A stretch of 64,000 bases of DNA from Fodinibius halophilus. Lineage in GTDB: Bacteria > Bacteroidota > Rhodothermia > Balneolales > Balneolaceae. The DNA lies in the NCBI RefSeq assembly GCF_011059105.1, contig NZ_JAALLS010000009.1, positions 26,506 through 90,505 of the forward strand. The letters run 5' to 3'. The position numbers and the translations under genes were made by a program. This document shows positions 1-64,000 of this stretch, piece after piece; positions within the stretch are counted from its first letter, which is position 1, and each line of letters starts with the position of its first letter. The notes below the pieces were generated by a model. The model made no database searches. It was not told the DNA's origin and was given only the letters and a program-made list of their open reading frames with translations.

Positions 1-950
1 CTGCAAGCAATGTCAAGGAGATGGATTCGATTCCATTCGCTCCGCTCATTCCACTCACCATGACATCAACGTTGGTTTAACAACTAATAAAAACAATGTC
101 ATCCGCCACTAGGCCCGCGTAGAATCTAAAGGATGCCCATTACACCCAAAAAAGCAATGTCATACTGAGCCCAGCCGAAGGATCTCCTCCCACCAGGCTC
201 GCGTAGTATCTAAAAGATTTGCCCCTCAATCACTTGTGAACAATCTCTTGAAGATGGCTTTAAGCCTATCGACAAACATTGCGTATCATCCCCCTTACCC
301 CCTTCTGGTTACACCCAACGCCTTTCATTCAGATAATACCCAAAGGGGGACTTTTTCTTGCTTGTTAATACTCGCCATCGCGATCCGCTAACTGGCGGAG
401 AAGCAATCTCCCAGATGATAAATAAGTAATGCACGAAGATTGACTCCTTAGATACTACGCGAACCTTTTCTAGGAGATCCTGAAAGAGATACTTCGCTAA
501 GCTCAGCACATGGTTCAGTATGACATTTCTTTTAAATGTTGTTTTAAAACGGGGGTCTGGTCCCGACAGCTGTCGGGATACGATTCCCCGGGTACTTTTT
601 TGCCGTGCTGCGGGGGTTCTTCCAGCTTCGCTGGTCCGCCCACTGGCGGTTGTCGATCAAAAAACGGGAGCAATAGACAAGTAAAAATAGATGCACCGCA
701 GAGCGGCAATAAATTCGTTCCAACGCAGAGCATTGGACCAAGATAAAATGAACATACACTCGATGGGAAAGGAAAAATGATTATTCCTCGGACTCAAAAT
801 AATAATCCGAAAAGATTTAAGCAGCTAGTCCAAATATGAGTTGGCTATGGCCGCACTGGTAGTACGGCCTACATAACTGCCCCCAACTCGTAGAATAGGA
901 ACTGAAAAGGATAGCTTCCGGCAGTGTTGATCAAAGCAGAAATTCAATCG
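1..950. repeat. Gene-free tract of short dispersed repeats
   Basis: I see no convincing gene here; the short open frames present run through repeated sequence. Recognisable units are a CCCCCTT...AAGGGGG hairpin unit at about 283–362 (also near 3380, 6390 and 9731), a perfect 16-bp palindrome at 562–577, and a unit at about 695–742 that contains GCAGAGCGGCAATAAATTCG followed by an imperfect hairpin around CGCAGAGCATTGGA. The same units recur up to about 11.3 kb, so this is the edge of a repeat-rich intergenic family rather than decayed coding sequence. Confidence 0.6.
562..577. repeat. Perfect 16-bp palindrome, copy 1
   Basis: CCCGACAGCTGTCGGG is a perfect palindrome. It recurs exactly at 11294–11309 and imperfectly near 6550. 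In all three places it lies inside repeat-rich intergenic sequence, twice just after a GGGGGTCTGGT stretch, so it is more likely a component of a dispersed repeat than a specific operator. Confidence 0.6.
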
Positions 951-954
951 TTAA

Positions 955-1356
955 TCATTCCGAGAACTTCTCACTTACTGCATTTGCAAATGCAGTAAAA
1001 TCATCTAAATGATCTAAAAATTCTACTAGGCGCTCTACATCAACGGCAACATATTCATGAACTAAAATATTTCTCAATCCGGCCATACCAACTAACCTGT
1101 CTTCCAGTTCCTGATTGATTATATCGAATTTACCCAATAGCTGAATACATTCAGAGTAGGTCTCGGCATTGCCCAGATTCTGATGTACCGCCAAATGACA
1201 AGATAGGTCAATGACAATTTGTATAGACTCTAATAATCCGTACCGAAGAGCCCACTCCTTTTTTTTATCACGTTTTATATCAGAAAAAGAGTACCCAGCT
1301 TTTAATTCTCGGAGTTCGGCTATGTTATTCTCTAAATTTTGTAGCCTTCTATCCAT
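955..1356 (-). CDS. hepT: HEPN-domain protein, HepT-like toxin
   Basis: This is a HEPN (DUF86) protein of the HepT type, the RNase toxin partner of the MntA nucleotidyltransferase. The diagnostic R-x4-H-x-Y motif is present as RNILVHEY near residue 100, in a small all-helical protein of about 133 residues, the usual family length. I choose the ATG at 1356 because it overlaps the end of the upstream mntA gene in the sequence ATGGATAG; a TTG five codons upstream (1371) is possible. In characterised systems MntA AMPylates the Tyr of this motif and silences the toxin. The pair sits alone between repeat tracts, typical for a mobile toxin–antitoxin module. Confidence 0.85.
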   Translation of the reverse strand: MDRRLQNLENNIAELRELKAGYSFSDIKRDKKKEWALRYGLLESIQIVIDLSCHLAVHQNLGNAETYSECIQLLGKFDIINQELEDRLVGMAGLRNILVHEYVAVDVERLVEFLDHLDDFTAFANAVSEKFSE

Positions 1357-1786
1357 AATTTCGCTCACCAAATTTTTGAGTCTTCATACGCATTTTAAAA
1401 GCATCCTCAAACTGTTCTCGCAAATAAGCTGTATCAAAGTAATAACTAAATACTCGGCTTTTATACTTAGTATGAATACTCTGATCCTTATTTTGTAGCA
1501 GCTCTCCTTTTGTCATGATTTCATAGGCAAAGGCGGGGTTTTTAGTGGGGAGCCTATTTAATAGAACCAAATCTACATTTTTATCCAAGAGATTATCCAA
1601 TTGGGCTTGCAGTTTTCCCTGGCTGATAATATCAGGAATATCTTTCATATATACTGCTACATCAATATCACGAAACACTTTCTTATCAACTATTGATCCG
1701 AATAGATAAACAAAAATGACTTGTTCTTTATCTGAAAAGAAGTCCCTGAGTACTTTTTGTATCTCTTTTTTTGTACCTGTTTTCAT
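1349..1786 (-). CDS. mntA: MntA-like nucleotidyltransferase antitoxin
   Basis: A minimal nucleotidyltransferase of 145 residues, the antitoxin partner of HepT. The core reads LFGSIVDK near residue 30, followed by DID and then a third acidic residue in VDLVLLN, giving the Gly-Ser plus three-Asp arrangement of the DNA polymerase beta superfamily. The spacing between GS and DxD is eight residues, slightly shorter than the canonical ten. It is the first gene of a two-gene minus-strand operon and its last codons overlap the ATG of hepT, implying translational coupling. The tail beyond residue 100 is longer than the shortest family members and rich in aromatic residues. AMPylation of HepT is known for the family and inferred here. 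Confidence 0.85.
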   Translation of the reverse strand: MKTGTKKEIQKVLRDFFSDKEQVIFVYLFGSIVDKKVFRDIDVAVYMKDIPDIISQGKLQAQLDNLLDKNVDLVLLNRLPTKNPAFAYEIMTKGELLQNKDQSIHTKYKSRVFSYYFDTAYLREQFEDAFKMRMKTQKFGERNYG

Positions 1787-2271
1787 TATGGATTCGATTG
1801 TTTACCGATAGTACGTGATCTTTCTACTAAATTTTAATGTACAAAATTCTAACTCTTCTCCGAAGTTCTTTTAGATGGAGTTTGCATTGTGAATAATAAG
1901 ATTTTATCTCCAAATGGCGGACAGACTGACAAAAAATGGAACAAGGGAAAAGGGGCACCGCAGAGCGGCAATAAAGGCGTTCCGACGCAGAGCATCGGAA
2001 CGAGATAACAGGGTGCTGGGTGTTGGAAACCCGTCGGCGGTCAGCTGTCCCCGGTCATGCGTTGCAACTTTGCCGTGCCCCGTTCTACGGGGGTTACTTT
2101 GTGACTCTGTCACTCAGTCACTTAAATCACTCTGACCTTACTCCAAATAAAACACCTTCCAACACAGAGCCTACCTTCACCAAAACCACTAATAGTTAAT
2201 ACACTTAATTTATAAAACTTGATACAGTCAGGGGTGGCAACGAGAAAAACCTCAGATGATGATTTCAACAA
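1787..2271. repeat. Intergenic tract with one hairpin repeat
   Basis: No gene is supported. The tract contains one repeat unit at about 1951–2008, GCAGAGCGGCAATAAA followed by a hairpin with arms GTTCCGA and TCGGAAC around CGCAGAGCA. The same unit appears at about 695, 3970, 6247, 6670 and 6750. Next to it, near 2070, is the sequence GCCGTGCCCCGTTCTACGGG, also repeated elsewhere in the first 11 kb. Confidence 0.55.
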
Positions 2272-2496
2272 TCATGCTGCATATTGTAGTACTTCAATTT
2301 CTGCATTATTGGCTACCGCTTGTTCAGCAATACCCATAAGCTTTTGTGACACCTTTTCTGACAGGGTGTATTCTCCACAATTTTCACAAACTTTGGCCGG
2401 TACATTTTTGACAACAATAATACTCTCTTTTCGCTGTAGCGTAACGGTAACCTTGCCCGCCTTCATCGTACCGGATTTGCAAATTACGCATTCCAT
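2272..2496 (-). CDS. YgiT-type zinc-finger antitoxin, short form
   Basis: A 74-residue protein with two CxxC knuckles (CVIC at residues 3–6 and CENC near residue 37), the pattern of the MqsA/YgiT N-terminal zinc domain. The C-terminal helix-turn-helix of full MqsA is absent, so this is the short form often found beside DUF4258 or RelE-like toxins. It lies 11 bp downstream of the DUF4258 gene on the same strand, in toxin-first order. It presumably binds and neutralises that partner. Without an HTH it may not be the DNA-binding autoregulator. The family assignment is clear; the neutralising role is inferred from position. Confidence 0.75.
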   Translation of the reverse strand: MECVICKSGTMKAGKVTVTLQRKESIIVVKNVPAKVCENCGEYTLSEKVSQKLMGIAEQAVANNAEIEVLQYAA

Positions 2497-2507
2497 AATA
2501 TCATCGG

Positions 2508-2789
2508 TTATTTTCGAGTTCTAAAATCTTCCTTCCAAATTTCACCAGAAGGTTCATAAGCTGTCACTACGATGCAACTATCTGTTTTCGAATTTGTGGC
2601 AACTACTACATGTATGGGACGATCATTAATATACGATAATATCAAACAACTTGGATACGGTTGATCATTCGGATATGAAGCAATTTGCTCCCCCTTTTGT
2701 ATAACCGTTTTCACCTCATCAATCGATATATTACGGGCAAACATTTGTTCTATTGCATGTCCTGTAAATTCAAATGCTTGACAATTCAA
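2508..2789 (-). CDS. DUF4258 protein, probable toxin
   Basis: A 93-residue protein with the DUF4258 signature: FTGHAIEQMFARNISIDEV near the N-terminus (His, then an M-x-x-R turn) and a beta-rich C-terminal half ending VVTAYEP, reminiscent of RelE/MqsR-like folds. The start must be the TTG at 2789 or a neighbouring ATT, because the first ATG lies inside the domain; a stop occurs four codons upstream of the TTG. It forms an operon with the YgiT-type zinc-finger gene 11 bp downstream. DUF4258 proteins next to YgiT-type proteins are commonly treated as toxin–antitoxin pairs, but the target of this toxin is not known to me. Confidence 0.7.
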   Translation of the reverse strand: MNCQAFEFTGHAIEQMFARNISIDEVKTVIQKGEQIASYPNDQPYPSCLILSYINDRPIHVVVATNSKTDSCIVVTAYEPSGEIWKEDFRTRK

Positions 2790-2822
2790 AATATACCACT
2801 ATGAAATATTAACAAAACTCAG

Positions 2823-2851
2823 TTATTGTAACTCTTTCCCAGTTACAATAA
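2823..2851. promoter_or_regulatory. Inverted repeat, possible operator of the DUF4258/YgiT operon
   Basis: TTATTGTAAC and GTTACAATAA form a perfect 10-bp inverted repeat with a 9-base spacer, centred about 48 bp upstream of the DUF4258 start. Position and symmetry suit an autoregulatory operator of a toxin–antitoxin operon. No protein in the module has a visible helix-turn-helix, so the binding factor is open. Confidence 0.4.
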
Positions 2852-3756
2852 GCAGTTGTTTCTCATTAATCCAGTAACATTCTTACAGCAAACACAAATA
2901 ACTAACTTTTTCTAACCACAGCAAGCAAAATTATTTTTTATATAGTCAAAGGTTGCGCCGCTTTATACAAGATTGGGAGTGTCCCAATTTATCATGCTCC
3001 ATTCTAAACGGTTTAATGCAAATCTTGGGGTATCCATGAACAGATAATTTGCCTCCAAAATCCCCTTCAAATTACACCCAACATCTTCCATTCAGATAAT
3101 GCCTAAAGAGGGACTTTCTCTTGCTTGATTCGCGGTTCCCAAACTCCGGCATAACGAATTCTGTGTAAAGAACAGTAGACGGTGATAAAAAATAGACAAT
3201 ACCGGTGTGTTCGATTGATTGCTACAGCTACATAACGAGATACTCTCACAAGTTGCAAACTTGCGAGAGTAGGATTAGCGATCAGCCCCTCGTCGGTCGT
3301 CCGTCATCTGACTCACTTTGCAACTTCGCTAGCTTGGTGCTTAACACTTCAAACTTAAAACTTAATAAACTGATGAAAGGTATCATCCCCCTTACCCCCT
3401 TCTGATTACACCCAATGCCTTTCATTCGGATAATGCCTAAAGGGGGACTTTCTCTTGCTCTATCAACGCCTGTCATCGCGCTGTGCCCCGTTTTACGGGA
3501 GAGAGGAATGAAACGAAATCCCGCGATCTCCCTGTCATAGCTACTTAATACGTTAAAGGATATCCTTCAGATGCTACGCGAACCTCCTAAAGGAGATCCC
3601 TCGACTTCGCAAAACTACGCTCGGGATGACATTGCTTTTAATTTGTTGATTCGATTTTCATAAGAGAAACTGCGACATCCCCCAGCCCCCTTCGAATTAC
3701 ACCCGATGCTTTTCATTCAGAAATTGCCCAAAGGGGGGGCTAACCCCTTGTCCTGA

Positions 3757-3785
3757 GAGATCCTGAAACAAGTTCAGGATGACAT
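3757..3785. repeat. REP-like palindrome, copy 1
   Basis: The core TCCTGAAACAAGTTCAGGA is an imperfect hairpin followed by TGACA. The same sequence occurs at 6501–6528 and 10550–10577, and a related one lies inside the element at 32611–32736. Similar short palindromes are scattered through many bacterial genomes. Confidence 0.65.
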
Positions 3786-3807
3786 GGGCGTTTAAAAATG
3801 GTTTTCC

Positions 3808-3928
3808 AATCGGGGGTCTGGGGCGAATCGCGGGAAAAACATGGTAATAGCAACTCCCGAGATAGAGCAAAACCCAATCTTAGTACTTTAACCAGAACAA
3901 AATCTACGATTCCCCCAGTACTTTTTTG
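3808..3928 (+). repeat. 121-bp dispersed repeat, copy 1
   Basis: This unit begins CGGGGGTCTGGGGCGAATCG and ends CCCCCAGTACTTTTTTG. A second copy of exactly the same length lies at 6038–6158, differing at roughly a dozen positions, and a strongly diverged third lies near 10264–10383. The ends pair as GGGGGTCTGG with CCCCCAG, so the unit can fold back on itself. No open frame is conserved between copies. Confidence 0.7.
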
Positions 3929-4038
3929 GTTCGTTTTTTGGTAACAAAAAATGAACATAAACTCGGTGGGAGATTCGTTCCAATACAGAGCATCGGAACG
4001 AGATAACAGGGGGCAGGGAAACCGTCATCGGTCTTCCG

Positions 4039-5187
4039 TCAGCCGTCTAATAAAACAGAATCCTCCATCCACTCCCTGATAAACAGATACCCTACTACTC
4101 CAAAGGCTCCCAGGAACATTAGCATAATGACTATTAATGGCCTATTGGGACTGCTTTTCTCCAGCGGCACCTGCACCGGATCTAAGGTCTTAAAAACGGG
4201 CGTATGTTCCTGGAGTTTCAATTTTGTTTGCTCCAGCTGCTGGGATAAACCGTTATACAGGTTGTAGGCTAAATCATATTTGGATTGCAGGCGCTGCTCT
4301 TCAGTCTGGGCCCGGGCGGTGGACAGGTTTCTGTTGTTATCCCGAAAAATTGCCAGGGAGTCACGAATGGCGTAAAACCGGTTCTGCGCTTTCTGATGCT
4401 GTTCCTTCATATAGGCCAGGTCCGTTTTTATCTTCTCGGTGCGATAGGCTGTGACATCCCCGGTCAACTGGCTAATCGTAGCTTTGGCTACATCTGCAGA
4501 AAGCTGTGCGGTGGGCATGGTTGCCTGCACTTCTATCACGGCCGTTTCATCATTTAATGAGGCTGAGACCTGCTGACGCATCCATTCAATAAGCTCCATT
4601 TTTTCTTTACTGATATGTAGCACTTCTGTACTGCCGGTGGGAGTTGTCACCTGCTTTTGGGTGGTACTTTCTGATCTCATCGACTCCGTTATCCATTCTT
4701 TAACCGTAAACGGTAAGCCGATGGTATATCCTGTAATATATTGCCAGGCGGAGGGCTGATACAGCTCATCAAAATAGGTCCGCAGGGTTGCGGTGGTATC
4801 GTGCTCCGGAAAATAGTACTCCTTTTCGACCAGCTCCAGCTGAAAGGGCAATGATTCTACGATTTGGGGATACAGCTCCACCCGAATGGCGTTGCTGTTG
4901 GAGGCGTAGGTGCCGCCCCCCATTCCCAGCATTCCGCCATATTGTTCTATCAGGCCCTGCACACTGCCTCCACTGCTCTCGGTACTGTATTCGGGCATCA
5001 GAGATGCGCTACTGGTATACATCGATCCCATGAGCAGTGAGACGATGAGGCCCAGCACGGCTGCGGCCCCGGTAATTTTGGTGATAAACCATCGCTTATC
5101 CCAAAGGAAGCTGAGGATCTCTTCGATATCGATCTCACTCTCCGACCATGCCCTGAACTGTTCATACTCCTCAGCAGGCACGAGCAT
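4039..5187 (-). CDS. Wzz-like polysaccharide chain-length protein
   Basis: A polysaccharide copolymerase-type inner-membrane protein of the Wzz/GumC family. It has an N-terminal membrane segment at about residues 34–55 preceded by an acidic IDIEEILSFLWDKRW stretch, a long periplasmic region with coiled-coil character around residues 230–330, a Pro-rich turn (KSSPNRP) and a second membrane segment at about 350–370. It lacks the cytoplasmic tyrosine kinase domain of fused forms. No export, flippase or glycosyltransferase genes are near, so it is an orphan. The frame stays open for about 40 codons upstream of the chosen ATG, encoding a His/Pro-rich stretch but no ATG, GTG or TTG; the true N-terminus may be longer or the gene 5'-truncated. 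Confidence 0.8.
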   Translation of the reverse strand: MLVPAEEYEQFRAWSESEIDIEEILSFLWDKRWFITKITGAAAVLGLIVSLLMGSMYTSSASLMPEYSTESSGGSVQGLIEQYGGMLGMGGGTYASNSNAIRVELYPQIVESLPFQLELVEKEYYFPEHDTTATLRTYFDELYQPSAWQYITGYTIGLPFTVKEWITESMRSESTTQKQVTTPTGSTEVLHISKEKMELIEWMRQQVSASLNDETAVIEVQATMPTAQLSADVAKATISQLTGDVTAYRTEKIKTDLAYMKEQHQKAQNRFYAIRDSLAIFRDNNRNLSTARAQTEEQRLQSKYDLAYNLYNGLSQQLEQTKLKLQEHTPVFKTLDPVQVPLEKSSPNRPLIVIMLMFLGAFGVVGYLFIREWMEDSVLLDG

Positions 5188-5522
5188 ATAGTCTTGGCCT
5201 TGCGGTCCGGCAGGACCTCTGTGATGGGGCGGTCGATGGGGACTGTTATGTTTTTCGGGACTACTCAGAATGAATTGCTTTATTTTTGGATGAATGCTAG
5301 TATCCTAAAGATTAGCCAAATCTGCAACAGTATAAAGTAACTTTAATAAATATCAATACCCTATTGCCAGTCAGCGATCGTTACTTCTCTATCTCACCTC
5401 GTTCCCGAAATGGGCCTTTCCCCTACCTTTCAGATCCTGCACGAACCTTGATAGGGAGATCCACCGTACGGCAGATGACATTGCTTTTAATCTAGTTTTC
5501 AATCCTGGACTGGTTTTCTCTT

Positions 5523-5668
5523 CCCCGGCATAACGAATTCTGTGTGGAGGCCGAAGGATGAAAAGGATAATTCTATACCGGTGTATTCTCTTGGACCACT
5601 CCTCAATGAGAAGGACCATTAGAATTATCCCATCCGAAGGCCACAGCGATTTCAGAATTCTCAGTCGG
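5523..5668. repeat. 146-bp nested inverted repeat, copy 1
   Basis: This element and the one at 10748–10893 have identical length and the same ends. Inside, GGATAATTCTA and TAGAATTATCC form a perfect 11-bp stem, and the flanking AAGGATG and CATCC extend it. A second outer pair is GAATTCTG near the left end and CAGAATTC near the right end. The architecture is that of a MITE-like or large REP-like element without coding capacity. Confidence 0.7.
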
Positions 5669-5892
5669 CGACTTTTTTGGTTACTTTTTTCGTCGCTGAA
5701 AAACAGTAACAAACTAAAAGTATGCTATTATCTTTGGGCGTGCCTCATTCTACGAGAGTTCTTCCAGCTCCGCTGGTCCGACTACCGGCGGATGGTAACA
5801 AAAAATGAACATTCACTCGATGAGAGATCAAAAACGGTCATCGGTCACCCTTCAGTTGCCTTTACCGACCCACCCCGCCTCGTTCCTCGGCA

Positions 5893-6011
5893 CCCCTCCC
5901 AAGAGGGGAATTGTCTCTGCCTTTTAGCTCCTATTCGATCTAAAAAAGGAAGACTGCCGCGGTCTTCCGAAAAATCGCCGGAATCCCTCCCCGTAAAACG
6001 AGGCACGGCGA
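5893..6011 (+). repeat. About 117-bp repeat, copy 1
   Basis: The reverse complement of this unit is found at 45786–45901, nearly identical over its last 67 bp (GGAATCCCTCCCCGTAAAAC and neighbours). A diverged same-strand copy lies near 9601–9664. It contains its own hairpin at CCCCTCCCAAGAGGGG. Confidence 0.65.
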
Positions 6012-6037
6012 AGTGACATTACTTTTTTGGGGTTTTA

Positions 6038-6158
6038 AATCGGGGGTCTGGGGCGAATCGCGGGAAAAACGTGATAATAGCAACTACCGAGATAGAGCAG
6101 CATTCAATCTCACTGCTCTAACCAGAACAAAATCTACGATTCCCCCAGTACTTTTTTG
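6038..6158 (+). repeat. 121-bp dispersed repeat, copy 2
   Basis: This is the same-length counterpart of 3808–3928, with the same ends and the internal phrase ACCAGAACAAAATCTACGAT conserved exactly. It is followed directly by GCCGTGCCCCGTTCTACGGG, another recurrent phrase. Confidence 0.7.
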
Positions 6159-6500
6159 CCGTGCCCCGTTCTACGGGGGTTCTTTCAGCTCCGCTGGTCC
6201 AACTTCCGGCAAATGCTGACAAAAAATGAACATACACCCAATGGGAGATTCGTTCCGACGCAGAGCATTGAAACGAGATAAAAAACGGTCAGCGGTCAGC
6301 CGTCCTCAGCCCTCCGTCATCTGACTCATTTTGCAACTTCGCTGCCCTGGTGCTTAACACTTCACACTTAAAACTTAATAAACTAATGAATTCTATCATC
6401 CCCCTTTCCCCCTTCCGATTACACCCAGCGCCTTTCCTTCCAATAATGCCCAAAGGGGGACTTTTCCCTGCCCTTTTAATCCTACTCGAACCGTTTCAAA

Positions 6501-6528
6501 GAGATCCTGAAACAAGTTCAGGATGACA
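6501..6528. repeat. REP-like palindrome, copy 2
   Basis: It carries the same TCCTGAAACAAGTTCAGGA hairpin plus TGACA as at 3757 and 10550, in gene-free sequence. Confidence 0.65.
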
Positions 6529-6986
6529 AGGAGGTTATTTAATTCGGGGGTCTGGTCCCGACAGCCGTCGGAATACGATTCCCTGCCTGCTACGAAGCCT
6601 TGACATAGTAGTACCAGTACTTTGGGGGGGCTTCCCGCGGTTGCCCGGAAGGTCGAGGTGTGTTTAAAAGGTGCACACCACAGAGCGGCAATAAATTCGT
6701 CCCGACGCAGAGCATTGGAACGAGATAAATGAACATATACTCCCTGGTGAATGCGTCCCGACGCAGGGCATCGGAACAAGATAGCAGGGGACTGAGAAAC
6801 CGTCAACGGTCATCCGTCCCCGATCATGCTTTGCAACTTTGCCGTGCCTCGTTCTACGTAGTCACTTTGTTACTCTGTAACTCAGTCACTAAATCCCCTA
6901 ATCACTCACCATCCAAAATCCAACATCCAAAACTCAACATCCAAAACTCAACATCCAACATTGACCTTAGTTCCCAATCACTGCCC

Positions 6987-8267
6987 TTAAAGAATCATCC
7001 CGGCACCCACCGTTTCATGGGTATATTCATCAATGATAATGATACTTCCGGTCTTACGATTGCGCTTGTAACTATCGTAGAAAAGGGGCTTCGTCGTCCT
7101 AATTTTAATACGACCGATATCATTTAAGCCGATCTCTTTATCCCCTTCAACACGGTGCAAAGTATTAATATTTACCTTGTATTTTACTTCTTTGATGACG
7201 CATCGGGCATCCTTGGTAGTATGTTTGATCGCATATTTCCCATGGGGATCAAGCGGCTCTTTGTTCAGCCAGCAAACCATCATATCGATATCCTGTCCAA
7301 CGGTAGGCTGGTTGTCGGGCTTGGCAATCATATCTCCCCTGCTGATATCGATGTCATCCTCCAGGGTCATCGTTACGGACATGGGGGAAAAGGCTTCTTC
7401 CTCTTCATTCTCAAAGGTGTGGATCTCTTTAATTTCAGAAGTAAAGCCGGATGGCAGCGCAACAACCTCATCACCGGGTTTAAAAACTCCACCGGCAATC
7501 TGTCCGGCATATCCCCGGTAGTCGGGATACTCGGTAGACTGTGGACGCGTTACCCATTGCACGGGAAAACGGCTGTCTACATGATCGTAGTCACCGCTTA
7601 CCTGAACATTTTCCAGGGTATACAGCAGCGTAGATCCTTTGTACCAAGGCATATTGTCCGATTCTTCTACTACATTATCCCCGTAGAGCGCACTGATGGG
7701 AATATAATGAATCTCGGGCACATCAAGCTTAGAAGAAAACGTTTTAAACTCATCTTTAATCTTGTGGAACTGCTCTTCGCTATAGTCAACAAGGTCCATC
7801 TTGTTCACACAAAGTACAATATGCTTAATCTGCAGCAGTGATGCGATAAAAGCGTGGCGGCAGGTCTGCTCAATAACACCGTTTCGCGCATCTACCAAAA
7901 TCACGGCAAGGTTAGCCGTAGAGGCACCGGTTACCATATTTCGGGTATACTGCACGTGTCCCGGCGTATCGGCAATAATAAACTTGCGCTCGGGCGTAGA
8001 AAAATAGCGGTAAGCTACATCAATAGTGATGCCCTGTTCGCGCTCGGCCGAAAGTCCGTCGGTCAGCAATGCTAAGTTCGTATACTCGTCTCCCTTTTTC
8101 TTACTGGACTCTTCGATCGCTTCCATCCTATCGTCAAAAATGGATTTCGAATCGTATAAAAGTCGTCCAATCAGTGTACTCTTTCCATCGTCAACACTTC
8201 CCGCCGTCGTAAAACGGAGCAGGTCCATGTCTAAATATTTATTTGCTTCAGTTTCGTTCGTACTCAT
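6987..8267 (-). CDS. cysN: Sulfate adenylyltransferase, GTPase subunit CysN
   Basis: The large regulatory GTPase subunit of ATP sulfurylase, which couples GTP hydrolysis to making adenosine 5'-phosphosulfate from sulfate and ATP. It is an EF-Tu-like translation-factor GTPase: P-loop GSVDDGKS at residues 23–30, switch region REQGITIDVAYRYF, G3 motif DTPGH, G4 motif NKMD, followed by two beta-barrel domains ending in an ETVGAGM segment. At 426 residues it is a stand-alone CysN without a fused APS kinase. It is the second gene of an operon with cysD; the 64-bp gap holds an AT-rich hairpin (ATTAAGAATT with AATTCTTAAT). No cysH, cysI or cysC is in the window, so APS could feed either reduction or sulfation. 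Confidence 0.95.
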   Translation of the reverse strand: MSTNETEANKYLDMDLLRFTTAGSVDDGKSTLIGRLLYDSKSIFDDRMEAIEESSKKKGDEYTNLALLTDGLSAEREQGITIDVAYRYFSTPERKFIIADTPGHVQYTRNMVTGASTANLAVILVDARNGVIEQTCRHAFIASLLQIKHIVLCVNKMDLVDYSEEQFHKIKDEFKTFSSKLDVPEIHYIPISALYGDNVVEESDNMPWYKGSTLLYTLENVQVSGDYDHVDSRFPVQWVTRPQSTEYPDYRGYAGQIAGGVFKPGDEVVALPSGFTSEIKEIHTFENEEEEAFSPMSVTMTLEDDIDISRGDMIAKPDNQPTVGQDIDMMVCWLNKEPLDPHGKYAIKHTTKDARCVIKEVKYKVNINTLHRVEGDKEIGLNDIGRIKIRTTKPLFYDSYKRNRKTGSIIIIDEYTHETVGAGMIL

Positions 8268-8331
8268 TATTCAATTGAGAATTGGAAATTAAGAATTGTC
8301 AAATTCCTAATTCTTAATTTTAAATTTTTAA

Positions 8332-9237
8332 TTAAAAATAGCCTTGTTTTTTGCGCTCTTCCATAGCAGCTTCAGCACGCTTGTCGTCGGTTCGGTTACC
8401 GCGCTCGGTAATTCGCGCAGATGCCACCTCTTCAATCACTTGGGGAATGGTATCCGCATCCGACTTAAAAGCACCGGTACAGGTCATATCTCCTATCGTA
8501 CGGAATCGCACCTGCTTTTTCTCATATTCTTCATCCTCTGACAAGGTGATGAACTTTGACTTAGCAAGATACGTACCTTCACGCTCCACAACATCACGGG
8601 TATGGGCCAGGTATAAGTTGGGGATATCGATACCTTCGGCTGCAATATACTGCCATACATCCATCTCGGTCCAGTTACTCAGCGGAAATACCCGAAAATG
8701 TTCACCCTGACTTTTATGTCCGTTATATAAATTCCAAAGCTCCGGACGCTGGTTTTTGGGATCCCATTGCCCAAACTCATCACGGTGAGAGAAAAATCGC
8801 TCTTTAGCCCGCGCCTTTTCTTCATCGCGGCGAGCTCCGCCAAAAGCGGCATCAAAGTTGTTTTCTTCCAATGCTCTTAAAAGGGTGGGAATCTGCAGTT
8901 TATTTCTACTGGGATTAGGTCCTTTCTCCTCTTTAACCCGTCCCTCATCAATCATATCCTGAACGTGAGCCACAATAAGGTCAACACCCAGCTCATCCAT
9001 CAGGTTATCGCGAAACTCTATCGTTTCATCAAAATTATGACCGGTATCCACGTGTAAAAATGGAAATGGAATTTTCCCTGGCCAAAAGGCTTTTTGGGCC
9101 AGCCGCGCCATTGTGATAGAATCTTTGCCCCCGGAAAACATCAGTACCGGGTTTTCAAACTGAGCGGCCACCTCTCTCATGATATGTATAGCTTCCGACT
9201 CAAGCTGCCGGATATGATTTAGCTTATATAAATGCAT
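8332..9237 (-). CDS. cysD: Sulfate adenylyltransferase subunit CysD
   Basis: The catalytic ATP-pyrophosphatase subunit that adenylylates sulfate. The PP-loop SGGKDS lies near residue 36 (in MFSGGKDSITMARLA), followed by FPFLHVDTGHNFDET, the conserved segment GGARRDEEKARAKER and the C-terminal TERGNRTDD region. At 301 residues it matches the usual CysD length. It is the first gene of the minus-strand cysDN operon and begins with the ATG at 9237, next to repeat-rich DNA. The two cys genes form a compact housekeeping island inside the accessory region. Confidence 0.96.
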   Translation of the reverse strand: MHLYKLNHIRQLESEAIHIMREVAAQFENPVLMFSGGKDSITMARLAQKAFWPGKIPFPFLHVDTGHNFDETIEFRDNLMDELGVDLIVAHVQDMIDEGRVKEEKGPNPSRNKLQIPTLLRALEENNFDAAFGGARRDEEKARAKERFFSHRDEFGQWDPKNQRPELWNLYNGHKSQGEHFRVFPLSNWTEMDVWQYIAAEGIDIPNLYLAHTRDVVEREGTYLAKSKFITLSEDEEYEKKQVRFRTIGDMTCTGAFKSDADTIPQVIEEVASARITERGNRTDDKRAEAAMEERKKQGYF

Positions 9238-10549
9238 ATTTGGGTTTCAAACGTTAAACAGATGTATTAAAGCGGCTAAAGTTAAGGATTAGTAAGTAGA
9301 ATGACTACTTCTTATTGCTTTTTTTAAAAACTGCAGGTCCCAGTAATGTTGTTCTGACTTCTACAGTTCTCTTTTTAGGGATTTTGGAGGCTAGTTGCCC
9401 ACCGTCTACTACCAATGGTCTTTACTTTTGCCCGGTCCCGTTCTATGGGAGAGCGGAGTAAAAGCAGCGCGGCGAACTCCCTGATATTGCTACTTAATAT
9501 GTTGAAGAATATCCTTTAGATCCTACGTACACCTACGCCGAGGTAAAATCTGCCGAAGCCTTTGGCGTAGGTATGACTTCGGTGCACTTCGCGATCTAAG
9601 CAAGGGAAACTGCCACGCTCTTCCGAACAAACACCGGAATCCCTCACCGTAAAATGGAGCACAGCGCAGTGACACTGCTTTTTTTGGGGTTTCGAATCAG
9701 GAGTCTGAGGTTTCCATAAATAGATAAACTATAACATCCCCCAAGCCCCCTTTGAATTACCCCAATGCTTTTCATTCCATCGATGCCCAAAGGGGGAAGA
9801 TTTCTTGCTCGTTTCACGTTTCGCAATCACCCGGCATCAGGTTTGTGAGGGTCCGATTATGTGAATGAGTGGTGAGGATCAGAACGAATGTTCTGTCCGA
9901 AGCTCCGGACACCGGAGCAAGTGACACATTCGTTCCCGAACTACGAAGTAGCATGAGTCCGAAGAACCCACAGCCGGCGACTTTTTTTGTTACTTTTTTC
10001 GTCGCTTAAAAACAGTAACAAAACAAATAGTGCCATTCCTTTTCCGCCTTTTACCTTGATGCAAAAGGCTCGTAAAAGATCAATACTGCGAATTGTGGAG
10101 CAGCTCTGGCCTTCAGCATGCGTGTATTTTGATGGTCCTTTGACAAGAAGAACCTATTTCTCAAAGATCACCGGTACAAAATACACAACCGCATACTTTG
10201 GCCCTCGCTCACAATTCTAATGTCATTTGGGACAGCTTTTATTTAGAAAATGATGGTTTTAAACGGGGGGGGGGCGAAAACTTGGGAAAGATATTTTAGA
10301 ATAATTACTAATGAGGACGAGCAACCCCTACTTTTGAGCTGTGAATAGAGCAAAATCTAGCTTTTCCCCGGTGATATTTTTGCTGTGCCCCGTTCTACGT
10401 GGTTACTTTTTTGCTCATTCAAAAAAGTAAATCCCTATTACATCTTATTATACCCACCTCCACCCAAGAGGGAAATTTTACCTGCCTTTTATTCGGATAA
10501 TGCCCGAAGAGGGGGGATATCCTTTTGATACTACGCGAATCTTAACCAG

Positions 10550-10577
10550 GAGATCCTGAAACAAGTTCAGGATGACA
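10550..10577. repeat. REP-like palindrome, copy 3
   Basis: It has the same TCCTGAAACAAGTTCAGGA hairpin plus TGACA as the copies at 3757 and 6501. Confidence 0.65.
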
Positions 10578-10747
10578 AGAAGTTATATATTAAGTGGATG
10601 TCCCTTTCTTTATTAGGGCTATGAGGCTCCTGACCATGTAATCAAAGGATCATTTCTGGCCCCAACCCCTTCTGATTACACTAAATGCCTTTCTTTCAGA
10701 TAATGCCGAAAGAGAGAATATTTCTTGCTCGTTTCACGGTTTCTAGA

Positions 10748-10893
10748 CCCCGGCATAACGAATTCTGTGTGGAGGCCGAAGGATGAAAAGGATAATTCTA
10801 TACCGGTTATCTCTTTGATGCTCCTTCATAATGAGAAGGACCATTAGAATTATCCCATCCGAAGGCTGAAGCAGGTTCAGAATTCTCAGCCGG
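10748..10893. repeat. 146-bp nested inverted repeat, copy 2
   Basis: This is the same-length partner of 5523–5668. The left part (CCGGCATAACGAATTCTGTG through GGATAATTCTATACCGG) and the right part (GAGAAGGACCATTAGAATTA through CAGAATTCTCAG) are nearly unchanged, whereas the loop between them has diverged. That is the pattern expected if the stem is what is being maintained. Confidence 0.7.
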
Positions 10894-11293
10894 TCAATTT
10901 TTTGGGTTGTTCCAGCTTTGCTGGTCCGACTACCGGCGGATCGTCACTGAAAAAATGAACAACATAAGTCAATACAAGCTTGAAACCTAGCACAAATGGA
11001 CAGGAATTCAAAATCTTTGCCGGTCACCCTCTGCCACTATGTTAAAAACTTCAAGGCACATAGCTGCACCTCCTTCAGTTCACACTCCCAAACCTATCAT
11101 AGTTATAGCCACAAGGAGGACACTTTCTTATCCTTTAGATACTACACAGGCTAGCTCTGAGAAATTACTTTTCCAAAATTATGGAGTTTCTCCCCTTGCT
11201 TGTCCAGAGGGAGCAAGGATGGATCAATATCGCACGAGCGAGACGCTCGCGCTATTGCTTGATTATAAGTGGCCTGTTCAGGAAAATCCTGAT

Positions 11294-11309
11294 CCCGACA
11301 GCTGTCGGG
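11294..11309. repeat. Perfect 16-bp palindrome, copy 2
   Basis: It is an exact copy of CCCGACAGCTGTCGGG found at 562–577. It lies about 40 bp beyond the end of the yjbQ gene (minus strand) and could act as a hairpin there, but no T-run follows on that strand. Confidence 0.55.
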
Positions 11310-11350
11310 ACGGCAAATAAGATAAGCACAAGAAATACAAAAGTCCTGCT

Positions 11351-11770
11351 CTATTTGCCCAATACCTGAAGGAAAATACGTCGTTCGCGAGCCCGGTTAT
11401 CATGATTAATAATTACAACTTGCTGCCAGGTTCCAAGCACCGGCTCTCCCTCATGCAATGGCACCGTTATGCCCGATCCCATCATGGTTGCTCGCATATG
11501 CGAAAAGCCGTTGTCATCTCCCCAAGTTTCACCATGACGGGTAGTTTGATCATGAGGTGCAAATTCTTCCAGCTTGTCTTTCATATCCTGAACCAAGGCG
11601 GGTTCAAATTCGATGGTCGAAATAGAAGCTGTCGATCCAATTGGGAAAATATGGATCAATCCTTCCGAGAAATTACTATCAGAAGCAAAACGCTCAATCT
11701 CTTCTGTGATATTGACGATGTCAGAAAACCCTTCTGCACCTATGGTTATCTGCTTGCTAACGATATCCAT
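11351..11770 (-). CDS. yjbQ: YjbQ/UPF0047 family protein
   Basis: A 139-residue YjbQ (UPF0047) family protein. Conserved landmarks are GLIHIFPIGSTASISTIEFE, the HGETWGDDNGFSHMRATMMG segment with its clustered His and acidic residues, and GTWQQVVIINHDNRARERR at the C-terminus. Members are compact trimeric proteins with a metal site; some show weak thiamine-phosphate synthase activity in vitro, but the physiological role is unsettled. It is the last gene of a four-gene minus-strand operon and starts 1 bp after the stop of the alpha/beta hydrolase gene. Confidence 0.9.
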   Translation of the reverse strand: MDIVSKQITIGAEGFSDIVNITEEIERFASDSNFSEGLIHIFPIGSTASISTIEFEPALVQDMKDKLEEFAPHDQTTRHGETWGDDNGFSHMRATMMGSGITVPLHEGEPVLGTWQQVVIINHDNRARERRIFLQVLGK

Positions 11771-11771
11771 G

Positions 11772-12617
11772 CTAGTTATTCACTTTTGAGTTTAATGAAG
11801 TATAACGCCCCAGGAATTTCCGTAATGCATCGGAATAGATTGCGCCCGACTCCCAAAAGCCCGAACCATGTCCCCCTTGTAACTCAACAAAAGTTTTAGG
11901 TTCATTTGCTGCCTCAAAAAGCTGTTCCCCATGAGAAAATGGAACCACTTGGTCATCTCGACTGTGAGCCATAAACAATGGTTGCTCAATTTGCTTGATA
12001 TGATCTATCGTTTTGTATTCAAACTTTAGCAACCATCGTACCGGCAGCCAGGGATAAAGATCTGCTCCCAGATCTACTGCAGAAGTAAAGGTCGATTCAA
12101 TAACAACAGCAGCAGGATCTTTTCGTGCTGCCAACCAGGCAGCCACCGAGCCTCCCAATGAACGCCCCATTACCACAATCTTGTCTTTACTTACTTTTCT
12201 TTGATCAACGAGGTAATCCCATGCAACAGATATATCACGATACGTCCCTTCTTCACTGGGTGCCCCCTCACTCTTGCCGTACCCCCTGTAGTCAAAAATA
12301 AACACATTGCAACCCATGCTATTTAGAAGCTGAATACTCTGCAGACGACCGGATATATTTCCCGCATTACCGTGGGCATACAGTATGGTGGGAGCCGAAG
12401 AGTCCGCAGGTATAAACCATCCATGCAGCTGCACATCATCCGGGGTGCGAAATGTCACGTCCTTATAAGTACGACCTATACTTTGGGGATTAGCAATCAG
12501 CTCTTTTTGCGGGTGGTATATCATTGTTGCCTGCAACAGATACATCAATACGAGTATCAGCGTATAGCCAACCAGCACACTGATTCCTATCCAAAATATC
12601 GTCTGCACCATACGCAT
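11772..12617 (-). CDS. Membrane-anchored alpha/beta hydrolase
   Basis: A serine hydrolase of the alpha/beta fold, in the group of YfhR/ABHD13-like proteins. An N-terminal membrane segment covers about residues 7–28. The catalytic parts visible are the oxyanion region ILYAHGNAGN, the nucleophile elbow GRSLGGS near residue 150, an acid in HSRDDQVVPF, and the His in the GGHGSGF segment near the C-terminus. Substrates of this subgroup are generally unknown. The operon context (acylphosphatase, ThpR, YjbQ) gives no clear metabolic link. The gap to the upstream thpR stop is 31 bp, and yjbQ follows immediately. Confidence 0.85.
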   Translation of the reverse strand: MRMVQTIFWIGISVLVGYTLILVLMYLLQATMIYHPQKELIANPQSIGRTYKDVTFRTPDDVQLHGWFIPADSSAPTILYAHGNAGNISGRLQSIQLLNSMGCNVFIFDYRGYGKSEGAPSEEGTYRDISVAWDYLVDQRKVSKDKIVVMGRSLGGSVAAWLAARKDPAAVVIESTFTSAVDLGADLYPWLPVRWLLKFEYKTIDHIKQIEQPLFMAHSRDDQVVPFSHGEQLFEAANEPKTFVELQGGHGSGFWESGAIYSDALRKFLGRYTSLNSKVNN

Positions 12618-12648
12618 AAGGAGTTCCGTTTACAGTTACTCGCCTATA

Positions 12649-13188
12649 TCAGTTATTTCCCAGCTTTATAGTTTTTAGTCGATGGTGAACTGCCCCCTCT
12701 GAATCTAGCTTACTCTCATAAAGAGCAAATTCATGAATTTGTACTTTGGGCAACTGAAACTGTTTATGCTGATCTATAAAAGAGGTTACTTTTCGTTTCG
12801 AAATTCCCTTTAACCGGGCCAGGGTAATATGGGGTTTAAAAGGGCGCACTTCGGCTTTAAATCCCATAGAAGTGCATATCTTTTCGATCTTATTGTGCAG
12901 CCCATCTAAACGGTCATTATTAACAATACCGGCCCACAGTACCCGGGGCTTACTGCCGCGCGAAAAAAATCCCAATCCCTTTATAATTAATGAAAAGACC
13001 GGGTGCCGGACTTCTGAGAGCCGTTCTTTTAACTGTTCGACTCTATCCGGCTCAGTTTCGCCTAAAAATTTCAGTGTCAGATGGATCTGTTCCTTTGATT
13101 GCCAACGAACTCCCTCCATAGACTGCTGTAGCTCAGCAAGCCGTTGTTTAACAGTTTCCGGTATGGGAATAGCAATAAACAGACGCAT
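12649..13188 (-). CDS. thpR: RNA 2',3'-cyclic phosphodiesterase ThpR
   Basis: A 2H phosphoesterase of the ThpR/LigT family, which opens 2',3'-cyclic phosphates on RNA ends. Both signature His-x-Thr motifs are present: HLTLKFLG near residue 41 and HITLARLKG near residue 125, as expected for a bilobal 2H protein of about 180 residues. It opens with MRLFIAIPIPE, the typical start. Its ATG overlaps the stop codon of the acylphosphatase gene by one base (TGATG), so the two are probably translationally coupled. Confidence 0.93.
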   Translation of the reverse strand: MRLFIAIPIPETVKQRLAELQQSMEGVRWQSKEQIHLTLKFLGETEPDRVEQLKERLSEVRHPVFSLIIKGLGFFSRGSKPRVLWAGIVNNDRLDGLHNKIEKICTSMGFKAEVRPFKPHITLARLKGISKRKVTSFIDQHKQFQLPKVQIHEFALYESKLDSEGAVHHRLKTIKLGNN

Positions 13189-13463
13189 CAGTGATAGCGT
13201 ACTTCAAAATCTTCATACTCTTGCGTTGCATCTTCTACGGTAACATCAATGTTATCAACCCTACTGGCCCCGGGTCCCTGTTCACATCGATTAACCATTT
13301 CACGGATATGATCAATGGGTCCTGCAAATACCGCTTCAACCCGTCCGTCTGGTAAATTCTTTACCCAACCGAACACACCAACCTCTTCGGCATTAACTTG
13401 TGCAAAATGGCGAAATCCAACGCCTTGTACCCTTCCTTCAATAAATACATGAGCTTGTTGCAT
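13188..13463 (-). CDS. acyP: Acylphosphatase
   Basis: A small (91-residue) acylphosphatase that hydrolyses carboxyl-phosphate mixed anhydrides. The signature GRVQGVGFRHF holds the phosphate-binding loop and catalytic Arg, and GWVKNLPDGRVEAVF carries the catalytic Asn. It is the first gene of the minus-strand operon acyP–thpR–hydrolase–yjbQ, and its promoter must lie in the 181-bp gap shared with divergently transcribed oxyR. Confidence 0.94.
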   Translation of the reverse strand: MQQAHVFIEGRVQGVGFRHFAQVNAEEVGVFGWVKNLPDGRVEAVFAGPIDHIREMVNRCEQGPGASRVDNIDVTVEDATQEYEDFEVRYH

Positions 13464-13644
13464 ATCACAGACACTCTTTTATTAACTCTTTAACTCTCAA
13501 TAACGTGGTTTAGAACTATTCGTTCAGGGCAAATGTAGTAATCTAATAGGAATTCTCTAACTAAAAACGAATTATAAGTTGAAAGTTTGTATTTTTCAGA
13601 AAAGTAATTGTATATACTGACGTTTTAAAGACCTTATATTTGAT

Positions 13645-14583
13645 ATGACCCTCACACAACTATCCTATATTGTTGCTGTTGACCGGTACCGCCATTTTGC
13701 TACAGCTGCAGAAAAGTCATACGTAACACAGCCTACGCTTAGTATGCAGATCCACAAGCTGGAAGATGAGCTGGATATTACCATCTTTGATCGATCAAAA
13801 TCTCCGGTTATCCCAACCGAGATAGGGGAGAAAATTATCGAAGAAGCCAAGAAGATGCTAAAGCAGGAAAAGCATATCGAAGATCTGGCTTCGCTTCGTG
13901 ACGAAAAACTACAGGGTACGTTTCGTATTGGCATCATCCCTACAATAGCGCCCTATCTGCTTCCTCTTTTTCTGCGTAACTTTCGTGAAAAATACCCGGA
14001 TGTACGTCTTATTTTTGAAGAAGTAATAACGGATGAGATCTTAGATCTTCTGGATCAAGATCACCTTGATATTGGCGTTATTGCTACCCCGGCAGATCGT
14101 GGCAACATCTTTGAAGAAGACCTATACTACGAGCCTTTCCTGGGTTATGTATCCGAAGACCACCCTCTTGCCAAAAAGAAACAGATCTCTGTTGATGACT
14201 TGGCGGGCAGTGATCTCTGGCTACTCAACGAAGGCCACTGCTTTCGTGACCAGACTGTACAACTCTGTAAAAAATTTCGTAAGAACCAGCTTGATGAGCA
14301 GCATATCGAATTTGAAAGTGGCAACCTGGCTACCCTCAAGCAGCTTGTTGAGCAAAACTTTGGCATGACTCTGCTTCCCTACCTGGCCAAAAACCAGATT
14401 GATGCCCAATGTGCCAAAGCCCACCTGCGTCATTTCAGTGATCCGGTACCACGAAGAAAAGTACGGGTTGTCTACGGACGAGAATATCTCAAGAACAACG
14501 TGATCCAGGCATTTAAAAAAGAAGTAATGGATGTTATCCCTCCAGAGCTGAAAAAAACAGAAAATGGACTGCTCGTAGAGTAG
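13645..14583 (+). CDS. oxyR: Hydrogen peroxide-responsive regulator OxyR
   Basis: A LysR-type activator of 312 residues with the N-terminal winged HTH (MTLTQLSYIVAVDRYRHF through the DRSK segment) and a substrate-binding-fold sensor domain. The two redox cysteines that define OxyR are present in GHCFRDQTVQLCKKF near residue 200, with eight residues between them exactly as in E. coli Cys199/Cys208. It should therefore sense peroxide by disulfide formation. It is divergent from the acylphosphatase operon. A perfect 12-bp inverted repeat (CAATTCAAAATA at 14588, TATTTTGAATTG at 14642) follows the stop and may separate it from the TerC gene. Confidence 0.93.
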   Translation: MTLTQLSYIVAVDRYRHFATAAEKSYVTQPTLSMQIHKLEDELDITIFDRSKSPVIPTEIGEKIIEEAKKMLKQEKHIEDLASLRDEKLQGTFRIGIIPTIAPYLLPLFLRNFREKYPDVRLIFEEVITDEILDLLDQDHLDIGVIATPADRGNIFEEDLYYEPFLGYVSEDHPLAKKKQISVDDLAGSDLWLLNEGHCFRDQTVQLCKKFRKNQLDEQHIEFESGNLATLKQLVEQNFGMTLLPYLAKNQIDAQCAKAHLRHFSDPVPRRKVRVVYGREYLKNNVIQAFKKEVMDVIPPELKKTENGLLVE

Positions 14584-14673
14584 CAAACAATTCAAAATAC
14601 TTGCTTAGTAATTTTGTAGTAGGTTCCATACCTTTGAGGCTTATTTTGAATTGCCAAACAGATCTATAACCTC

Positions 14674-15624
14674 TTGGATCATTCTATTTTACTTTGGACG
14701 GTCTTCAATATCTTCATCATTGCGATGCTGATCATCGACCTGACCGTCTTCCACGATAAAGACGACAAAGAGACCATCCGCCAGGCCCTCATATGGACCG
14801 GTGTCTGGATTGCGCTAGCACTTATTTTTGGCGTGGGAATCTACTACTATATGGGCACCCAAACGGCCCTGGATTATTATACCGGCTACCTGATAGAAAA
14901 ATCGCTAAGTGTTGACAATATTTTCGTCTTCCTGTTGGTATTCTCCTACTTTAAAGTCCCGGAAGAATATCAACACAAGGTACTCTTTTGGGGGATTTTC
15001 GGAGCCCTTATCATGCGATTCCTCTTTATATTCACCGGCGTTGCCCTACTCGAACGCTTTCACTGGATTATTTACATCTTCGGCGGCTTTCTCGTCTTTA
15101 CGGGTATTAAGCTCGCTTTTGAAAAGGATAAGGAAGTTCATCCCGAGCGGAATCCCATCCTCAAACTTGTTCGAAAGATTATTCCTACGACCAAAAGCTA
15201 CCATGGATCTGCCTTTTTCATACGAAAAATGGGCAAACTTATAGCTACGCCCCTTTTTGTAGTTGTTGTGGTTATTGAAACCACTGATGTTGTTTTTGCC
15301 CTCGATTCTATTCCGGCTATTCTTGCAATTACCCGAGACGAATTTATCGTATATAGCTCTAATGCTTTTGCAATACTGGGATTACGGGCACTCTATTTTG
15401 CACTGTCGGGTATTATGAGACTCTTCCATTATCTACATTACGGGCTTTCTGCTATATTAGTCTTTGTAGGGATAAAAATGCTTCTTGCAGATTTTTATCA
15501 TATACCGACGCCTTTTGCCCTGGGCTTTATTGCCTTTACCCTTGCGGCCTCTGTAATAGCCTCAATCATGTATCCACTAGAGGAAGCCCCGATAGATGAA
15601 GAAGATTTACCTGATGAAGAATAA
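14674..15624 (+). CDS. TerC/Alx family membrane protein
   Basis: A multi-spanning TerC-family integral membrane protein of 316 residues, with about nine hydrophobic segments. Family landmarks are DLTVFH near the N-terminus, the acidic-plus-charged EKSLSVDNIFVF helix, and ETTDVVFALDSIPAI, whose paired acidic residues are thought to bind a divalent metal. Homologues such as Alx and MeeF/MeeY export manganese or are induced by alkaline or tellurite stress. The start is a TTG at 14674; no ATG precedes it before an in-frame stop at 14647, and the first internal Met lies within the first membrane helix. The acidic C-terminus (EEDLPDEE) is cytoplasmic. The next gene follows after 9 bp. Confidence 0.9.
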   Translation: MDHSILLWTVFNIFIIAMLIIDLTVFHDKDDKETIRQALIWTGVWIALALIFGVGIYYYMGTQTALDYYTGYLIEKSLSVDNIFVFLLVFSYFKVPEEYQHKVLFWGIFGALIMRFLFIFTGVALLERFHWIIYIFGGFLVFTGIKLAFEKDKEVHPERNPILKLVRKIIPTTKSYHGSAFFIRKMGKLIATPLFVVVVVIETTDVVFALDSIPAILAITRDEFIVYSSNAFAILGLRALYFALSGIMRLFHYLHYGLSAILVFVGIKMLLADFYHIPTPFALGFIAFTLAASVIASIMYPLEEAPIDEEDLPDEE

Positions 15625-15633
15625 TATATCATC

Positions 15634-16071
15634 ATGAACCTCGAAGCCTTTTCCATAAAGTGGTTTGCCCTGTACTATACCGTATTAGGTATCTCATTTA
15701 TTGCAGGTGGCAGCTATCTCATCCTAAAAAAACAACAGCTTAGTCAGCTCCTGCAAAAGGCAGCAGAGCAAGAAAAGCCGCCCCCTGTTTTCATCCGAAT
15801 CATAAAATACTTCCTCCTGTTTACCCTACCGGGACTCGTCCTCTCATTCACGCCCTTTTCATGGATTGAACTCCTGTTTACGCTTTGGAGTTTATTAGTA
15901 GTCTATATTGCAGGAATTCAATTGGTTCGCTGGCAAGATAATCGCCCGTTAATAAAGGCCAATAGCAAAAAATTACCAGAGGTAATTTCAAGATGCGGTG
16001 CCATAATGGTGGCAGTGGGCTTTGCGATATTCCTGCTCGCATACTTGGTAATTAACCGAACTCCTATTTAA
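15634..16071 (+). CDS. Small four-helix membrane protein, unknown
   Basis: I do not recognise this 145-residue protein. It has four predicted membrane segments (about residues 10–28, 52–70, 74–92 and 117–139) and a charged loop after the first (KKQQLSQLLQKAAEQEK). It lies between TerC (9 bp upstream) and the ligase-associated exonuclease, whose ATG overlaps its stop codon (TAATG), so all three are probably one transcript. Nothing in the sequence shows a function. Confidence 0.75.
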   Translation: MNLEAFSIKWFALYYTVLGISFIAGGSYLILKKQQLSQLLQKAAEQEKPPPVFIRIIKYFLLFTLPGLVLSFTPFSWIELLFTLWSLLVVYIAGIQLVRWQDNRPLIKANSKKLPEVISRCGAIMVAVGFAIFLLAYLVINRTPI

Positions 16072-17054
16072 TGAATATCACAAAAGCGGGATACCACGGT
16101 ATTCTGCTGCCCAATCTGAATATCGGTTTCGACTACAGTGGCACAGATACCCAGCATACTTTTATCTCTCATGCCCATGCCGATCATATGCCGCGAAATC
16201 GCAAAAGCAGCGTATACTGCACGTCAAACACCCTGAAGTTGATGCGTCGCCGGGGATACAAAGGGGAGGCCACCGTTCTCGATTTTGAAGAACCATTTGA
16301 GACAGAAAATGCTCGCATTACATTATACCCTGCCGGACACATCTTAGGGTCGGCAATGGTCTACGTTGAAAGCGAAGAAGGCTCAGTACTTTATACCGGG
16401 GATTACAGAACGCCGCCCTCTCCTGCCACTGAGGGTTTTGCCATCCCCCATCAAGTTGACCATTTCATTACCGAAGCAACCTTCAGCCTGCCCATTTACC
16501 GTTGGGATTCACACGAGGAGTTGGGTAACGAAATTCGAGAATTTGCCCAAAAAACACTTGCCGACAATTACACTCCTGTTTTTTTAGCCTATAACCTGGG
16601 CAAAGCTCAAGAGGTAATGCACTTTTTGTCGCCATTAAATCACCCGGTACAGATTCACGGGGCCGGCTATAAAATGTGCGATGTATATGAAGAAGCCGGA
16701 ATCGATTTGGGCACCTACGCAACGTACAACCGTGGTACCTGTGCGGGCAATATCCTTATCACTACGAATTCAGCTCTTAATAATGGCTTTGCTTCAAATG
16801 TGAAAAAAAAGCGTATTGCCTATTGTTCGGGATGGGCAAGCCGAGAAGCAACGCGATCACAACTTACCGTACATAAGCTGATTCCACTTTCTGACCATCT
16901 CGACTTTTTTGAACTTATTCGGTTATGTGAAAGGTTAGAACCACAAAAAGTTCATATAACCCATACTCCCAATGCTGATGTCGTTCAACATTACTTAGAT
17001 ACACGGAACATAAATTCACGTTTTTTGGACCTTGAATCTGAAGAGGATGACTAA
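16071..17054 (+). CDS. Ligase-associated beta-lactamase-fold exonuclease
   Basis: A metallo-beta-lactamase-fold nuclease of the group found with bacterial ATP-dependent DNA ligases (annotated as ligase-associated DNA exonuclease, related to CPSF-like RNA processing nucleases). The metal-binding motif HAHADH is near residue 35, a second ligand group is AGHILGSAMVY, the aspartate is in YTGDYRT, and the C-terminal His is in PLSDHLDFFEL. Length (327) is normal for the group. The next gene, 112 bp downstream, is the ligase itself. In many bacteria this gene sits with lhr, lig and pdeM; here lhr and pdeM are 36 kb away. Confidence 0.9.
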   Translation: MNITKAGYHGILLPNLNIGFDYSGTDTQHTFISHAHADHMPRNRKSSVYCTSNTLKLMRRRGYKGEATVLDFEEPFETENARITLYPAGHILGSAMVYVESEEGSVLYTGDYRTPPSPATEGFAIPHQVDHFITEATFSLPIYRWDSHEELGNEIREFAQKTLADNYTPVFLAYNLGKAQEVMHFLSPLNHPVQIHGAGYKMCDVYEEAGIDLGTYATYNRGTCAGNILITTNSALNNGFASNVKKKRIAYCSGWASREATRSQLTVHKLIPLSDHLDFFELIRLCERLEPQKVHITHTPNADVVQHYLDTRNINSRFLDLESEEDD

Positions 17055-17166
17055 TAATCGAACACACGGATTAAACTGATTGTACAGTTTATCACAGATA
17101 CGAAACGGCCTAAACCTGCTATATTAGCGCCATCCGCGTTCCATTTTACAGAATTGTAATTTAATT

Positions 17167-18879
17167 ATGGCTACTGACTCTTTTCAAAAACTGACTGAGA
17201 CAGCGCAAGCGATCAAAGAAACACGTAGTACGAATACGAAAATCGCTATCTGTGCAGATTATTTCCGATCTATCCCTGAAGACGAAAACCTGCGTCGGGC
17301 TGCCCAATTCTTAGGTGAAGGCGCCTTTTCTGACCTTTCGGGCAAACGTGCTTCGGTAGGGAGCCGAACCTACTCGACCTGCGCTGCCAACTTTTGTGAA
17401 ATCGACTATGAAAAGGTCTTTAAGCCCTGCAAAACAGCCCTGGGCAGTGCATCCGAAGCAATAGAAAAATTGATGCAAAATATCGATGTGGCCCGTCGTA
17501 AAAGGAGTCCCTCCCAATTATCTCTTAAACAGGTAGAGGAACAATATCACAAGCTGTCCCAGCTATCTTCCCGCGCCGATAAACAAGAGGTTTTGCAGAA
17601 CTGCTGGAAAAAAATGACGGCCCTGGAAATCAAATATTTTATTCGCATTATGAGCCGCGGTTCTCTTCGCATTGGTTTTGAAACAAAAAGTGTTGTTTCT
17701 GCACTTTCCAAAGCGTTCAAGAAAAAATTGGAAAATGTTCGTTATGCTCATATGATAACCGGCAGTATCGGAAATACAGCTGTCCTCTGCAAAAATAACA
17801 GTCTGGATCAAGCAAGCTTTAAACTGTTCCATCCGCTTTCATTTATGCTGGCTTCCCCTATCGAAAGTCGTAGTATTGAAAACCTGGATCCCTATATCGC
17901 AGAGGAAAAGTTCGACGGCATGCGGGCCCAGGGTCATGTTAAGGGAGAACAGGTAGAACTATATTCGCGCGATCTCAACGATATCACCCATTCCTTCCCG
18001 GAAATCGTACAGTTTTTCACCTCCCGCAATTTGCCGGCCCTGGTACTTGATGGTGAAATTTGTGTCTATAAGGATGATGAAATTTTGCCCTTCCAGTTAT
18101 TACAAAAACGAATGGGACGAAAAAAGCCATCCCAAGAAGTGATACAGAAATACCCCGTACTCTTTATCGCCTATGATGTCTTGTATCATGGTAAACAGCC
18201 AACATTTGGCCATCCCCTTGCCAAAAGACGTGAACTGCTTGTGACACTATCAAAAAAATATTCACTGCCTATCACAAATCAATTCAATGTAGAGACTCAT
18301 GCCCATGTAGAGGAACTTTTCGAACGAGCCCTGGCCCACGGGAATGAGGGACTCATGCTTAAAAAGAAGGAAAGCACCTATGAATACGGACAGCGTCGAA
18401 AATCCTGGCTCAAAGTGAAGAGGCCCGGTGGCACCCTCGATACGGTATTGATGTATGCCCATGCCGGTAGTGGCAGACGAGGAGGATACTACTCCGACTT
18501 TACATTGGGTATACGCGTCGCAGAAGATGAGCGATATGAAGAGGAGTTCATTCCTATTGGCAAAGCCTACGGTGGCTACACCGATGAAGAGATGAAGCGC
18601 CTTAACAAAAAAATCAAAGATTTAACTGTCGAAAAGTATGGGCCTACCCTGGGACTTATTCCCGAAATTGTAGTAGAGCTTGAATTTGATGACATACAAG
18701 TAAATAAGCGTACCAAAGCCAATTATACCCTCCGCCTTCCGCGCTTCAAAGCTATTCGCTGGGATCTTGCTCCTACAGATGCAAATACACTCAAAGATGT
18801 GGAGCGGATGTATCAACAGAAAATTGACAGAGACCGTTTAAAGCAAAAAGAAAACCCCTCATTCGTTTTTCATCAATGA
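17167..18879 (+). CDS. lig: ATP-dependent DNA ligase
   Basis: An ATP-dependent DNA ligase of 570 residues with an N-terminal DNA-binding helical domain (about 1–215), an adenylation domain with the nucleotidyl-acceptor Lys248 in EEKFDG, the supporting motifs LVLDGEI, LFIAYDVL, NEGLMLKK and WLKVK, and a C-terminal OB fold ending near EIVVELEFD and LRLPRF. It is distinct from the NAD-dependent LigA used in replication and belongs to the Lhr–Lig repair set. The start ATG at 17167 follows a non-coding gap. The last codons and stop lie inside a strong hairpin (18852–18886), so the terminator is built into the gene end. Confidence 0.95.
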   Translation: MATDSFQKLTETAQAIKETRSTNTKIAICADYFRSIPEDENLRRAAQFLGEGAFSDLSGKRASVGSRTYSTCAANFCEIDYEKVFKPCKTALGSASEAIEKLMQNIDVARRKRSPSQLSLKQVEEQYHKLSQLSSRADKQEVLQNCWKKMTALEIKYFIRIMSRGSLRIGFETKSVVSALSKAFKKKLENVRYAHMITGSIGNTAVLCKNNSLDQASFKLFHPLSFMLASPIESRSIENLDPYIAEEKFDGMRAQGHVKGEQVELYSRDLNDITHSFPEIVQFFTSRNLPALVLDGEICVYKDDEILPFQLLQKRMGRKKPSQEVIQKYPVLFIAYDVLYHGKQPTFGHPLAKRRELLVTLSKKYSLPITNQFNVETHAHVEELFERALAHGNEGLMLKKKESTYEYGQRRKSWLKVKRPGGTLDTVLMYAHAGSGRRGGYYSDFTLGIRVAEDERYEEEFIPIGKAYGGYTDEEMKRLNKKIKDLTVEKYGPTLGLIPEIVVELEFDDIQVNKRTKANYTLRLPRFKAIRWDLAPTDANTLKDVERMYQQKIDRDRLKQKENPSFVFHQ

Positions 18880-18886
18880 GGGGTTT
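18852..18886 (+). terminator. lig: Terminator overlapping the ligase stop codon
   Basis: AAACCCCTCATT (18852–18863) and AATGAGGGGTTT (18875–18886) form a perfect 12-bp stem with an 11-base loop. The TGA stop of the ligase gene (18877–18879) lies in the right arm, so the final nine or so codons double as the terminator stem. Confidence 0.75.
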
Positions 18887-18911
18887 GTCGGTTCGTATAA
18901 ATAGTACAACT

Positions 18912-19406
18912 TTAGCTTTGCACCGTTAAACTCTTGTCCAACTCCTTCAGCAGCGGTTGCAAATGATTTTGAGCTGTCTCTTGCTTAACATCGAAAGTTC
19001 GCCACTGCGACATTTTAACCTGCTTTATTAATTGCAGTGACACTTTGGAACCGGAACCAACTTCAGTAATTCTAACATTTAGCTTATATCGTTCGTCACT
19101 GTCAGATCCCATAGTATTCCCACCACTAACAGAGCCCGAACTACCGGCTTTCCGCCAGTTGGTTTTCAGTGTCCCTGCTAGCTTATCAGAAGATTCGATT
19201 TCCCAACCTTCTTCCATAAACATATCCGATTTATAGCTCTGCACTACCTCCTCTACAGTATCAAAAGCCTCTTTTGGTGCCTCTTGATATGTTTGGAAAG
19301 TAAGTCCTTTCCGCTGGTTATCCGGTAACTGATAAACCGATCCACTGCTGGCACAACCAACAGTTAAAAATACAGCAATTAACATACTCGTGATGAGTGA
19401 TTTCAT
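18912..19406 (-). CDS. Small lipoprotein, unknown
   Basis: An exported lipoprotein of 164 residues that I do not recognise by family. Starting at the ATG at 19406, which follows AAGGGGT at a good distance, it has a classic type II signal (MKSLITSMLIAVFLTVGC) with the acylated Cys at about residue 18. The frame continues upstream to 19520, but that part looks non-coding. The mature part is a mixed alpha/beta domain that reads like a polypeptide with a repeated strand–loop pattern and a Ser/Gly-rich loop (GSSGSVSGGNTMGSDS). It faces the ligase gene tail to tail and shares its terminator region. Confidence 0.7.
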   Translation of the reverse strand: MKSLITSMLIAVFLTVGCASSGSVYQLPDNQRKGLTFQTYQEAPKEAFDTVEEVVQSYKSDMFMEEGWEIESSDKLAGTLKTNWRKAGSSGSVSGGNTMGSDSDERYKLNVRITEVGSGSKVSLQLIKQVKMSQWRTFDVKQETAQNHLQPLLKELDKSLTVQS

Positions 19407-19569
19407 AAGTACCCCTTTATTTTTTTGCTCTCTAAAATTAGTTCTCTTTAAGAATGGTATAATTTTATAAATTGTCAAAATACATACTGCCATTTGTTTT
19501 TTATACTCACCTGAAAACAAAATTAAAATTCGCAGACCGTTCTATTGGAGACCATCAAGTAAGTAGGTC

Positions 19570-20229
19570 TTAAGAGACCGCAAAAATGGAGTAATCGATG
19601 TGGAGATTGCCCGAAAGGTCAGGCACATCATCCTTTTTACGTTCGCCATGCAGATAGTGCTGATTTCTGTTAAGAGACATATACAGGATACCGACCTGCT
19701 CGTCACCGGCTTCTTGCAATATTTTAGAAACTGTAGAAACGGTATATTTAGCCACTTCCACTCCGGCGGTAAATGCAGGGTTAGCAGCTCCCCAAACCAG
19801 TGTCCCCAAGTTATCAGCAAAAGCATCAAACTCTGAATCGTTGACCACCTCTTCCATTACCTGACCGAACTCATTTTGATCACGACTACTTTTTACCGCC
19901 GTAAAGCACCAGTTAAAATTATCTGGAATTTGCTGCGATTGATACAGTACATACCCGGTATCTCCAAAGAAGAGTGAATGATTATCTTTGACACTCTCCA
20001 CTGTTGTTAAAACTCATGAAGCAGCCAAATTTGTAACTGCCGAAGCTAACAGACTTTTCTTTTCCTCGGGGTCATCCTCTTGTAACCATAAATCAATATC
20101 CGGCAAATCATCATTCCCAGTTGTCACAAAACTGATAATTTTGACGTCCGCCAAATCCTTTTTGAAAAACAGAAATCCACTGGTACGATTGTCGATTATT
20201 TTTAACTTATTGATGCGGAAATAAAACAT
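19570..20229 (-). pseudogene. Hypothetical gene interrupted by an in-frame TGA
   Basis: Two open stretches, 20014–20229 (71 codons) and 19570–20001 (143 codons), are in the same reading frame and separated only by TGA at 20014–20016 and four further codons. Read through, they give a protein of about 219 residues: a beta-rich N-terminal part (FYFRINKLKIIDNRT) and a C-terminal part with FNWCFTAVKS and an alanine-rich helix. I do not recognise the family. A CGA to TGA change would restore an Arg. The second half could start at the GTG at 20001, but no ribosome site precedes it. It is most simply a recent nonsense mutation or a sequencing error. Confidence 0.6.
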
Positions 20230-20254
20230 AATTGCCTCTCTTTTTTATTTGATA

Positions 20255-20381
20255 GGGACCTTTGCAAAACCAGGCAGTCATCCTGAATGTAATGAAGGAT
20301 CTCCCTTTCAACGGCAGCAGATGGATACTGGAGATTCTTCGACAAGCTCAGAATGACGAAATCAAAGGTTTTGCAAAGCCC
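20255..20381. repeat. 127-bp MITE-like element, copy 1
   Basis: The ends are GGGACCTTTGCAAAACC and GGTTTTGCAAAGCCC, an imperfect terminal inverted repeat of about 15–17 bp. The interior carries TCATCCTGAATG and CTCAGAATGAC, further inverted motifs. It is one base different from 30065–30191, while a third element with the same ends but a diverged interior lies at 32611–32736. There is no coding capacity. It sits between the interrupted gene and the giant lipoprotein gene. Confidence 0.8.
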
Positions 20382-20404
20382 TCTTGATATCAATTTTTCT
20401 ATTC

Positions 20405-23400
20405 TCATCTCATACCCTCATACTGATGAATTTGATATAAGTAGCTGTCTGTCTCAAAATCAAATTCTGGGAACGGATTTCCGCTTTGGGTCTCATAAAC
20501 GTCAGTGGATTCAAAGTAACCATCGTCTTTATGGACAACATCATCTTTTATTACCCAATCTTCCAGAATCTGTATCGTAGAACGTTCGATATCTTCAACC
20601 TCATCATATAATTGTATTTCTTTTAGTGTGGCCATTCCGTTATCCTGATACTTCATGGTGGTAATTAAATATCTCCACCCCTTAGTGGATGATTCATCAT
20701 TAAGTATCTCTTGACGTATGAGTCTGCCCTCACTATCGTTACATCGAATCGCTTGAATTTGACGTTTATCCGTAAATCGCCCACCAGCATAAAAGTCTCC
20801 TGGCTCAGCAAAACAGTTTTCGGGTAATTCGTAATTATATATCATATTAATATTTACAGTGGCTGTATTTGACCAGCCAGCAACATTTCGTACCCGGTAA
20901 GTAAAACTGTCATTCTCTAAATACAGTGCTGGTCTTGGACTTCTTAGAGGATCATAAGTAAATTTAGAAGAGCGAAAACCTCCGTTATTAATGTCCGCAG
21001 ATCCCATCGCCGGGTGTTCAATTATTTCAAAATCCATAAATCCCCTTGTGTTTTCGGTCTTGAAAGAATCTGTATAACCATCATTTATTTCAATGGTGAA
21101 CTCATCATCACGTGCTACCGGCAGATCCGGGAGTTCCACATTTATAACAATCGTGGCTTCTTCCGACGCACCGAATTTGTTAAAAGCCTTAAAACTGAAC
21201 TCGTCTTGACCGGTAAAATGATCATAGTAATTTGTACCATCTCTCCACTCGTAGGGTCGGTAATATCTGAATTCTCCCGTCTGTTCATCGAATGTAGATA
21301 TCTTACCATTTATCGGATTATCGACGATCTCGTATCGAGTCGCCCCCGGTACTTTTAGCTGTCCATCCAGCCTTGTATCATATTTGATAGTCAGAGTATC
21401 GCCAGCGGCTACAGGAGGTGTGGCGTTGACCTGTATGTTGACCTCCGCTACATCTGACTCCCCAACCTTATTCACCGCCTTAAACGTAAACCGATCTTTC
21501 CCGTGATAATCTTGATCTGGTGTGTATCGAAAATCACCATTGACCTGATTCATATCTACTTTGCCGTCATCTGGATATTCTACAATCACAAATTCCTCGA
21601 CAAAATCGGCCAGCAGTGTACCCTCGTAGTAACTGTTCATTTCCACCGTAAACTGATCATCATAAGCTACCGGGCTCAAATCTTTAACTTGGATCGTCAC
21701 CTGCGCCGTATCAGCGCCATTGCCATTGATTCCACGGTAAGTAAAGCTGTCGGGATTGCCCTCTTTCGTAACTAAGTCCTGGGCCGGAGTATAGGTAAAG
21801 TTTCCAGCCTGGGCGTCATCCAGCGTAAGCTCTCCGTACTGTACTGTTTGTACAATTTCGAACCTGTCGGTAAATTCACCCGTCAGCTCTCCCTGGTAGG
21901 ATTCGTTTTTGTTAATCGTAATTTGCTGGTCCGCAACGTTCGGCAAGTTCACCGGAATCAGCGTAGCCTCGAAGGTAGTGGGGGCTTCAGGATATTCACT
22001 GTCGTGCAACTCAAAAGTAAAAGATTGTGCCGTAGCCGGCATCTGCCCTTGCTTGTATGAAAAAGTGAGCTCTATATGATCGCCGTCTGTCTTCAGAGTC
22101 CCTTCGATACTGGATTTTGAGATGTTCTGCAGGCTAAACTCCGCGGGATCACGAACCGCTTCATAGGAAAATTGGTCAAGAGAAATCTTATCCGTCCAAC
22201 TCTCGGGTAAGTAGGAGAACAGCCCGTTAAGGGCTTCACGAACTTCATTAAGCAGCTGTTTGATGTCCTGAGGCATATCAAACGGTGTTTTAACCTGAAA
22301 TGACTTCGACTGCTTATGCGTAAAAGTTAGTCCGGTACCGGATGTAGAGGTACCAATCGAACCAACTTTTTTCTGTTTCTTTGACTGACCGGATAGTTCT
22401 GCCAAAATATCGCTACCAATTTTATATGCGCATTTATTCAGCAACTGGTCCCGAACCTCTAGTAGTCGCTCAAGGCTGATCAGAAGCGAACCGATCGAAA
22501 CACCCCCAAGCACGGCTGCCCCGGCTGCCTGAAAAATTCCGAGCTCCGCAGACGCCGTAATACCCCCTATACTACCAATCACTGCTATTTTCCACCTTAC
22601 CACTCTATTTCTTAGCTCGTTACATCGCCGTTCATCGATACCATTTTTGGCACGTTTTCCTGATACTACATCTGTAAAAGCATCAAGATTTGTATTAATA
22701 AAATAGGCAATATTCTGCTGTTCCTGCTCAGTCAAATTCCCGAACTTTGATCGGCCATTGGCCAACTCATCCCGCGCTTGCTGGATTCTATCTGCAACCA
22801 CTTGATCCCCGACCTGTTCTTGAATAGTCTTAAGCTGGCTATCCACCTTATCCATAATATCAGTAGTAAATTGCTCGGGATCAGATATAGGCTCATAGGA
22901 TTTTACAGTAAACTCAAGCGACTGCTTTAACCCCGCCAGTCGGACCTGCAGAGTATGCTCGCCTTCAGGCAGTTCCGGTACTAAAAAAGTCAACCGATCT
23001 TGCCCATTTTCCTGTACCGGCACCAGCCTCGCCTCATGCTCACCGTTTATAATTCCTGAGTAACTCTCCTTGCTCAATGCCGCTCCTTCTACACGGATCT
23101 GCGAGAGCTCTCCGGGCAAAAAGCGGGGCTCAGAGGAAACAAACTCGGTGGTAATATCGACATCTCCGGTCTCCAAATATCCTTCTATTTGCACTGTGGC
23201 TTCCGGGTGATCACCATCAGTCAGCTCAAAGGTAAAGGCCTGACCCTGCTCAGGCATCTGTCCCTGCTTATAGGCAAAACCCAACAACAGCTCGTCTCCC
23301 TCAAACTGAGCGGCAGCTTCTACTGACGAAAGCGACACATTTTCGATTGAAAAGTTAGCCGGATTGCGCTGCTGAGTCACTTCCTCTGGTGGTTGGACCA

Positions 23401-24478
23401 GCAGATCCAGGTAGTTTGCTGGCAACAGTTCAGTGAGTTCTCCCTGTTTTTCTACAAATTCGGAGACCGCTTCCAGCAGGTCCTGCGGGGGTACGTAGCT
23501 GCTTTCCACACGAAACCGTTCCGGCTGGCTGTGATAAAAATCAAACTGCTGGGTTTCAGCCAGCTCAGCATAAGTGAGTGGTTCCTGCTTTATTTTCCCC
23601 GCAAAAACCAACCGGTTTACCGGATCCTGAATACAGGATTCCAATGCCGCACCAAAAGCTGATCTTGCTTCTGTGACCTTTCGTGCATAGGTGGCAACCG
23701 ACAATACGGTCGGCGCCGAATCTTCCTGCAAATCCCATTCCGGCAGGTTGTTTTCAAGTGCCAGCGACACCACAATCCCGAGTCGGTATTCAATCCACTC
23801 CGCTAGCTGGATAATGATTCCCCGGTATTCACTGCAACCCTGGGGATCTTCCAACTGTTGACCTGCCAAATTCGCCTGAACCAGATAGGCCAGCTTTCGT
23901 AATTGCGAGGCTTCGAGGTTGGTTGTCTGCTCAGCAATGGTTGAGAGATCGTTCTCCATATCCCGAGCCCAACTGGCCTCTTCCTCGGAGCCGGCCTGCT
24001 CAACTTGTTTTGCAGCAAACTGCTGCAGGTCGGTAATATAATTATCAACATACTGGGCCGGGTCGTCAATCGAGGAATATTCCACCACCGAAAAAGACAG
24101 CTCCAGGCTCTGTTCGTCCAACGCAAATTGCAGCTTATGGTCTTCCTCAGACAACTCGGGAACAGCCATCAACAACATGTTATCACTCTCATCGGTAGAA
24201 TATTTCACCAGTTCGATACCGACATCCTCATCAATCGTTCCCTCATATCTTTCGCTGTTGAGACTACTGCCCTCAATATAGACCCGGACCAGCTCTCCTG
24301 GTGCAAATTCTGCCTCTTCATCGGTGAAGGAAGCCGCGTATTCTTCCTCCGGCGGATCGGAATCGTCACCCGATCCTCCACCCGTCGGAGAGCTATCTTT
24401 ACAGCCTACAGAGCCGACCAGTAATAAAATGATGAACCAACGTATCCATCGTATCAATCCCGTTTTTTTGCTAGACAT
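20405..24478 (-). CDS. Giant surface lipoprotein with duplicated module and Ig-like repeats
   Basis: A 1357-residue exported lipoprotein. The signal ends in SVGC with Cys26 as lipid site, followed by a Gly/Ser/Asp linker. Residues about 48–430 and 440–850 are diverged copies of one module: an APGELV/LPGELS beta domain, an alpha-helical part beginning DPAQYV/DPEQFT, and a closing beta domain containing YKQGQMP in both copies. Residues about 850–1210 are four cadherin-like/Big_9-type repeats (PVAYDDQFTV, FRYTPDQDYHG, DRFTFKAVN and equivalents). The last 145 residues form a separate C-terminal domain. The second module contains an unusual hydrophobic Gly/Ala stretch (residues about 620–665). The layout suggests a cell-surface adhesin or binding protein; the ligand is unknown. 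Confidence 0.8.
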   Translation of the reverse strand: MSSKKTGLIRWIRWFIILLLVGSVGCKDSSPTGGGSGDDSDPPEEEYAASFTDEEAEFAPGELVRVYIEGSSLNSERYEGTIDEDVGIELVKYSTDESDNMLLMAVPELSEEDHKLQFALDEQSLELSFSVVEYSSIDDPAQYVDNYITDLQQFAAKQVEQAGSEEEASWARDMENDLSTIAEQTTNLEASQLRKLAYLVQANLAGQQLEDPQGCSEYRGIIIQLAEWIEYRLGIVVSLALENNLPEWDLQEDSAPTVLSVATYARKVTEARSAFGAALESCIQDPVNRLVFAGKIKQEPLTYAELAETQQFDFYHSQPERFRVESSYVPPQDLLEAVSEFVEKQGELTELLPANYLDLLVQPPEEVTQQRNPANFSIENVSLSSVEAAAQFEGDELLLGFAYKQGQMPEQGQAFTFELTDGDHPEATVQIEGYLETGDVDITTEFVSSEPRFLPGELSQIRVEGAALSKESYSGIINGEHEARLVPVQENGQDRLTFLVPELPEGEHTLQVRLAGLKQSLEFTVKSYEPISDPEQFTTDIMDKVDSQLKTIQEQVGDQVVADRIQQARDELANGRSKFGNLTEQEQQNIAYFINTNLDAFTDVVSGKRAKNGIDERRCNELRNRVVRWKIAVIGSIGGITASAELGIFQAAGAAVLGGVSIGSLLISLERLLEVRDQLLNKCAYKIGSDILAELSGQSKKQKKVGSIGTSTSGTGLTFTHKQSKSFQVKTPFDMPQDIKQLLNEVREALNGLFSYLPESWTDKISLDQFSYEAVRDPAEFSLQNISKSSIEGTLKTDGDHIELTFSYKQGQMPATAQSFTFELHDSEYPEAPTTFEATLIPVNLPNVADQQITINKNESYQGELTGEFTDRFEIVQTVQYGELTLDDAQAGNFTYTPAQDLVTKEGNPDSFTYRGINGNGADTAQVTIQVKDLSPVAYDDQFTVEMNSYYEGTLLADFVEEFVIVEYPDDGKVDMNQVNGDFRYTPDQDYHGKDRFTFKAVNKVGESDVAEVNIQVNATPPVAAGDTLTIKYDTRLDGQLKVPGATRYEIVDNPINGKISTFDEQTGEFRYYRPYEWRDGTNYYDHFTGQDEFSFKAFNKFGASEEATIVINVELPDLPVARDDEFTIEINDGYTDSFKTENTRGFMDFEIIEHPAMGSADINNGGFRSSKFTYDPLRSPRPALYLENDSFTYRVRNVAGWSNTATVNINMIYNYELPENCFAEPGDFYAGGRFTDKRQIQAIRCNDSEGRLIRQEILNDESSTKGWRYLITTMKYQDNGMATLKEIQLYDEVEDIERSTIQILEDWVIKDDVVHKDDGYFESTDVYETQSGNPFPEFDFETDSYLYQIHQYEGMR

Positions 24479-25130
24479 AATATACCCCTGAGTTTCTAAA
24501 AAACTTAAAGCTCATTAAATCTGATTGCACGCATATATCTTTAATAACCCTTATTACTCCGGCCGGGGCGATGAAAATAGCTTGCTTCTTTTCCCGTTAA
24601 ACTTCCATAAATCGTTCTTAGGTAAAAAATGAACCGGTAATTCGGCAAAACACACCCTTTGCCGAACGTTATCATATCTGGCCAATCCACTATTGTACCT
24701 CAAAATCAGAACTGCCATCATATTTATAATTTCTTTTCCTATCCCCCTGAGCACCACTTCGCTCAGTTTGGTAAACAGGTTTCACTTCAGTAAAAAAAAT
24801 GCGCTCAAGTAGCTGAAACTCTTTGTGTGCTTCTCTCTTTTTCATTCGTTGTAACTCTTATTGGGGCCTATAGATAATTGCAGACAAAAGTAGTATACAC
24901 CTGCTAAAAAAGTGGGGCAATAGTCAGAAGTAAGTATTTTTTCTTTATACAATTATAGGTGGTAAAACAGGTAGAAGAAGTAATTTTCTGCTTTTTATTT
25001 TCCTAAGGCCCATATTTTTTGAATATTTGATCAATTGCAGGTGTAAAACAATCTGATGCATTCATTCAATAGTGCAGACAGTGGTGTAAACAACAGCATT
25101 AGTTGGCAAAATACCGGGGACCCCAGACTT
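24479..25130. other. Intergenic region, nothing recognised
   Basis: This 650-bp gap lies between the divergent giant lipoprotein gene and the response regulator, so it must contain promoters for both. I see no repeat of the families found elsewhere, no RNA gene and no convincing open frame. Confidence 0.5.
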
Positions 25131-25748
25131 ATGAACCGTACTATTTGTATATGCGATGACCATCCCGTAATTGCGGAAGGCATTGAATATATTTTGTCAA
25201 AAGAAAACGGCCAGGCACAACTCCATACTACCAAAACCGGTAAGAAGTGTCTTCATATTGTTCAACATTACCCGCTGGATCTGCTGATACTGGATCTGAA
25301 ACTGCCCGATATAAACGGGCTCGATCTGCTAAAAAAGATACGCGAGCAGCAACCTGACCTACCCATCCTCGTGCTTACCATGCATAAAGATCCGTTTATC
25401 CTGGACCAAATTCAGAAACTTGGCGGCGATGGGTATATGCTAAAAGATTTTGGGCGAAAAGAATTTCTGCGAGCTCTTAAAACCATTGATCAACAAAAAT
25501 TCTACGTAAGTCCCGGCATCCGCCAGTCGTTAGAACGCGATAGCTTCAGCGGTACACTCCAACTGACAAAACGTGAAAAGGAGATTATCAAATATACCGC
25601 GAGTGGCAAATCGGCACAGGAGGTGGGCGATCTGTTGTACATCAGTAAACATACCGTTAACACGCACCGGCGCAACATCTATAAAAAGCTCGATATTAGC
25701 GGGGTCAAAGAATTAATTAACTTTGCACATGAAAATGGATTGGTCTAA
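25131..25748 (+). CDS. NarL/FixJ-type response regulator
   Basis: A two-component response regulator of about 205 residues. The receiver domain has the acidic pair in ICDDHP, the phospho-acceptor Asp in LLILDLKLPDING and the conserved Lys in GYMLKDF. The C-terminal LuxR-type HTH reads LTKREKEIIKYTASGKSAQE through ISKHTVNTHRRNIYKKL. I use the ATG at 25131, which gives the normal MNRTICICDDHP start; an in-frame ATG at 25056 would add 25 residues of unlike composition. Its end overlaps the kinase gene, so the pair is translationally coupled and should act together. Confidence 0.9.
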   Translation: MNRTICICDDHPVIAEGIEYILSKENGQAQLHTTKTGKKCLHIVQHYPLDLLILDLKLPDINGLDLLKKIREQQPDLPILVLTMHKDPFILDQIQKLGGDGYMLKDFGRKEFLRALKTIDQQKFYVSPGIRQSLERDSFSGTLQLTKREKEIIKYTASGKSAQEVGDLLYISKHTVNTHRRNIYKKLDISGVKELINFAHENGLV

Positions 25749-27585
25749 CCGCGCTTTATGGGGATGGGTGGTACTTTTCTTTATTGTCTGTGGACAGGCC
25801 ACTGCCCAACAACTACCCACACTTCAACTAACCGATACGGTGTCCGGTCAGCAGATTACCGATTCGGTTGCTATCTTTCATACGAAACATAGGCTTGAGC
25901 CCGAGCAGGCATGGAAACAGCTACAAGATTCAGGAAGGACTCAATTCCGCGATTTCGGTTTTACTGATCACCGATACTGGGTGGGGATGCAATTAGTCAA
26001 CCATACCGACTCCGACCAATGGGTGCTGGAGATCGAAAATCCCCATATCGATTACATCACCTTATATGCAAAATCTCCGGAAACAGGAGAATGGAAGGAG
26101 GTGGAACAAACCGGAGACAACCTGCCGTACTACAATCGGGAGATCTCCCATTACAATCCTGCCCTCCCTGTTAATCTTTCGGAGGAATCGGAGCTTGATC
26201 TGCTAATCATGCTTTACAAACGTCACTCTTCTCTCAACTTCAACCTGCGATTGTGGGAGCGAACAAACTTTGGGCAGCAACAGCAGGTGCGATATACGCT
26301 GTACGGAGGGTATTTCGGCATTTTAATATTAGTGATGACCGCCCTGTCCCTTATGTTCTTCTTTACGCGCAAACAGGTGTATCTCTGGTACCTGTTCTAT
26401 ATCCTGGTTACCAGCTTTTATATTCTAGCCGACACCGGACTGGCCCACCAATTTATATATCCCGGCTCTGCAACAATCCCCCATTACTCCCGGATGGTCC
26501 TCACCTATGGTTTCCTTTTTACCTTCATCCCGTTTACCCAGCACTACTTCTCTACTTCTGCCACCCTGCCCACATGTCACAGGATTTTCAATATCCTCCT
26601 GGGAATTACCTTCCTGCACTTTTTGATATTTACTACCTGGTTTTTGGTCGGTGATGTTAATGCTATTCTGGCACTATTGACTAAAAATATCATCATTCTT
26701 ATCTGCCTGCTTTTTTTACTATACCACGGCTTTATTCAACTCCGTGTTAAACAAATACTGGCAACCTTTTACCTGGCTGCTTTTTCTGCCATGCTCCTGA
26801 GTGCAGTATACAAGGCAATATCCCAATTTGGACTGGTACCCCGGGTGGTATATCCACTGACCCCACTGCAAATCGGCTTTCTAACCGAAACCATTATACT
26901 TTCGGCAGCATTGGGATGGGAGATCCGGCAAATTAATCGCAAGCAGATCCGATTCCGGTCACGCATCAATAAGTTGCAGAACGAAAAACTCCGTGCCTAT
27001 GTGGATGGAGTAGAGCAAGAACGCCACCGAATTGCCAGAGATCTCCACGATTCCGTTGGTGCTCGTCTCAGCCATTTGAAACGACTGGCTGAAAGAGATA
27101 AACCAAACGAAAAAAATGGGTTACCAAGTCAAATAAAAAACATCTTAGAAGAAGTCAGAAATATTTCGCACCGGTTGGCCCCGCCCGGACTACAGCTAAC
27201 CTCTCTGGAACAAAATATCAAAAAACTGGTCCACGATTTTAACAGTACCAGTTCAATACGCTATCGATTACAAATTTTAGACCTGCCGAACGATTTGACA
27301 GATAAATTGGCAAACCATACCTACCGCTTGATCCAAGAAGGAATTAACAATATAGAAAAACACAGTCAGGCGGATAATGCTGACATTCAACTTATCTGGC
27401 ATAATGATAAACTAGTGTTGACTATTGAGGACGACGGCGTAGGATTACCGCCGGATCAAACTAACGATGGTATTGGCTTCCAGAACCTTGAATACCGTAC
27501 CAAACAGATGGGTGGTTCAATAGAGATATCATCAACTCCTTCTAAAGGGGTACATCTTTTAATTATTCTGCCAACGAATCAGTAA
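25729..27585 (+). CDS. 7TMR-DISM sensor histidine kinase
   Basis: A membrane sensor kinase of about 618 residues, partner of the overlapping response regulator. The order is signal peptide (ending near GQATAQ), an extracytoplasmic 7TMR-DISM type-2 sensing domain (about 30–175), seven membrane helices (about 195–400), a dimerisation and phospho-acceptor segment EQERHRIARDLHDSVGARLS of the HisKA_3 type, and a GHKL ATPase domain with N-box QEGINNIEKHS, EDDGVGLP and GIGFQNLEYR. DISM domains often bind carbohydrate-like ligands. The start is ATG 25729 or 25735, both inside the end of the regulator gene; no independent ribosome site is visible. Confidence 0.92.
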   Translation: MKMDWSNRALWGWVVLFFIVCGQATAQQLPTLQLTDTVSGQQITDSVAIFHTKHRLEPEQAWKQLQDSGRTQFRDFGFTDHRYWVGMQLVNHTDSDQWVLEIENPHIDYITLYAKSPETGEWKEVEQTGDNLPYYNREISHYNPALPVNLSEESELDLLIMLYKRHSSLNFNLRLWERTNFGQQQQVRYTLYGGYFGILILVMTALSLMFFFTRKQVYLWYLFYILVTSFYILADTGLAHQFIYPGSATIPHYSRMVLTYGFLFTFIPFTQHYFSTSATLPTCHRIFNILLGITFLHFLIFTTWFLVGDVNAILALLTKNIIILICLLFLLYHGFIQLRVKQILATFYLAAFSAMLLSAVYKAISQFGLVPRVVYPLTPLQIGFLTETIILSAALGWEIRQINRKQIRFRSRINKLQNEKLRAYVDGVEQERHRIARDLHDSVGARLSHLKRLAERDKPNEKNGLPSQIKNILEEVRNISHRLAPPGLQLTSLEQNIKKLVHDFNSTSSIRYRLQILDLPNDLTDKLANHTYRLIQEGINNIEKHSQADNADIQLIWHNDKLVLTIEDDGVGLPPDQTNDGIGFQNLEYRTKQMGGSIEISSTPSKGVHLLIILPTNQ

Positions 27586-27856
27586 GTTCAACCGTTTTAT
27601 AGGAACTTTGCAACAATCCCGCGCCCTTACATCTAAGCTCACTTGCTAGGAACAAATATGCTTAAATGGATTTGAACTCAGATAAAGCCCCCAATAAAAT
27701 TTTACCAAGAACTACTGAAACGAGATTATCTCTTAAAATCTATTCAAACGTTTCGTATATAAGAAAGTGACTCCGTTACAGGTAGGAGTTCTTAATACTA
27801 TTTGGTAAAATAGTAAAACATATAATCATTAATATTTAACCCTCAACCAACTTTGC

Positions 27857-28801
27857 ATGAGCAGCTGGACCCTCAAATCAACCCCTCCGCACGACTGGTT
27901 TTTATGCCTGGACGTTGACCAATATTTTGATCACGAACACGATCCTGAAAAAGTTTTTGAAGATGGGTTTACACGTCCTATACCTGTGGGCGATCGCGAT
28001 ATATTGGTGACTTCTTTTTTCAATGGGGATCCGGAGAACCCGGAGTTCCATTTCGAGAGTCCCGAATCACTAACTAAAGAGGAGATTGAAGAGGCAAACA
28101 AAAGCCTTAGCCGAATTTTTGGTACTGAGCTGGATCTGAGACCAATGTATGATAAGCTGGAAAATGATCCCGTTATAGGGCCTAAGTTAACAGAGCTTTA
28201 CGGGCTAAAACGTATGGCACGAGCCAATCTTTTTGAGGATACGATTAATCGTATTATAGAAATGCGCCTCTCACACAAACCTACGGCCAAAAAGATGGTC
28301 TATAAGGTGCGCGAAAATTATGGCTCCCTTATTACCGCCAAAGGTAAAAATATTCCGGCCTGGCCACGACCTCACCAACTAATAAAGGCAAGTCCCATGG
28401 CTATCCGAAAACTGGGCCCTACCAAACGAAAAGGTGAATTTATTATCGGTTTTGCCGAAGACCTCCTTTCGGGAGAACAAGACCTTCAAGAACTTGAACA
28501 AGCTGATCCTAAAACTTTTTATAAGAATATAAAAAAAGTACGAGGGGTTGGGCCTACATCCGCCCAACAATTAATGCTTTTCAGAAACCGCACCGATGCT
28601 ACCTTTCCCAGTAATAAGTCGGGAGGGAAAGAAAAAGGCCTCCGCAAATGGATTATCATGAGCTATGGAGGAGATCCCGACGCCATCTCAGAAGAAGACT
28701 TTCAACAGATGATATCCTCGTGGGAGGGATATGAGGCTACAGCGCTGGAATTTATGTTTGTTAATTGGGTGCTCAGCGAAAAGGAAAAGAAACAAAACTA
28801 A
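27857..28801 (+). CDS. HhH-GPD glycosylase-like protein lacking catalytic residues
   Basis: A 314-residue protein with the fold pattern of OGG1/AlkA-type DNA glycosylases: an N-terminal beta domain, a helical domain, and the helix-hairpin-helix VRGVGPTSAQQLMLF at residues 228–242. In OGG1-type enzymes the hairpin carries a catalytic Lys two residues after the second Gly, and a catalytic Asp follows 21 residues after that Gly. Here these positions are Thr234 and Asn253 (sequence FPSNKSGG). Either the enzyme works differently, the alignment shifts through the Gly/Lys-rich loop, or the protein binds DNA without cleaving glycosidic bonds. It is a single gene after a 270-bp gap. Confidence 0.6.
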   Translation: MSSWTLKSTPPHDWFLCLDVDQYFDHEHDPEKVFEDGFTRPIPVGDRDILVTSFFNGDPENPEFHFESPESLTKEEIEEANKSLSRIFGTELDLRPMYDKLENDPVIGPKLTELYGLKRMARANLFEDTINRIIEMRLSHKPTAKKMVYKVRENYGSLITAKGKNIPAWPRPHQLIKASPMAIRKLGPTKRKGEFIIGFAEDLLSGEQDLQELEQADPKTFYKNIKKVRGVGPTSAQQLMLFRNRTDATFPSNKSGGKEKGLRKWIIMSYGGDPDAISEEDFQQMISSWEGYEATALEFMFVNWVLSEKEKKQN

Positions 28802-28917
28802 CCGCCTTCTTTTTGGCTACTATATACCGTTTTACCCTTATTAAAAACTTCTAAGCTAAGAGCAAAACAGACCTTATATTATTATTAGGCTGACTCCTAT
28901 AGGGTTATTTATTTTTT

Positions 28918-28931
28918 TGAAACCGCTTCCA
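28918..28931. promoter_or_regulatory. LacI-family operator, site 1
   Basis: TGAAACCGCTTCCA matches the window's own palindrome TGGAA-nCGn-TTCCA with one mismatch. It lies 88 bp upstream of the LacI-type gene, suggesting autoregulation. Confidence 0.7.
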
Positions 28932-29018
28932 AACCTATTTTAACCTGTATAACTTGTATACCTAATAAAATCTATGTAACATAAAAAGCAGGTTTTAACA
29001 TAGTGTTAAGTGTGTTTT

Positions 29019-30041
29019 ATGAAAAAACTGAGTATTGACCAAGTTGCGGAATTAGCGTATGTATCTCGCTCGGTAGTTTCACGGGTTTTAAACAATCACA
29101 AAAATGTAAGTGACGAAGCTCGTGAACGGGTAATGAAGGTAGTAGAAGAGCATAACTACCAACCCAGCTCTGTTGCACGGGGGCTTGCAACGAATAAAAA
29201 TTATGAAATTGGTATCGTAGCCCCCCGCCGTTGTGATGAAACACTGGGTAACGGCTTTTGGTCTTTACTGCACTTGGGCATCTTTGAAGAATGTATCGAC
29301 AACGGTTATTTCGTAACGTTGTCACCTATCTCCACGGATAAAGGATCCGACATCAATGAAAACATTCTTGACGATAAACGTCTGGATGGCTATATCTTAT
29401 TGACCCAGGAGGTCACTGATTTTGTCATCAATAAGCTCAAAGAACAAGATGTGCCGATGGTAGTTGTAGGCCATGATGAACAAAATCATGAAATTACATC
29501 CATCGACGTCAATAATTTTGCGGGCGTTAAAAAATCGACAAATCACTTGATAGACTTGGGGCATAAGCGTATCGGAGCGATTATGGCCAGCCCAAATATG
29601 AAAGAGTCGGTAGATAGAATTAACGGATACAAAGAGGCACTTAACGAGGCAAATCTTCCAATCTCTGAAGAGTATATTGCCGTTGACGATTATTCACAAC
29701 GTCATGGGTATAACACCATGAAAAAGTGGATTAAAAACGGCTTAGATATCACAGGTGTCGTCTGTATGAGTGATACCCTGGCAATGGGAGCCCTACTCGC
29801 TCTGCACGAAGAAGATATTTCAGTACCGGAGAAGTTTTCCGTCGTTGGTTTTGATGATCTGCCTATTGCACAATATACCATTCCCCCACTTACCACTGTG
29901 CAGCAACCTATCTATGAAAAAGGAAAAAGAGCTGCTAATCTGCTTGTTAATCAGATTGAAAATAAGGACGCAGATATCGTACATGAAAACTTAGAAGCTG
30001 AACTGGTAGTTCGTCAAAGTTCAGACATAGCTCCCCAGTAA
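29019..30041 (+). CDS. LacI-family regulator of the amino-sugar locus
   Basis: A LacI/GalR repressor of 340 residues. The N-terminal HTH reads SIDQVAELAYVSRSVVSRVL with the hinge helix NYQPSSVARGLAT, followed by a periplasmic-binding-protein-like sensor domain (GIVAPRR, VVGHDEQ, ITGVVCMSDTLAMGAL, VVGFDDLPIAQY, LTTVQQP). The ATG at 29019 follows two in-frame codons and a GTG, which I discard. An operator-like palindrome sits 88 bp upstream, and the same palindrome precedes SusC, the ROK kinase and the symporter/hexosaminidase pair, so this protein probably controls the whole 30–45 kb locus. The inducer is likely an amino sugar or its phosphate, an inference from the regulated genes. Confidence 0.88.
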   Translation: MKKLSIDQVAELAYVSRSVVSRVLNNHKNVSDEARERVMKVVEEHNYQPSSVARGLATNKNYEIGIVAPRRCDETLGNGFWSLLHLGIFEECIDNGYFVTLSPISTDKGSDINENILDDKRLDGYILLTQEVTDFVINKLKEQDVPMVVVGHDEQNHEITSIDVNNFAGVKKSTNHLIDLGHKRIGAIMASPNMKESVDRINGYKEALNEANLPISEEYIAVDDYSQRHGYNTMKKWIKNGLDITGVVCMSDTLAMGALLALHEEDISVPEKFSVVGFDDLPIAQYTIPPLTTVQQPIYEKGKRAANLLVNQIENKDADIVHENLEAELVVRQSSDIAPQ

Positions 30042-30064
30042 GGGCGGTCTATTTTATATTTTAA

Positions 30065-30191
30065 GGGACCTTTGCAAAACCAGGCAGTCATCCTGAATGT
30101 AATGAAGGATCTCCCTTTCAACGACAGCAGATGGATACTGGAGATTCTTCGACAAGCTCAGAATGACGAAATCAAAGGTTTTGCAAAGCCC
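30065..30191. repeat. 127-bp MITE-like element, copy 2
   Basis: It is the same length as 20255–20381, with a single base difference (CAACGACAGC for CAACGGCAGC), and has terminal inverted repeats GGGACCTTTGCAAAACC and GGTTTTGCAAAGCCC. It begins 24 bp after the stop of the LacI-type gene. Near-identity over a separation of 9.8 kb implies recent movement or conversion. Confidence 0.8.
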
Positions 30192-30497
30192 TCTTTAAGA
30201 AATACCGACCTCATGAGGTTAACGTGACAACACAGTGTTGAATATTTGTTGAACGGATTAAGTTATTAAATACATAAACAAGTCATGCAATCTGCTGTTG
30301 ACTGCCTGGCTCTGACCCCATCTTGTTCTTCCCCTGCACGCATGGGAAGAGACTTCGGTAATGGAATAGTTAGCTAGAAATTTAACTGATATTCTCCGAA
30401 AGGGTATCCGTTTAAAAAGTTAGCATGGATAGCAGACAAGCGTCCCTCTCCCTGCGGCGAGTAGGGAGAGGACAGGAGTGGGTCTGTATACAAATAA

Positions 30498-30531
30498 AAA
30501 AGGTGATGTCCTTACCGGAGCATCACCTTTT
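30498..30531 (-). terminator. Terminator of nagB
   Basis: On the minus strand AAAAGGTGATG and CATCACCTTTT form an 11-bp stem with a 12-base loop, followed by a T-rich stretch. It lies 22 bp beyond the nagB stop codon. Confidence 0.8.
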
Positions 30532-30552
30532 CTTTTGTTGTCCTTCCGTTCT

Positions 30553-32475
30553 TTATTCATCCTTATACTGAACAAAACCTTCAATAGCTTCGTACTCGGC
30601 AAAACCGAGCTGATCATAAAGTTTTGCCGTTCCTCGGTTACGCTGTTCCGACCGTTGCCAGAATTCTCGTTCATCCGGGCCGGGGAATAAGGGGCGATCT
30701 TTCTGTGACTGGTGCTTAAAGATAGCCCGTCGCTTTTTAGCCAACTCTTCCGGACTTAAGGGTACGGCCATCTCAATTTCGTTAATCTCCCACTCTTGCC
30801 ATGCTCCTCGATACAACCATACATAACAATCGTCATACCAATCGTCATCGGAGCATTCTTCAAGGGCAGAATATATTGCTTTTAGGCAAACACGGTGCGT
30901 TCCGTGGGGATCTGACAGATCACCGGCGGCGTATACCTGGTGGGGCTGCACTTCGCGTAAAAGCTCAACAATAATATCCACATCATCTTGCGACAATGGT
31001 TTCTTTTTAACCCGCCCCGTTTCATAAAACGGCATATCTAAAAAGTGTAGTTTATCTTCCGAAACGCCACAATAACGAGCTGCAGCCTTGGCTTCGCCGC
31101 GACGGATAAGACCTTTAATCTCCTTAATCTCATCAGTATCAACCTGCCCGGGCTCCTTTTCATTTATAAACTGCTTAATATCTTTAAGCATATTATCAGC
31201 CTCTTCCTGCTCCATGCCAAAAGTGTCGTTATAATCCGAAACAAAGTCGACAAAGCGTACAACATCATCATCAAAAACGGCGATATTGCCGGATGTCTGA
31301 TACGCAACATGTACCTCATGATCGTGCTCAACAAGACGGATCAATGTACCGCCCATCGATATTACGTCATCGTCAGGATGAGGACTGAAGACTATAGCTC
31401 TTTTGGGGAATGGCTCAGCTCGTTCCGGTCGATTTTTATCTTCAGCATTGGGCTTACCGCCGGGCCAGCCGGTTATGGTATGCTGTAGCTCATTAAATAC
31501 TTTTAGATTGATATCATAAGCAGGCCCATATTGGGTAAGCAGATCTCCCATGCCATGCTCATTATAATCTTCGTCCGTTAATTTAAGAACCGGCTTGTCC
31601 ACTTCTTGGCAGAGCCACACCACCGCCTTGCGAATAAGCTGATCATCCCAGTCACAACTGCGCAACAGCCATGGCGTCTTCTTGCAAATCAATTCATCAG
31701 CTGAAGCATTATCCAGCACCACTTCCGCATTCTCATGATTTTGGAGATAAGTAGCCGGGACGCTTTCACGAACTTCCCCTTCAATCGTTTCTTTAATAAT
31801 TGGGGCCTTGCCCTCTCCCCAGGCCATCATAATAATTTGATCAGCATCAAGAATAGTACCTACCCCCATAGTTATGGCACGGCGAGGCACATATTCTTCA
31901 CCGAAAAAATCACTGGCTGCATCTTTACGAGTTATTTTATCAAGGGTAATAAGGCGTGTTTTTGAATCAGGTCGCGATCCGGGCTCGTTAAAGCCGATAT
32001 GACCTGTTCGTCCAATCCCAAGAAGTTGAATATCGATACCGCCGACCTCAGCAATTTTATGTTCATAGTCGCGGCAATACTGCTCAACATTATCTTCCTC
32101 AATGGTACCGTCAGGAATATGAACCTGATCTTCCGGAATATCTACATGATTAAAAAGCTGCTCTTCCATAAACCGAACATAACTCTGTAACGACTTCGGC
32201 TGCATGGGGTAATATTCATCCAGGTTAAACGTAATTACATTTTGGAATGAAAGCCCCTCTTCTTCATGCATGCGGATAAGCTCAGCATACACATCCGTTG
32301 GGGTTGACCCTGTTGCCAATCCCAGTACCAACGAATCGTTTTGGTCTTTTTTTCGACGTATTGCATCTGCAATAAGCTGGGCCACATACTTAGAGCCTTG
32401 AATAGACTCATCAAAAATCTTGGTAGGAATATTTTCGTAATAACTAAATCTTGTTTCTGAAGCTCGGTAATTCAT
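30553..32475 (-). CDS. nagB: Glucosamine-6-phosphate deaminase fused to PIG-L deacetylase domain
   Basis: A 640-residue two-domain protein. Residues about 1–270 are NagB, converting glucosamine-6-phosphate to fructose-6-phosphate and ammonia: GLATGSTPTDVY, FNLDEYYPM with the catalytic Asp, and LGIGRTGHIGFNEPGS with the active His. Residues about 370–600 are a PIG-L/LmbE domain with the zinc motif SPHPDDDVISMGG and the later DLSDPHGTHR. Such fusions are known in Bacteroidota. No separate nagA deacetylase is in the locus, so the PIG-L part may supply N-deacetylation of GlcNAc-6-phosphate; this is inference. It is transcribed alone, 337 bp downstream of susD, and ends at a strong terminator. Confidence 0.93.
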   Translation of the reverse strand: MNYRASETRFSYYENIPTKIFDESIQGSKYVAQLIADAIRRKKDQNDSLVLGLATGSTPTDVYAELIRMHEEEGLSFQNVITFNLDEYYPMQPKSLQSYVRFMEEQLFNHVDIPEDQVHIPDGTIEEDNVEQYCRDYEHKIAEVGGIDIQLLGIGRTGHIGFNEPGSRPDSKTRLITLDKITRKDAASDFFGEEYVPRRAITMGVGTILDADQIIMMAWGEGKAPIIKETIEGEVRESVPATYLQNHENAEVVLDNASADELICKKTPWLLRSCDWDDQLIRKAVVWLCQEVDKPVLKLTDEDYNEHGMGDLLTQYGPAYDINLKVFNELQHTITGWPGGKPNAEDKNRPERAEPFPKRAIVFSPHPDDDVISMGGTLIRLVEHDHEVHVAYQTSGNIAVFDDDVVRFVDFVSDYNDTFGMEQEEADNMLKDIKQFINEKEPGQVDTDEIKEIKGLIRRGEAKAAARYCGVSEDKLHFLDMPFYETGRVKKKPLSQDDVDIIVELLREVQPHQVYAAGDLSDPHGTHRVCLKAIYSALEECSDDDWYDDCYVWLYRGAWQEWEINEIEMAVPLSPEELAKKRRAIFKHQSQKDRPLFPGPDEREFWQRSEQRNRGTAKLYDQLGFAEYEAIEGFVQYKDE

Positions 32476-32812
32476 TGTGAATTTTTAGTTAAAGTAAAAT
32501 CGCAACGCATTCGTATGATTGTAAAACCGTTGAATCTTAACAATCAATTAGTGTTATCATTGATTAAAATCTGCAACACCAAGCAGATGATTATTAATTA
32601 TTTTTTTAGAGGGCTTTGCAAAACTATCTCCATCTTGTCATTCTGAACTTGTTTCAGAATCTCACATACAGTTTTTGGCGTTAAAACCAAGATCCTGAAC
32701 TGAATTCAGGATGACAATCTAGGTTTTACAAAGCCTTCTTTTTAATGATCCGGCCGGGCCTCTGCTCTACAAGCAGGAATCCCGGCAGATCAATTAAGGG
32801 TTAAGCGTAAGG
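32476..32812. other. Gap with a MITE-like element and a hairpin
   Basis: Between susD and nagB. It contains the third MITE-like element (32611–32736) and an imperfect hairpin at about 32746–32792 (GCCGGG with CCCGGC, CTGCT with AGCAG), a possible terminator for susD. No copy of the LacI palindrome is found upstream of nagB. Confidence 0.55.
32611..32736. repeat. MITE-like element, diverged copy 3
   Basis: The ends GGGCTTTGCAAAAC and GGTTTTACAAAGCC match those of the 127-bp pair, and the length is nearly the same (126 bp), but the interior differs and contains its own palindromes (CTGAACTTGTTTCAG and CCTGAACTGAATTCAGG). Conserved ends with a replaced interior suggest mobilisation in trans. 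Confidence 0.7.
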
Positions 32813-34408
32813 TTATTGCTTATCCCACCACACACGGGTTACCATATTATTATCACCCTGTCGTTTAATTACCTCATTATAATTTTTGGCATTGAGAATT
32901 GATTCATTTCCTTCGGGATAGGTCAAACGTCGTGGAATTTGCCCATCGGTTTGGTTTCCAGGCGGTGGATCATTACTGTCAACCAGCGCAGGCTCAAGAT
33001 CTGGATATCCACTGCGGCGGAAGTTACTCCATGCCTCAATACCATTTAAGAATACTGCAGCCCAATATTGCGAGTTGATCTGTTCTAGCTGTTGGTCGAG
33101 AGTACCACTTGCATTGTATGGATTGTTAGCCAGATAATTACTGATATCACCAGAGGAAATATTAGCACCTCCATTAGCATCATATAACGATAAGTAATTC
33201 ATGGCTGCTTCCACTCCGGCTTCATAATGATCTTGTGCATTACCAGCAGTCCATCCTCGGGCTGCAACTTCTGCCAACATAAATTCAACCTCGGCATAGG
33301 TCTGGAAGAATGTGGGATCCTCCCGATCTATTAACATAGAATTTACCCGTGCATAGTTATTCGTAGTTGCATTAAAGCTGGGGTGGTTTTGAACAGATGT
33401 AGATGTATAGCCACTTGGGAAACCTACGTAAGCCGAACTATCTGTTTCAGCATAAACCTCCAAACGAGGGTCATTAGCATTCTTCATCCAATCAACAAGT
33501 GTTTGTGCTACAAATTCATGATCGCCACCGTCATTCATTGCTTCACTTATGGGATTACTATTCATACCGGCAGGTCCATTGCTAGGCCCATCCTGGTGTT
33601 TAACCATCGCGATGTCATCGTTACTGGTCATTACCCCACCGGGAGCATTAATAGCTGCTACTGCCTGATTCTCTGCCTTTGTTATGTCTACCTTAACAAG
33701 ACGGAGAGCCAATCGAAGACGGAGAGAATTAGCAAAACGTTGCCATTTAGCCACATCACCATTATACATCAGGTCGTTCCCTCCATAAGAAGACCCGCTC
33801 GGATCCAGCTGGTTTACCGCGGCATCCAGTTCTGAGAAGAAATCATTATAAATTTCTTCCTGCTTATCGTATACCGGGGTAAACTCACGTTCAATATACC
33901 CTTTACCTGCTTCGCTATAAGGGATATCCCCATACAGATCAGTAATACGATGATAGATGAAAACCCGCATTATCCGGGCAATCCCCAACATGTTATTGAC
34001 TGATTCACCGGCCTCTTCTTTTTGCTTTAGCTGATGAATTAAATTCTCAACACCTTTTACCTGCGCTCGCTCAGAAATCTCATTCCCAGAATAAGCGGTA
34101 TTCCAAAAGGCGGTAAGCCAATCTATACTCTCAGTATAATTGTTACCCCCTCCGTAAAATGCGTTTACAAGGTGTTGGCTAACATTTTCGCCATACAACA
34201 ACTGAGCCCGCCACATTTCATAACGTGTTCCGGCAGTAGCTAGTTGAAGGGTTGTCAACTTCATGGCCGGCTCTACTTGGTCAGCAGTGGTAGGGTTTGT
34301 ATTCATATCCCCGAAATCGCTAAATGAATCACAGGAGGTTATAAATAGCCCTATCAGTAGTAATACAGATGTAATACGTATGATATTAGTTAAGTATGAT
34401 TTACACAT
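32813..34408 (-). CDS. SusD/RagB-like outer-membrane lipoprotein
   Basis: The surface glycan-binding lipoprotein partner of the SusC transporter, 531 residues. The type II signal ends FITSC with the lipid Cys near residue 26. The body follows the SusD-like_2 pattern: an N-terminal stretch with NTNPTTADQVEPAMKL, TPR-like helices including RIMRVFIYHRITDLYGDIPY, SLRLRLALR in the middle, and a C-terminal WFxRxG-like segment EAWSNFRRSGYPDL. It starts 38 bp after susC and is co-transcribed with it. Binding of a GlcNAc-containing oligosaccharide is inferred from the neighbouring genes, not from the sequence. Confidence 0.93.
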   Translation of the reverse strand: MCKSYLTNIIRITSVLLLIGLFITSCDSFSDFGDMNTNPTTADQVEPAMKLTTLQLATAGTRYEMWRAQLLYGENVSQHLVNAFYGGGNNYTESIDWLTAFWNTAYSGNEISERAQVKGVENLIHQLKQKEEAGESVNNMLGIARIMRVFIYHRITDLYGDIPYSEAGKGYIEREFTPVYDKQEEIYNDFFSELDAAVNQLDPSGSSYGGNDLMYNGDVAKWQRFANSLRLRLALRLVKVDITKAENQAVAAINAPGGVMTSNDDIAMVKHQDGPSNGPAGMNSNPISEAMNDGGDHEFVAQTLVDWMKNANDPRLEVYAETDSSAYVGFPSGYTSTSVQNHPSFNATTNNYARVNSMLIDREDPTFFQTYAEVEFMLAEVAARGWTAGNAQDHYEAGVEAAMNYLSLYDANGGANISSGDISNYLANNPYNASGTLDQQLEQINSQYWAAVFLNGIEAWSNFRRSGYPDLEPALVDSNDPPPGNQTDGQIPRRLTYPEGNESILNAKNYNEVIKRQGDNNMVTRVWWDKQ

Positions 34409-34446
34409 AATTTCTGATATTCATTATTGAAATTTATTTATCGCGC

Positions 34447-37400
34447 TTAAAACCCGATATCGATGTTTAAACCAAACGATCGAGCACTGGGAACACCGGC
34501 TAGTTCTAATCCTTGAGCATTTCCTCTGTTTATAGCAGCTTCAGGGTCGACATTGGGCACTGAATTATAAAAATAAAGCAGGTTACGTCCTGTTAACGAA
34601 ACTGTAGCAGAACGAACCGGTATTTTAGCTATTAGCGATTGCGGCAACTGGTAGCTTAACTGAAGCTGACGCAGTTTTACAAAATTAGCATCATAGACAA
34701 ATTCCTCAGCGATTTCATCTTCAATGTGACTATAATATACTCCTGGTTCTACTGCTGTTTGATTTTTGCTACCATTTGCAGTTACTCCTTCCGCTACGAA
34801 ACAATCGGAATATGGCACTCCGTCGGCATCACATTCTGCACGCCCTTCCAGGGTGTTTTTATGAAGACCAGCGCCATAAGCGTAAGAATTCGTTCCAGAG
34901 AAAAGCTCCCCCCCCCAATGAACGCCAACCAAAGCATTCAAACTCCATGACTTATAAGACACTGAATTACTCCAACCCAAAGTCCAGTCGGGAGTTCCTT
35001 TACCTAGTACGGTCTGCTCATCAGATGGAACAGGCAATCCATCTTTATGGATGATATTACCGTCTTCATCGCGTTTATATTTGAAGCCTCGGATGGTTCC
35101 ATATTCTTCACCAATCGTTGCCTGAATCGTTGCGGTCGTAGTTCTGCTTTCTGCTAACTTAAGCGATTCTTGTTCCCCAGCCAGTGCTACAACTTCACTG
35201 TTATTCTGAGCATAATTCAGCTTCGTTTCCCAAAGTAAATTATCGGTATTAACAGGTACTACTGTCAGCAAAAGCTCAAATCCAGAATTATCTAGCTGCC
35301 CCGCATTAATGAATCGTTCGTCATATCCCGTTGTTTTTGAAACCGTTGTGGATAAAATTTGGTCTGTAGTTTGTCGATCATACCACGTTGCATCAATTCC
35401 AAGACGATCATCAAAAAACCTGAGGTCAACACCGAATTCGAGCTCTTTTGTTGATGTTGGTTTTAAGGTAGACAGTGGAACACTTATATTACCGACAGAA
35501 GCAGCAGATTGTCCCTGATGTGTTAAATTCAGGAGTTTGTAATTCAAGAACAGTGAATAAGGATCGGTATCACTACCAACCTCTGCCCAAGAGGCCCGTA
35601 ACTTACCAAAGCTCATCCAATCGGGCATAACACCTGAAAAGGCTTCCGTAAAAACAAAACTGGTACTTATCGATGGATACAGAAGTGCATTGTCATTGGC
35701 CGGTAAGGTGGAATACCAATCGTTACGCCCTGTTACTGTCAAAAACAGGTAATCATTATACGAGGTACTCAGCGAGCCATAAACTGAATTCACCTGTTTT
35801 TCAGAAAAGGCATAAATAGGCGAAACGTTGGACATATTAGAAATAGTCTTAAGGTTTGGCACCTTAAAATCACTACCTGAAGATCCCACAGTTTCATTTT
35901 TACGATAACTAACTGCTCCACCAACAGTTGCATTCAATGAGATAGCCGAAGTTAGCTGTCGATCCAGTTTTAATATCAGATCCGTTGTACTCTCCAGAAC
36001 CCGGAATTCTTCCTCCGTCATATCTCCACCTGGTCGGTACGTAGTTCCCCAAGGAGTAAAACTGGAACGGCGTAAGGTATACCGATCTAAACCAGTACGC
36101 CCGTTCAAGCTGAGCCAGTCAGCAATTTCATAACTCAAGTCCACATGACCAATTATCCGACCTTTATTATCATCAGTATCGTATTGGTTCACAACCCAGT
36201 ACGGATTATTGATCCAGGGACTATTGCTAGGAGTCTGTTCCATTCCGTCTTCATCCATATAGTTATTTTGAAGGGCATCTAAACTGACATTAGGGGGTAA
36301 AATACCAACTGCAAAATTTGCATTCCCGGGACTGTCAGATAACCATGGTCGGTTATTGGTCGACTCATCAACATAGTTTGCTTTAACATCTGCCTTGAAT
36401 TTTCCAATCTTTTGAGAACCACGAAGGGTAAGCGACAGACGTTCTAACCCTGAATTTGGCACAATACTCTCAGAATTAAAGTAGGTAGTGGAAAAGTAGT
36501 AAGTCGAATTTTGGTCTCCTCCAGACAGAGATAGCGAATTTTTACTGGAAACACCTGCTCTGTAAAAATTCTCTAATTGATCACCATGGTTCTTATATGC
36601 TCGTTTTTGCCCATCAAACTGAACAACCGAGGATCCATCCAGCGGAGCCCCCCAGCTACTTAAGCCGGTAGCAAGTGCTTCAGTTTGATTTTGTGGCTTT
36701 TGACCCTGACTCCCTTGTCCATACTTATCTTGGTAATCAGCAAAACCAACCAGTGCATCGTTCCATGTGAAGGTGCTACTTACATTCAAGACCGGACCAC
36801 GGTCTATACCATTTCCAGACTTTGTTGTAATAACTATAACACCATCACGAGCACGAGCACCATATAGAGCAGCAGCACTCGCTCCCTTAAGTACACTAAT
36901 ATTTTCAATATCCTCAGAGTTTATTGATGAAATACCATCTCCGCCATCAAAACCGCCCCATTTACCGGCTGATCCAAAGTTCGAATTATCAATAGGTATC
37001 CCATCTACAACATATAGTGGCTGATTGTTACCGTCTAATGAAGAAGCACCACGAATAGTGATACGCGAAGAGGAACCCGGCCCGCCAGAAGTCGGACTTA
37101 CATTCACGCCTGCTACCGTACCTTGAAGTAGGTTTGCAGTATTTGTTTCTGTTCCAGTAACCAACTCATCAGAACTTACTTCACTGACCGAGTAACCTAA
37201 CGACTTTGACTGCCTTTCTAGCCCTAATGCTGTAACAACAACATCGTCTAAGGCTTCTGTTTTTGGCTCTAACGTCACCGTAACTTCAGACCTACCGTTG
37301 AGATCAATGGTCTTTGATGCAAACCCTACAAAGGTAAGACGTAAAGAAGCATCAGCACTCGATACTTCAAGTGAAAACTCCCCTTGGGTATCAGATGTTG

Positions 37401-37617
37401 TTCCTCGCTGAGTACCCACCTCTACAATATTAACGCCCGGAAGTGGACTTTCATCATCAGCAGATAGAACTGTTCCCGAAACAGTACTGCTTTGTGCTAT
37501 TGCGGGAACAGCTCCTACCAGCAAGACGAACATGAAACAGATTGCTGCCATGCCCCCCCGTAGTAAGATGCTTTTCGCAAAGCAAGATGCAATTCGAGTA
37601 TCGTATTGATCTTTCAT
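34447..37617 (-). CDS. SusC-like TonB-dependent transporter
   Basis: A 1056-residue SusC/RagA outer-membrane transporter. The signal peptide ends near VPAIAQ, then comes a carboxypeptidase-D-like regulatory domain (SGTVLSADDESPLPGVNI), the TonB-box region (ALDDVVVTALG), the plug with QPLYVVDGIPIDNSNFG and ALYGARARDGVIVITTK, and a 22-strand barrel ending in an aromatic residue (GLNIDIGF). It forms a bilayer-spanning importer with the SusD protein encoded next. An exact copy of the 14-bp LacI palindrome is 213 bp upstream, so uptake is probably regulated together with catabolism. Confidence 0.95.
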   Translation of the reverse strand: MKDQYDTRIASCFAKSILLRGGMAAICFMFVLLVGAVPAIAQSSTVSGTVLSADDESPLPGVNIVEVGTQRGTTSDTQGEFSLEVSSADASLRLTFVGFASKTIDLNGRSEVTVTLEPKTEALDDVVVTALGLERQSKSLGYSVSEVSSDELVTGTETNTANLLQGTVAGVNVSPTSGGPGSSSRITIRGASSLDGNNQPLYVVDGIPIDNSNFGSAGKWGGFDGGDGISSINSEDIENISVLKGASAAALYGARARDGVIVITTKSGNGIDRGPVLNVSSTFTWNDALVGFADYQDKYGQGSQGQKPQNQTEALATGLSSWGAPLDGSSVVQFDGQKRAYKNHGDQLENFYRAGVSSKNSLSLSGGDQNSTYYFSTTYFNSESIVPNSGLERLSLTLRGSQKIGKFKADVKANYVDESTNNRPWLSDSPGNANFAVGILPPNVSLDALQNNYMDEDGMEQTPSNSPWINNPYWVVNQYDTDDNKGRIIGHVDLSYEIADWLSLNGRTGLDRYTLRRSSFTPWGTTYRPGGDMTEEEFRVLESTTDLILKLDRQLTSAISLNATVGGAVSYRKNETVGSSGSDFKVPNLKTISNMSNVSPIYAFSEKQVNSVYGSLSTSYNDYLFLTVTGRNDWYSTLPANDNALLYPSISTSFVFTEAFSGVMPDWMSFGKLRASWAEVGSDTDPYSLFLNYKLLNLTHQGQSAASVGNISVPLSTLKPTSTKELEFGVDLRFFDDRLGIDATWYDRQTTDQILSTTVSKTTGYDERFINAGQLDNSGFELLLTVVPVNTDNLLWETKLNYAQNNSEVVALAGEQESLKLAESRTTTATIQATIGEEYGTIRGFKYKRDEDGNIIHKDGLPVPSDEQTVLGKGTPDWTLGWSNSVSYKSWSLNALVGVHWGGELFSGTNSYAYGAGLHKNTLEGRAECDADGVPYSDCFVAEGVTANGSKNQTAVEPGVYYSHIEDEIAEEFVYDANFVKLRQLQLSYQLPQSLIAKIPVRSATVSLTGRNLLYFYNSVPNVDPEAAINRGNAQGLELAGVPSARSFGLNIDIGF

Positions 37618-37984
37618 AGTTATATATATTTAGTGTTAGGTTTATTTTTTTAAGAAGACGTATTGAGTTGTGAGTCCACGTCTAATACTATCCCCTATTT
37701 TTTATTACATGTTATCCTTCTCTGATTATTTGTGCCAACCTCTAATAGATCAGATGCTTGACCACACTGTGACTTCTACAATTCTAAAAAAACTAGGGTT
37801 CTGTCATATAGCAAGAATCCCCTTTACTTTGGAACCGCTTCCACAGGGTAAATATGTCTTTAAGCCGCCTGAAGGTACTTTTAAACAAATACACCCATCC
37901 CATTACGTCTTTATCAAAAAAACTAGACCTGTTTTAGAATATTGTTAGCAAGAACAAGAGATGAAGCCTACCCCCTGCTCTCAG
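37618..37984. other. Gap carrying the susCD control region
   Basis: The gap between the GHL10-like gene and susC. The LacI-type palindrome at 37830–37843 is the only structured element I see. A 92-codon open frame on the plus strand runs over it and is judged non-coding. Confidence 0.55.
37830..37843. promoter_or_regulatory. LacI-family operator, site 2
   Basis: TGGAACCGCTTCCA is a perfect match to the palindrome TGGAA-nCGn-TTCCA. It lies 213 bp upstream of the susC start, between it and the GHL10-like gene. Confidence 0.75.
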
Positions 37985-39079
37985 CTATCCCTTTTTAATC
38001 ACGCGCCGCAGGTTTTCCCAATGCTTATCCTTCATTGCAGTATCGGTAAAGAGTGATATACCATCGGCACCAGCACCAACCGCATACTCAAAAGCTTGGG
38101 CCAACTCCGTTTCATTCATGGCAGGAACAAATAACCCACTGTATAAAGCTGTTGTTTTAGGAAGCTCATTTCGTGCTTCTTTTACTGCTTCAGCAATCCA
38201 CGAAATATCCTTGTCATAAAAATTATGGTACATCATTGGCAAAACAGCATCCAGATCCCAGTCGGGCCAATTCTGACGAACTAATGTACGGGCAATATCG
38301 GGCGTAGGAAATACCGCAGCAGTGAGTAACCGATTCTTCTGGTGCACATCAAGAGCTATTTTATTTACCAGGGTGGTAACCTGGTTATAACGATAAAATT
38401 TCCACTTGCCAGAGGATGAAGGATCTTCTAAATCCAGCGGATCTATTCCATGTTGTTCTTTAAATCGATTACGACATACCGAGCAGTAGCAGTAGTCATA
38501 CTGGGGATACTCCTTATCCTGCACAATATCATACTTGGGTTGCAAGCTGATAGGCAGTATAACATCCGGGTAACGAATATAATCCAAGTGGATGCTTTTA
38601 ATTTCTGAATAGGCCAACAGCTCGGATACCTCTTTACGCAAATATTCGTGTACCGGTTCCCGAGAAGGGCAAAACCATTTATAATAATCTACATAGGCCG
38701 GGGCGGATAATGATGACTGCCCCTTTCTATTAACCATAAACCACTCGGGATGCTTTTGCTGGGCTTCTGTATCGCTACCGCGTTGCAGGCTCACCAACCA
38801 AGCATGCACTTCTATACCCGTAGCTTCTGCCGCCGGAATAATGACATCGAAATTGTCCTGCGGCAGGATAGCATCGAACCCGGCCTTTTTAAGTTTCTCC
38901 AACCGGTGCTTCCATTCATCAACAGATCCCTCTGTTTCTGTAATCCAGGCCCAATTCTTTGAGGGGGCATGCGGTTGTGAGTTACCTCCCATCCTACTGG
39001 TTGCATTTGTTAGGCCAAATCCACCTGCAATCCCTGCCAATGTTGAACTGGCATACTTTAAAAATGTCTTCCGATCCAT
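37985..39079 (-). CDS. GHL10-like putative glycoside hydrolase
   Basis: A 364-residue exported protein with a hydrophobic N-terminus (KTFLKYASSTLAGIAGGFGL; no twin arginine) and a TIM-barrel pattern like the GHL10/DUF187 (YngK, DigH) group: AWITETEG, AHAWLVSL-like barrel strands (EVHAWLVSLQRG), IHLDYIRYPD with acidic residues at a strand end, and DLDAVLPMMYHNF. A CYCSVCRNRF four-Cys-like insert near residue 197 is unusual and might bind metal. DigH of E. coli cuts denuded peptidoglycan strands, which would suit a GlcNAc locus, but the substrate here is unproven. It is third in the operon ROK kinase–CBM9-like–GHL10-like. Confidence 0.65.
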   Translation of the reverse strand: MDRKTFLKYASSTLAGIAGGFGLTNATSRMGGNSQPHAPSKNWAWITETEGSVDEWKHRLEKLKKAGFDAILPQDNFDVIIPAAEATGIEVHAWLVSLQRGSDTEAQQKHPEWFMVNRKGQSSLSAPAYVDYYKWFCPSREPVHEYLRKEVSELLAYSEIKSIHLDYIRYPDVILPISLQPKYDIVQDKEYPQYDYCYCSVCRNRFKEQHGIDPLDLEDPSSSGKWKFYRYNQVTTLVNKIALDVHQKNRLLTAAVFPTPDIARTLVRQNWPDWDLDAVLPMMYHNFYDKDISWIAEAVKEARNELPKTTALYSGLFVPAMNETELAQAFEYAVGAGADGISLFTDTAMKDKHWENLRRVIKKG

Positions 39080-39094
39080 AGCACTAATTATTTT

Positions 39095-40255
39095 TTACTG
39101 TTGTAATGCGGTGCTCCAAACCCTTCCATTTTCACGGATATACCATAGACATCCACTTTCAGGCTCCTTTAATTGTATTTCAAAGGTATGCGAACTGTTA
39201 TGAATATTGGCTACAGTGAGCTTTGGGAATTGTTCTTTCAGCCCCAGCTCTTTCGCCAGTAACTGGCTTTCCAATAATTTTGGATCTGAGGTAAACGTAC
39301 CGTAATCTTCTTTATACCGATATTGGCGATAATATAATCGTCGCAAATACCACTTTATATCTTCCTCTTCGTTCCATTCAAATGCCGCCCCATCTGCTCC
39401 TGCAAACTGTATATAGCCCCACATTTCAGGGTAATGCATATTTACTACTCCCTGTGGCGACCAGACCCAATTATCTTCAGATAGAGGCTCTTGAGTTTCC
39501 GGATCTACAACTTTATGATACTCACCATCTTGGGACTCCAGCTTCCATTCTACGCGGGAGAAGTTAATTCGCCACTGATCACCCATCTCAGGCCTTTCTC
39601 CATCTGCAGAAGCTTCTTCCAGGTCTTTCCAGGGGATAGCAAGTTCTACGGTCCATCCCGAGTCGGTATCTGTCGGATTATTAAGTGTGCCCTGTATGTC
39701 AATACCAATCTCTAAATTTCGCATATCCCAGGAATCAATTGCTTTACCGCCTGTACGATAAGGCTCCGTTAGCATCAGGTCCCAAAATGTACCTAAGGCA
39801 TTGACTTCCAACTCATAATACTGGTGAGTATCGCCATCGGGATCTACAAACACCTCAAAATTATTGTCATGAAATATAACGGCATCCCTTTTTTTAAGAG
39901 TTGCCCATACATGAGGTTCTTCCATTTGAGCAGCGATATACAAATAGGTATCATCCCACAACATTTTAACCCTTGTTTGATACCTTGGCTTGGGCGCCTC
40001 CCCGCCCTCAATATCTACGAAACGATCTGTCCACGCAGCCTTTTGCCATCCTTTCTCATTCAAATGCCCATCAACAGCCAGTGAAGAGGAAACCTTGGGT
40101 GCTACATATTTTTTCGGATTAAATGGGATAGCAGGTGCTTCATTCTGCGCCTTTCCTGGTTTCACGAACACAATAATTAAGATAAGAAAAGCGACTGTGA
40201 AGCCGCTTTTTTGCATAGAGTCCATATTTACTATTTCCGATATGTTAACTTTCAT
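39095..40255 (-). CDS. CBM9/DOMON-like exported protein
   Basis: A 386-residue secreted protein with a signal peptide (QKSGFTVAFLILIIVFV...GKAQ) and an N-terminal carbohydrate-binding family-9-like beta-sandwich: SSLAVDGHLNEKGWQKAAWT, YLYIAAQMEEPHVWA, DNNFEVFVDPDGDTHQYYEL, WTVELAIPWKDL. The C-terminal part (about 290–386) is separate and ends in a short beta segment. Its ATG overlaps the stop of the ROK kinase gene in ATGA, so it is translationally coupled. It probably binds sugar at the cell surface or in the periplasm; no catalytic residues are evident. Confidence 0.75.
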   Translation of the reverse strand: MKVNISEIVNMDSMQKSGFTVAFLILIIVFVKPGKAQNEAPAIPFNPKKYVAPKVSSSLAVDGHLNEKGWQKAAWTDRFVDIEGGEAPKPRYQTRVKMLWDDTYLYIAAQMEEPHVWATLKKRDAVIFHDNNFEVFVDPDGDTHQYYELEVNALGTFWDLMLTEPYRTGGKAIDSWDMRNLEIGIDIQGTLNNPTDTDSGWTVELAIPWKDLEEASADGERPEMGDQWRINFSRVEWKLESQDGEYHKVVDPETQEPLSEDNWVWSPQGVVNMHYPEMWGYIQFAGADGAAFEWNEEEDIKWYLRRLYYRQYRYKEDYGTFTSDPKLLESQLLAKELGLKEQFPKLTVANIHNSSHTFEIQLKEPESGCLWYIRENGRVWSTALQQ

Positions 40256-41229
40256 ACGTGGTGGGTTCGTTTTTTTTCAAGCTCTTGCCAAATAGAAGCC
40301 GCGGCCCCTAAAATAGCAGCATTCTTCTCCGTGAGACTGGAGGGCAGTATATCTACTTCATCTTTAAAAATCTCCAATACATGTGCTTCCATATTCTCTT
40401 TGGCCGGCTCTAAGATAAGATCGCCCGCTTTGGCCAGCCCGCCGGATACGACAATCGCCTCCGGATTCATACAAGCTACAATATCTGCCAGTTTTAATCC
40501 TAATATTTTACCGGTATACTCAAAAGCTTCGAGAGCTATCTCATCGTCAGCTCGCGCAGCATCAGTAATATTCTTTGCATCCATCTTTTTCGGGGTAATA
40601 TTCCGGAGTATACTTGCTCTACCATTTTCTGATAACAGCTGCTGCACCGTTTTCACCATTCCCGGGGCCGATACATAGGTTTCCAAACAGCCCTGCCGGC
40701 CACATGTACAAGGGCGTCCATCATAATAAACAGTAGTATGCCCAATTTCACCGGCATGTCCCCGTTGCCCCATCACGAGCTTTCCGTTGGCAACAATACC
40801 GCATCCCAGCCCTGTTCCCAATGTTATGGAAACAAAGTTTTCCATTCCTCGAGCTACCCCATATAGCAGTTCGCCTACGGCCGAAGCATTGGCATCATTA
40901 ACTAATACCGTAGGTAAACTGGTATACTCTTCCAGCAAACTCACTACAGGCACATTATCATCCCAATCCAGGTTTGATGCACTCTCTATGGTACCCATAC
41001 AAGAATTACCGGTTGGAGCCCCAATACCGATACCTTTCAAGTTTAACCTTTTATCAAGAGACGAATTTAACCGCTTTACCTGATCAAATAACTGTTCAAA
41101 AAACTGCTGATATGTTATTGATGAATTGGTCGGAATAGCATTATAAGCCAGAAGGGTACCTTCTTCAGATACCAATCCAAACTTTGTACATGTTCCGCCC
41201 AAGTCTACGCCGACCACACCATCTTGCAT
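40252..41229 (-). CDS. ROK-family sugar kinase, probable GlcNAc kinase
   Basis: A 325-residue ROK kinase. The ATP-binding start is VGVDLGGTCTKFGLV, the sugar site NASAVGELLYG with catalytic-region Asp in VLVNDANA, and the zinc signature GHAGEIGHTTVYYDG followed by CTCGRQGCLETY. The context (GH20, NagB, symporter) argues for N-acetylglucosamine as substrate rather than glucose; the sequence alone does not settle it. It is the first gene of a three-gene minus-strand operon, and an operator palindrome lies 87 bp upstream. Confidence 0.9.
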   Translation of the reverse strand: MQDGVVGVDLGGTCTKFGLVSEEGTLLAYNAIPTNSSITYQQFFEQLFDQVKRLNSSLDKRLNLKGIGIGAPTGNSCMGTIESASNLDWDDNVPVVSLLEEYTSLPTVLVNDANASAVGELLYGVARGMENFVSITLGTGLGCGIVANGKLVMGQRGHAGEIGHTTVYYDGRPCTCGRQGCLETYVSAPGMVKTVQQLLSENGRASILRNITPKKMDAKNITDAARADDEIALEAFEYTGKILGLKLADIVACMNPEAIVVSGGLAKAGDLILEPAKENMEAHVLEIFKDEVDILPSSLTEKNAAILGAAASIWQELEKKRTHHV

Positions 41230-41315
41230 CGTAGCTTTTATTTTACCTTAGTGTTAAAAAAAATTAACCCATATATGTTACTATTTTCAATACTACTCTT
41301 CTAGAGTAAAACCAC

Positions 41316-41329
41316 TGGAATCGTTTCCA
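41316..41329. promoter_or_regulatory. LacI-family operator, site 3
   Basis: TGGAATCGTTTCCA has both five-base arms perfect. It lies 87 bp upstream of the ROK kinase start, in the 230-bp gap after the symporter gene. Confidence 0.75.
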
Positions 41330-41459
41330 AACTTCAAAAACATCCTACAAAGCCGACTAATGTCGTTTTATCTAATTCAAACATGTCAGTATTTGGGCAA
41401 CACAGGAAAATAGAAACAGTAAATAACAAATGTCATCTATTAAACCATTACCGAACTGT

Positions 41460-43283
41460 TTACTCCTCGAAAAGTTCTTCTTCGTCTTCTGGCCTTATTT
41501 GTATGAGTTTTCTCCATGATTTAAACAAGTAACCACTTGCTGCTATTGAAATAAGGGTAATAATACTGGCCAATATCCAGCGCCCGTATATCCAATACCC
41601 TGTGGCAAAGAGTGTTCCATAAACAGCAACAGACCCCAATGCCATACATAAAATACCTTGCGGTACCCGCCACGCTTCATCCTGGAGAGGTTCTAAATCA
41701 TTATCTTCTGCTTCAGCTTCCTCAATAACTTTTTGCCAACCGGGTCCACCGGGACGAGCCACCTCACAAAAATTAACCAACGTTTCTTTATCTGTTGGTC
41801 GGGTATATAGCGTAACAAGCAACCAACCAATGGTTGTAATAACGACTCCGGCAATAAGTTCTTGCCAGCTCGTCAGCTCCGGTAAGCCTGTATGGACATG
41901 GGCAAACTGAAAATACATCGCCACCGCAAAAGAGATAACCATGGCTGCCACTTCACTTGCAGCATTTATTCGCCACCAGAACCAGCGAAGAATAAAGAGT
42001 AACCCGGTACCGGCCCCAATCTGTAAAATAATCTGGAAGCTGTCGAGTGCGTTTTTAAGATAAAGGGCTAAAAACCCGGCAATTACCATAAGTACCGCTG
42101 TAGAAATACGACCCATCCTAACGAGCTCTTTTTCTGAGCTCTCGGGACGTACAAATCGCTTATAAAAGTCATTGACCAAGTACGAAGATCCCCAGTTCAG
42201 ATGCGTAGAAATTGTGGACATATAGGCCGCTGTAAGCGACGCAACCACAACCCCCAGCCATCCTGTGGGAATAAAAGTAAGCATAGCCGGATATCCCATA
42301 TCGTTATCGGCAACGGATGCTGCATCGGGGAACGCCTCTTTCATGGCTGCAATATCCGGAAATACAATTATTGAACACAATCCTACAATGATCCACGGCC
42401 ATGGACGAATGGCATAGTGCACGGCATTAAAGAAGAAAACGGCTGCAATAGAGTTGTTTTCATCTTTGGCCGCAAACATCCGCTGGGCAATATACCCTCC
42501 ACCGCCAGGCTCTGCACCCGGGTAATACACACTCCACCATTGAATAGCCAAAGGAATAATAAAGATCCCTATTGCCTGGGAGGGGTCAGAAAAGTCGGGC
42601 AAAATATTAAGCTGAGTTACCACCTCTTTATGATTCAGCAATCCTTCGAAGCCGCCAACCTCGGGATGGTCCAGGGCAACATAAGCAGCGATAAGACTAC
42701 CACCTATCGCTAAAAAGAACTGGAAAAAGTCCGTAAGCAGTACGCCCTTTAACCCCCCAAGCGAACTATAAATAACCGTCACGACACCCGTAATAACGAC
42801 GGTCTGTACGGGCGTAAGTCCCATCAGCACCCCACTTATTTTTATAGCTGCCAGTGAGACCGTTGCCATAATAACCACATTGAAAAAGAAGCCCAGGTAC
42901 ACCGCTCGAAATCCCCGCAGGAAAGCAGCCATCTTACCACTGTATCGAAGTTCATAAAACTCGACATCGGTAAGCACCCCCGACCGTTTCCATAAATTCG
43001 CATATACAAAAACCGTAAGCATTCCGGTAAGCAGAAAAGCCCACCACACCCAGTTCCCCGACACTCCATCCGTACGAACAATATTCGATACCAGGTTGGG
43101 AGTATCCGTCGAAAAAGTGGTGGCTACCATTGAAACCCCCAGTAACCACCACGGCATATTTTTACCGGCGGCAAAAAACTGGGTCGAATTCTTACCGGCC
43201 TGTCGAGCCACCCAAAGACCAATGCACAGTGAGAACAGTAAATAGGCACAAATAATGGCCCAATCTATAGGGGCTAATAGCAT
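41460..43283 (-). CDS. Sodium:solute symporter (SSS family)
   Basis: An inner-membrane SSS-family transporter of 607 residues with about 13–14 helices. Landmarks are WVARQAGKNSTQFFAAGKNMPWW near the N-terminus, GVSMVATTFSTDTPNL, the SSS signature region GLKGVLLTDFFQFFLA, and ASLTAAYMSTISTHLNWG with the sodium-site Ser/Thr residues. The C-terminal 90 residues carry an acidic linker and two further helices. Next to a GH20 enzyme and a sugar kinase, it most likely imports GlcNAc with sodium. It is divergent from the GH20 gene, with a shared operator in the gap. Confidence 0.9.
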   Translation of the reverse strand: MLLAPIDWAIICAYLLFSLCIGLWVARQAGKNSTQFFAAGKNMPWWLLGVSMVATTFSTDTPNLVSNIVRTDGVSGNWVWWAFLLTGMLTVFVYANLWKRSGVLTDVEFYELRYSGKMAAFLRGFRAVYLGFFFNVVIMATVSLAAIKISGVLMGLTPVQTVVITGVVTVIYSSLGGLKGVLLTDFFQFFLAIGGSLIAAYVALDHPEVGGFEGLLNHKEVVTQLNILPDFSDPSQAIGIFIIPLAIQWWSVYYPGAEPGGGGYIAQRMFAAKDENNSIAAVFFFNAVHYAIRPWPWIIVGLCSIIVFPDIAAMKEAFPDAASVADNDMGYPAMLTFIPTGWLGVVVASLTAAYMSTISTHLNWGSSYLVNDFYKRFVRPESSEKELVRMGRISTAVLMVIAGFLALYLKNALDSFQIILQIGAGTGLLFILRWFWWRINAASEVAAMVISFAVAMYFQFAHVHTGLPELTSWQELIAGVVITTIGWLLVTLYTRPTDKETLVNFCEVARPGGPGWQKVIEEAEAEDNDLEPLQDEAWRVPQGILCMALGSVAVYGTLFATGYWIYGRWILASIITLISIAASGYLFKSWRKLIQIRPEDEEELFEE

Positions 43284-43642
43284 AATAAAAACTCTAATTA
43301 AAAAGATCGTTTAATATGATTGAAACGATGATAATCTCCAAGAATAGCATACCAACATTGTTAATTCGACTATCATCTAACAATGCCAATCAAATTTTGT
43401 TCGAAGTTCATGTGCAGCCCTATTTTTATAAATAAGAGACAAAATATCTACTTCTATTCACCATTTATTTGTTTTTACCAACCTTTGGGAGCGGTTCCAA
43501 TGTTTACCTGAACATCCGATTGCAGCTATAAAATAGCTTAAATTCGCCCTTTAACACCTCTTAAAAGGGTTAAAAAGACGTTCCCCGTGTTAAAACTTCC
43601 TTCTTCCCTACCTTTTTATCAGTGTCCATTTTTTATTAATGT
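43284..43642. other. Divergent control region
   Basis: The gap between the divergently transcribed symporter and GH20 genes. It holds the fourth LacI-type palindrome (43486–43499), which could control both directions. The rest is AT-rich and otherwise featureless. Confidence 0.6.
43486..43499. promoter_or_regulatory. LacI-family operator, site 4
   Basis: TGGGAGCGGTTCCA matches TGGAA-nCGn-TTCCA with one mismatch. It lies 203 bp upstream of the symporter start and 144 bp upstream of the GH20 start. Confidence 0.7.
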
Positions 43643-45349
43643 ATGATGGCAATCGCGAATAAACTCAATCTTATGACATCTCGAATTCTACTCTTCGCAA
43701 TATCTATATTTATTTTTTGTGCGTGTCAACCAGAACAGCACACCAAACACAATGCTCCCGATATTATTCCCGAACCTGCCTCACTGGAATTAAAGGACGG
43801 CACCTTTCAGCTTGACAAGCAGACAACAATCTATGCCAACAAGGCCAACCCTGCAGTTCTAAATGTGGTTACCCAGCTGAAAAATACCCTCGATTCGGCA
43901 ACGGGATATGATCTGGGCATTCAAAATACGGACGCAACTAAGGCTACAAATAGTATTACCTTTACTATTGATGAGGATACGGCTACATACGAAAGTAATG
44001 AAGCCTATCACCTGTCCGTTTCTGAAGAAGCAGTAGAATTAAGGGCTCCCAGTGCTACCGGCCTTTTTTACGGGATACAATCGCTCTTTCAACTTCTACC
44101 GCCGGAGATCTATCAATCGGATTATACTCTGGTGCCACAAAATACCGAGTGGAATATTCCTGCTGTCGAAATCCAAGATTATCCCCGTTTCGAATATCGT
44201 GGAATGCATCTGGATGTAGCTCGACACTTCTTCCCTGTTGAGTTTGTAAAGCGGTATATCGACCTGATGGCCATGCACAAGATGAATCGCTTTCACTGGC
44301 ACCTCACCGAGGATCAGGGCTGGCGCATAGAGATCAAACAGTATCCAAAACTAACTGAAATCGGAGCATGGCGCGATTCTACCCTGGTAGGACATTACAC
44401 CTCAAACACCTACGACACAACCACATATGGAGGCTACTATACTCAAGAAGAAGTTCGTGAGGTCGTAGCATATGCCCAAAAGAAACATATTACCGTGATT
44501 CCTGAAATTGAGATGCCCGGCCACGCCTCTGCTGCACTCGCTTCCTATCCACAATACGGATGTGTTGAAGGAAAAGATTATCAAGTAAAAACAACCTGGG
44601 GCATTTTTGAAGATATCTACTGTCCCCGTGAAGAAACCTTCACCTTTCTTAAAAACGTGTTGACTGAAGTTATGGAGCTCTTCCCAAGCAAATATATCCA
44701 TATCGGGGGCGATGAAGCACCCAAAAAGCAGTGGGAAGAAAGTGAATTTGCCCAACAAGTGATTGAGCGCGAAGAACTCGAAGATGAGCACGAACTGCAG
44801 AGCTATTTTATTACCCGTATCGAAAAGTTCTTAAATAAAAATGGGCGACAGATTATCGGCTGGGATGAAATCCTGGAAGGCGGCCTGGCCCCAAATGCTA
44901 CCGTCATGAGCTGGCGCGGCATAGAGGGCGGTATCAAATCTGCCAAACAGAAACATAATGTAATCATGACACCCACCAGCCATGTATACCTGGATTACTA
45001 CCAGGCAGATGAAGAAACAGAGCCACTGGCTATTGGTGGATTTATCAGCCTCGAAAAAATATACAATTTCGACCCGGTACCGGAAGAGTTAAATGCTGAA
45101 GAAGCACAATATATCCTGGGAGCGCAGGGTAATATCTGGTCCGAATATATGCACAGTGGTGACAAAGTGGAATATATGGCTTATCCCCGCGCTTCTGCCC
45201 TTTCAGAAGTAGTTTGGTCACCCCATAACAAACGAAACTGGACGGATTTCTGGCGACGCATGCAGGTCCACTTTGACCGCTTTGATGTCATGGGCGTTAA
45301 TGCCGCCAAACATTACGAAAATAAGATCCCGAAATTTCAAAGCAACTAA
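43643..45349 (+). CDS. GH20 beta-N-acetylhexosaminidase, lipoprotein
   Basis: A family-20 hexosaminidase of 568 residues, removing terminal GlcNAc or GalNAc. An N-terminal GH20b domain (about 40–165) precedes the catalytic barrel with YRGMHLDVARHFF, FHWHLTEDQGWRIEI, PEIEMPGHASAAL and the catalytic Asp–Glu pair in HIGGDEAPK; WGxE-type residues follow in QGNIWSEYMH. The signal ends FIFCAC, a lipobox, so the enzyme is lipid-anchored. ATG 43643, 43646 or 43673 could start it; the last gives the shortest normal signal peptide. It shares its upstream region and operator with the divergent symporter. Confidence 0.95.
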   Translation: MMAIANKLNLMTSRILLFAISIFIFCACQPEQHTKHNAPDIIPEPASLELKDGTFQLDKQTTIYANKANPAVLNVVTQLKNTLDSATGYDLGIQNTDATKATNSITFTIDEDTATYESNEAYHLSVSEEAVELRAPSATGLFYGIQSLFQLLPPEIYQSDYTLVPQNTEWNIPAVEIQDYPRFEYRGMHLDVARHFFPVEFVKRYIDLMAMHKMNRFHWHLTEDQGWRIEIKQYPKLTEIGAWRDSTLVGHYTSNTYDTTTYGGYYTQEEVREVVAYAQKKHITVIPEIEMPGHASAALASYPQYGCVEGKDYQVKTTWGIFEDIYCPREETFTFLKNVLTEVMELFPSKYIHIGGDEAPKKQWEESEFAQQVIEREELEDEHELQSYFITRIEKFLNKNGRQIIGWDEILEGGLAPNATVMSWRGIEGGIKSAKQKHNVIMTPTSHVYLDYYQADEETEPLAIGGFISLEKIYNFDPVPEELNAEEAQYILGAQGNIWSEYMHSGDKVEYMAYPRASALSEVVWSPHNKRNWTDFWRRMQVHFDRFDVMGVNAAKHYENKIPKFQSN

Positions 45350-45355
45350 TTGCAC

Positions 45356-45396
45356 AGTTATCCCGGATATCTAGCTAATGGGTATTCGGGATAACT
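45356..45396 (+). terminator. Terminator of the GH20 gene
   Basis: AGTTATCCCG and CGGGATAACT form a perfect 10-bp stem with a 21-base loop, followed by ATTTCTT, 6 bp after the stop codon. Confidence 0.7.
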
Positions 45397-45785
45397 ATTT
45401 CTTGGTACCGTATCGTGCTACATCCTGGATTGGAAAATACCTTTACTTTCTTACCCCGCAGAACATGTAATTTTCTATGAATAACGCTGCGTCCAGCTCG
45501 TGACCAAATACATCATATCATCCTGTTCGTCAGCAGACAGATCAGACTCTAATCATACTCTTCATAGCTTTTTCGATATCCCCCTCTTTCCACAGTAAGA
45601 GCAATGCCATCCTGTCCAAACAGTAGAGAAGAAGAATGTGCCAGAATAAATTCGTCTAGCGTCAAAAAAGAAGCCCTCATGCATTAACCCAATCGTTCCG
45701 GGGAGATTGCCGCGTCGTACCATAAAACTACGGTACTCCTCGCAATGACAGGCGTTGGTTTTAACACTTAAAAGCAGTGTCACTG

Positions 45786-45901
45786 CGCCGTGCCCCGTTT
45801 TACGGGGAGGGATTCCGGCGATTTTTCGGAAGACCGTGGCAGTCTCCCTTTTTAAGCTCGCGTAGTAGCTAAAAGGCAGGTAAAATTCCCCTCTTGGGGG
45901 G
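45786..45901 (-). repeat. About 117-bp repeat, inverted copy 2
   Basis: The reverse complement of 5893–6011, with only about three differences in the 67 bp nearest groESL-distal end (GTTTTACGGGGAGGGATTCC and flanks). It shows that the repeat family of the first 11 kb reaches other parts of the chromosome. Confidence 0.7.
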
Positions 45902-45909
45902 CAAATAAA

Positions 45910-45941
45910 AAAGCCTCACTCCCAACAGGGAGCGAGGCTTT
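45910..45941 (-). terminator. groEL: Terminator of groESL
   Basis: AAAGCCTCACTCCC and GGGAGCGAGGCTTT form a 14-bp stem with one mismatch and a four-base loop; on the minus strand it is followed by TTTATTTGC. It lies 40 bp beyond the groEL stop. Confidence 0.85.
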
Positions 45942-45981
45942 AATTCGTCTAACGAAAGACGGATAAGCGAGAACGGCTATT

Positions 45982-47667
45982 TTACATCATGCCGCCCATG
46001 CCGCCCATTCCTCCGGGCATTCCGCCTCCCATACCGCCGGGCATTCCGCCGCCAGCAGGGCCGCCGTCATCATCATCGCCATTTTCAGATGGCTTATCAG
46101 AGATGAGTGCTTCCGTTGTCAGCATTAAGCCGGCAACAGATGCAGCATTTTCAAGCGCGGTTCGAGTTACTTTCGTAGGATCAATTACGCCTGCTTCAAC
46201 GAGGTCTTCATACACTTCGGTACGAGCGTTGTATCCGAAGGAACCTTCGCCTTCAAGAACTTTCTGTACAACGATTGAACCTTCAGCACCAGCGTTGTTA
46301 GCGATGCATCGAAGTGGTGCTTCGAGTGCACGGCGTACAATATCGAATCCAACTTCCTGGTCAGGGTTTTCACCTTCGAGTTCGTCAAGAGCAGATTGAG
46401 CGCGCAGCAATGCAACACCACCACCAGCTACGATGCCTTCTTCGACGGCAGCGCGGGTAGCATGGAGTGCATCTTCAACACGAGCTTTCTTCTCTTTCAT
46501 TTCTACTTCAGAAGCAGCACCAATGTTCAATACTGCAACACCACCGCTTAGCTTAGCAAGACGCTCTTGCAGCTTCTCACGGTCATAGTCAGAAGTAGAA
46601 GATTCGATTTGACCTTTGATCTGGTTCACGCGGGCCGTGATATCATCATCTTCGCCCTGTCCACCAACAAGAGTAGTATCATCTTTGGTGATGTTTACGC
46701 GATCGGCAGTACCCAAGAAGTCAAGCGTAGCATTTTCAAGCTTGTATCCACGCTCTTCTGAGATAACAGTACCGTCAGTAAGAATAGCAATGTCTTCCAA
46801 CATCTGCTTACGACGATCACCGAATCCAGGCGCCTTAACAGCAGCTATCTTCAGCGAACCGCGCAGCTTGTTAACAACCAATGTAGCCAGTGCTTCGCCT
46901 TCAATATCTTCAGCGATGATAAGCAGCGGCTTACCGGTTTGAATAACTTTTTCAAGAATTGGCAGCAGATCTTTCATGTTAGAGATCTTGCTGTCAAAGA
47001 TCAGGATATATGGCTCTTCCATCTCAGCGACCATATTCTCAGAATCGGTCACAAAGTAAGGAGAGAGATATCCGCGGTCGAACTGCATACCTTCAACAGT
47101 TTCGAGGTATGTTTCGGTACCTTTGGCTTCTTCAACAGTAATAACACCGTCTTGGCCAACCTTTTCCATTGCATCAGCAATATTCTGGCCAATTTCGTCA
47201 TCGCCATTAGCAGAAATAGTACCAATCTGCTTAATGCTATCCAAGCTGTCTCCAACCGGGTTACTCATTTGACGAAGCTCTGTAACGATGGCTTTAACAG
47301 CTGTATCAATGCCTCGCTTCAGTTCCATTGGGTTCGCTCCGGCAGTAACGTTCTTTAAGCCGGTTTGAATAATAGACTGAGCAAGAACAGTAGCTGTTGT
47401 AGTTCCGTCACCAGCATTGTCGCTAGTTTTAGAAGCTACTTCTTTTACCATCTGAGCGCCCATATTTTCGCGCTTGTTGGACAGCTCAATCTCTTTCGCT
47501 ACCGTAACACCATCTTTCGTAACTGTTGGTGCTCCAAATGATTTTTCAATTACTACGTTTCGTCCACGCGGTCCCAAAGTGACTTTGACAGCATTTGCTA
47601 GCTTGTCAACGCCTTGCTTGAGAGCATCGCGCGCTTCCATATCATAATGAACTAGTTTTGCAGACAT
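45982..47667 (-). CDS. groEL: Chaperonin GroEL
   Basis: The 60-kDa chaperonin subunit, 561 residues, with all expected landmarks: [17 protein letters not shown], the ATP site [15 protein letters not shown] near residue 87, the apical domain with [13 protein letters not shown], and [16 protein letters not shown]. The C-terminal tail is a Gly/Met-rich repeat ([20 protein letters not shown]) somewhat longer than in E. coli. It is the second gene of the groESL operon, 55 bp after groES, and ends at a strong terminator. It is the only GroEL in the window. Confidence 0.98.
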
Positions 47668-47722
47668 AGTTCCTCTTATTAATTTTTTGAGTTTATATTT
47701 AAAAAATGCTTAATAGAATTGC

Positions 47723-48016
47723 TTAGGAAACGATTCCAAGAATGTCAGTTTCACGCATAATCAGGTACTCTTCACCTTCGAGCGTAACTTCAGTGCCTGA
47801 ATACTTTCCATAGAGTACTTTGTCTCCTTCAGCAACTGACATATCAATCTTAGTTCCGTTTTCTACTTTGCCGGGTCCTGCAGCAACAACAGTTCCTTCC
47901 TGTGGCTTTTCTTTAGCCGAATCAGGAATGATAATGCCGGATTCTGTCTTCTCGTCCGCAGGTTCTGGCTGAACCAAAACGCGATCGCTTAACGGTTTGA
48001 TTTTAGATTTAGCCAT
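47723..48016 (-). CDS. groES: Co-chaperonin GroES
   Basis: The 10-kDa lid of the chaperonin, 97 residues: [27 protein letters not shown] with the mobile loop and the closing [15 protein letters not shown]. It is the first gene of groESL. The 261-bp gap upstream to rsmA has no CIRCE inverted repeat, so HrcA control is not evident; regulation could be by an alternative sigma factor. Confidence 0.98.
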
Positions 48017-48277
48017 AAGTAATGACTCCTAGTTTAAGTTATTGGTTGACGTTTGAAATTCTTTATCTGCAGCAGTAACTGCTGGAAATACTGTAAAAAA
48101 ATCTTGCAATGAGATCATATCCCATTTCAACAGGATAATAGGTGAGCAAGTACCATACCAAACTTTTCAGGCACGACACAAAGAACTTCAAAAAAAGGCT
48201 ATACAGTCTTAAAACAGGATATTATCAACGATTTTTTTTAAAGCCGTGAGATTGGCCTTTTATGACTAGTCGAAATT

Positions 48278-49054
48278 TCAGGTCAAAATGCCATCTTCTA
48301 CAAATTGTGCTGTCAACTTTTCATACAATGGAGGTTCCCAGGCTTCAGCTCGTTTATCAAAATCGAAGCCTTCGGGCAGTTTATCTTTACTAACGATAGG
48401 CTTTAAAGCATTACTCAATTTTTTGCGGCGTTGATTAAAAGCTGTTCTGACTACCGTCTTTAAATTCGTATCCGTGCAGTTCATCGCTCCCTTATCAAAA
48501 GTTAGCTTCATGATGGCACTTTCAACGTTGGGCTGTGGACTAAAGCAGTGCCGTGATACGGGAAACAAGATCTCCGGCGTTGCCATCAACTGCGTTTGCA
48601 CACTCAAGATACCGTAAGATTTTGTTCGGATATCAGCGACAATACGTTCGGCCACCTCTTTCTGCATCATAAGTAATGCCGTTGACAATACCTCTCGATT
48701 CTCTAACAGAGAAAATAAAATCTGACTGGTTATATAATATGGTAAATTCCCAACCACATGCGTTTTCTCCTTTCCTATTGATAATTCATTCCAATCAACA
48801 TCCAATACATTACCATGGCGGATTTCGAGATTATCAAACTTCTGCTCAAGCACTTCAATAGCCCGCTGATCCAACTCAACAGCTACCACATCTTTATATT
48901 CTCTGACTAATGCTTCAGTCAGAGCACCCGTTCCGGGCCCAATCTCGATAACACGATCCTCTTCACGGGCCGGAATAGCATCCGCAATTTTTTCAATAAT
49001 ATTGTCATCGGTAAGAAAGTGTTGCCCTAAACTCTTTTTTGGCTTTATACTCAT
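48278..49054 (-). CDS. rsmA: 16S rRNA dimethyladenosine transferase RsmA
   Basis: KsgA/RsmA, which dimethylates two adjacent adenines in the 3' terminal hairpin of 16S rRNA. It has 258 residues, starting KKSLGQHFLTDDNII, with the SAM-binding IEIGPGTGALTEAL, the catalytic NLPYYITSQIL, and the C-terminal SPQPNVESAIM and AFNQRRKKLSNAL segments. It reads away from the divergent alanine dehydrogenase gene and upstream of groES on the same strand, with a gap too long for certain co-transcription. Confidence 0.96.
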   Translation of the reverse strand: MSIKPKKSLGQHFLTDDNIIEKIADAIPAREEDRVIEIGPGTGALTEALVREYKDVVAVELDQRAIEVLEQKFDNLEIRHGNVLDVDWNELSIGKEKTHVVGNLPYYITSQILFSLLENREVLSTALLMMQKEVAERIVADIRTKSYGILSVQTQLMATPEILFPVSRHCFSPQPNVESAIMKLTFDKGAMNCTDTNLKTVVRTAFNQRRKKLSNALKPIVSKDKLPEGFDFDKRAEAWEPPLYEKLTAQFVEDGILT

Positions 49055-49220
49055 TTTATAATCGATATTAACCTACAGCACTACTTTGGCAGGGGTCATA
49101 AAATTTCTAACGAACCTTCAGGTCGGCTGTACAGATCTTTTATATGTTCTATTGAATTTTTTGCTAAGTGGTAGTTTGTAAAGTAAATTATCCTAAATAA
49201 AGATTAGAAATAATTACTCT

Positions 49221-50435
49221 ATGGATATTAACCCACTTGATACGGAAAAAATTGGTATTCAGACGCTGGAAAAGCAGCTGATGAAATCCGAATCAGAAAT
49301 CTCTTTAAAGATAGGGTTACCGAGGGAAGTCTCCAATGATGAACGACGAATGTGTTTAACCCCCGGTGGCGCTTCCGTATTAACTTCTAACGGCCACGAA
49401 GTTTATATAGAACAAGATGCCGGATCAGATGCCAACTTTACGGATCAGGAATATGCCGATGCAGGTGCCGAAATAGCTTTCAGTATCGATGAGGTGTATA
49501 AAAAGTCTGAGTTAATCGTTAAGGTTGCCCCTCCTTCAGAATCAGAACTGGAACTGCTCGAACAAGACCATATCTTACTCTCAGCCCTGCATTTGGGCAA
49601 CACTACCGAGGAGTTTATTGATACTCTTATCAACAAAAACATTTCGGCTATCGGCTTTGAGTTCATCAAAGGAGACGACAAAGAGTTCCCTATTGTGCGT
49701 ATGATGCACGAAATTACAGGATCTATGTCGGTGCAGATCGGGGCTCACTACCTCGAAAAAGCGGATGGTGGACAAGGTATCATGCTGGGCGGCATCTCCG
49801 GTATTCCGCCTGCTACCGTCGTTATTCTGGGAGCAGGTATTACTGCCGAATATGCTGCACGAACAGCACTCGGTTATGGTGCACAGGTTTTTGTAATGGA
49901 TAACGACCTGGCCCGGCTTCGTCATCTCGAAAATGCGCTGGATCGACGTATTATTACGGCTACGGCCAATTACCAGTATATCTCTTCGGCCCTTCAATAT
50001 GCCGATGTCGTAATCGGGGCTGCAATGTTCGAGGGCAAGCGCTCGCCCTGCCTGGTTACCGAACCGATGGTTACCAGCATGAAGCCCGGCAGTGTTATTG
50101 TGGATACCGTGATTGACCAAGGCGGTTGTATTGCAACCAGCAAGGCCACAACACACTCGAAACCTACCTTCATGAAACATGATGTTATTCACTATTGTGT
50201 GCCCAACATCCCTTCTAATGTAGCACGTACGGCTACTTATGCCCTTAATAATGTCATTGTTCCGTACCTGCTGGCTATTGGCGATGCCGGCGGCATACGC
50301 GAATGTCTTTGGACCAATACCGCCCTGCGTAACGGTACCTACGTTTACAAAAAGCACTTGACTAAAAAATCGCTGTCCCAAATATTTGATATGCCTTATC
50401 GGGAAATTGAGATGCTCATTGCAAGCCAAATTTAA
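49221..50435 (+). CDS. ald: Alanine dehydrogenase
   Basis: A 404-residue NAD-dependent alanine dehydrogenase of the AlaDH/PNT family, interconverting alanine and pyruvate plus ammonia. The N-terminal substrate domain has LPREVSNDERRMCLTPGG and SALHLGN; the nucleotide domain has VVILGAGITAEYAARTALGYG with an acidic residue at the end of the next strand; and HYCVPNIPSNVARTATYAL is the family signature. It has about 28 extra residues ahead of the usual start, beginning at the ATG at 49221; the internal ATG at codon 21 is an alternative. It is followed after 18 bp by a small membrane protein gene. Confidence 0.93.
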   Translation: MDINPLDTEKIGIQTLEKQLMKSESEISLKIGLPREVSNDERRMCLTPGGASVLTSNGHEVYIEQDAGSDANFTDQEYADAGAEIAFSIDEVYKKSELIVKVAPPSESELELLEQDHILLSALHLGNTTEEFIDTLINKNISAIGFEFIKGDDKEFPIVRMMHEITGSMSVQIGAHYLEKADGGQGIMLGGISGIPPATVVILGAGITAEYAARTALGYGAQVFVMDNDLARLRHLENALDRRIITATANYQYISSALQYADVVIGAAMFEGKRSPCLVTEPMVTSMKPGSVIVDTVIDQGGCIATSKATTHSKPTFMKHDVIHYCVPNIPSNVARTATYALNNVIVPYLLAIGDAGGIRECLWTNTALRNGTYVYKKHLTKKSLSQIFDMPYREIEMLIASQI

Positions 50436-50453
50436 TGTTACTGTACTTATAGG

Positions 50454-50846
50454 ATGAGAAAACCAGTTCAAATTATCTTGGGCGTCCTTACTTTTTTGCC
50501 ATTTATAATAATTCTGGCCGCCATCGGTTTTGGCGTTTATAAGGCTCTTGATATTTTCCTGTCTCCCGAAGGCGTGAATCCCTTCCTGCTTTTTGCATAT
50601 TTTGGCTATGCGATCCAGTTTCTTCTTTTCTACTCCCTTTTTTATTTAGCGCTCGGGATCTATTATCTCATTCATATCATTCGAAATCCTCTTTTTGATA
50701 CCGAAAAGAAGGGACTTTGGATTGTGGTTATCATTGCCTTAAACGGCCTCGCTATGCCGGCTTATTGGTATATGCACATTTGGAATACCACTCCAGTGAG
50801 TAACTCCAATTATTATACCCGTTATGAATCAGGAACTGAGTCCTAA
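50454..50846 (+). CDS. Small three-helix membrane protein, unknown
   Basis: A 130-residue protein with three strong hydrophobic segments (about 7–28, 40–73 and 87–108) and a Tyr-rich C-terminus. I do not recognise it. It starts 18 bp after ald and overlaps the next gene by 23 bp, so the three are probably one transcript. Confidence 0.7.
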   Translation: MRKPVQIILGVLTFLPFIIILAAIGFGVYKALDIFLSPEGVNPFLLFAYFGYAIQFLLFYSLFYLALGIYYLIHIIRNPLFDTEKKGLWIVVIIALNGLAMPAYWYMHIWNTTPVSNSNYYTRYESGTES

Positions 50847-51192
50847 AAACTTTAAGCGTATCAGCATAATAAATTGGGTGCTGACGGTACCTTTTTTCAT
50901 TTTGCTTTCTTGGCCCTACCTGTACCTGGCAGATCTTGCTGAGATCGAAAGATCAATGGCTTATATCGGTTGCTTGTTCTTTTCCATTCCCTTTATGATT
51001 ACCATTATTCACGGGCACGTCACAATGGCGTTGGGCGAAGCACACCGGCACCATTATTACGACTGGCTGGATGAATACCCCCTCACTTTTGGATTGCTCT
51101 ATCATCCGATGCTGATACGAACCCGGTTCAGGCTGATCCTTTTGGTCGTCAGCATATTACTATTTGTTGCAGGCCTTGTTTTACAATTTTAA
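50824..51192 (+). CDS. Small membrane protein, unknown
   Basis: A 122-residue protein with three or four hydrophobic segments (about 13–35, 45–62 and 98–120) and a His-rich loop, ALGEAHRHHYYDWLDEYP, which could bind metal. I do not recognise the family. Its ATG lies inside the end of the previous gene, and it is followed 7 bp later by a terminator hairpin. Confidence 0.7.
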   Translation: MNQELSPKNFKRISIINWVLTVPFFILLSWPYLYLADLAEIERSMAYIGCLFFSIPFMITIIHGHVTMALGEAHRHHYYDWLDEYPLTFGLLYHPMLIRTRFRLILLVVSILLFVAGLVLQF

Positions 51193-51198
51193 ATAGAA

Positions 51199-51225
51199 AA
51201 GGGATGCGAAAGAATCGCATCCCTT
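51199..51225. terminator. Bidirectional terminator hairpin
   Basis: AAGGGATGCG and CGCATCCCTT form a perfect 10-bp stem with a seven-base loop between the convergent membrane-protein and acsA genes. The T-rich flank is on the minus-strand side (TTTTCTATTT). Confidence 0.75.
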
Positions 51226-51253
51226 GCAACTAAACGAAGTTATTGTCCGGCCC

Positions 51254-53152
51254 TTAGTATGCCGTTCCCTCCTTTATCTCATCAACTACTGATGGATCAA
51301 GTAATGTAGAGGTATCTCCCATATCGTCCGTCTCACCGGCAGCTACTTTGCGTAAAATACGGCGCATAATCTTTCCCGAACGTGTTTTGGGCAATCCTTC
51401 TACAATTTGAATTTTATCAGGTTTAGCGATTGGGCTAATTACTTTTGAGACGAGTTTATCAATTTCGCCTTTAAAAGATTCAGGATCTGTGATCTCTTCA
51501 TCACATGTCATAAAGGCAAAAACTGCTTCTCCTTTTACATCATGCGGATACCCTACAATAGCGGCCTCTACCACTTTAGGGTGCTCATCAATAGCGTTTT
51601 CAATTTCAGCCGTTCCTAATCGGTGACCGGAAACATTCAGTACGTCATCCACCCGGCCGGTAATGCGATAATATCCATCCTCATCGCGACGGCAGCCGTC
51701 ACCAGTAAAGTAATAGCCGGGATAATCTTCAAAATAGGTTTCCATATAGCGCTCCTGGTTACCCCAGATGCCGCGCGTCATACCCGGCCAAGGATGCTTG
51801 ATCACCAGGTTCCCCTGCACGCCATCTCCTTCGATCTCCTTCCCGTTTTTATCCATCAGGGCCGGCTGTATGCCCGGCAACGGCAGTGTAGCAAAACCGG
51901 GTTTTGTAGGCGTTACTCCAGCCAGCGGCGAAATCATGATGCCCCCGGTTTCTGTTTGCCACCAGGTATCAACAATGGGACATTGCCCATTTCCTATATG
52001 ATCGTGATACCAGTGCCAGGCTTCTTCGTTAATAGGCTCTCCTACGGTACCAAGCACCTTTAATGAGCTAAGATCATATTTATTAACATACTCAATATCC
52101 TCTTTCATCAACGCCCGGATAGCAGTAGGCGAAGTGTAAAAGTGGGTTACGTTGTACTTATCACACACCTCCCACAAACGTCCCGGATCGGGATAAGTGG
52201 GCGTACCTTCAAAAATAATACCTGATGCTCCGTTTAGCAGCGGGCCGTACAAAATATAGGAGTGCCCGGTAATCCAGCCCGCATCAGCCGTACACCAATA
52301 CACGTCTTCCTCCTCAACCTGGAACACATTGCGGAAGGTATAGCTGGTATACACCATGTATCCGCCACACGTATGGACCTGCCCCTTGGGCTTGCCGGTA
52401 GAGCCGGAAGTGTAGAGGATAAACAATGGATCTTCAGCATCCATCTCTACCGCTTCATGGTCTTTGGAAGCATTTCGAATTAACAGGTGCCACCATTCAT
52501 CGCGCCCTTCAACCCAGTCGATATCACGATTGGTACGCTGACACACAATAACCTTGTCAACAGTAGGGCAATCTTCAAGTGCTTCATCAGAAATATCTTT
52601 CAACGGCACATGCTTTTCTCCGCGCCGAAGTCCATCATTGGTAATCAACATCTTGGCATCGCAATCCTGGATACGTTCCGCCAGCGATTGTGCCGAAAAT
52701 CCTGCAAACACAATAGAGTGCACCGCCCCAATTCGAGCACATGCCAAAGCAGCAATCATCAGCTCGGGTGTCATCGCCATATAAATTGCAACCCGGTCAC
52801 CTTTTTCAATTCCTTTTGATTCCAGCACATTTGCGAAACGACATACATCCTCGTGTAGTTGGCGATAAGTGATTGTCCGCCGGAAAGAGTCAGGATGATT
52901 GGGTTCAAAAATAAATGCTGTTTTATTACCGATCGTGTTGAGATGTCGATCAAGGCAATTTTCAGTAATATTTAGCTTTCCGCCTTCAAACCATTTTACA
53001 TCTCCGTCTTCAAAGCTACCGCTAAAGGTTTCATCCCAACTTTCTCGCCAATAGAATGTACCGGCCTCGTGCTCCCAAAATTTTTCGGGTTTATTAACAC
53101 TATTTCCATAGACTTCTTTGTACTCTTCAAATGAATCAATATTTAGCCACAT
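51254..53152 (-). CDS. acsA: Acetyl-CoA synthetase
   Basis: Acetate–CoA ligase of 632 residues, activating acetate through acetyl-AMP. The adenylation core is clear: FILYTSGSTGKPKGQVHTCG, VDTWWQTETGGIMISPLAG, YFTGDGCRRDEDGYYRITGR and VDDVLNVSGHRLGTAEIE. The C-terminal PKTRSGKIMRRILRK holds the Lys that is typically acetylated to switch the enzyme off. It is a single gene, convergent with the membrane-protein operon and divergent from lhr, with 341 bp upstream. Confidence 0.97.
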   Translation of the reverse strand: MWLNIDSFEEYKEVYGNSVNKPEKFWEHEAGTFYWRESWDETFSGSFEDGDVKWFEGGKLNITENCLDRHLNTIGNKTAFIFEPNHPDSFRRTITYRQLHEDVCRFANVLESKGIEKGDRVAIYMAMTPELMIAALACARIGAVHSIVFAGFSAQSLAERIQDCDAKMLITNDGLRRGEKHVPLKDISDEALEDCPTVDKVIVCQRTNRDIDWVEGRDEWWHLLIRNASKDHEAVEMDAEDPLFILYTSGSTGKPKGQVHTCGGYMVYTSYTFRNVFQVEEEDVYWCTADAGWITGHSYILYGPLLNGASGIIFEGTPTYPDPGRLWEVCDKYNVTHFYTSPTAIRALMKEDIEYVNKYDLSSLKVLGTVGEPINEEAWHWYHDHIGNGQCPIVDTWWQTETGGIMISPLAGVTPTKPGFATLPLPGIQPALMDKNGKEIEGDGVQGNLVIKHPWPGMTRGIWGNQERYMETYFEDYPGYYFTGDGCRRDEDGYYRITGRVDDVLNVSGHRLGTAEIENAIDEHPKVVEAAIVGYPHDVKGEAVFAFMTCDEEITDPESFKGEIDKLVSKVISPIAKPDKIQIVEGLPKTRSGKIMRRILRKVAAGETDDMGDTSTLLDPSVVDEIKEGTAY

Positions 53153-53493
53153 AATAATTGAGTTTGAGTTGGGAGTATTTGTTCGTTGACAATCTCATAT
53201 TAAATAATTTATACAGATAATCAAGCCGACAGAAGAAACCAATTGTTTTAACCCCTGTATCCATAAATTTTTTACCTGTTTTGCAATAAACAAGATTTCA
53301 ACTTCAATGAAAAGTAGCCGGATGTATAAAATTGTGAAATGGGATCTTCCATCTGTGGAAGCCCTTCCAAAATCAGAGCAGTATCAGCTACTTTCTGTTT
53401 TAAAGCCGGTTAATAACAAATTATATATGGTTAAATGACGTTAACACACTTTATCATCAGAACTTTGCAACCTTAGGTACCAAAAAGAATAAA
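53153..53493. other. Divergent gap between acsA and lhr
   Basis: I see no repeat or RNA gene. A 38-codon frame on the plus strand (ATG 53322 to TGA 53438, beginning MYKIVKWDLP) is open but has no ribosome site, and I do not call it. Confidence 0.45.
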
Positions 53494-55965
53494 TTGAATT
53501 CAACAGAACAACCCGGGCTCCAGCGCATCGAAAACTGGTTTCAAGCCCGACAATGGCAACCCTTTGATTACCAGCGAGAGGTATGGCAAGCGTATTTATC
53601 CGGCAAAAACGGTCTGCTTAATGCCCCCACCGGCAGTGGCAAAACTTATGCCCTGTGGATGCCCGTTTTAATCAACTGGATCAACGAACATCCAAATACC
53701 TATAAAGAGTTAGCAGATAATGGCCTACAACTGCTGTGGGTTACTCCCCTTCGTGCCCTGGCCCGTGATATTGAACAAGCTCTTCAGAAGGTTGTTGATG
53801 AGCTGGAGATCCCCTGGCAAATAGCACGACGTACCGGCGATGTATCATCATACAAAAAACAGAAGATGAAAGAACAGATGCCGGAGGTGCTTATTACCAC
53901 CCCGGAAAGCCTCCATATTCTGATGGCCCAAAAAGGATACAAAAACTATTTTTCTGATCTGGAGGCTGTTGTCATTGACGAATGGCATGAGCTGTTGGGT
54001 TCAAAACGGGGCACCCAAACTGAGTTGGGACTTTCACGGCTGAAACATTTACGACCAAAACTCAATATCTGGGGAATATCAGCAACAATTGGTAATCTTC
54101 GAGAAGCCAAACAAGTATTACTGGGCGTTAACGATGACCCAGAAAATGCTGTCATCATAAAAGCCAACGTTGAGAAGAATCTGGAGGTCCAATCCGTTTT
54201 ACCGGAGGATGTTGAAAAGTTCCCATGGTCAGGGCACCTGGGCACCAAGCTATTACCCAAAGTATTGCCGATTATTGAAGAAAACAGATCCACGCTAATT
54301 TTTACGAATACCCGCTCTCAATCCGAGGTCTGGTTTCAACAGCTACTGGAGGCCAAACCGGAACTGGCCGGCACCATTGCACTGCACCACGGTTCCTTGA
54401 GTAAGAAGATTCGGCGATGGGTAGAACAATCCCTTCACGAAGGCAAACTCAAAGCCGTAGTATGCACCTCCAGCCTGGACCTGGGGGTTGATTTTGCCCC
54501 TGTAGAAACGGTCATCCAGATAGGCAGCCCCAAGGGAGTAGCACGTTTTATGCAGCGTGCCGGACGCAGCGGTCACCAACCCGGTGCTACAAGCCGTATC
54601 TACTTTGTTCCGACTAATGCCCTGGAACTGATAGAAGCTGCTGCTCTAAAGACTGCAGCGACGCAGCAGATCGCCATAGAAGACCGAGAACCTGTTGTAA
54701 AGCCCTACGATGTGCTCACCCAATACCTGATAACACTAGCTGTATCAGACGGCTTTAGTCCGAATACGCTCTATGAGGAAGTGACATCAACTTTTGCATA
54801 CCAAACATTGAATCGTAAAGAGTGGAACTGGATCATGAACTTTATTACTACTGGGGGACAATCACTCACGGCCTATGATGAGTACTCTAAAGTAGTTGAA
54901 GACGATGGTCGCTATAAAGTTACGGACCGCAAAATAAAACGGCGGCATCGTATGTCTATCGGCACTATTGCCAGCGATACGATGATGAGCGTAAAATATC
55001 TTAATGGTGCACATTTGGGTAGTATCGAGGAGTGGTTTATCGCCTCCCTCAATAAGGGTGATACATTTTGGTTTGCAGGAAAAAGTCTTGAATTGGTTCG
55101 CACCAAACAGATGACAGCTTACGTGAGAAGGGCCCACACCACCAAAGCTAAAGTCCCCAGCTGGATGGGTGGTCGTATGTCGCTTTCATCCAACATGTCA
55201 GAACTCCTTCGCCATAAACTTCACGAGGCTATTGAGGGTTCAGCCGATGATATAGAATTACAAACGATCCAACCCATTCTTGATGTCCAACATAACTGGT
55301 CGACCCTACCCGATGAAGATGAGCTTCTCATCGAACAGACCACTTCAAAAGAAGGGCATCACCTGTTTTTCTTCCCTTTTGAGGGCCGGTATGTACATGA
55401 GGGGATATCGGCCCTGGTAGCCTATCGCATTTCTCAGCTTAAGCCCATCACCTTTTCTATCGCCATGAATGATTATGGCTTTGAACTCTTGTCAGACAAG
55501 AAGATCCCCATAAAGAAGGCGTTAACAAATGATCTGTTCTCTGACAAAAAATTAGTTGAGGACATTTTCTCAAGTCTTAATGATACCGAGCTGGCCAAAC
55601 GACGCTTTCGGGGCATCTGCCATATTGCGGGCTTAATTTTCAAGGGATTTCCGGGCCAACGCAAAGCCAGTCGTCACCTGCAATCTTCATCAAGTATGTT
55701 TTTTGATGTTTTTGATCAATATGAACCGGATAACCTGCTCCTGCAGCAAGCTTATGATGAGGTCCTTTCCTATCAGCTGGATGAAGTACGACTTCGCAAG
55801 GCACTCAGGCGCATACAATCGCAAACGATAAACCTCAAGAATACCGAACGCTTTACGCCCCTTGCCTTTCCCATCATGGTAGATCGGCTTCGGGAACGCC
55901 TCAGCTCTGAGAGTTTAACCGACCGCGTGCAACGCATGCAACTGCAGCTGGAAAAACATACATAA
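53494..55965 (+). CDS. lhr: Ligase-associated DEXH-box helicase (Lhr type)
   Basis: An 823-residue superfamily-2 DNA helicase of the Lhr core type. Walker A is APTGSGKTYALW near residue 46, the DEXH box is VIDEWHELLG, motif III is GISATIG, and motif VI reads MQRAGRSGHQPG; a winged-helix and Lhr-specific C-terminal region follow (LSSNMSELLR, FEGRYVHEG). The start is the TTG at 53494, since the first in-frame ATG lies after Walker A. Homologues accompany an ATP-dependent ligase, an MBL exonuclease and PdeM in bacterial repair clusters; the first two are at 16–19 kb of this window. pdeM follows after 74 bp. Confidence 0.94.
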   Translation: MNSTEQPGLQRIENWFQARQWQPFDYQREVWQAYLSGKNGLLNAPTGSGKTYALWMPVLINWINEHPNTYKELADNGLQLLWVTPLRALARDIEQALQKVVDELEIPWQIARRTGDVSSYKKQKMKEQMPEVLITTPESLHILMAQKGYKNYFSDLEAVVIDEWHELLGSKRGTQTELGLSRLKHLRPKLNIWGISATIGNLREAKQVLLGVNDDPENAVIIKANVEKNLEVQSVLPEDVEKFPWSGHLGTKLLPKVLPIIEENRSTLIFTNTRSQSEVWFQQLLEAKPELAGTIALHHGSLSKKIRRWVEQSLHEGKLKAVVCTSSLDLGVDFAPVETVIQIGSPKGVARFMQRAGRSGHQPGATSRIYFVPTNALELIEAAALKTAATQQIAIEDREPVVKPYDVLTQYLITLAVSDGFSPNTLYEEVTSTFAYQTLNRKEWNWIMNFITTGGQSLTAYDEYSKVVEDDGRYKVTDRKIKRRHRMSIGTIASDTMMSVKYLNGAHLGSIEEWFIASLNKGDTFWFAGKSLELVRTKQMTAYVRRAHTTKAKVPSWMGGRMSLSSNMSELLRHKLHEAIEGSADDIELQTIQPILDVQHNWSTLPDEDELLIEQTTSKEGHHLFFFPFEGRYVHEGISALVAYRISQLKPITFSIAMNDYGFELLSDKKIPIKKALTNDLFSDKKLVEDIFSSLNDTELAKRRFRGICHIAGLIFKGFPGQRKASRHLQSSSSMFFDVFDQYEPDNLLLQQAYDEVLSYQLDEVRLRKALRRIQSQTINLKNTERFTPLAFPIMVDRLRERLSSESLTDRVQRMQLQLEKHT

Positions 55966-56039
55966 ATTAATTCCACGTTAGACCTGAGGTATACAATCCA
56001 CACTTTGAATCGTGCAATTGCTATTATTAGATTTACGTT

Positions 56040-56702
56040 ATGATTTCAAACGCCTCAACTTTCAACCTTTGTGGTAATCGTTTTTGGTTACTCCCAGAAC
56101 GGGCCATTTATTGGAAAAAGAAAGAAACACTGTTCATAGCCGATCTACATATCGGGAAATCGGCACATTTCCGTAAGCATGGTATTGCTGTCCCTAAGCA
56201 GGTGGGCAGATCTAATCTCAATCGCCTTGAACAACTAATCGAAGATATCAAACCGGAACATCTCATAATATTGGGCGATCTATTTCACAGCGATATCAAC
56301 AAAGAGTGGCAGCAGTTTATAGACTGGAGAAAAAGATATAGGCAACTGCAAATAAGCCTGGTTGTTGGCAATCATGATATTCTAAAAGTGGAACGATACC
56401 ACACCGGATTGATCAACATCTTTAAAAAGATGAAACTGGAACCTTTTTTATTAGTCCATGACAAGAGCAACTATAGCTCTGCCGATGAGCAAGGCTTATA
56501 CATACTAAGCGGACATATTCATCCCGCAGCAAAGCTAAATGGCAAGGGAAGGCAGGCTATGAAATTTCCCTGCTTTTATTTTGGCCAGCAATATGGAATA
56601 TTACCGGCATTTGGCACCTTCACCGGCACTCACATTATTTCTCCCACAGAAAAAGACAAGGTATTTATTGTGGTTGAAGATAAAGTTTTCTCTGTGAATT
56701 GA
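56040..56702 (+). CDS. pdeM: Ligase-associated DNA damage response nuclease PdeM
   Basis: A 220-residue calcineurin-like metallophosphoesterase of the PdeM group. The metal-binding motifs appear in order: FIADLHIGKSAHFR, ILGDLFHSD, VVGNHD and LSGHIHPA, with FGTFTGTH near the C-terminus as in this subfamily. It follows lhr by 74 bp on the same strand, as in other Lhr–Lig clusters, and ends just before a terminator. A role in repairing DNA ends together with Lhr, the ligase and the exonuclease is inferred from conserved association. Confidence 0.92.
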   Translation: MISNASTFNLCGNRFWLLPERAIYWKKKETLFIADLHIGKSAHFRKHGIAVPKQVGRSNLNRLEQLIEDIKPEHLIILGDLFHSDINKEWQQFIDWRKRYRQLQISLVVGNHDILKVERYHTGLINIFKKMKLEPFLLVHDKSNYSSADEQGLYILSGHIHPAAKLNGKGRQAMKFPCFYFGQQYGILPAFGTFTGTHIISPTEKDKVFIVVEDKVFSVN

Positions 56703-56716
56703 ACATCCTTACTCTC

Positions 56717-56744
56717 AATGCTCTTGTTTTATTAAGAGCATTTT
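56717..56744 (+). terminator. Terminator between pdeM and the sigma gene
   Basis: AATGCTCTT and AAGAGCATT form a nine-base stem followed by TT and G/C-poor sequence, 14 bp after the pdeM stop. It lies between convergent genes. Confidence 0.7.
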
Positions 56745-56751
56745 GCACAAC

Positions 56752-57318
56752 CTATTGGCGCCACTTTCGTTTAAAACAATGATGCAACCGGTTTAAAATA
56801 CGCGATTTTTTAGTCCTGACATTAGCCCCTGATATATCAAAATGCGCACTCGCCTCTTTGGTTGTAGTATCTGGCTGCTCAAAAAAATATTCGATAAATT
56901 TGCGTGAACTTTCTCGCAGTTCTTCCAAACAAGCCTCCAGAATTCTTTGACGATCCTCATCCATCAAATTTGTAAACTGCTCAGCAGGATCTACCAAATG
57001 CTCTTGGTGATCTTCCATCGCATTATTAAAACGATGCTGTTCTTTGGCATGCCGGAAAAACTCGTGTCGGCAAGACCGAATCATATAACTAAAAATATAC
57101 TTCTCTTCCCTGATATTATCCTTTTTTATCTGTTCAAACACATCCAGGAAAGCTTGTTGCGTACACTCTTCAGCTTCTCGCTCCGTAGCATTAAGCACAA
57201 CCTTCAGGTAATCCTTAAGGCGATATAGCAATTCCTCGAGCAATTCGTTGGCTTTGCCCTGCTTATTTTCTCGAAGAGCGTGCACAAGCTCTGAATAATC
57301 AACTCTGGATTTACTCAA
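56752..57318 (-). CDS. ECF-type RNA polymerase sigma factor
   Basis: A sigma-70 family factor of 188 residues with only regions 2 and 4. Region 2 spans about residues 22–100 (NATEREAEECTQQAFLDVFE, then YIFSYMIRSCRHEFFRHAKE), and region 4 spans about 125–185 (LEELRESSRKFIEYFFEQPD, then KEASAHFDISGANVRTKKSR with the HTH). It lies at the edge of a locus with three tiny lipoproteins, a CHAT peptidase and an anti-sigma-like TPR membrane protein. A conserved bipartite motif in the same locus is its likely promoter. Its own upstream region has only a matching −35-like half (minus strand, about 57591–57601) without the −10 half. Confidence 0.88.
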   Translation of the reverse strand: MSKSRVDYSELVHALRENKQGKANELLEELLYRLKDYLKVVLNATEREAEECTQQAFLDVFEQIKKDNIREEKYIFSYMIRSCRHEFFRHAKEQHRFNNAMEDHQEHLVDPAEQFTNLMDEDRQRILEACLEELRESSRKFIEYFFEQPDTTTKEASAHFDISGANVRTKKSRILNRLHHCFKRKWRQ

Positions 57319-57500
57319 GGTGATAAAAAGGCCTTATTAGCTAACCTACTTTGCTGAAAAATGATATTTAAAAAAGCCGCGTACAGTTATTTGATATTTC
57401 AAATATATAACTATTCAATAATCATACAAACGAAATTATACAGTAATACAAAAAGATTTATAAAATCTTAATGCCAATCTTAATTATATATTTGCCTTCT

Positions 57501-57539
57501 GAAATTTTTTGTAACAAATTAAAATTGAAATACTCTTGT
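57501..57539 (+). promoter_or_regulatory. ECF-type promoter motif, copy 1
   Basis: GAAATTTTTTGTAACAAA (57501–57518), 12 bases, then TACTCTTGT (57531–57539). The same two boxes with exactly the same spacing occur at 57633 and, on the minus strand, at 62734. It lies 233 bp upstream of the first lipoprotein gene. Confidence 0.7.
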
Positions 57540-57632
57540 ATCATAGAATATACTGTTCGGGAATATTAAGATTTATATTAAAATAGATATCTGTTACAAA
57601 ATAATTATATACGCTAATATTCTAGAAAAGCC

Positions 57633-57671
57633 GAAATTTTTTGTAACAAAGCTCCCTTTCATTACTCTTGT
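57633..57671 (+). promoter_or_regulatory. ECF-type promoter motif, copy 2
   Basis: GAAATTTTTTGTAACAAA (57633–57650), 12 bases of unrelated sequence, then TACTCTTGT (57663–57671). Its −10-like box ends 101 bp upstream of the first lipoprotein ATG, so it probably drives the array. Confidence 0.75.
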
Positions 57672-57772
57672 TATCAACAAGGAGTATGTTCGTGAATATC
57701 TGCGTATTTAAATTTATGGTACAAATCACAATACTCGTTACAACTTAAATAAGAACAAAACCAAGGATTACT

Positions 57773-57967
57773 ATGAAATCTCTCGTAAAAAAACTACTCG
57801 CATTCACTTTCGCTATCGCTCTGTTCACCGGCTGTGCTTCGGTCACCGACCCCGGCCTCGATACTGCCCCGGAAACCCAAGACACCGAAGTGACCCAAGA
57901 TACGCCTGATCGCAACGGCTTCGATACCGACTCTGAAATGAGTACTATCCTCGATAAACCTGAATAA
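57773..57967 (+). CDS. Tiny acidic lipoprotein, tandem copy 1
   Basis: A 64-residue lipoprotein precursor. The signal MKSLVKKLLAFTFAIALFTG ends at the lipid Cys21, leaving a mature peptide of 44 residues rich in Asp, Glu and Thr with a repeated TQDT phrase (ETQDTEVTQDTPD). It has no recognisable domain. CCAAGGAT precedes the ATG. It is the first of three tandem copies; its signal is identical to theirs, but its mature part differs at about ten positions. Codons end strongly in C or T-rich synonymous choices unlike the AT-rich CHAT gene downstream, hinting at high expression. The function is unknown; it may be a substrate or signal in the sigma/CHAT locus. Confidence 0.75.
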   Translation: MKSLVKKLLAFTFAIALFTGCASVTDPGLDTAPETQDTEVTQDTPDRNGFDTDSEMSTILDKPE

Positions 57968-58002
57968 ACGCTCTCTCTTTAACTTCTTAAATACAGATCA
58001 CT

Positions 58003-58197
58003 ATGAAATCTCTCGTAAAAAAACTGCTCGCTTTCACTTTCGCTATCGCTCTGTTCACCGGCTGTGCTTCGGTTACCGACTCCGCCCTTGAGACCGCACC
58101 GGAAACCCAGGACACCGAACTCACCCAGGATACTCCTGATCGTGACGGCTTTGGAACAGACCAAGAAATGAGCACCATCGTTGACAAACCTGAATAA
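58003..58197 (+). CDS. Tiny acidic lipoprotein, tandem copy 2
   Basis: The second copy, 64 residues, 35 bp after the first. Signal and lipid Cys21 are the same; the mature peptide reads CASVTDSALETAPETQ onward with 12 acidic and only two basic residues in 44. The coding sequence is identical to copy 3 base for base as far as I can compare, while copy 1 is diverged. The leader before the ATG (CAGATCACT) lacks the CCAAGG of copies 1 and 3. Such identity between neighbours implies a very recent duplication or ongoing conversion. Confidence 0.75.
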   Translation: MKSLVKKLLAFTFAIALFTGCASVTDSALETAPETQDTELTQDTPDRDGFGTDQEMSTIVDKPE

Positions 58198-58246
58198 TAT
58201 CTTTCCAACACCATTAACCATTTAAACGCCTAAACCAAGGATCACT

Positions 58247-58441
58247 ATGAAATCTCTCGTAAAAAAACTGCTCGCTTTCACTTTCGCTATCGCTCTGTTC
58301 ACCGGCTGTGCTTCGGTTACCGACTCCGCCCTTGAGACCGCACCGGAAACCCAGGACACCGAACTCACCCAGGATACTCCTGATCGTGACGGCTTTGGAA
58401 CAGACCAAGAAATGAGCACCATCGTTGACAAACCTGAATAA
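58247..58441 (+). CDS. Tiny acidic lipoprotein, tandem copy 3
   Basis: The third copy, 64 residues, identical in coding sequence to copy 2 and preceded by CCAAGGATCACT like copy 1. It ends 140 bp before the CHAT gene. The intergenic sequence between copies 2 and 3 differs from that between 1 and 2, so the repeat unit is essentially the gene plus a short leader. No terminator is visible after it, so read-through into the CHAT gene is possible. Confidence 0.75.
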   Translation: MKSLVKKLLAFTFAIALFTGCASVTDSALETAPETQDTELTQDTPDRDGFGTDQEMSTIVDKPE

Positions 58442-58581
58442 TCCTCACCCGATATTTCATTTTAATACTCTTCTCTTGAAAAAAATAAGGATATGTTGCG
58501 TTCATAAACACAAGGTCATAGATTGTACTTAGTTACGGTACTTTCTATCTATTTGCACATCAATAATTAAATATCTCGGTG

Positions 58582-61500
58582 ATGTTGTTTGCCTTTTTTC
58601 TTTGCTTCCTGCAATTAGTCTCCGCATCTGAGGACACGACCTTATTTGATGACTCAAAGTTACAAACAAATTACTATATAGAGCAGATACAGAATGAAAG
58701 AAATGTAGAAAAAAATATTTGGGCACTTACCCTAGTAGCGACATCAAGCGAAGAACTCAAAAGATATGTAGAGAACACTAGTGCTTCTAAAAAACAGCTT
58801 TCCTTATTCACTGAGGTAGAACAAAATTATCAGGACCAGATTAAAAAAATTGTATTTTCTAAAGGGTTCCCTGGTTTATTTATTGCATACCTGCTTTCGT
58901 TGGATGATAAAAGTGAAAAAGAATCTGCTTACAACAAGTTTACAGAGAGTTTTGAGCTTCCCCATTCAGGTAGCATTAATTATCCGGAAGTTGCCCAAGC
59001 AATCATCAAAAACAGGGAAATTTCTCCCTCCATACTACCTTCTCAAACCTTCTCATTACTCCATTTCTTTTTACTTTTTGACAGCAACCGTTCTACCTAT
59101 CTTAGTAACGAATATTTAAAGGCTATTTTTAAAAGCTGGCATATCCCAACCTCAGATAGAAAAGAATTAACAACCACAATATTAGAGGCCAGTTACTTTC
59201 GGGTTCTGTACCTCCTTGATAAGTACTCCCAAACAAATGGACAGTACCAGTCACTTATCAAAAGTAACTTATTTCCTAACTCTCTCCTTAAATTAAAGCT
59301 ATACAGGTACCTCAGTTATTCGATGTATCGTTTAGGACACTACGATAGAAGCCTTCAAATTGTTAGAAAATTCACGCTTCCTTTATCCCAATATTTTGGA
59401 AAAAAAAGAACATATATACAACTCAAACAACTGCAGGGAGTGTATTTATATAATATTGGTAAAGTAAAAGCTGCAAAAACAATATACGAAGATGTTCTGA
59501 ACGAAATTGAAAGGCAAAAGATCGATATACCTAAATCCTCTTTTTACAATAATTTAGCATTAGCTTACTACAAATCCGGACAGTATAACAAATATCTTAA
59601 TCTTCAATTCCAGGCACTTGAAAATGCTAAACAGACAAATAACTATAGCCATCAGATAGAAATTTTAAATAATATTTTTATCTATTATAGAAAATCCAAT
59701 GATGAAAAAAATGCCCTCTCTTATCTAGAAAAAGCTCAAACAATTGCTCAAAAGGAAAATAATATATCTGATCTAGGTACTATCTATATTTCAACAGCTG
59801 CTTTTTACAGAGAATTTAAAAATGATTATAAAAAAGCTGTTACTTTTTTATCGAAAGCCCAGGAAATATTGGATCCGAAGAGTAATAAAAAGGAATATTT
59901 ACAGATTCTAAATGAACTAGCACAGACCTTTGAAGAACAACATAACTTTACACATGCCTTAGAAAAGCACAAAGAGATCGTATCATTAACACCAGATGAA
60001 AAAAATCGTAAACATATCGATGCATTAATAAATCAAGCAGTAATCTATCTCAAAATCGGTAATCTAAAAAAAGCATGGTCATTTGTTAAACTCTATAAAT
60101 CAACTAATTTAAATTTACTTGATTTTCAACAAGTAGTTAAAGCAAAAACAGTTGAGGCAAATTATTTATTTCAAACGGGCAAATCTGAAGAAGCGCTATC
60201 AATTCTTAGCCCAACTATCGATCAAATCATTGTACGGGCCCGAAGCAGTGCTGATTTAAAATCCGGATTTTGGCATGTCGAAGAGGAGTATTTAGATGCT
60301 ATTGATTTAGCGGTGTCTATCCATTTAGAAGAAGGACAACCGGCTAAAGCCACTCAAATGCTTGACCAGCTCAAGACGATAAATGATTCCCGTTTCTATC
60401 AGAACCCTTTGGTAAAATCAAGTCTGCTCAACGAATCAGAGCTTACCCAATATAAGCGTTTAACCGGACAGCTGGATGCCACGAGGAAACGACTGTTGAC
60501 TGCTCCGGAGGAGAAACAGTTCCAAATTCGCCAGCAAATAAGCAAGCTCAACCTCAAAAAACAAACGCTTGACAAGAAGCTGACCCGGAAAACAGAATCA
60601 AAATCAGTTTCTATACGTGAGATCCAGAGTCAGCTCTCTGCCCGCGATATGGTTATGCATGTGACCGAACTGAAGGACCAGTACTACATTGCCAATATCA
60701 CCCGCTCTGATATACAGATGCATACGGTTTCGCTGGATTCTTCGCTGCGCAATCTATTATCAGGTGCAGTACAGCAGGTAGCTACCCATAAAACAAACCT
60801 TGATTCCTTATATGCCATTACTACCTTACTTGGGATACAGAATATTCCGGAACGTATTGAAAAAATAACGGTTATTCCTGACAGCTATTTATACCAGCTG
60901 CCTATTGATATTCTGCCGCTCAACAAAACCTCTCACAGTTACAGTTACGGAGAAGCTACCTATCTTATTGAAAAGTATAATACACAGTACCTTACGTCAC
61001 TTGACGAATTTACATCTACAAATACTAAAGCTACAGCTGATAGAAATCCTCTGAGCTACATTGGCTATGGAGTATCTAACTTCAATTCTTATCGGGATAA
61101 AAACCTTGTTCCTCTGCCATTTGCACAACGGGAGGTTACATCAATAGCTGAAAAACTGACAAACATGGCAAAGGTAGAAACCTTTATAAACGAGGCGTCT
61201 ACCAAAGAGACCTTTCAACGCACAGCTCCAAATGCACGCATTTTACACATGGCCACCCACAGTTCTGTTTCAGAACGAGATCCCATGTTCTCTACGGTTT
61301 ATATGAGTAAAAATGAATCAACTACTGACGAGACTTTTGAAGACCAGATATTTGCATACGAACTCTTCGAGTTAAATCTCAATAACGATATGATTATGCT
61401 CAACTCTTGTGAGTCGGGTTCAGGATCTTATATACAGGGAACGGGCGTAATGGGTATCAGTCGTGCCCTGCGATATGCCGGAGCCGAATCTCTTGTCCTA

Positions 61501-61815
61501 AACTTGTGGTCTGTAAATGATATGTTAGCCTCTGATTTTGCCATTCACTTTTATGGCCAGCTAAATGAAGGAATGTCAAAAGCAGAAGCATTACAAGCTA
61601 CAAAACGTTATTTCCTGGCAAACAAAAATGCAAGTCCACACTTCTGGGGACCTTATATGCTAATTGGCAATGCCCAACCAATTGTAAAGCCCGACCGTAC
61701 AAAAAACTTGGCCATTGCCAGTACCTTTATCTTTTACTTCCTGTTGATGGTGGGATTATCTTACCTTGCGGACCGGAATATCTTCTTTAAAAACGAAGAA
61801 AAGAAAGCAGCCTAA
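58582..61815 (+). CDS. Secreted, membrane-anchored TPR–CHAT peptidase
   Basis: A 1077-residue CHAT-domain (caspase HetF-associated) cysteine peptidase. An N-terminal hydrophobic stretch (MLFAFFLCFLQLVSA) looks like a signal peptide. Residues about 220–600 are TPR repeats (LALAYYKSGQYNKYLNLQFQ, YLEKAQTIAQKENN, AWSFVKLYK), and a coiled coil lies near 620–680. The CHAT domain occupies about 700–1030 with catalytic His893 (LHMATHSSV) and Cys943 (LNSCESGSG). A membrane helix at about 1043–1063 precedes a short Lys-rich tail. The layout places the peptidase outside the cytoplasm. The start is ATG 58582; GTG 58579 is adjacent. The TPR half is markedly more AT-rich than the CHAT half. Substrates are unknown; the neighbouring lipoproteins and anti-sigma-like protein are candidates. 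Confidence 0.88.
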   Translation: MLFAFFLCFLQLVSASEDTTLFDDSKLQTNYYIEQIQNERNVEKNIWALTLVATSSEELKRYVENTSASKKQLSLFTEVEQNYQDQIKKIVFSKGFPGLFIAYLLSLDDKSEKESAYNKFTESFELPHSGSINYPEVAQAIIKNREISPSILPSQTFSLLHFFLLFDSNRSTYLSNEYLKAIFKSWHIPTSDRKELTTTILEASYFRVLYLLDKYSQTNGQYQSLIKSNLFPNSLLKLKLYRYLSYSMYRLGHYDRSLQIVRKFTLPLSQYFGKKRTYIQLKQLQGVYLYNIGKVKAAKTIYEDVLNEIERQKIDIPKSSFYNNLALAYYKSGQYNKYLNLQFQALENAKQTNNYSHQIEILNNIFIYYRKSNDEKNALSYLEKAQTIAQKENNISDLGTIYISTAAFYREFKNDYKKAVTFLSKAQEILDPKSNKKEYLQILNELAQTFEEQHNFTHALEKHKEIVSLTPDEKNRKHIDALINQAVIYLKIGNLKKAWSFVKLYKSTNLNLLDFQQVVKAKTVEANYLFQTGKSEEALSILSPTIDQIIVRARSSADLKSGFWHVEEEYLDAIDLAVSIHLEEGQPAKATQMLDQLKTINDSRFYQNPLVKSSLLNESELTQYKRLTGQLDATRKRLLTAPEEKQFQIRQQISKLNLKKQTLDKKLTRKTESKSVSIREIQSQLSARDMVMHVTELKDQYYIANITRSDIQMHTVSLDSSLRNLLSGAVQQVATHKTNLDSLYAITTLLGIQNIPERIEKITVIPDSYLYQLPIDILPLNKTSHSYSYGEATYLIEKYNTQYLTSLDEFTSTNTKATADRNPLSYIGYGVSNFNSYRDKNLVPLPFAQREVTSIAEKLTNMAKVETFINEASTKETFQRTAPNARILHMATHSSVSERDPMFSTVYMSKNESTTDETFEDQIFAYELFELNLNNDMIMLNSCESGSGSYIQGTGVMGISRALRYAGAESLVLNLWSVNDMLASDFAIHFYGQLNEGMSKAEALQATKRYFLANKNASPHFWGPYMLIGNAQPIVKPDRTKNLAIASTFIFYFLLMVGLSYLADRNIFFKNEEKKAA

Positions 61816-61820
61816 CATAG

Positions 61821-61856
61821 AAAAGGCCCGACAGAACCACTCCTGCCCAGCCTTTT
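61821..61856. terminator. Bidirectional terminator candidate
   Basis: AAAAGGC and GCCTTTT form a short stem around a 22-base loop between the convergent CHAT and TPR genes, with a T-run on the plus strand side of the right arm. Confidence 0.5.
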
Positions 61857-61887
61857 ATAAATATCCGATTTCAGAATTAGAAATCAT

Positions 61888-62616
61888 CTAATCTGACAGT
61901 GCATCCAAATAGCTTTTAGAAACACGACGATAGGCTCCATTTAAATCATAAGCCTTTTCAATGTGTATCCGTGCTTTAACAAGCTTATCCATATGGAAAT
62001 AGGCATTCCCCATATACCAATATGCCTTTTCCAACATAAGAACATCTACGTTCTTTTTATGCTCAACCACTCGTTGGTAATGATTGACGGATTCTTTGTA
62101 ATCGCCCTCATTATAGTAAAGAGATCCCAGATTTAAACTCAATTCAGCAATCCACGCAGGTTTGGAAGCCTGTTGCAACTCATTATTCAACAAGTTTATA
62201 GCTTCCTCAACTGCCCCTGTATTGGCCAATTGTATCGCATTACGAATAATTTTAGGATCCTCAGTTACACTTCCATCAGTTGAACGATAATAATCCAGTT
62301 CAATGCTGGAAATTGGTTGCAACGAACGGGCGTTATCTTGATTGTATAGATTCATGTATCCTACTATTCCAACCAAGAAGATAATTGCTGCCGCAGCAGC
62401 ATAAAACCACTGTTTGCGCCTTTTTTGCTGTTGGCGTTCCTTCTTTTTTCGTTGAATTACCGCCTTTACATTAGCCACACTTTTCATATAATCCAGATGA
62501 TATCCATCTTGAATTAATTCAGCCCATAGCTCGTCTGTCTCTCTTGGAGAAAGCTGTCCATTGACATACTTGTCAATTTTTTCTTCCAGTTGTTTTTCGT
62601 TATAACTCTCAATCAT
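61888..62616 (-). CDS. Anti-sigma-like membrane TPR protein
   Basis: A 242-residue single-pass membrane protein. The N-terminal 70 residues (IDKYVNGQLSPRETDELWAE and a basic KKKERQQQKRRKQ stretch) resemble the cytoplasmic sigma-binding part of Bacteroidota anti-sigma factors. A membrane helix follows at about 71–90, then TPR repeats at about 130–235 (IAELSLNLGSLYYNEGDYKE, AYWYMGNAYFHMDKLVKARI) on the far side. It lies in the same locus as an ECF sigma gene and is preceded by the third copy of the bipartite promoter motif, so it is likely part of the sigma regulon and may restrain the sigma factor. The anti-sigma role is inferred. Confidence 0.65.
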   Translation of the reverse strand: MIESYNEKQLEEKIDKYVNGQLSPRETDELWAELIQDGYHLDYMKSVANVKAVIQRKKKERQQQKRRKQWFYAAAAAIIFLVGIVGYMNLYNQDNARSLQPISSIELDYYRSTDGSVTEDPKIIRNAIQLANTGAVEEAINLLNNELQQASKPAWIAELSLNLGSLYYNEGDYKESVNHYQRVVEHKKNVDVLMLEKAYWYMGNAYFHMDKLVKARIHIEKAYDLNGAYRRVSKSYLDALSD

Positions 62617-62733
62617 GGTTCTTCACACTTGTTTTTGCTTATCAATAACTTAAAATACCCTCAGATTACAATATCTGTGGTAACCAGTATAATTGAATTT
62701 TATCATACAATTATACTATCATCAATTCATATT

Positions 62734-62766
62734 ACAAGAGTATTTTAAACTCGATTTGTTACAAAA
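62734..62766 (-). promoter_or_regulatory. ECF-type promoter motif, copy 3
   Basis: On the minus strand it reads TTTTGTAACAAA (62766–62755), 12 bases, then TACTCTTGT (62742–62734), the same boxes and spacing as copies 1 and 2. It ends 118 bp upstream of the anti-sigma-like TPR gene. Confidence 0.75.
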
Positions 62767-62873
62767 GAATTAGTACCTATGATTATACCAAAACACGGGA
62801 TGGCTTTTACAGGCTGTGGGAGCATAATTCTGCAAAATATTAAAATTTTTTAATGTTATTACTCTGTAACTTC

Positions 62874-64000
62874 ATGGATAAGCGATACTTACTACAACTT
62901 ATTTTTGTCACTCTACTCATACTAACTGCTTGTGATTCCCCAAAAAAGGCTAACATTTCCGGAACCATTGATTATGTGGGTTCTGCAGATATTTACATAT
63001 CTAAACAGCCTGTTCATTATAAATATGCCCCCAAAAAACACTTTCCTGTTAATGTAACAGAGGAGGGATCGTTCACCCTTTCCCTACCCATTGATTCTAC
63101 CCAATTGGTTAAGTTTAATATTAATGAACAAACTTATCCAGTGGTTGTTCAGCCCGGTCAATCGTTAACGCTTGATATTACTTTTTCTGAGTTTCCTGAT
63201 TCTGTTACGGTCCGTGGCTATCCCAAACCGTGGGATCAAAAGTATATGAGTTACCGTACAGAGGTTCGTCCCATTCAACAAAAAATTGAAACCATTATTC
63301 CTGATTTTCGAGAGGGTAAAAAAACCAATATCACAGATCTCTACAAACGACGCTATAAAATTACTGAAGCGCATTTTGACAATACACCACTCATCGAATT
63401 ATACTATAAAGCAGTAGGTGAATACCTGGTTAAACAACTGGAAGAAATAAAATATCAGCGTACAACCTCTGATGTTTCTCCGGAACGCCGGCGACAAAAA
63501 GTTCTTGAAGAAGCAAAAGCCCTTAACTTCTTTTCTTTTAAATCGTTGCATTCACAACGCGCCGGTATCCGTGACTTCACCAATGCATTTGCCAACACCT
63601 TTGGTGTTGAAGACAGCCTGGAAAAAAAGTTCGGACAAGAACTGATGCAATATGACATTAAACGGCTGGGGTATCAAACGCTGGATTCAGCCCGAACAGC
63701 AGTACTCCAATATATTGACCAACGAAAAGCCCGGGCCTATGCCAAAATGTACCTGGTAGCAGAACGTATTGGTGAAATGTCTTTAGAGGTAGCAACTCCC
63801 AGCTACAAAGATTACCTCAAGGAGTATTCCGACTTCCCCAAGTATACCTCCTTCCTCAAAACATTCTATCAACAGATCAAAAGGGTATCGCCGGGTCAAC
63901 CGGCTGTTCCTTTTACGCTGCCGAATGAAAATGAGCAAATGGTAAGCATGAAAGATTATAAAGGACAATACGTACTGCTTGATTTTTGGGCCAGCTGGTG
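62874..64000 (+). CDS. Thioredoxin-family lipoprotein, cut by window end
   Basis: An open frame of 375 codons running off the end of the window. The type II signal MDKRYLLQLIFVTLLILTAC gives a lipid Cys near residue 20. The N-terminal part (about 25–110) is a DUF4369-like beta domain (ISGTIDYVGSADIYIS), the middle is helical, and the last visible part begins a thioredoxin fold: GQPAVPFTLPNENEQM and YVLLDFWASW, with the next base pair pointing to the Cys of a WASWC-type active site. Such proteins keep exported cysteines reduced in Bacteroidota. It is divergent from the TPR gene; the bipartite motif is not found on its side. Confidence 0.85.
   Translation, partial: MDKRYLLQLIFVTLLILTACDSPKKANISGTIDYVGSADIYISKQPVHYKYAPKKHFPVNVTEEGSFTLSLPIDSTQLVKFNINEQTYPVVVQPGQSLTLDITFSEFPDSVTVRGYPKPWDQKYMSYRTEVRPIQQKIETIIPDFREGKKTNITDLYKRRYKITEAHFDNTPLIELYYKAVGEYLVKQLEEIKYQRTTSDVSPERRRQKVLEEAKALNFFSFKSLHSQRAGIRDFTNAFANTFGVEDSLEKKFGQELMQYDIKRLGYQTLDSARTAVLQYIDQRKARAYAKMYLVAERIGEMSLEVATPSYKDYLKEYSDFPKYTSFLKTFYQQIKRVSPGQPAVPFTLPNENEQMVSMKDYKGQYVLLDFWASW

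Follow-up and report, generated by a model that had tools for sequence, protein, structure and literature searches.

A candidate ECF sigma factor pathway under the control of a CHAT protease at the cell envelope of Fodinibius halophilus

Introduction

The systems with which the locus described here can best be compared are the DdvS-DdvA pair of Myxococcus xanthus, in which DdvA is a transmembrane anti-sigma factor that reportedly, to go by paper titles, has a role in a defence island, the Craspase complex with Cas7-11, which is cytoplasmic, and the sigmaE pathway of E. coli, which includes small RNAs in its regulon and in which DegS is a trypsin-like PDZ protease. Inactivation of DdvA frees DdvS, according to a passage in PMC4374960. 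For the Craspase/CASP system of type III-E CRISPR, part of PMC10028731 describes the TPR-CHAT protease Csx29, the sigma inhibitor Csx30 and the ECF-like CASP-sigma as encoded in one locus, in which CASP-sigma motifs also occur, and it further refers to the RpoE-RseA-DegS pathway of E. coli, where a protease that senses envelope stress cuts a membrane anti-sigma factor. In Bacteroidetes, as stated in a passage of PMC7406223, a class I anti-sigma domain is found near only 6% of the ECF sigma factors.

Here we report on a gene cluster of Fodinibius halophilus, in a stretch of DNA of 64 kb that is referred to as a whole as the window. An earlier note on this DNA had described an ECF sigma factor, tiny lipoproteins, an exported CHAT peptidase and an anti-sigma-like TPR protein as a single unit.

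Results

All genes of the cluster are present at the positions that had been claimed for them, and its features are as follows.

56752..57318, minus strand: gene of the predicted ECF sigma factor, 188 aa, start at TTG 57318 or close by
57507..57539, plus strand: distal promoter copy TTTTGTAACAAA-N13-ACTCTTGT, upstream of the lipoproteins (motif search and footprint)
57639..57671, plus strand: proximal promoter copy of the same motif, about 100 bp upstream of lipoprotein 1 (motif search and footprint)
57773..57967, plus strand: lipoprotein 1, tiny and acidic, 64 aa, lipobox LFTGC by eye
58003..58197, plus strand: lipoprotein 2, tiny, a direct repeat
58247..58441, plus strand: lipoprotein 3, tiny, encoded protein identical to copy 2
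58582..61815, plus strand: TPR-CHAT peptidase, predicted to be exported, 1077 aa (signal peptide by eye; PF12770)
61258..61260, plus strand: codon of the predicted catalytic His893 of CHAT, numbered from ATG 58582
61408..61410, plus strand: codon of the predicted catalytic Cys943 of CHAT, numbered from ATG 58582
61696..61773, plus strand: membrane helix at the C terminus of CHAT (residues ~1039-1064), followed by a basic tail
61888..62616, minus strand: membrane TPR protein, 242 aa, proposed anti-sigma factor
62344..62409, minus strand: TPR protein, membrane helix at residues ~70-91, with a Lys/Arg-rich stretch before it (N-in)
62734..62766, minus strand: third promoter copy, about 118 bp upstream of the TPR gene (motif search and footprint)

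Three direct repeats of 221 nt extend across the lipoprotein genes, and the CHAT gene starts at 58579 or 58582, of which ATG 58582 is the more likely. The match to the NCBIfam model of the ECF superfamily (TIGR02937, 45.3 bits with a cut-off of 42.9) identifies the 188-aa protein as an ECF sigma factor; it has a solved relative in 2q1z (RpoE/SigE; E 2.5e-7 with profile A3), and the Pfam sigma domains (r2/r4) score below their cut-off.

The CHAT protein is matched by PF12770 with an E of 1.4e-51. The dyad of His893 and Cys943, claimed earlier to be intact, is present and invariant in the aligned relatives (25 of 25 members of the order and 12 of 12 in a wider set), and the placement of the protein on the envelope side was upheld by inspection of the signal peptide and the C-terminal helix. 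The sequence suggests a periplasmic, membrane-held caspase-like peptidase, with predicted activity. The structure model (pLDDT 86.9) has Csx29 as its best structural match (Z 27.7 over 586 residues, 8.7 A), separase is also among the fold matches, and comparison with DdvA by VIA gave a Z of 20.6 over 512 residues at 9.7 A. When a profile of the CHAT domain (A6) was searched against the PDB, no solved protein other than DdvA (E 8.1e-7) was related in sequence at E<0.1, and Csx29 gave no match at E<=1; the alignment with DdvA keeps both catalytic letters. The Csx29 precedent of the earlier note therefore stands as far as the overall fold is concerned, while by sequence the nearest relative is DdvA instead.

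The TPR protein has an N-terminal helical domain, one membrane helix and a TPR domain, with helices at residues 2-18, 24-36 and 38-91 in its model. The anti-sigma zinc-finger family zf-HC2 was matched by 7 of the 15 N-terminal pieces (best E 2.4e-4, below the cut-off among the matches listed), and is the only Pfam family matched by more than one of them. No library, Pfam and NCBIfam included, assigns the protein to the anti-sigma factors above cut-off, and its N-terminal profile matched no solved anti-sigma factor. Assignment of the domain by structure was rejected, as Foldseek and VIA list TPR proteins over residues ~110-242. The assignment of an anti-sigma domain is instead based on the context, the layout of the helices and the weak matches to zf-HC2.

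Absence of co-occurrence of the four families had been named beforehand as a finding that would speak against the proposal; the set was found to be conserved across the order and to recur in the phylum. Across the order, with 41 loci, CHAT was found in all 41, the TPR protein in 39, the lipoproteins in 33 and the sigma factor in 26, and 12 of the 15 missing sigma genes fall at contig ends. The sigma factor, three lipoproteins, exported CHAT and membrane TPR protein thus stand together across the order, in agreement with the single unit described earlier. The TPR gene stands at the opposite end of the cluster to the sigma gene and does not adjoin it; behind CHAT it was not found in G028 and G022 (L065 and L068) in the 3.6-4.7 kb examined downstream. 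A thioredoxin-like gene lies beside the cluster in 14/41 loci, and PdeM and a helicase adjoin it in 10/41, in both cases in several genera. Two congeneric genomes, G001 and G011, lack the sigma orthologue and retain the lipoproteins, CHAT and the TPR protein including its N-terminal domain, which implies another use for these proteins or a replacement sigma factor.

The module extends beyond its source lineage. Outside the order, where at most five candidates were scored per genome and 12 rows with the TPR part only were removed, an ECF sigma factor lies within 7 kb of 19 of 58 CHAT places among the matches listed, against about 0.37 expected; after removal of three loci from which the sigma profile had been seeded, the count among these matches is 16 of 55. 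A wider sigma profile, applied to CHAT ORFs of at least 300 aa from 56 loci (L212 has none of this length), gave 26 of 58 ORFs with a sigma gene nearby and 32 of 58 with no ECF sigma factor within 7 kb, among the matches listed. The C-terminal helix was found in 21 of these 26 ORFs versus 14 of the other 32 (Fisher p 0.0066); it was rejected as the sole diagnostic of sigma-linked CHAT, since those 14 sigma-distant ORFs have it too. In each of the 18 loci outside the order that were selected for CHAT-sigma proximity, the sigma gene directly adjoins a relative of the TPR protein and CHAT ends in a membrane helix; in the adjoining relatives a membrane helix was called in 17/18, and 16/18 have a TPR-type Pfam match at E<=0.01. 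At L176 CHAT accompanies the sigma/anti-sigma-like pair with no lipoprotein seen adjoining, and at L114, in the same genome as the window, a second sigma gene is directly followed by a TM-TPR relative, with two CHAT genes nearby. L179 (G102) was rejected as a case of CHAT-sigma adjacency, the sigma gene being 7.9 kb away and CHAT having no C-terminal helix, and so was its anti-sigma candidate, with a profile match of just 14 bits and no Pfam match at E<=0.01. An anti-sigma role of the membrane TPR protein is well supported by its sequence context, because the sigma gene directly adjoins its relative in 18/18 of the selected loci outside the order. From these relatives, together with L114, the protein layout and the weak zf-HC2 matches, we infer the anti-sigma character that the earlier note had ascribed to it.

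In the 64-kb window there are exactly three sites of the bipartite promoter motif (57507+, 57639+ and 62734-), against none in 100 dinucleotide shuffles. At p<=0.02, measured for upstream regions against dinucleotide shuffles, it is found upstream of the lipoproteins in 24/33 loci, of the TPR gene in 24/39 and of the sigma gene itself in 2/26; in loci outside the motif training the counts are 14/22, 11/26 and 1/16, respectively. The sigma gene is itself not under the motif. The -10 half co-varies at both promoters of one genome, being ATCCTGTA twice in L056 and ATCCTTA twice in L045. Genome-wide, the strict motif gave 75 matches in ten congeneric genomes with a sigma orthologue (one site possibly counted twice at contig ends; 1 match in the reversed-pattern control), 17 of them in the genome of the window, and none in G001 and G011, the two congeners without the sigma factor. 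The claim of a shared promoter hence holds in the sense that one candidate promoter type precedes both the lipoproteins and the TPR gene and goes with the sigma factor inside the genus. In the same family, the strict motif is absent from G013, G017 and G019 despite the presence of sigma, and G047 has three strict matches without a close sigma orthologue.

Further motif sites stand before an RNA gene and numerous other genes. Seven representative proteins of this regulon were searched against Pfam, and the labels 'pseudopilin-like' (no Pfam match) and 'RND pump' were given by eye. The RNA gene, of about 120 nt and represented by 18 loci, is undescribed. An Rfam search of ten loci gave nothing at gathering score. 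The conserved stretch CTCCTAAATGC of the RNA was considered as a seed against ribosome-binding sites and rejected, its exact pattern having 0 matches in 4 genomes.

Discussion

Gene order, conservation, the pairing of the promoters and their link to the sigma factor, the topology signals and the intact dyad can all be read from the sequence, and the whole module is probably a chromosomal CHAT-protease-controlled envelope-stress ECF sigma pathway. The TPR protein would be an inner-membrane anti-sigma factor whose cytoplasmic helical domain holds sigma, and whose TPR domain faces the periplasm beyond the single membrane helix; with CHAT held in the same membrane by its C-terminal helix, both TPR domains would then lie on one side. 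An envelope signal may activate CHAT, which would cut or remodel the periplasmic part of the anti-sigma factor, or a lipoprotein that guards it. The freed sigma factor would act at TGTAACA-N15-ACTCTTG promoters; its targets would be the lipoproteins, probably along with the CHAT gene that follows, the ~120-nt RNA, a further group of genes and, as negative feedback, the anti-sigma factor. We infer that CHAT cuts the anti-sigma factor, and the sigma binding, the protease activity of CHAT, its substrate, the signal and the role of the lipoproteins are likewise proposed parts of this pathway. The main independent reason for linking the anti-sigma factor with CHAT here is DdvA, which joins both.

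A different order of events, in which another signal acts on the TPR anti-sigma factor and frees sigma, and sigma then induces the lipoproteins and, with CHAT, a periplasmic protease for the processing or removal of envelope proteins, would make CHAT the output and not the trigger. Such an arrangement is in line with the position of the CHAT gene, which lacks a separate motif and follows the motif-led lipoproteins at a distance of 140 bp without a terminator-like site on the + strand in between, and with the retention of lipoproteins, CHAT and the TPR gene in G001 and G011 without sigma. We find it rather unlikely, as anti-sigma factor and CHAT form one chain in DdvA, and the company of CHAT with the sigma/anti-sigma-like pair even where no lipoprotein is seen adjoining, as at L176, fits a regulator better than a single target gene among many. 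Kinship to DdvA, whose CHAT domain belongs to the anti-sigma factor itself, would also suit a non-proteolytic sensor or scaffold, where binding of a ligand or of the anti-sigma factor by the TPR and CHAT folds leads to a mechanical shift of the latter factor with no cutting; the invariance of His893 and Cys943 in 25/25 and 12/12 sequences would be unusual for a dead enzyme, which makes this improbable.

A role in phage defence or a link to CRISPR, on the lines of Craspase or the reported DdvS-DdvA defence island, was also considered, as no structure matches CHAT better than Csx29. The absence of a CRISPR component, claimed earlier, agrees with the searches: the RAMP family (PF03787) is unmatched in the genome of the window (98.6% complete), 4/14 control genomes being positive, and there are no CRISPR-like repeats in 50000-64000. 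PADLOC gave no match to CHAT at E<=0.01 and weak scores for sigma (20.5 bits) and the TPR protein (13.8 bits), and the genes that adjoin the cluster in several genera, PdeM/helicase or the thioredoxin-like gene, do not make up an island, so that a defence function appears very improbable. The fact that PdeM and the helicase are likewise retained beside the cluster (10/41 loci) might point to neighbours of unrelated functions kept together by chance or slow rearrangement; this we hardly credit at all, as there is a common promoter that drifts jointly at both sites, and the recurrence of the same gene set in other gene arrangements outside the order largely contradicts it.

A sigma pathway controlled by CHAT, which we prefer, has its closest parallel in DdvS-DdvA (PDB 8rot, 8rw5), likewise with an ECF sigma factor, a membrane anti-sigma factor and CHAT with both catalytic letters. 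DdvA combines anti-sigma factor and CHAT in one chain of 991 residues, whereas in the window and in 18 loci of the phylum they are two proteins; here, unlike in DdvA, both proteins carry a membrane helix and a TPR domain of their own, and lipoproteins are added. Craspase is an RNA-activated Cas7-11 complex, whereas the present module is, by its predicted topology, exported and membrane-held, in a genome without a RAMP match. Between DegS and the caspase-like TPR-CHAT protein the likeness is a functional analogy only. It is tempting to speculate, although we are doubtful on balance, that a phylum-wide envelope alarm exists in which periplasmic CHAT cuts a TPR anti-sigma factor, as DegS acts on RseA in E. 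coli, with the lipoproteins as substrate or guard, and to which Balneolaceae add a sigma-driven small RNA; DdvA would then represent a fusion, and Craspase would derive from the same trio with RNA as its trigger.

The module provides a candidate class of the missing anti-sigma factors of Bacteroidetes, together with a way to switch them. If the proposal is true, caspase-like proteases take part in envelope stress signalling outside CRISPR, and the Csx29-Csx30-sigma trio would have a possible genomic setting for its origin. The two species without the sigma factor, F. roseus DSM 21986 and F. sediminis DSM 21194, in which a new box was noted, constitute a natural experiment, and the sigma-linked RNA gene adds testability. 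No published description of the module was found in the open-licence papers searched. Of the four among them with both 'CHAT domain' and 'sigma factor', two deal, by their titles, with Cas7-11/Csx29, one with cyanobacteria and one with Leptospira.

Composition and conservation of the cluster

The cluster is very likely a regulatory module composed of a sigma factor, an anti-sigma factor and a CHAT peptidase. All genes and the three motif copies described in the earlier note were found in the window: the sigma factor passes the cut-off of the ECF superfamily model, the long protein is a TPR and CHAT protein by domain search (likely starting at ATG 58582), the protein of 242 aa has TPRs and one membrane helix, and the three lipoprotein genes are direct repeats of 221 nt. 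A lipoprotein with a thioredoxin-like end (window 62853-63998) adjoins the cluster and occupies the same position in 14 of 41 loci.

Of 58 related genomes, 53 contain relatives of the CHAT protein: 45 have a match at E<1e-78, and the others match more weakly, through a second CHAT family or TPRs. The strong type is present in 44 genomes besides that of the window; wider loci were taken from 40 of these (all but G018, G053, G055 and G057), giving 41 loci with the window. Fodinibius is placed in Balneolaceae, Balneolales, Balneolota by the NCBI taxonomy. The proposed co-occurrence of the four families holds in these loci of the order, where profile searches recovered CHAT from all 41 loci, and the TPR protein, lipoproteins and sigma from 39, 33 and 26 of them, respectively; the genes are arranged as sigma (-), one to six lipoproteins (+), CHAT (+) and TPR protein (-). 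A contig end lies beside CHAT or the first lipoprotein in all eight loci lacking lipoproteins and in 12 of the 15 lacking sigma. The sigma gene was not found in L046 (G045), L051 (G001) and L061 (G011) despite at least 2.6 kb at that side, nor the TPR gene in the 3.6-4.7 kb behind CHAT in L065 (G028) and L068 (G022). A second sample gave full CHAT matches of >900 bits in 21/23 genomes of the order (exceptions G037 and G043).

The CHAT peptidase and its relatives

The His893/Cys943 pair, which had been noted as intact, is invariant in 25/25 aligned sequences and in 12/12 of a wider set; one alignment row, L063, is a fragment whose gene is split over three frames. By inspection, the N-terminal signal and the C-terminal helix with its basic tail are preserved in the alignment, and an envelope location of the module is likely from such sequence features. 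The closest fold to the CHAT model (pLDDT 86.9, pTM 0.76) is that of Csx29 (Z 27.7, 586 residues, 8.7 Å), followed by separase (Z 23.9), and DdvA also matches (Z 20.6, 512 residues, 9.7 Å). By sequence, DdvA was the single solved chain matched below E 0.1 by the CHAT domain profile (E 8.1e-7, His and Cys letters retained), so that an anti-sigma factor carries a CHAT domain related to that of the cluster. DdvA is named a transmembrane anti-sigma factor in PDB titles, and the part of PMC4374960 consulted describes that its inactivation, by a signal not identified there, renders the ECF sigma factor DdvS active. Since both DdvA and Craspase tie together the same three parts (sigma, anti-sigma and CHAT) as the cluster, the most economical model would be that CHAT is the trigger that cuts the anti-sigma factor. 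For the lipoproteins, roles as substrates, as guards of CHAT or just as output are possible.

The TPR protein as candidate anti-sigma factor

The TPR protein is a candidate anti-sigma factor with predicted sigma binding. Its model (pLDDT 86.6) has helices at 2-18, 24-36 and 38-91 followed by TPR helices, and helix 38-91 extends into the membrane helix. An inside N-terminus is expected from the basic residues ahead of the membrane helix. The family zf-HC2 matched weakly in 7 of 15 N-terminal pieces, any other family in at most one, and no solved anti-sigma factor matching the TPR protein was found by structure or N-terminal profile search. In the genome of the window, a second sigma factor (35% identical) is directly followed by a relative of the TPR protein, near two genes for exported CHAT proteins in which the C-terminal helix is absent by eye (L114:6042-17188, G000:C12). 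Sigma factors of this second type and CHAT matches also lie near one another in other genomes of the order.

The promoter motif and its link to sigma

The motif TTTTGTAACAAA-N13-ACTCTTGT has three copies in the window (expected 0) and precedes the lipoproteins and the TPR gene in other loci of the order. A weight matrix built on 25 strict sites, with significance taken against dinucleotide shuffles, detected sites at p<=0.02 in 24/33 lipoprotein regions, 24/39 TPR regions and 2/26 sigma regions; in non-training loci the counts were 14/22, 11/26 and 1/16, respectively. In L056 and L045 the -10 half is altered jointly at both promoters of the genome.

Strict sites number 75 in the ten congeneric genomes carrying the sigma orthologue (17 of them in the genome of the window; one match for the reversed pattern), and none was found genome-wide in G001 and G011, where the closest sigma match is a paralogue (34-36%). 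Against a simple reading of this pairing, three genomes of the same family (G013, G017 and G019) have sigma at 48-64% identity yet no strict sites, although the matrix does detect a site before the TPR gene in the G013 and G017 loci, and G047 has three strict sites and lacks a close sigma.

The loci of G001 and G011 (L051 and L061) retain lipoproteins, CHAT and the TPR gene, and have a new upstream box, TGTAGTAATTATTATTAAWATTKTGTA. In G011 it stands ahead of both the lipoproteins and the TPR gene; in G001 it precedes the TPR gene, and no copy was seen ahead of the lipoproteins. The box has three matches in 20 genomes. Joint control of lipoproteins and TPR gene therefore seems to have outlasted the loss of sigma, and the remaining parts to be useful without it.

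The gene set outside the order

Across 148 genomes sampled from the phylum (Bacteroidota in GTDB), full-length CHAT of the cluster type is restricted to the order, with at most 222 bits outside. A sigma profile seeded from three loci previously picked by nearness to CHAT placed sigma within 7 kb at 19 of the 58 CHAT places listed (expected about 0.37), or 16/55 without the seed loci. All 18 loci chosen for such proximity (L176-L178, L180-L194) combine sigma, a directly adjacent relative of the TPR protein (by profile) and CHAT with a C-terminal helix, in varying gene orders. These relatives have a membrane helix on a simple scale in 17/18 (exception L194) and a TPR-type Pfam match at E<=0.01 in 16/18 (none in L185 and L188), with many matches below the cut-off. 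The CHAT ORF called in L188 lacks the N-terminal signal. By eye, a lipoprotein or other exported protein is frequently ahead of CHAT in these loci. One genome, G134, has five separate sets (L180-L184).

The remaining CHAT places were taken as 37 control loci, of which seven (L196, L197, L199, L201, L203, L204 and L231) have a more divergent ECF sigma factor within 1.5 kb. The 56 loci together contain 58 CHAT ORFs, 26 with a sigma factor within 7 kb and 32 with none. The latter include 12 loci of the same class (L198, L200, L205, L206, L208, L211, L214-L218 and L220) with C-terminal-helix CHAT, in which no ECF sigma gene was found within about 6 kb in either direction or as far as the contig reaches; membrane-helix CHAT therefore also exists without an adjoining ECF gene.

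Further motif sites and a small RNA

The examined loci contain 74 distinct strict sites. With Pfam applied to representatives of the motif-led proteins, sites beyond the cluster recur upstream of response regulators, AraC-type regulators and Hpt proteins, and also precede HU-like DNA-binding proteins and C10 and S8 protease lipoproteins; a pseudopilin-like protein and an RND pump were added by eye. In seven congeneric genomes a unit of 117-127 nt, with no convincing ORF and a strong terminator at its end, lies immediately behind the motif:

G000:C67:100643-100759 (L236; relatives L232-L253), undescribed RNA gene of 117-127 nt, directly 3' of the sigma motif, with intrinsic terminator

In the named stems 100% of cells are paired, against at most 51% in slid controls. 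Eight double-sided changes, all within the terminator stem, were equalled in 0/500 shuffles, and the pair-type count is no higher than in shuffles. Built from only the transcribed part, a covariance model matched 27/58 relatives at E<=0.001 and none in G001 and G011; weak extra matches are probably chance. Checked against mononucleotide shuffles, 14 of 18 new RNA loci (L239-L256) have the motif directly upstream; it overlaps in L249, lies 40 nt upstream in L256, is weak in L244 and is absent in L254 (G035). No Rfam match for the RNA was found. Another motif-led stretch with no convincing ORF, alike across three congeneric genomes (L074, L093 and L156), is possibly a second RNA.
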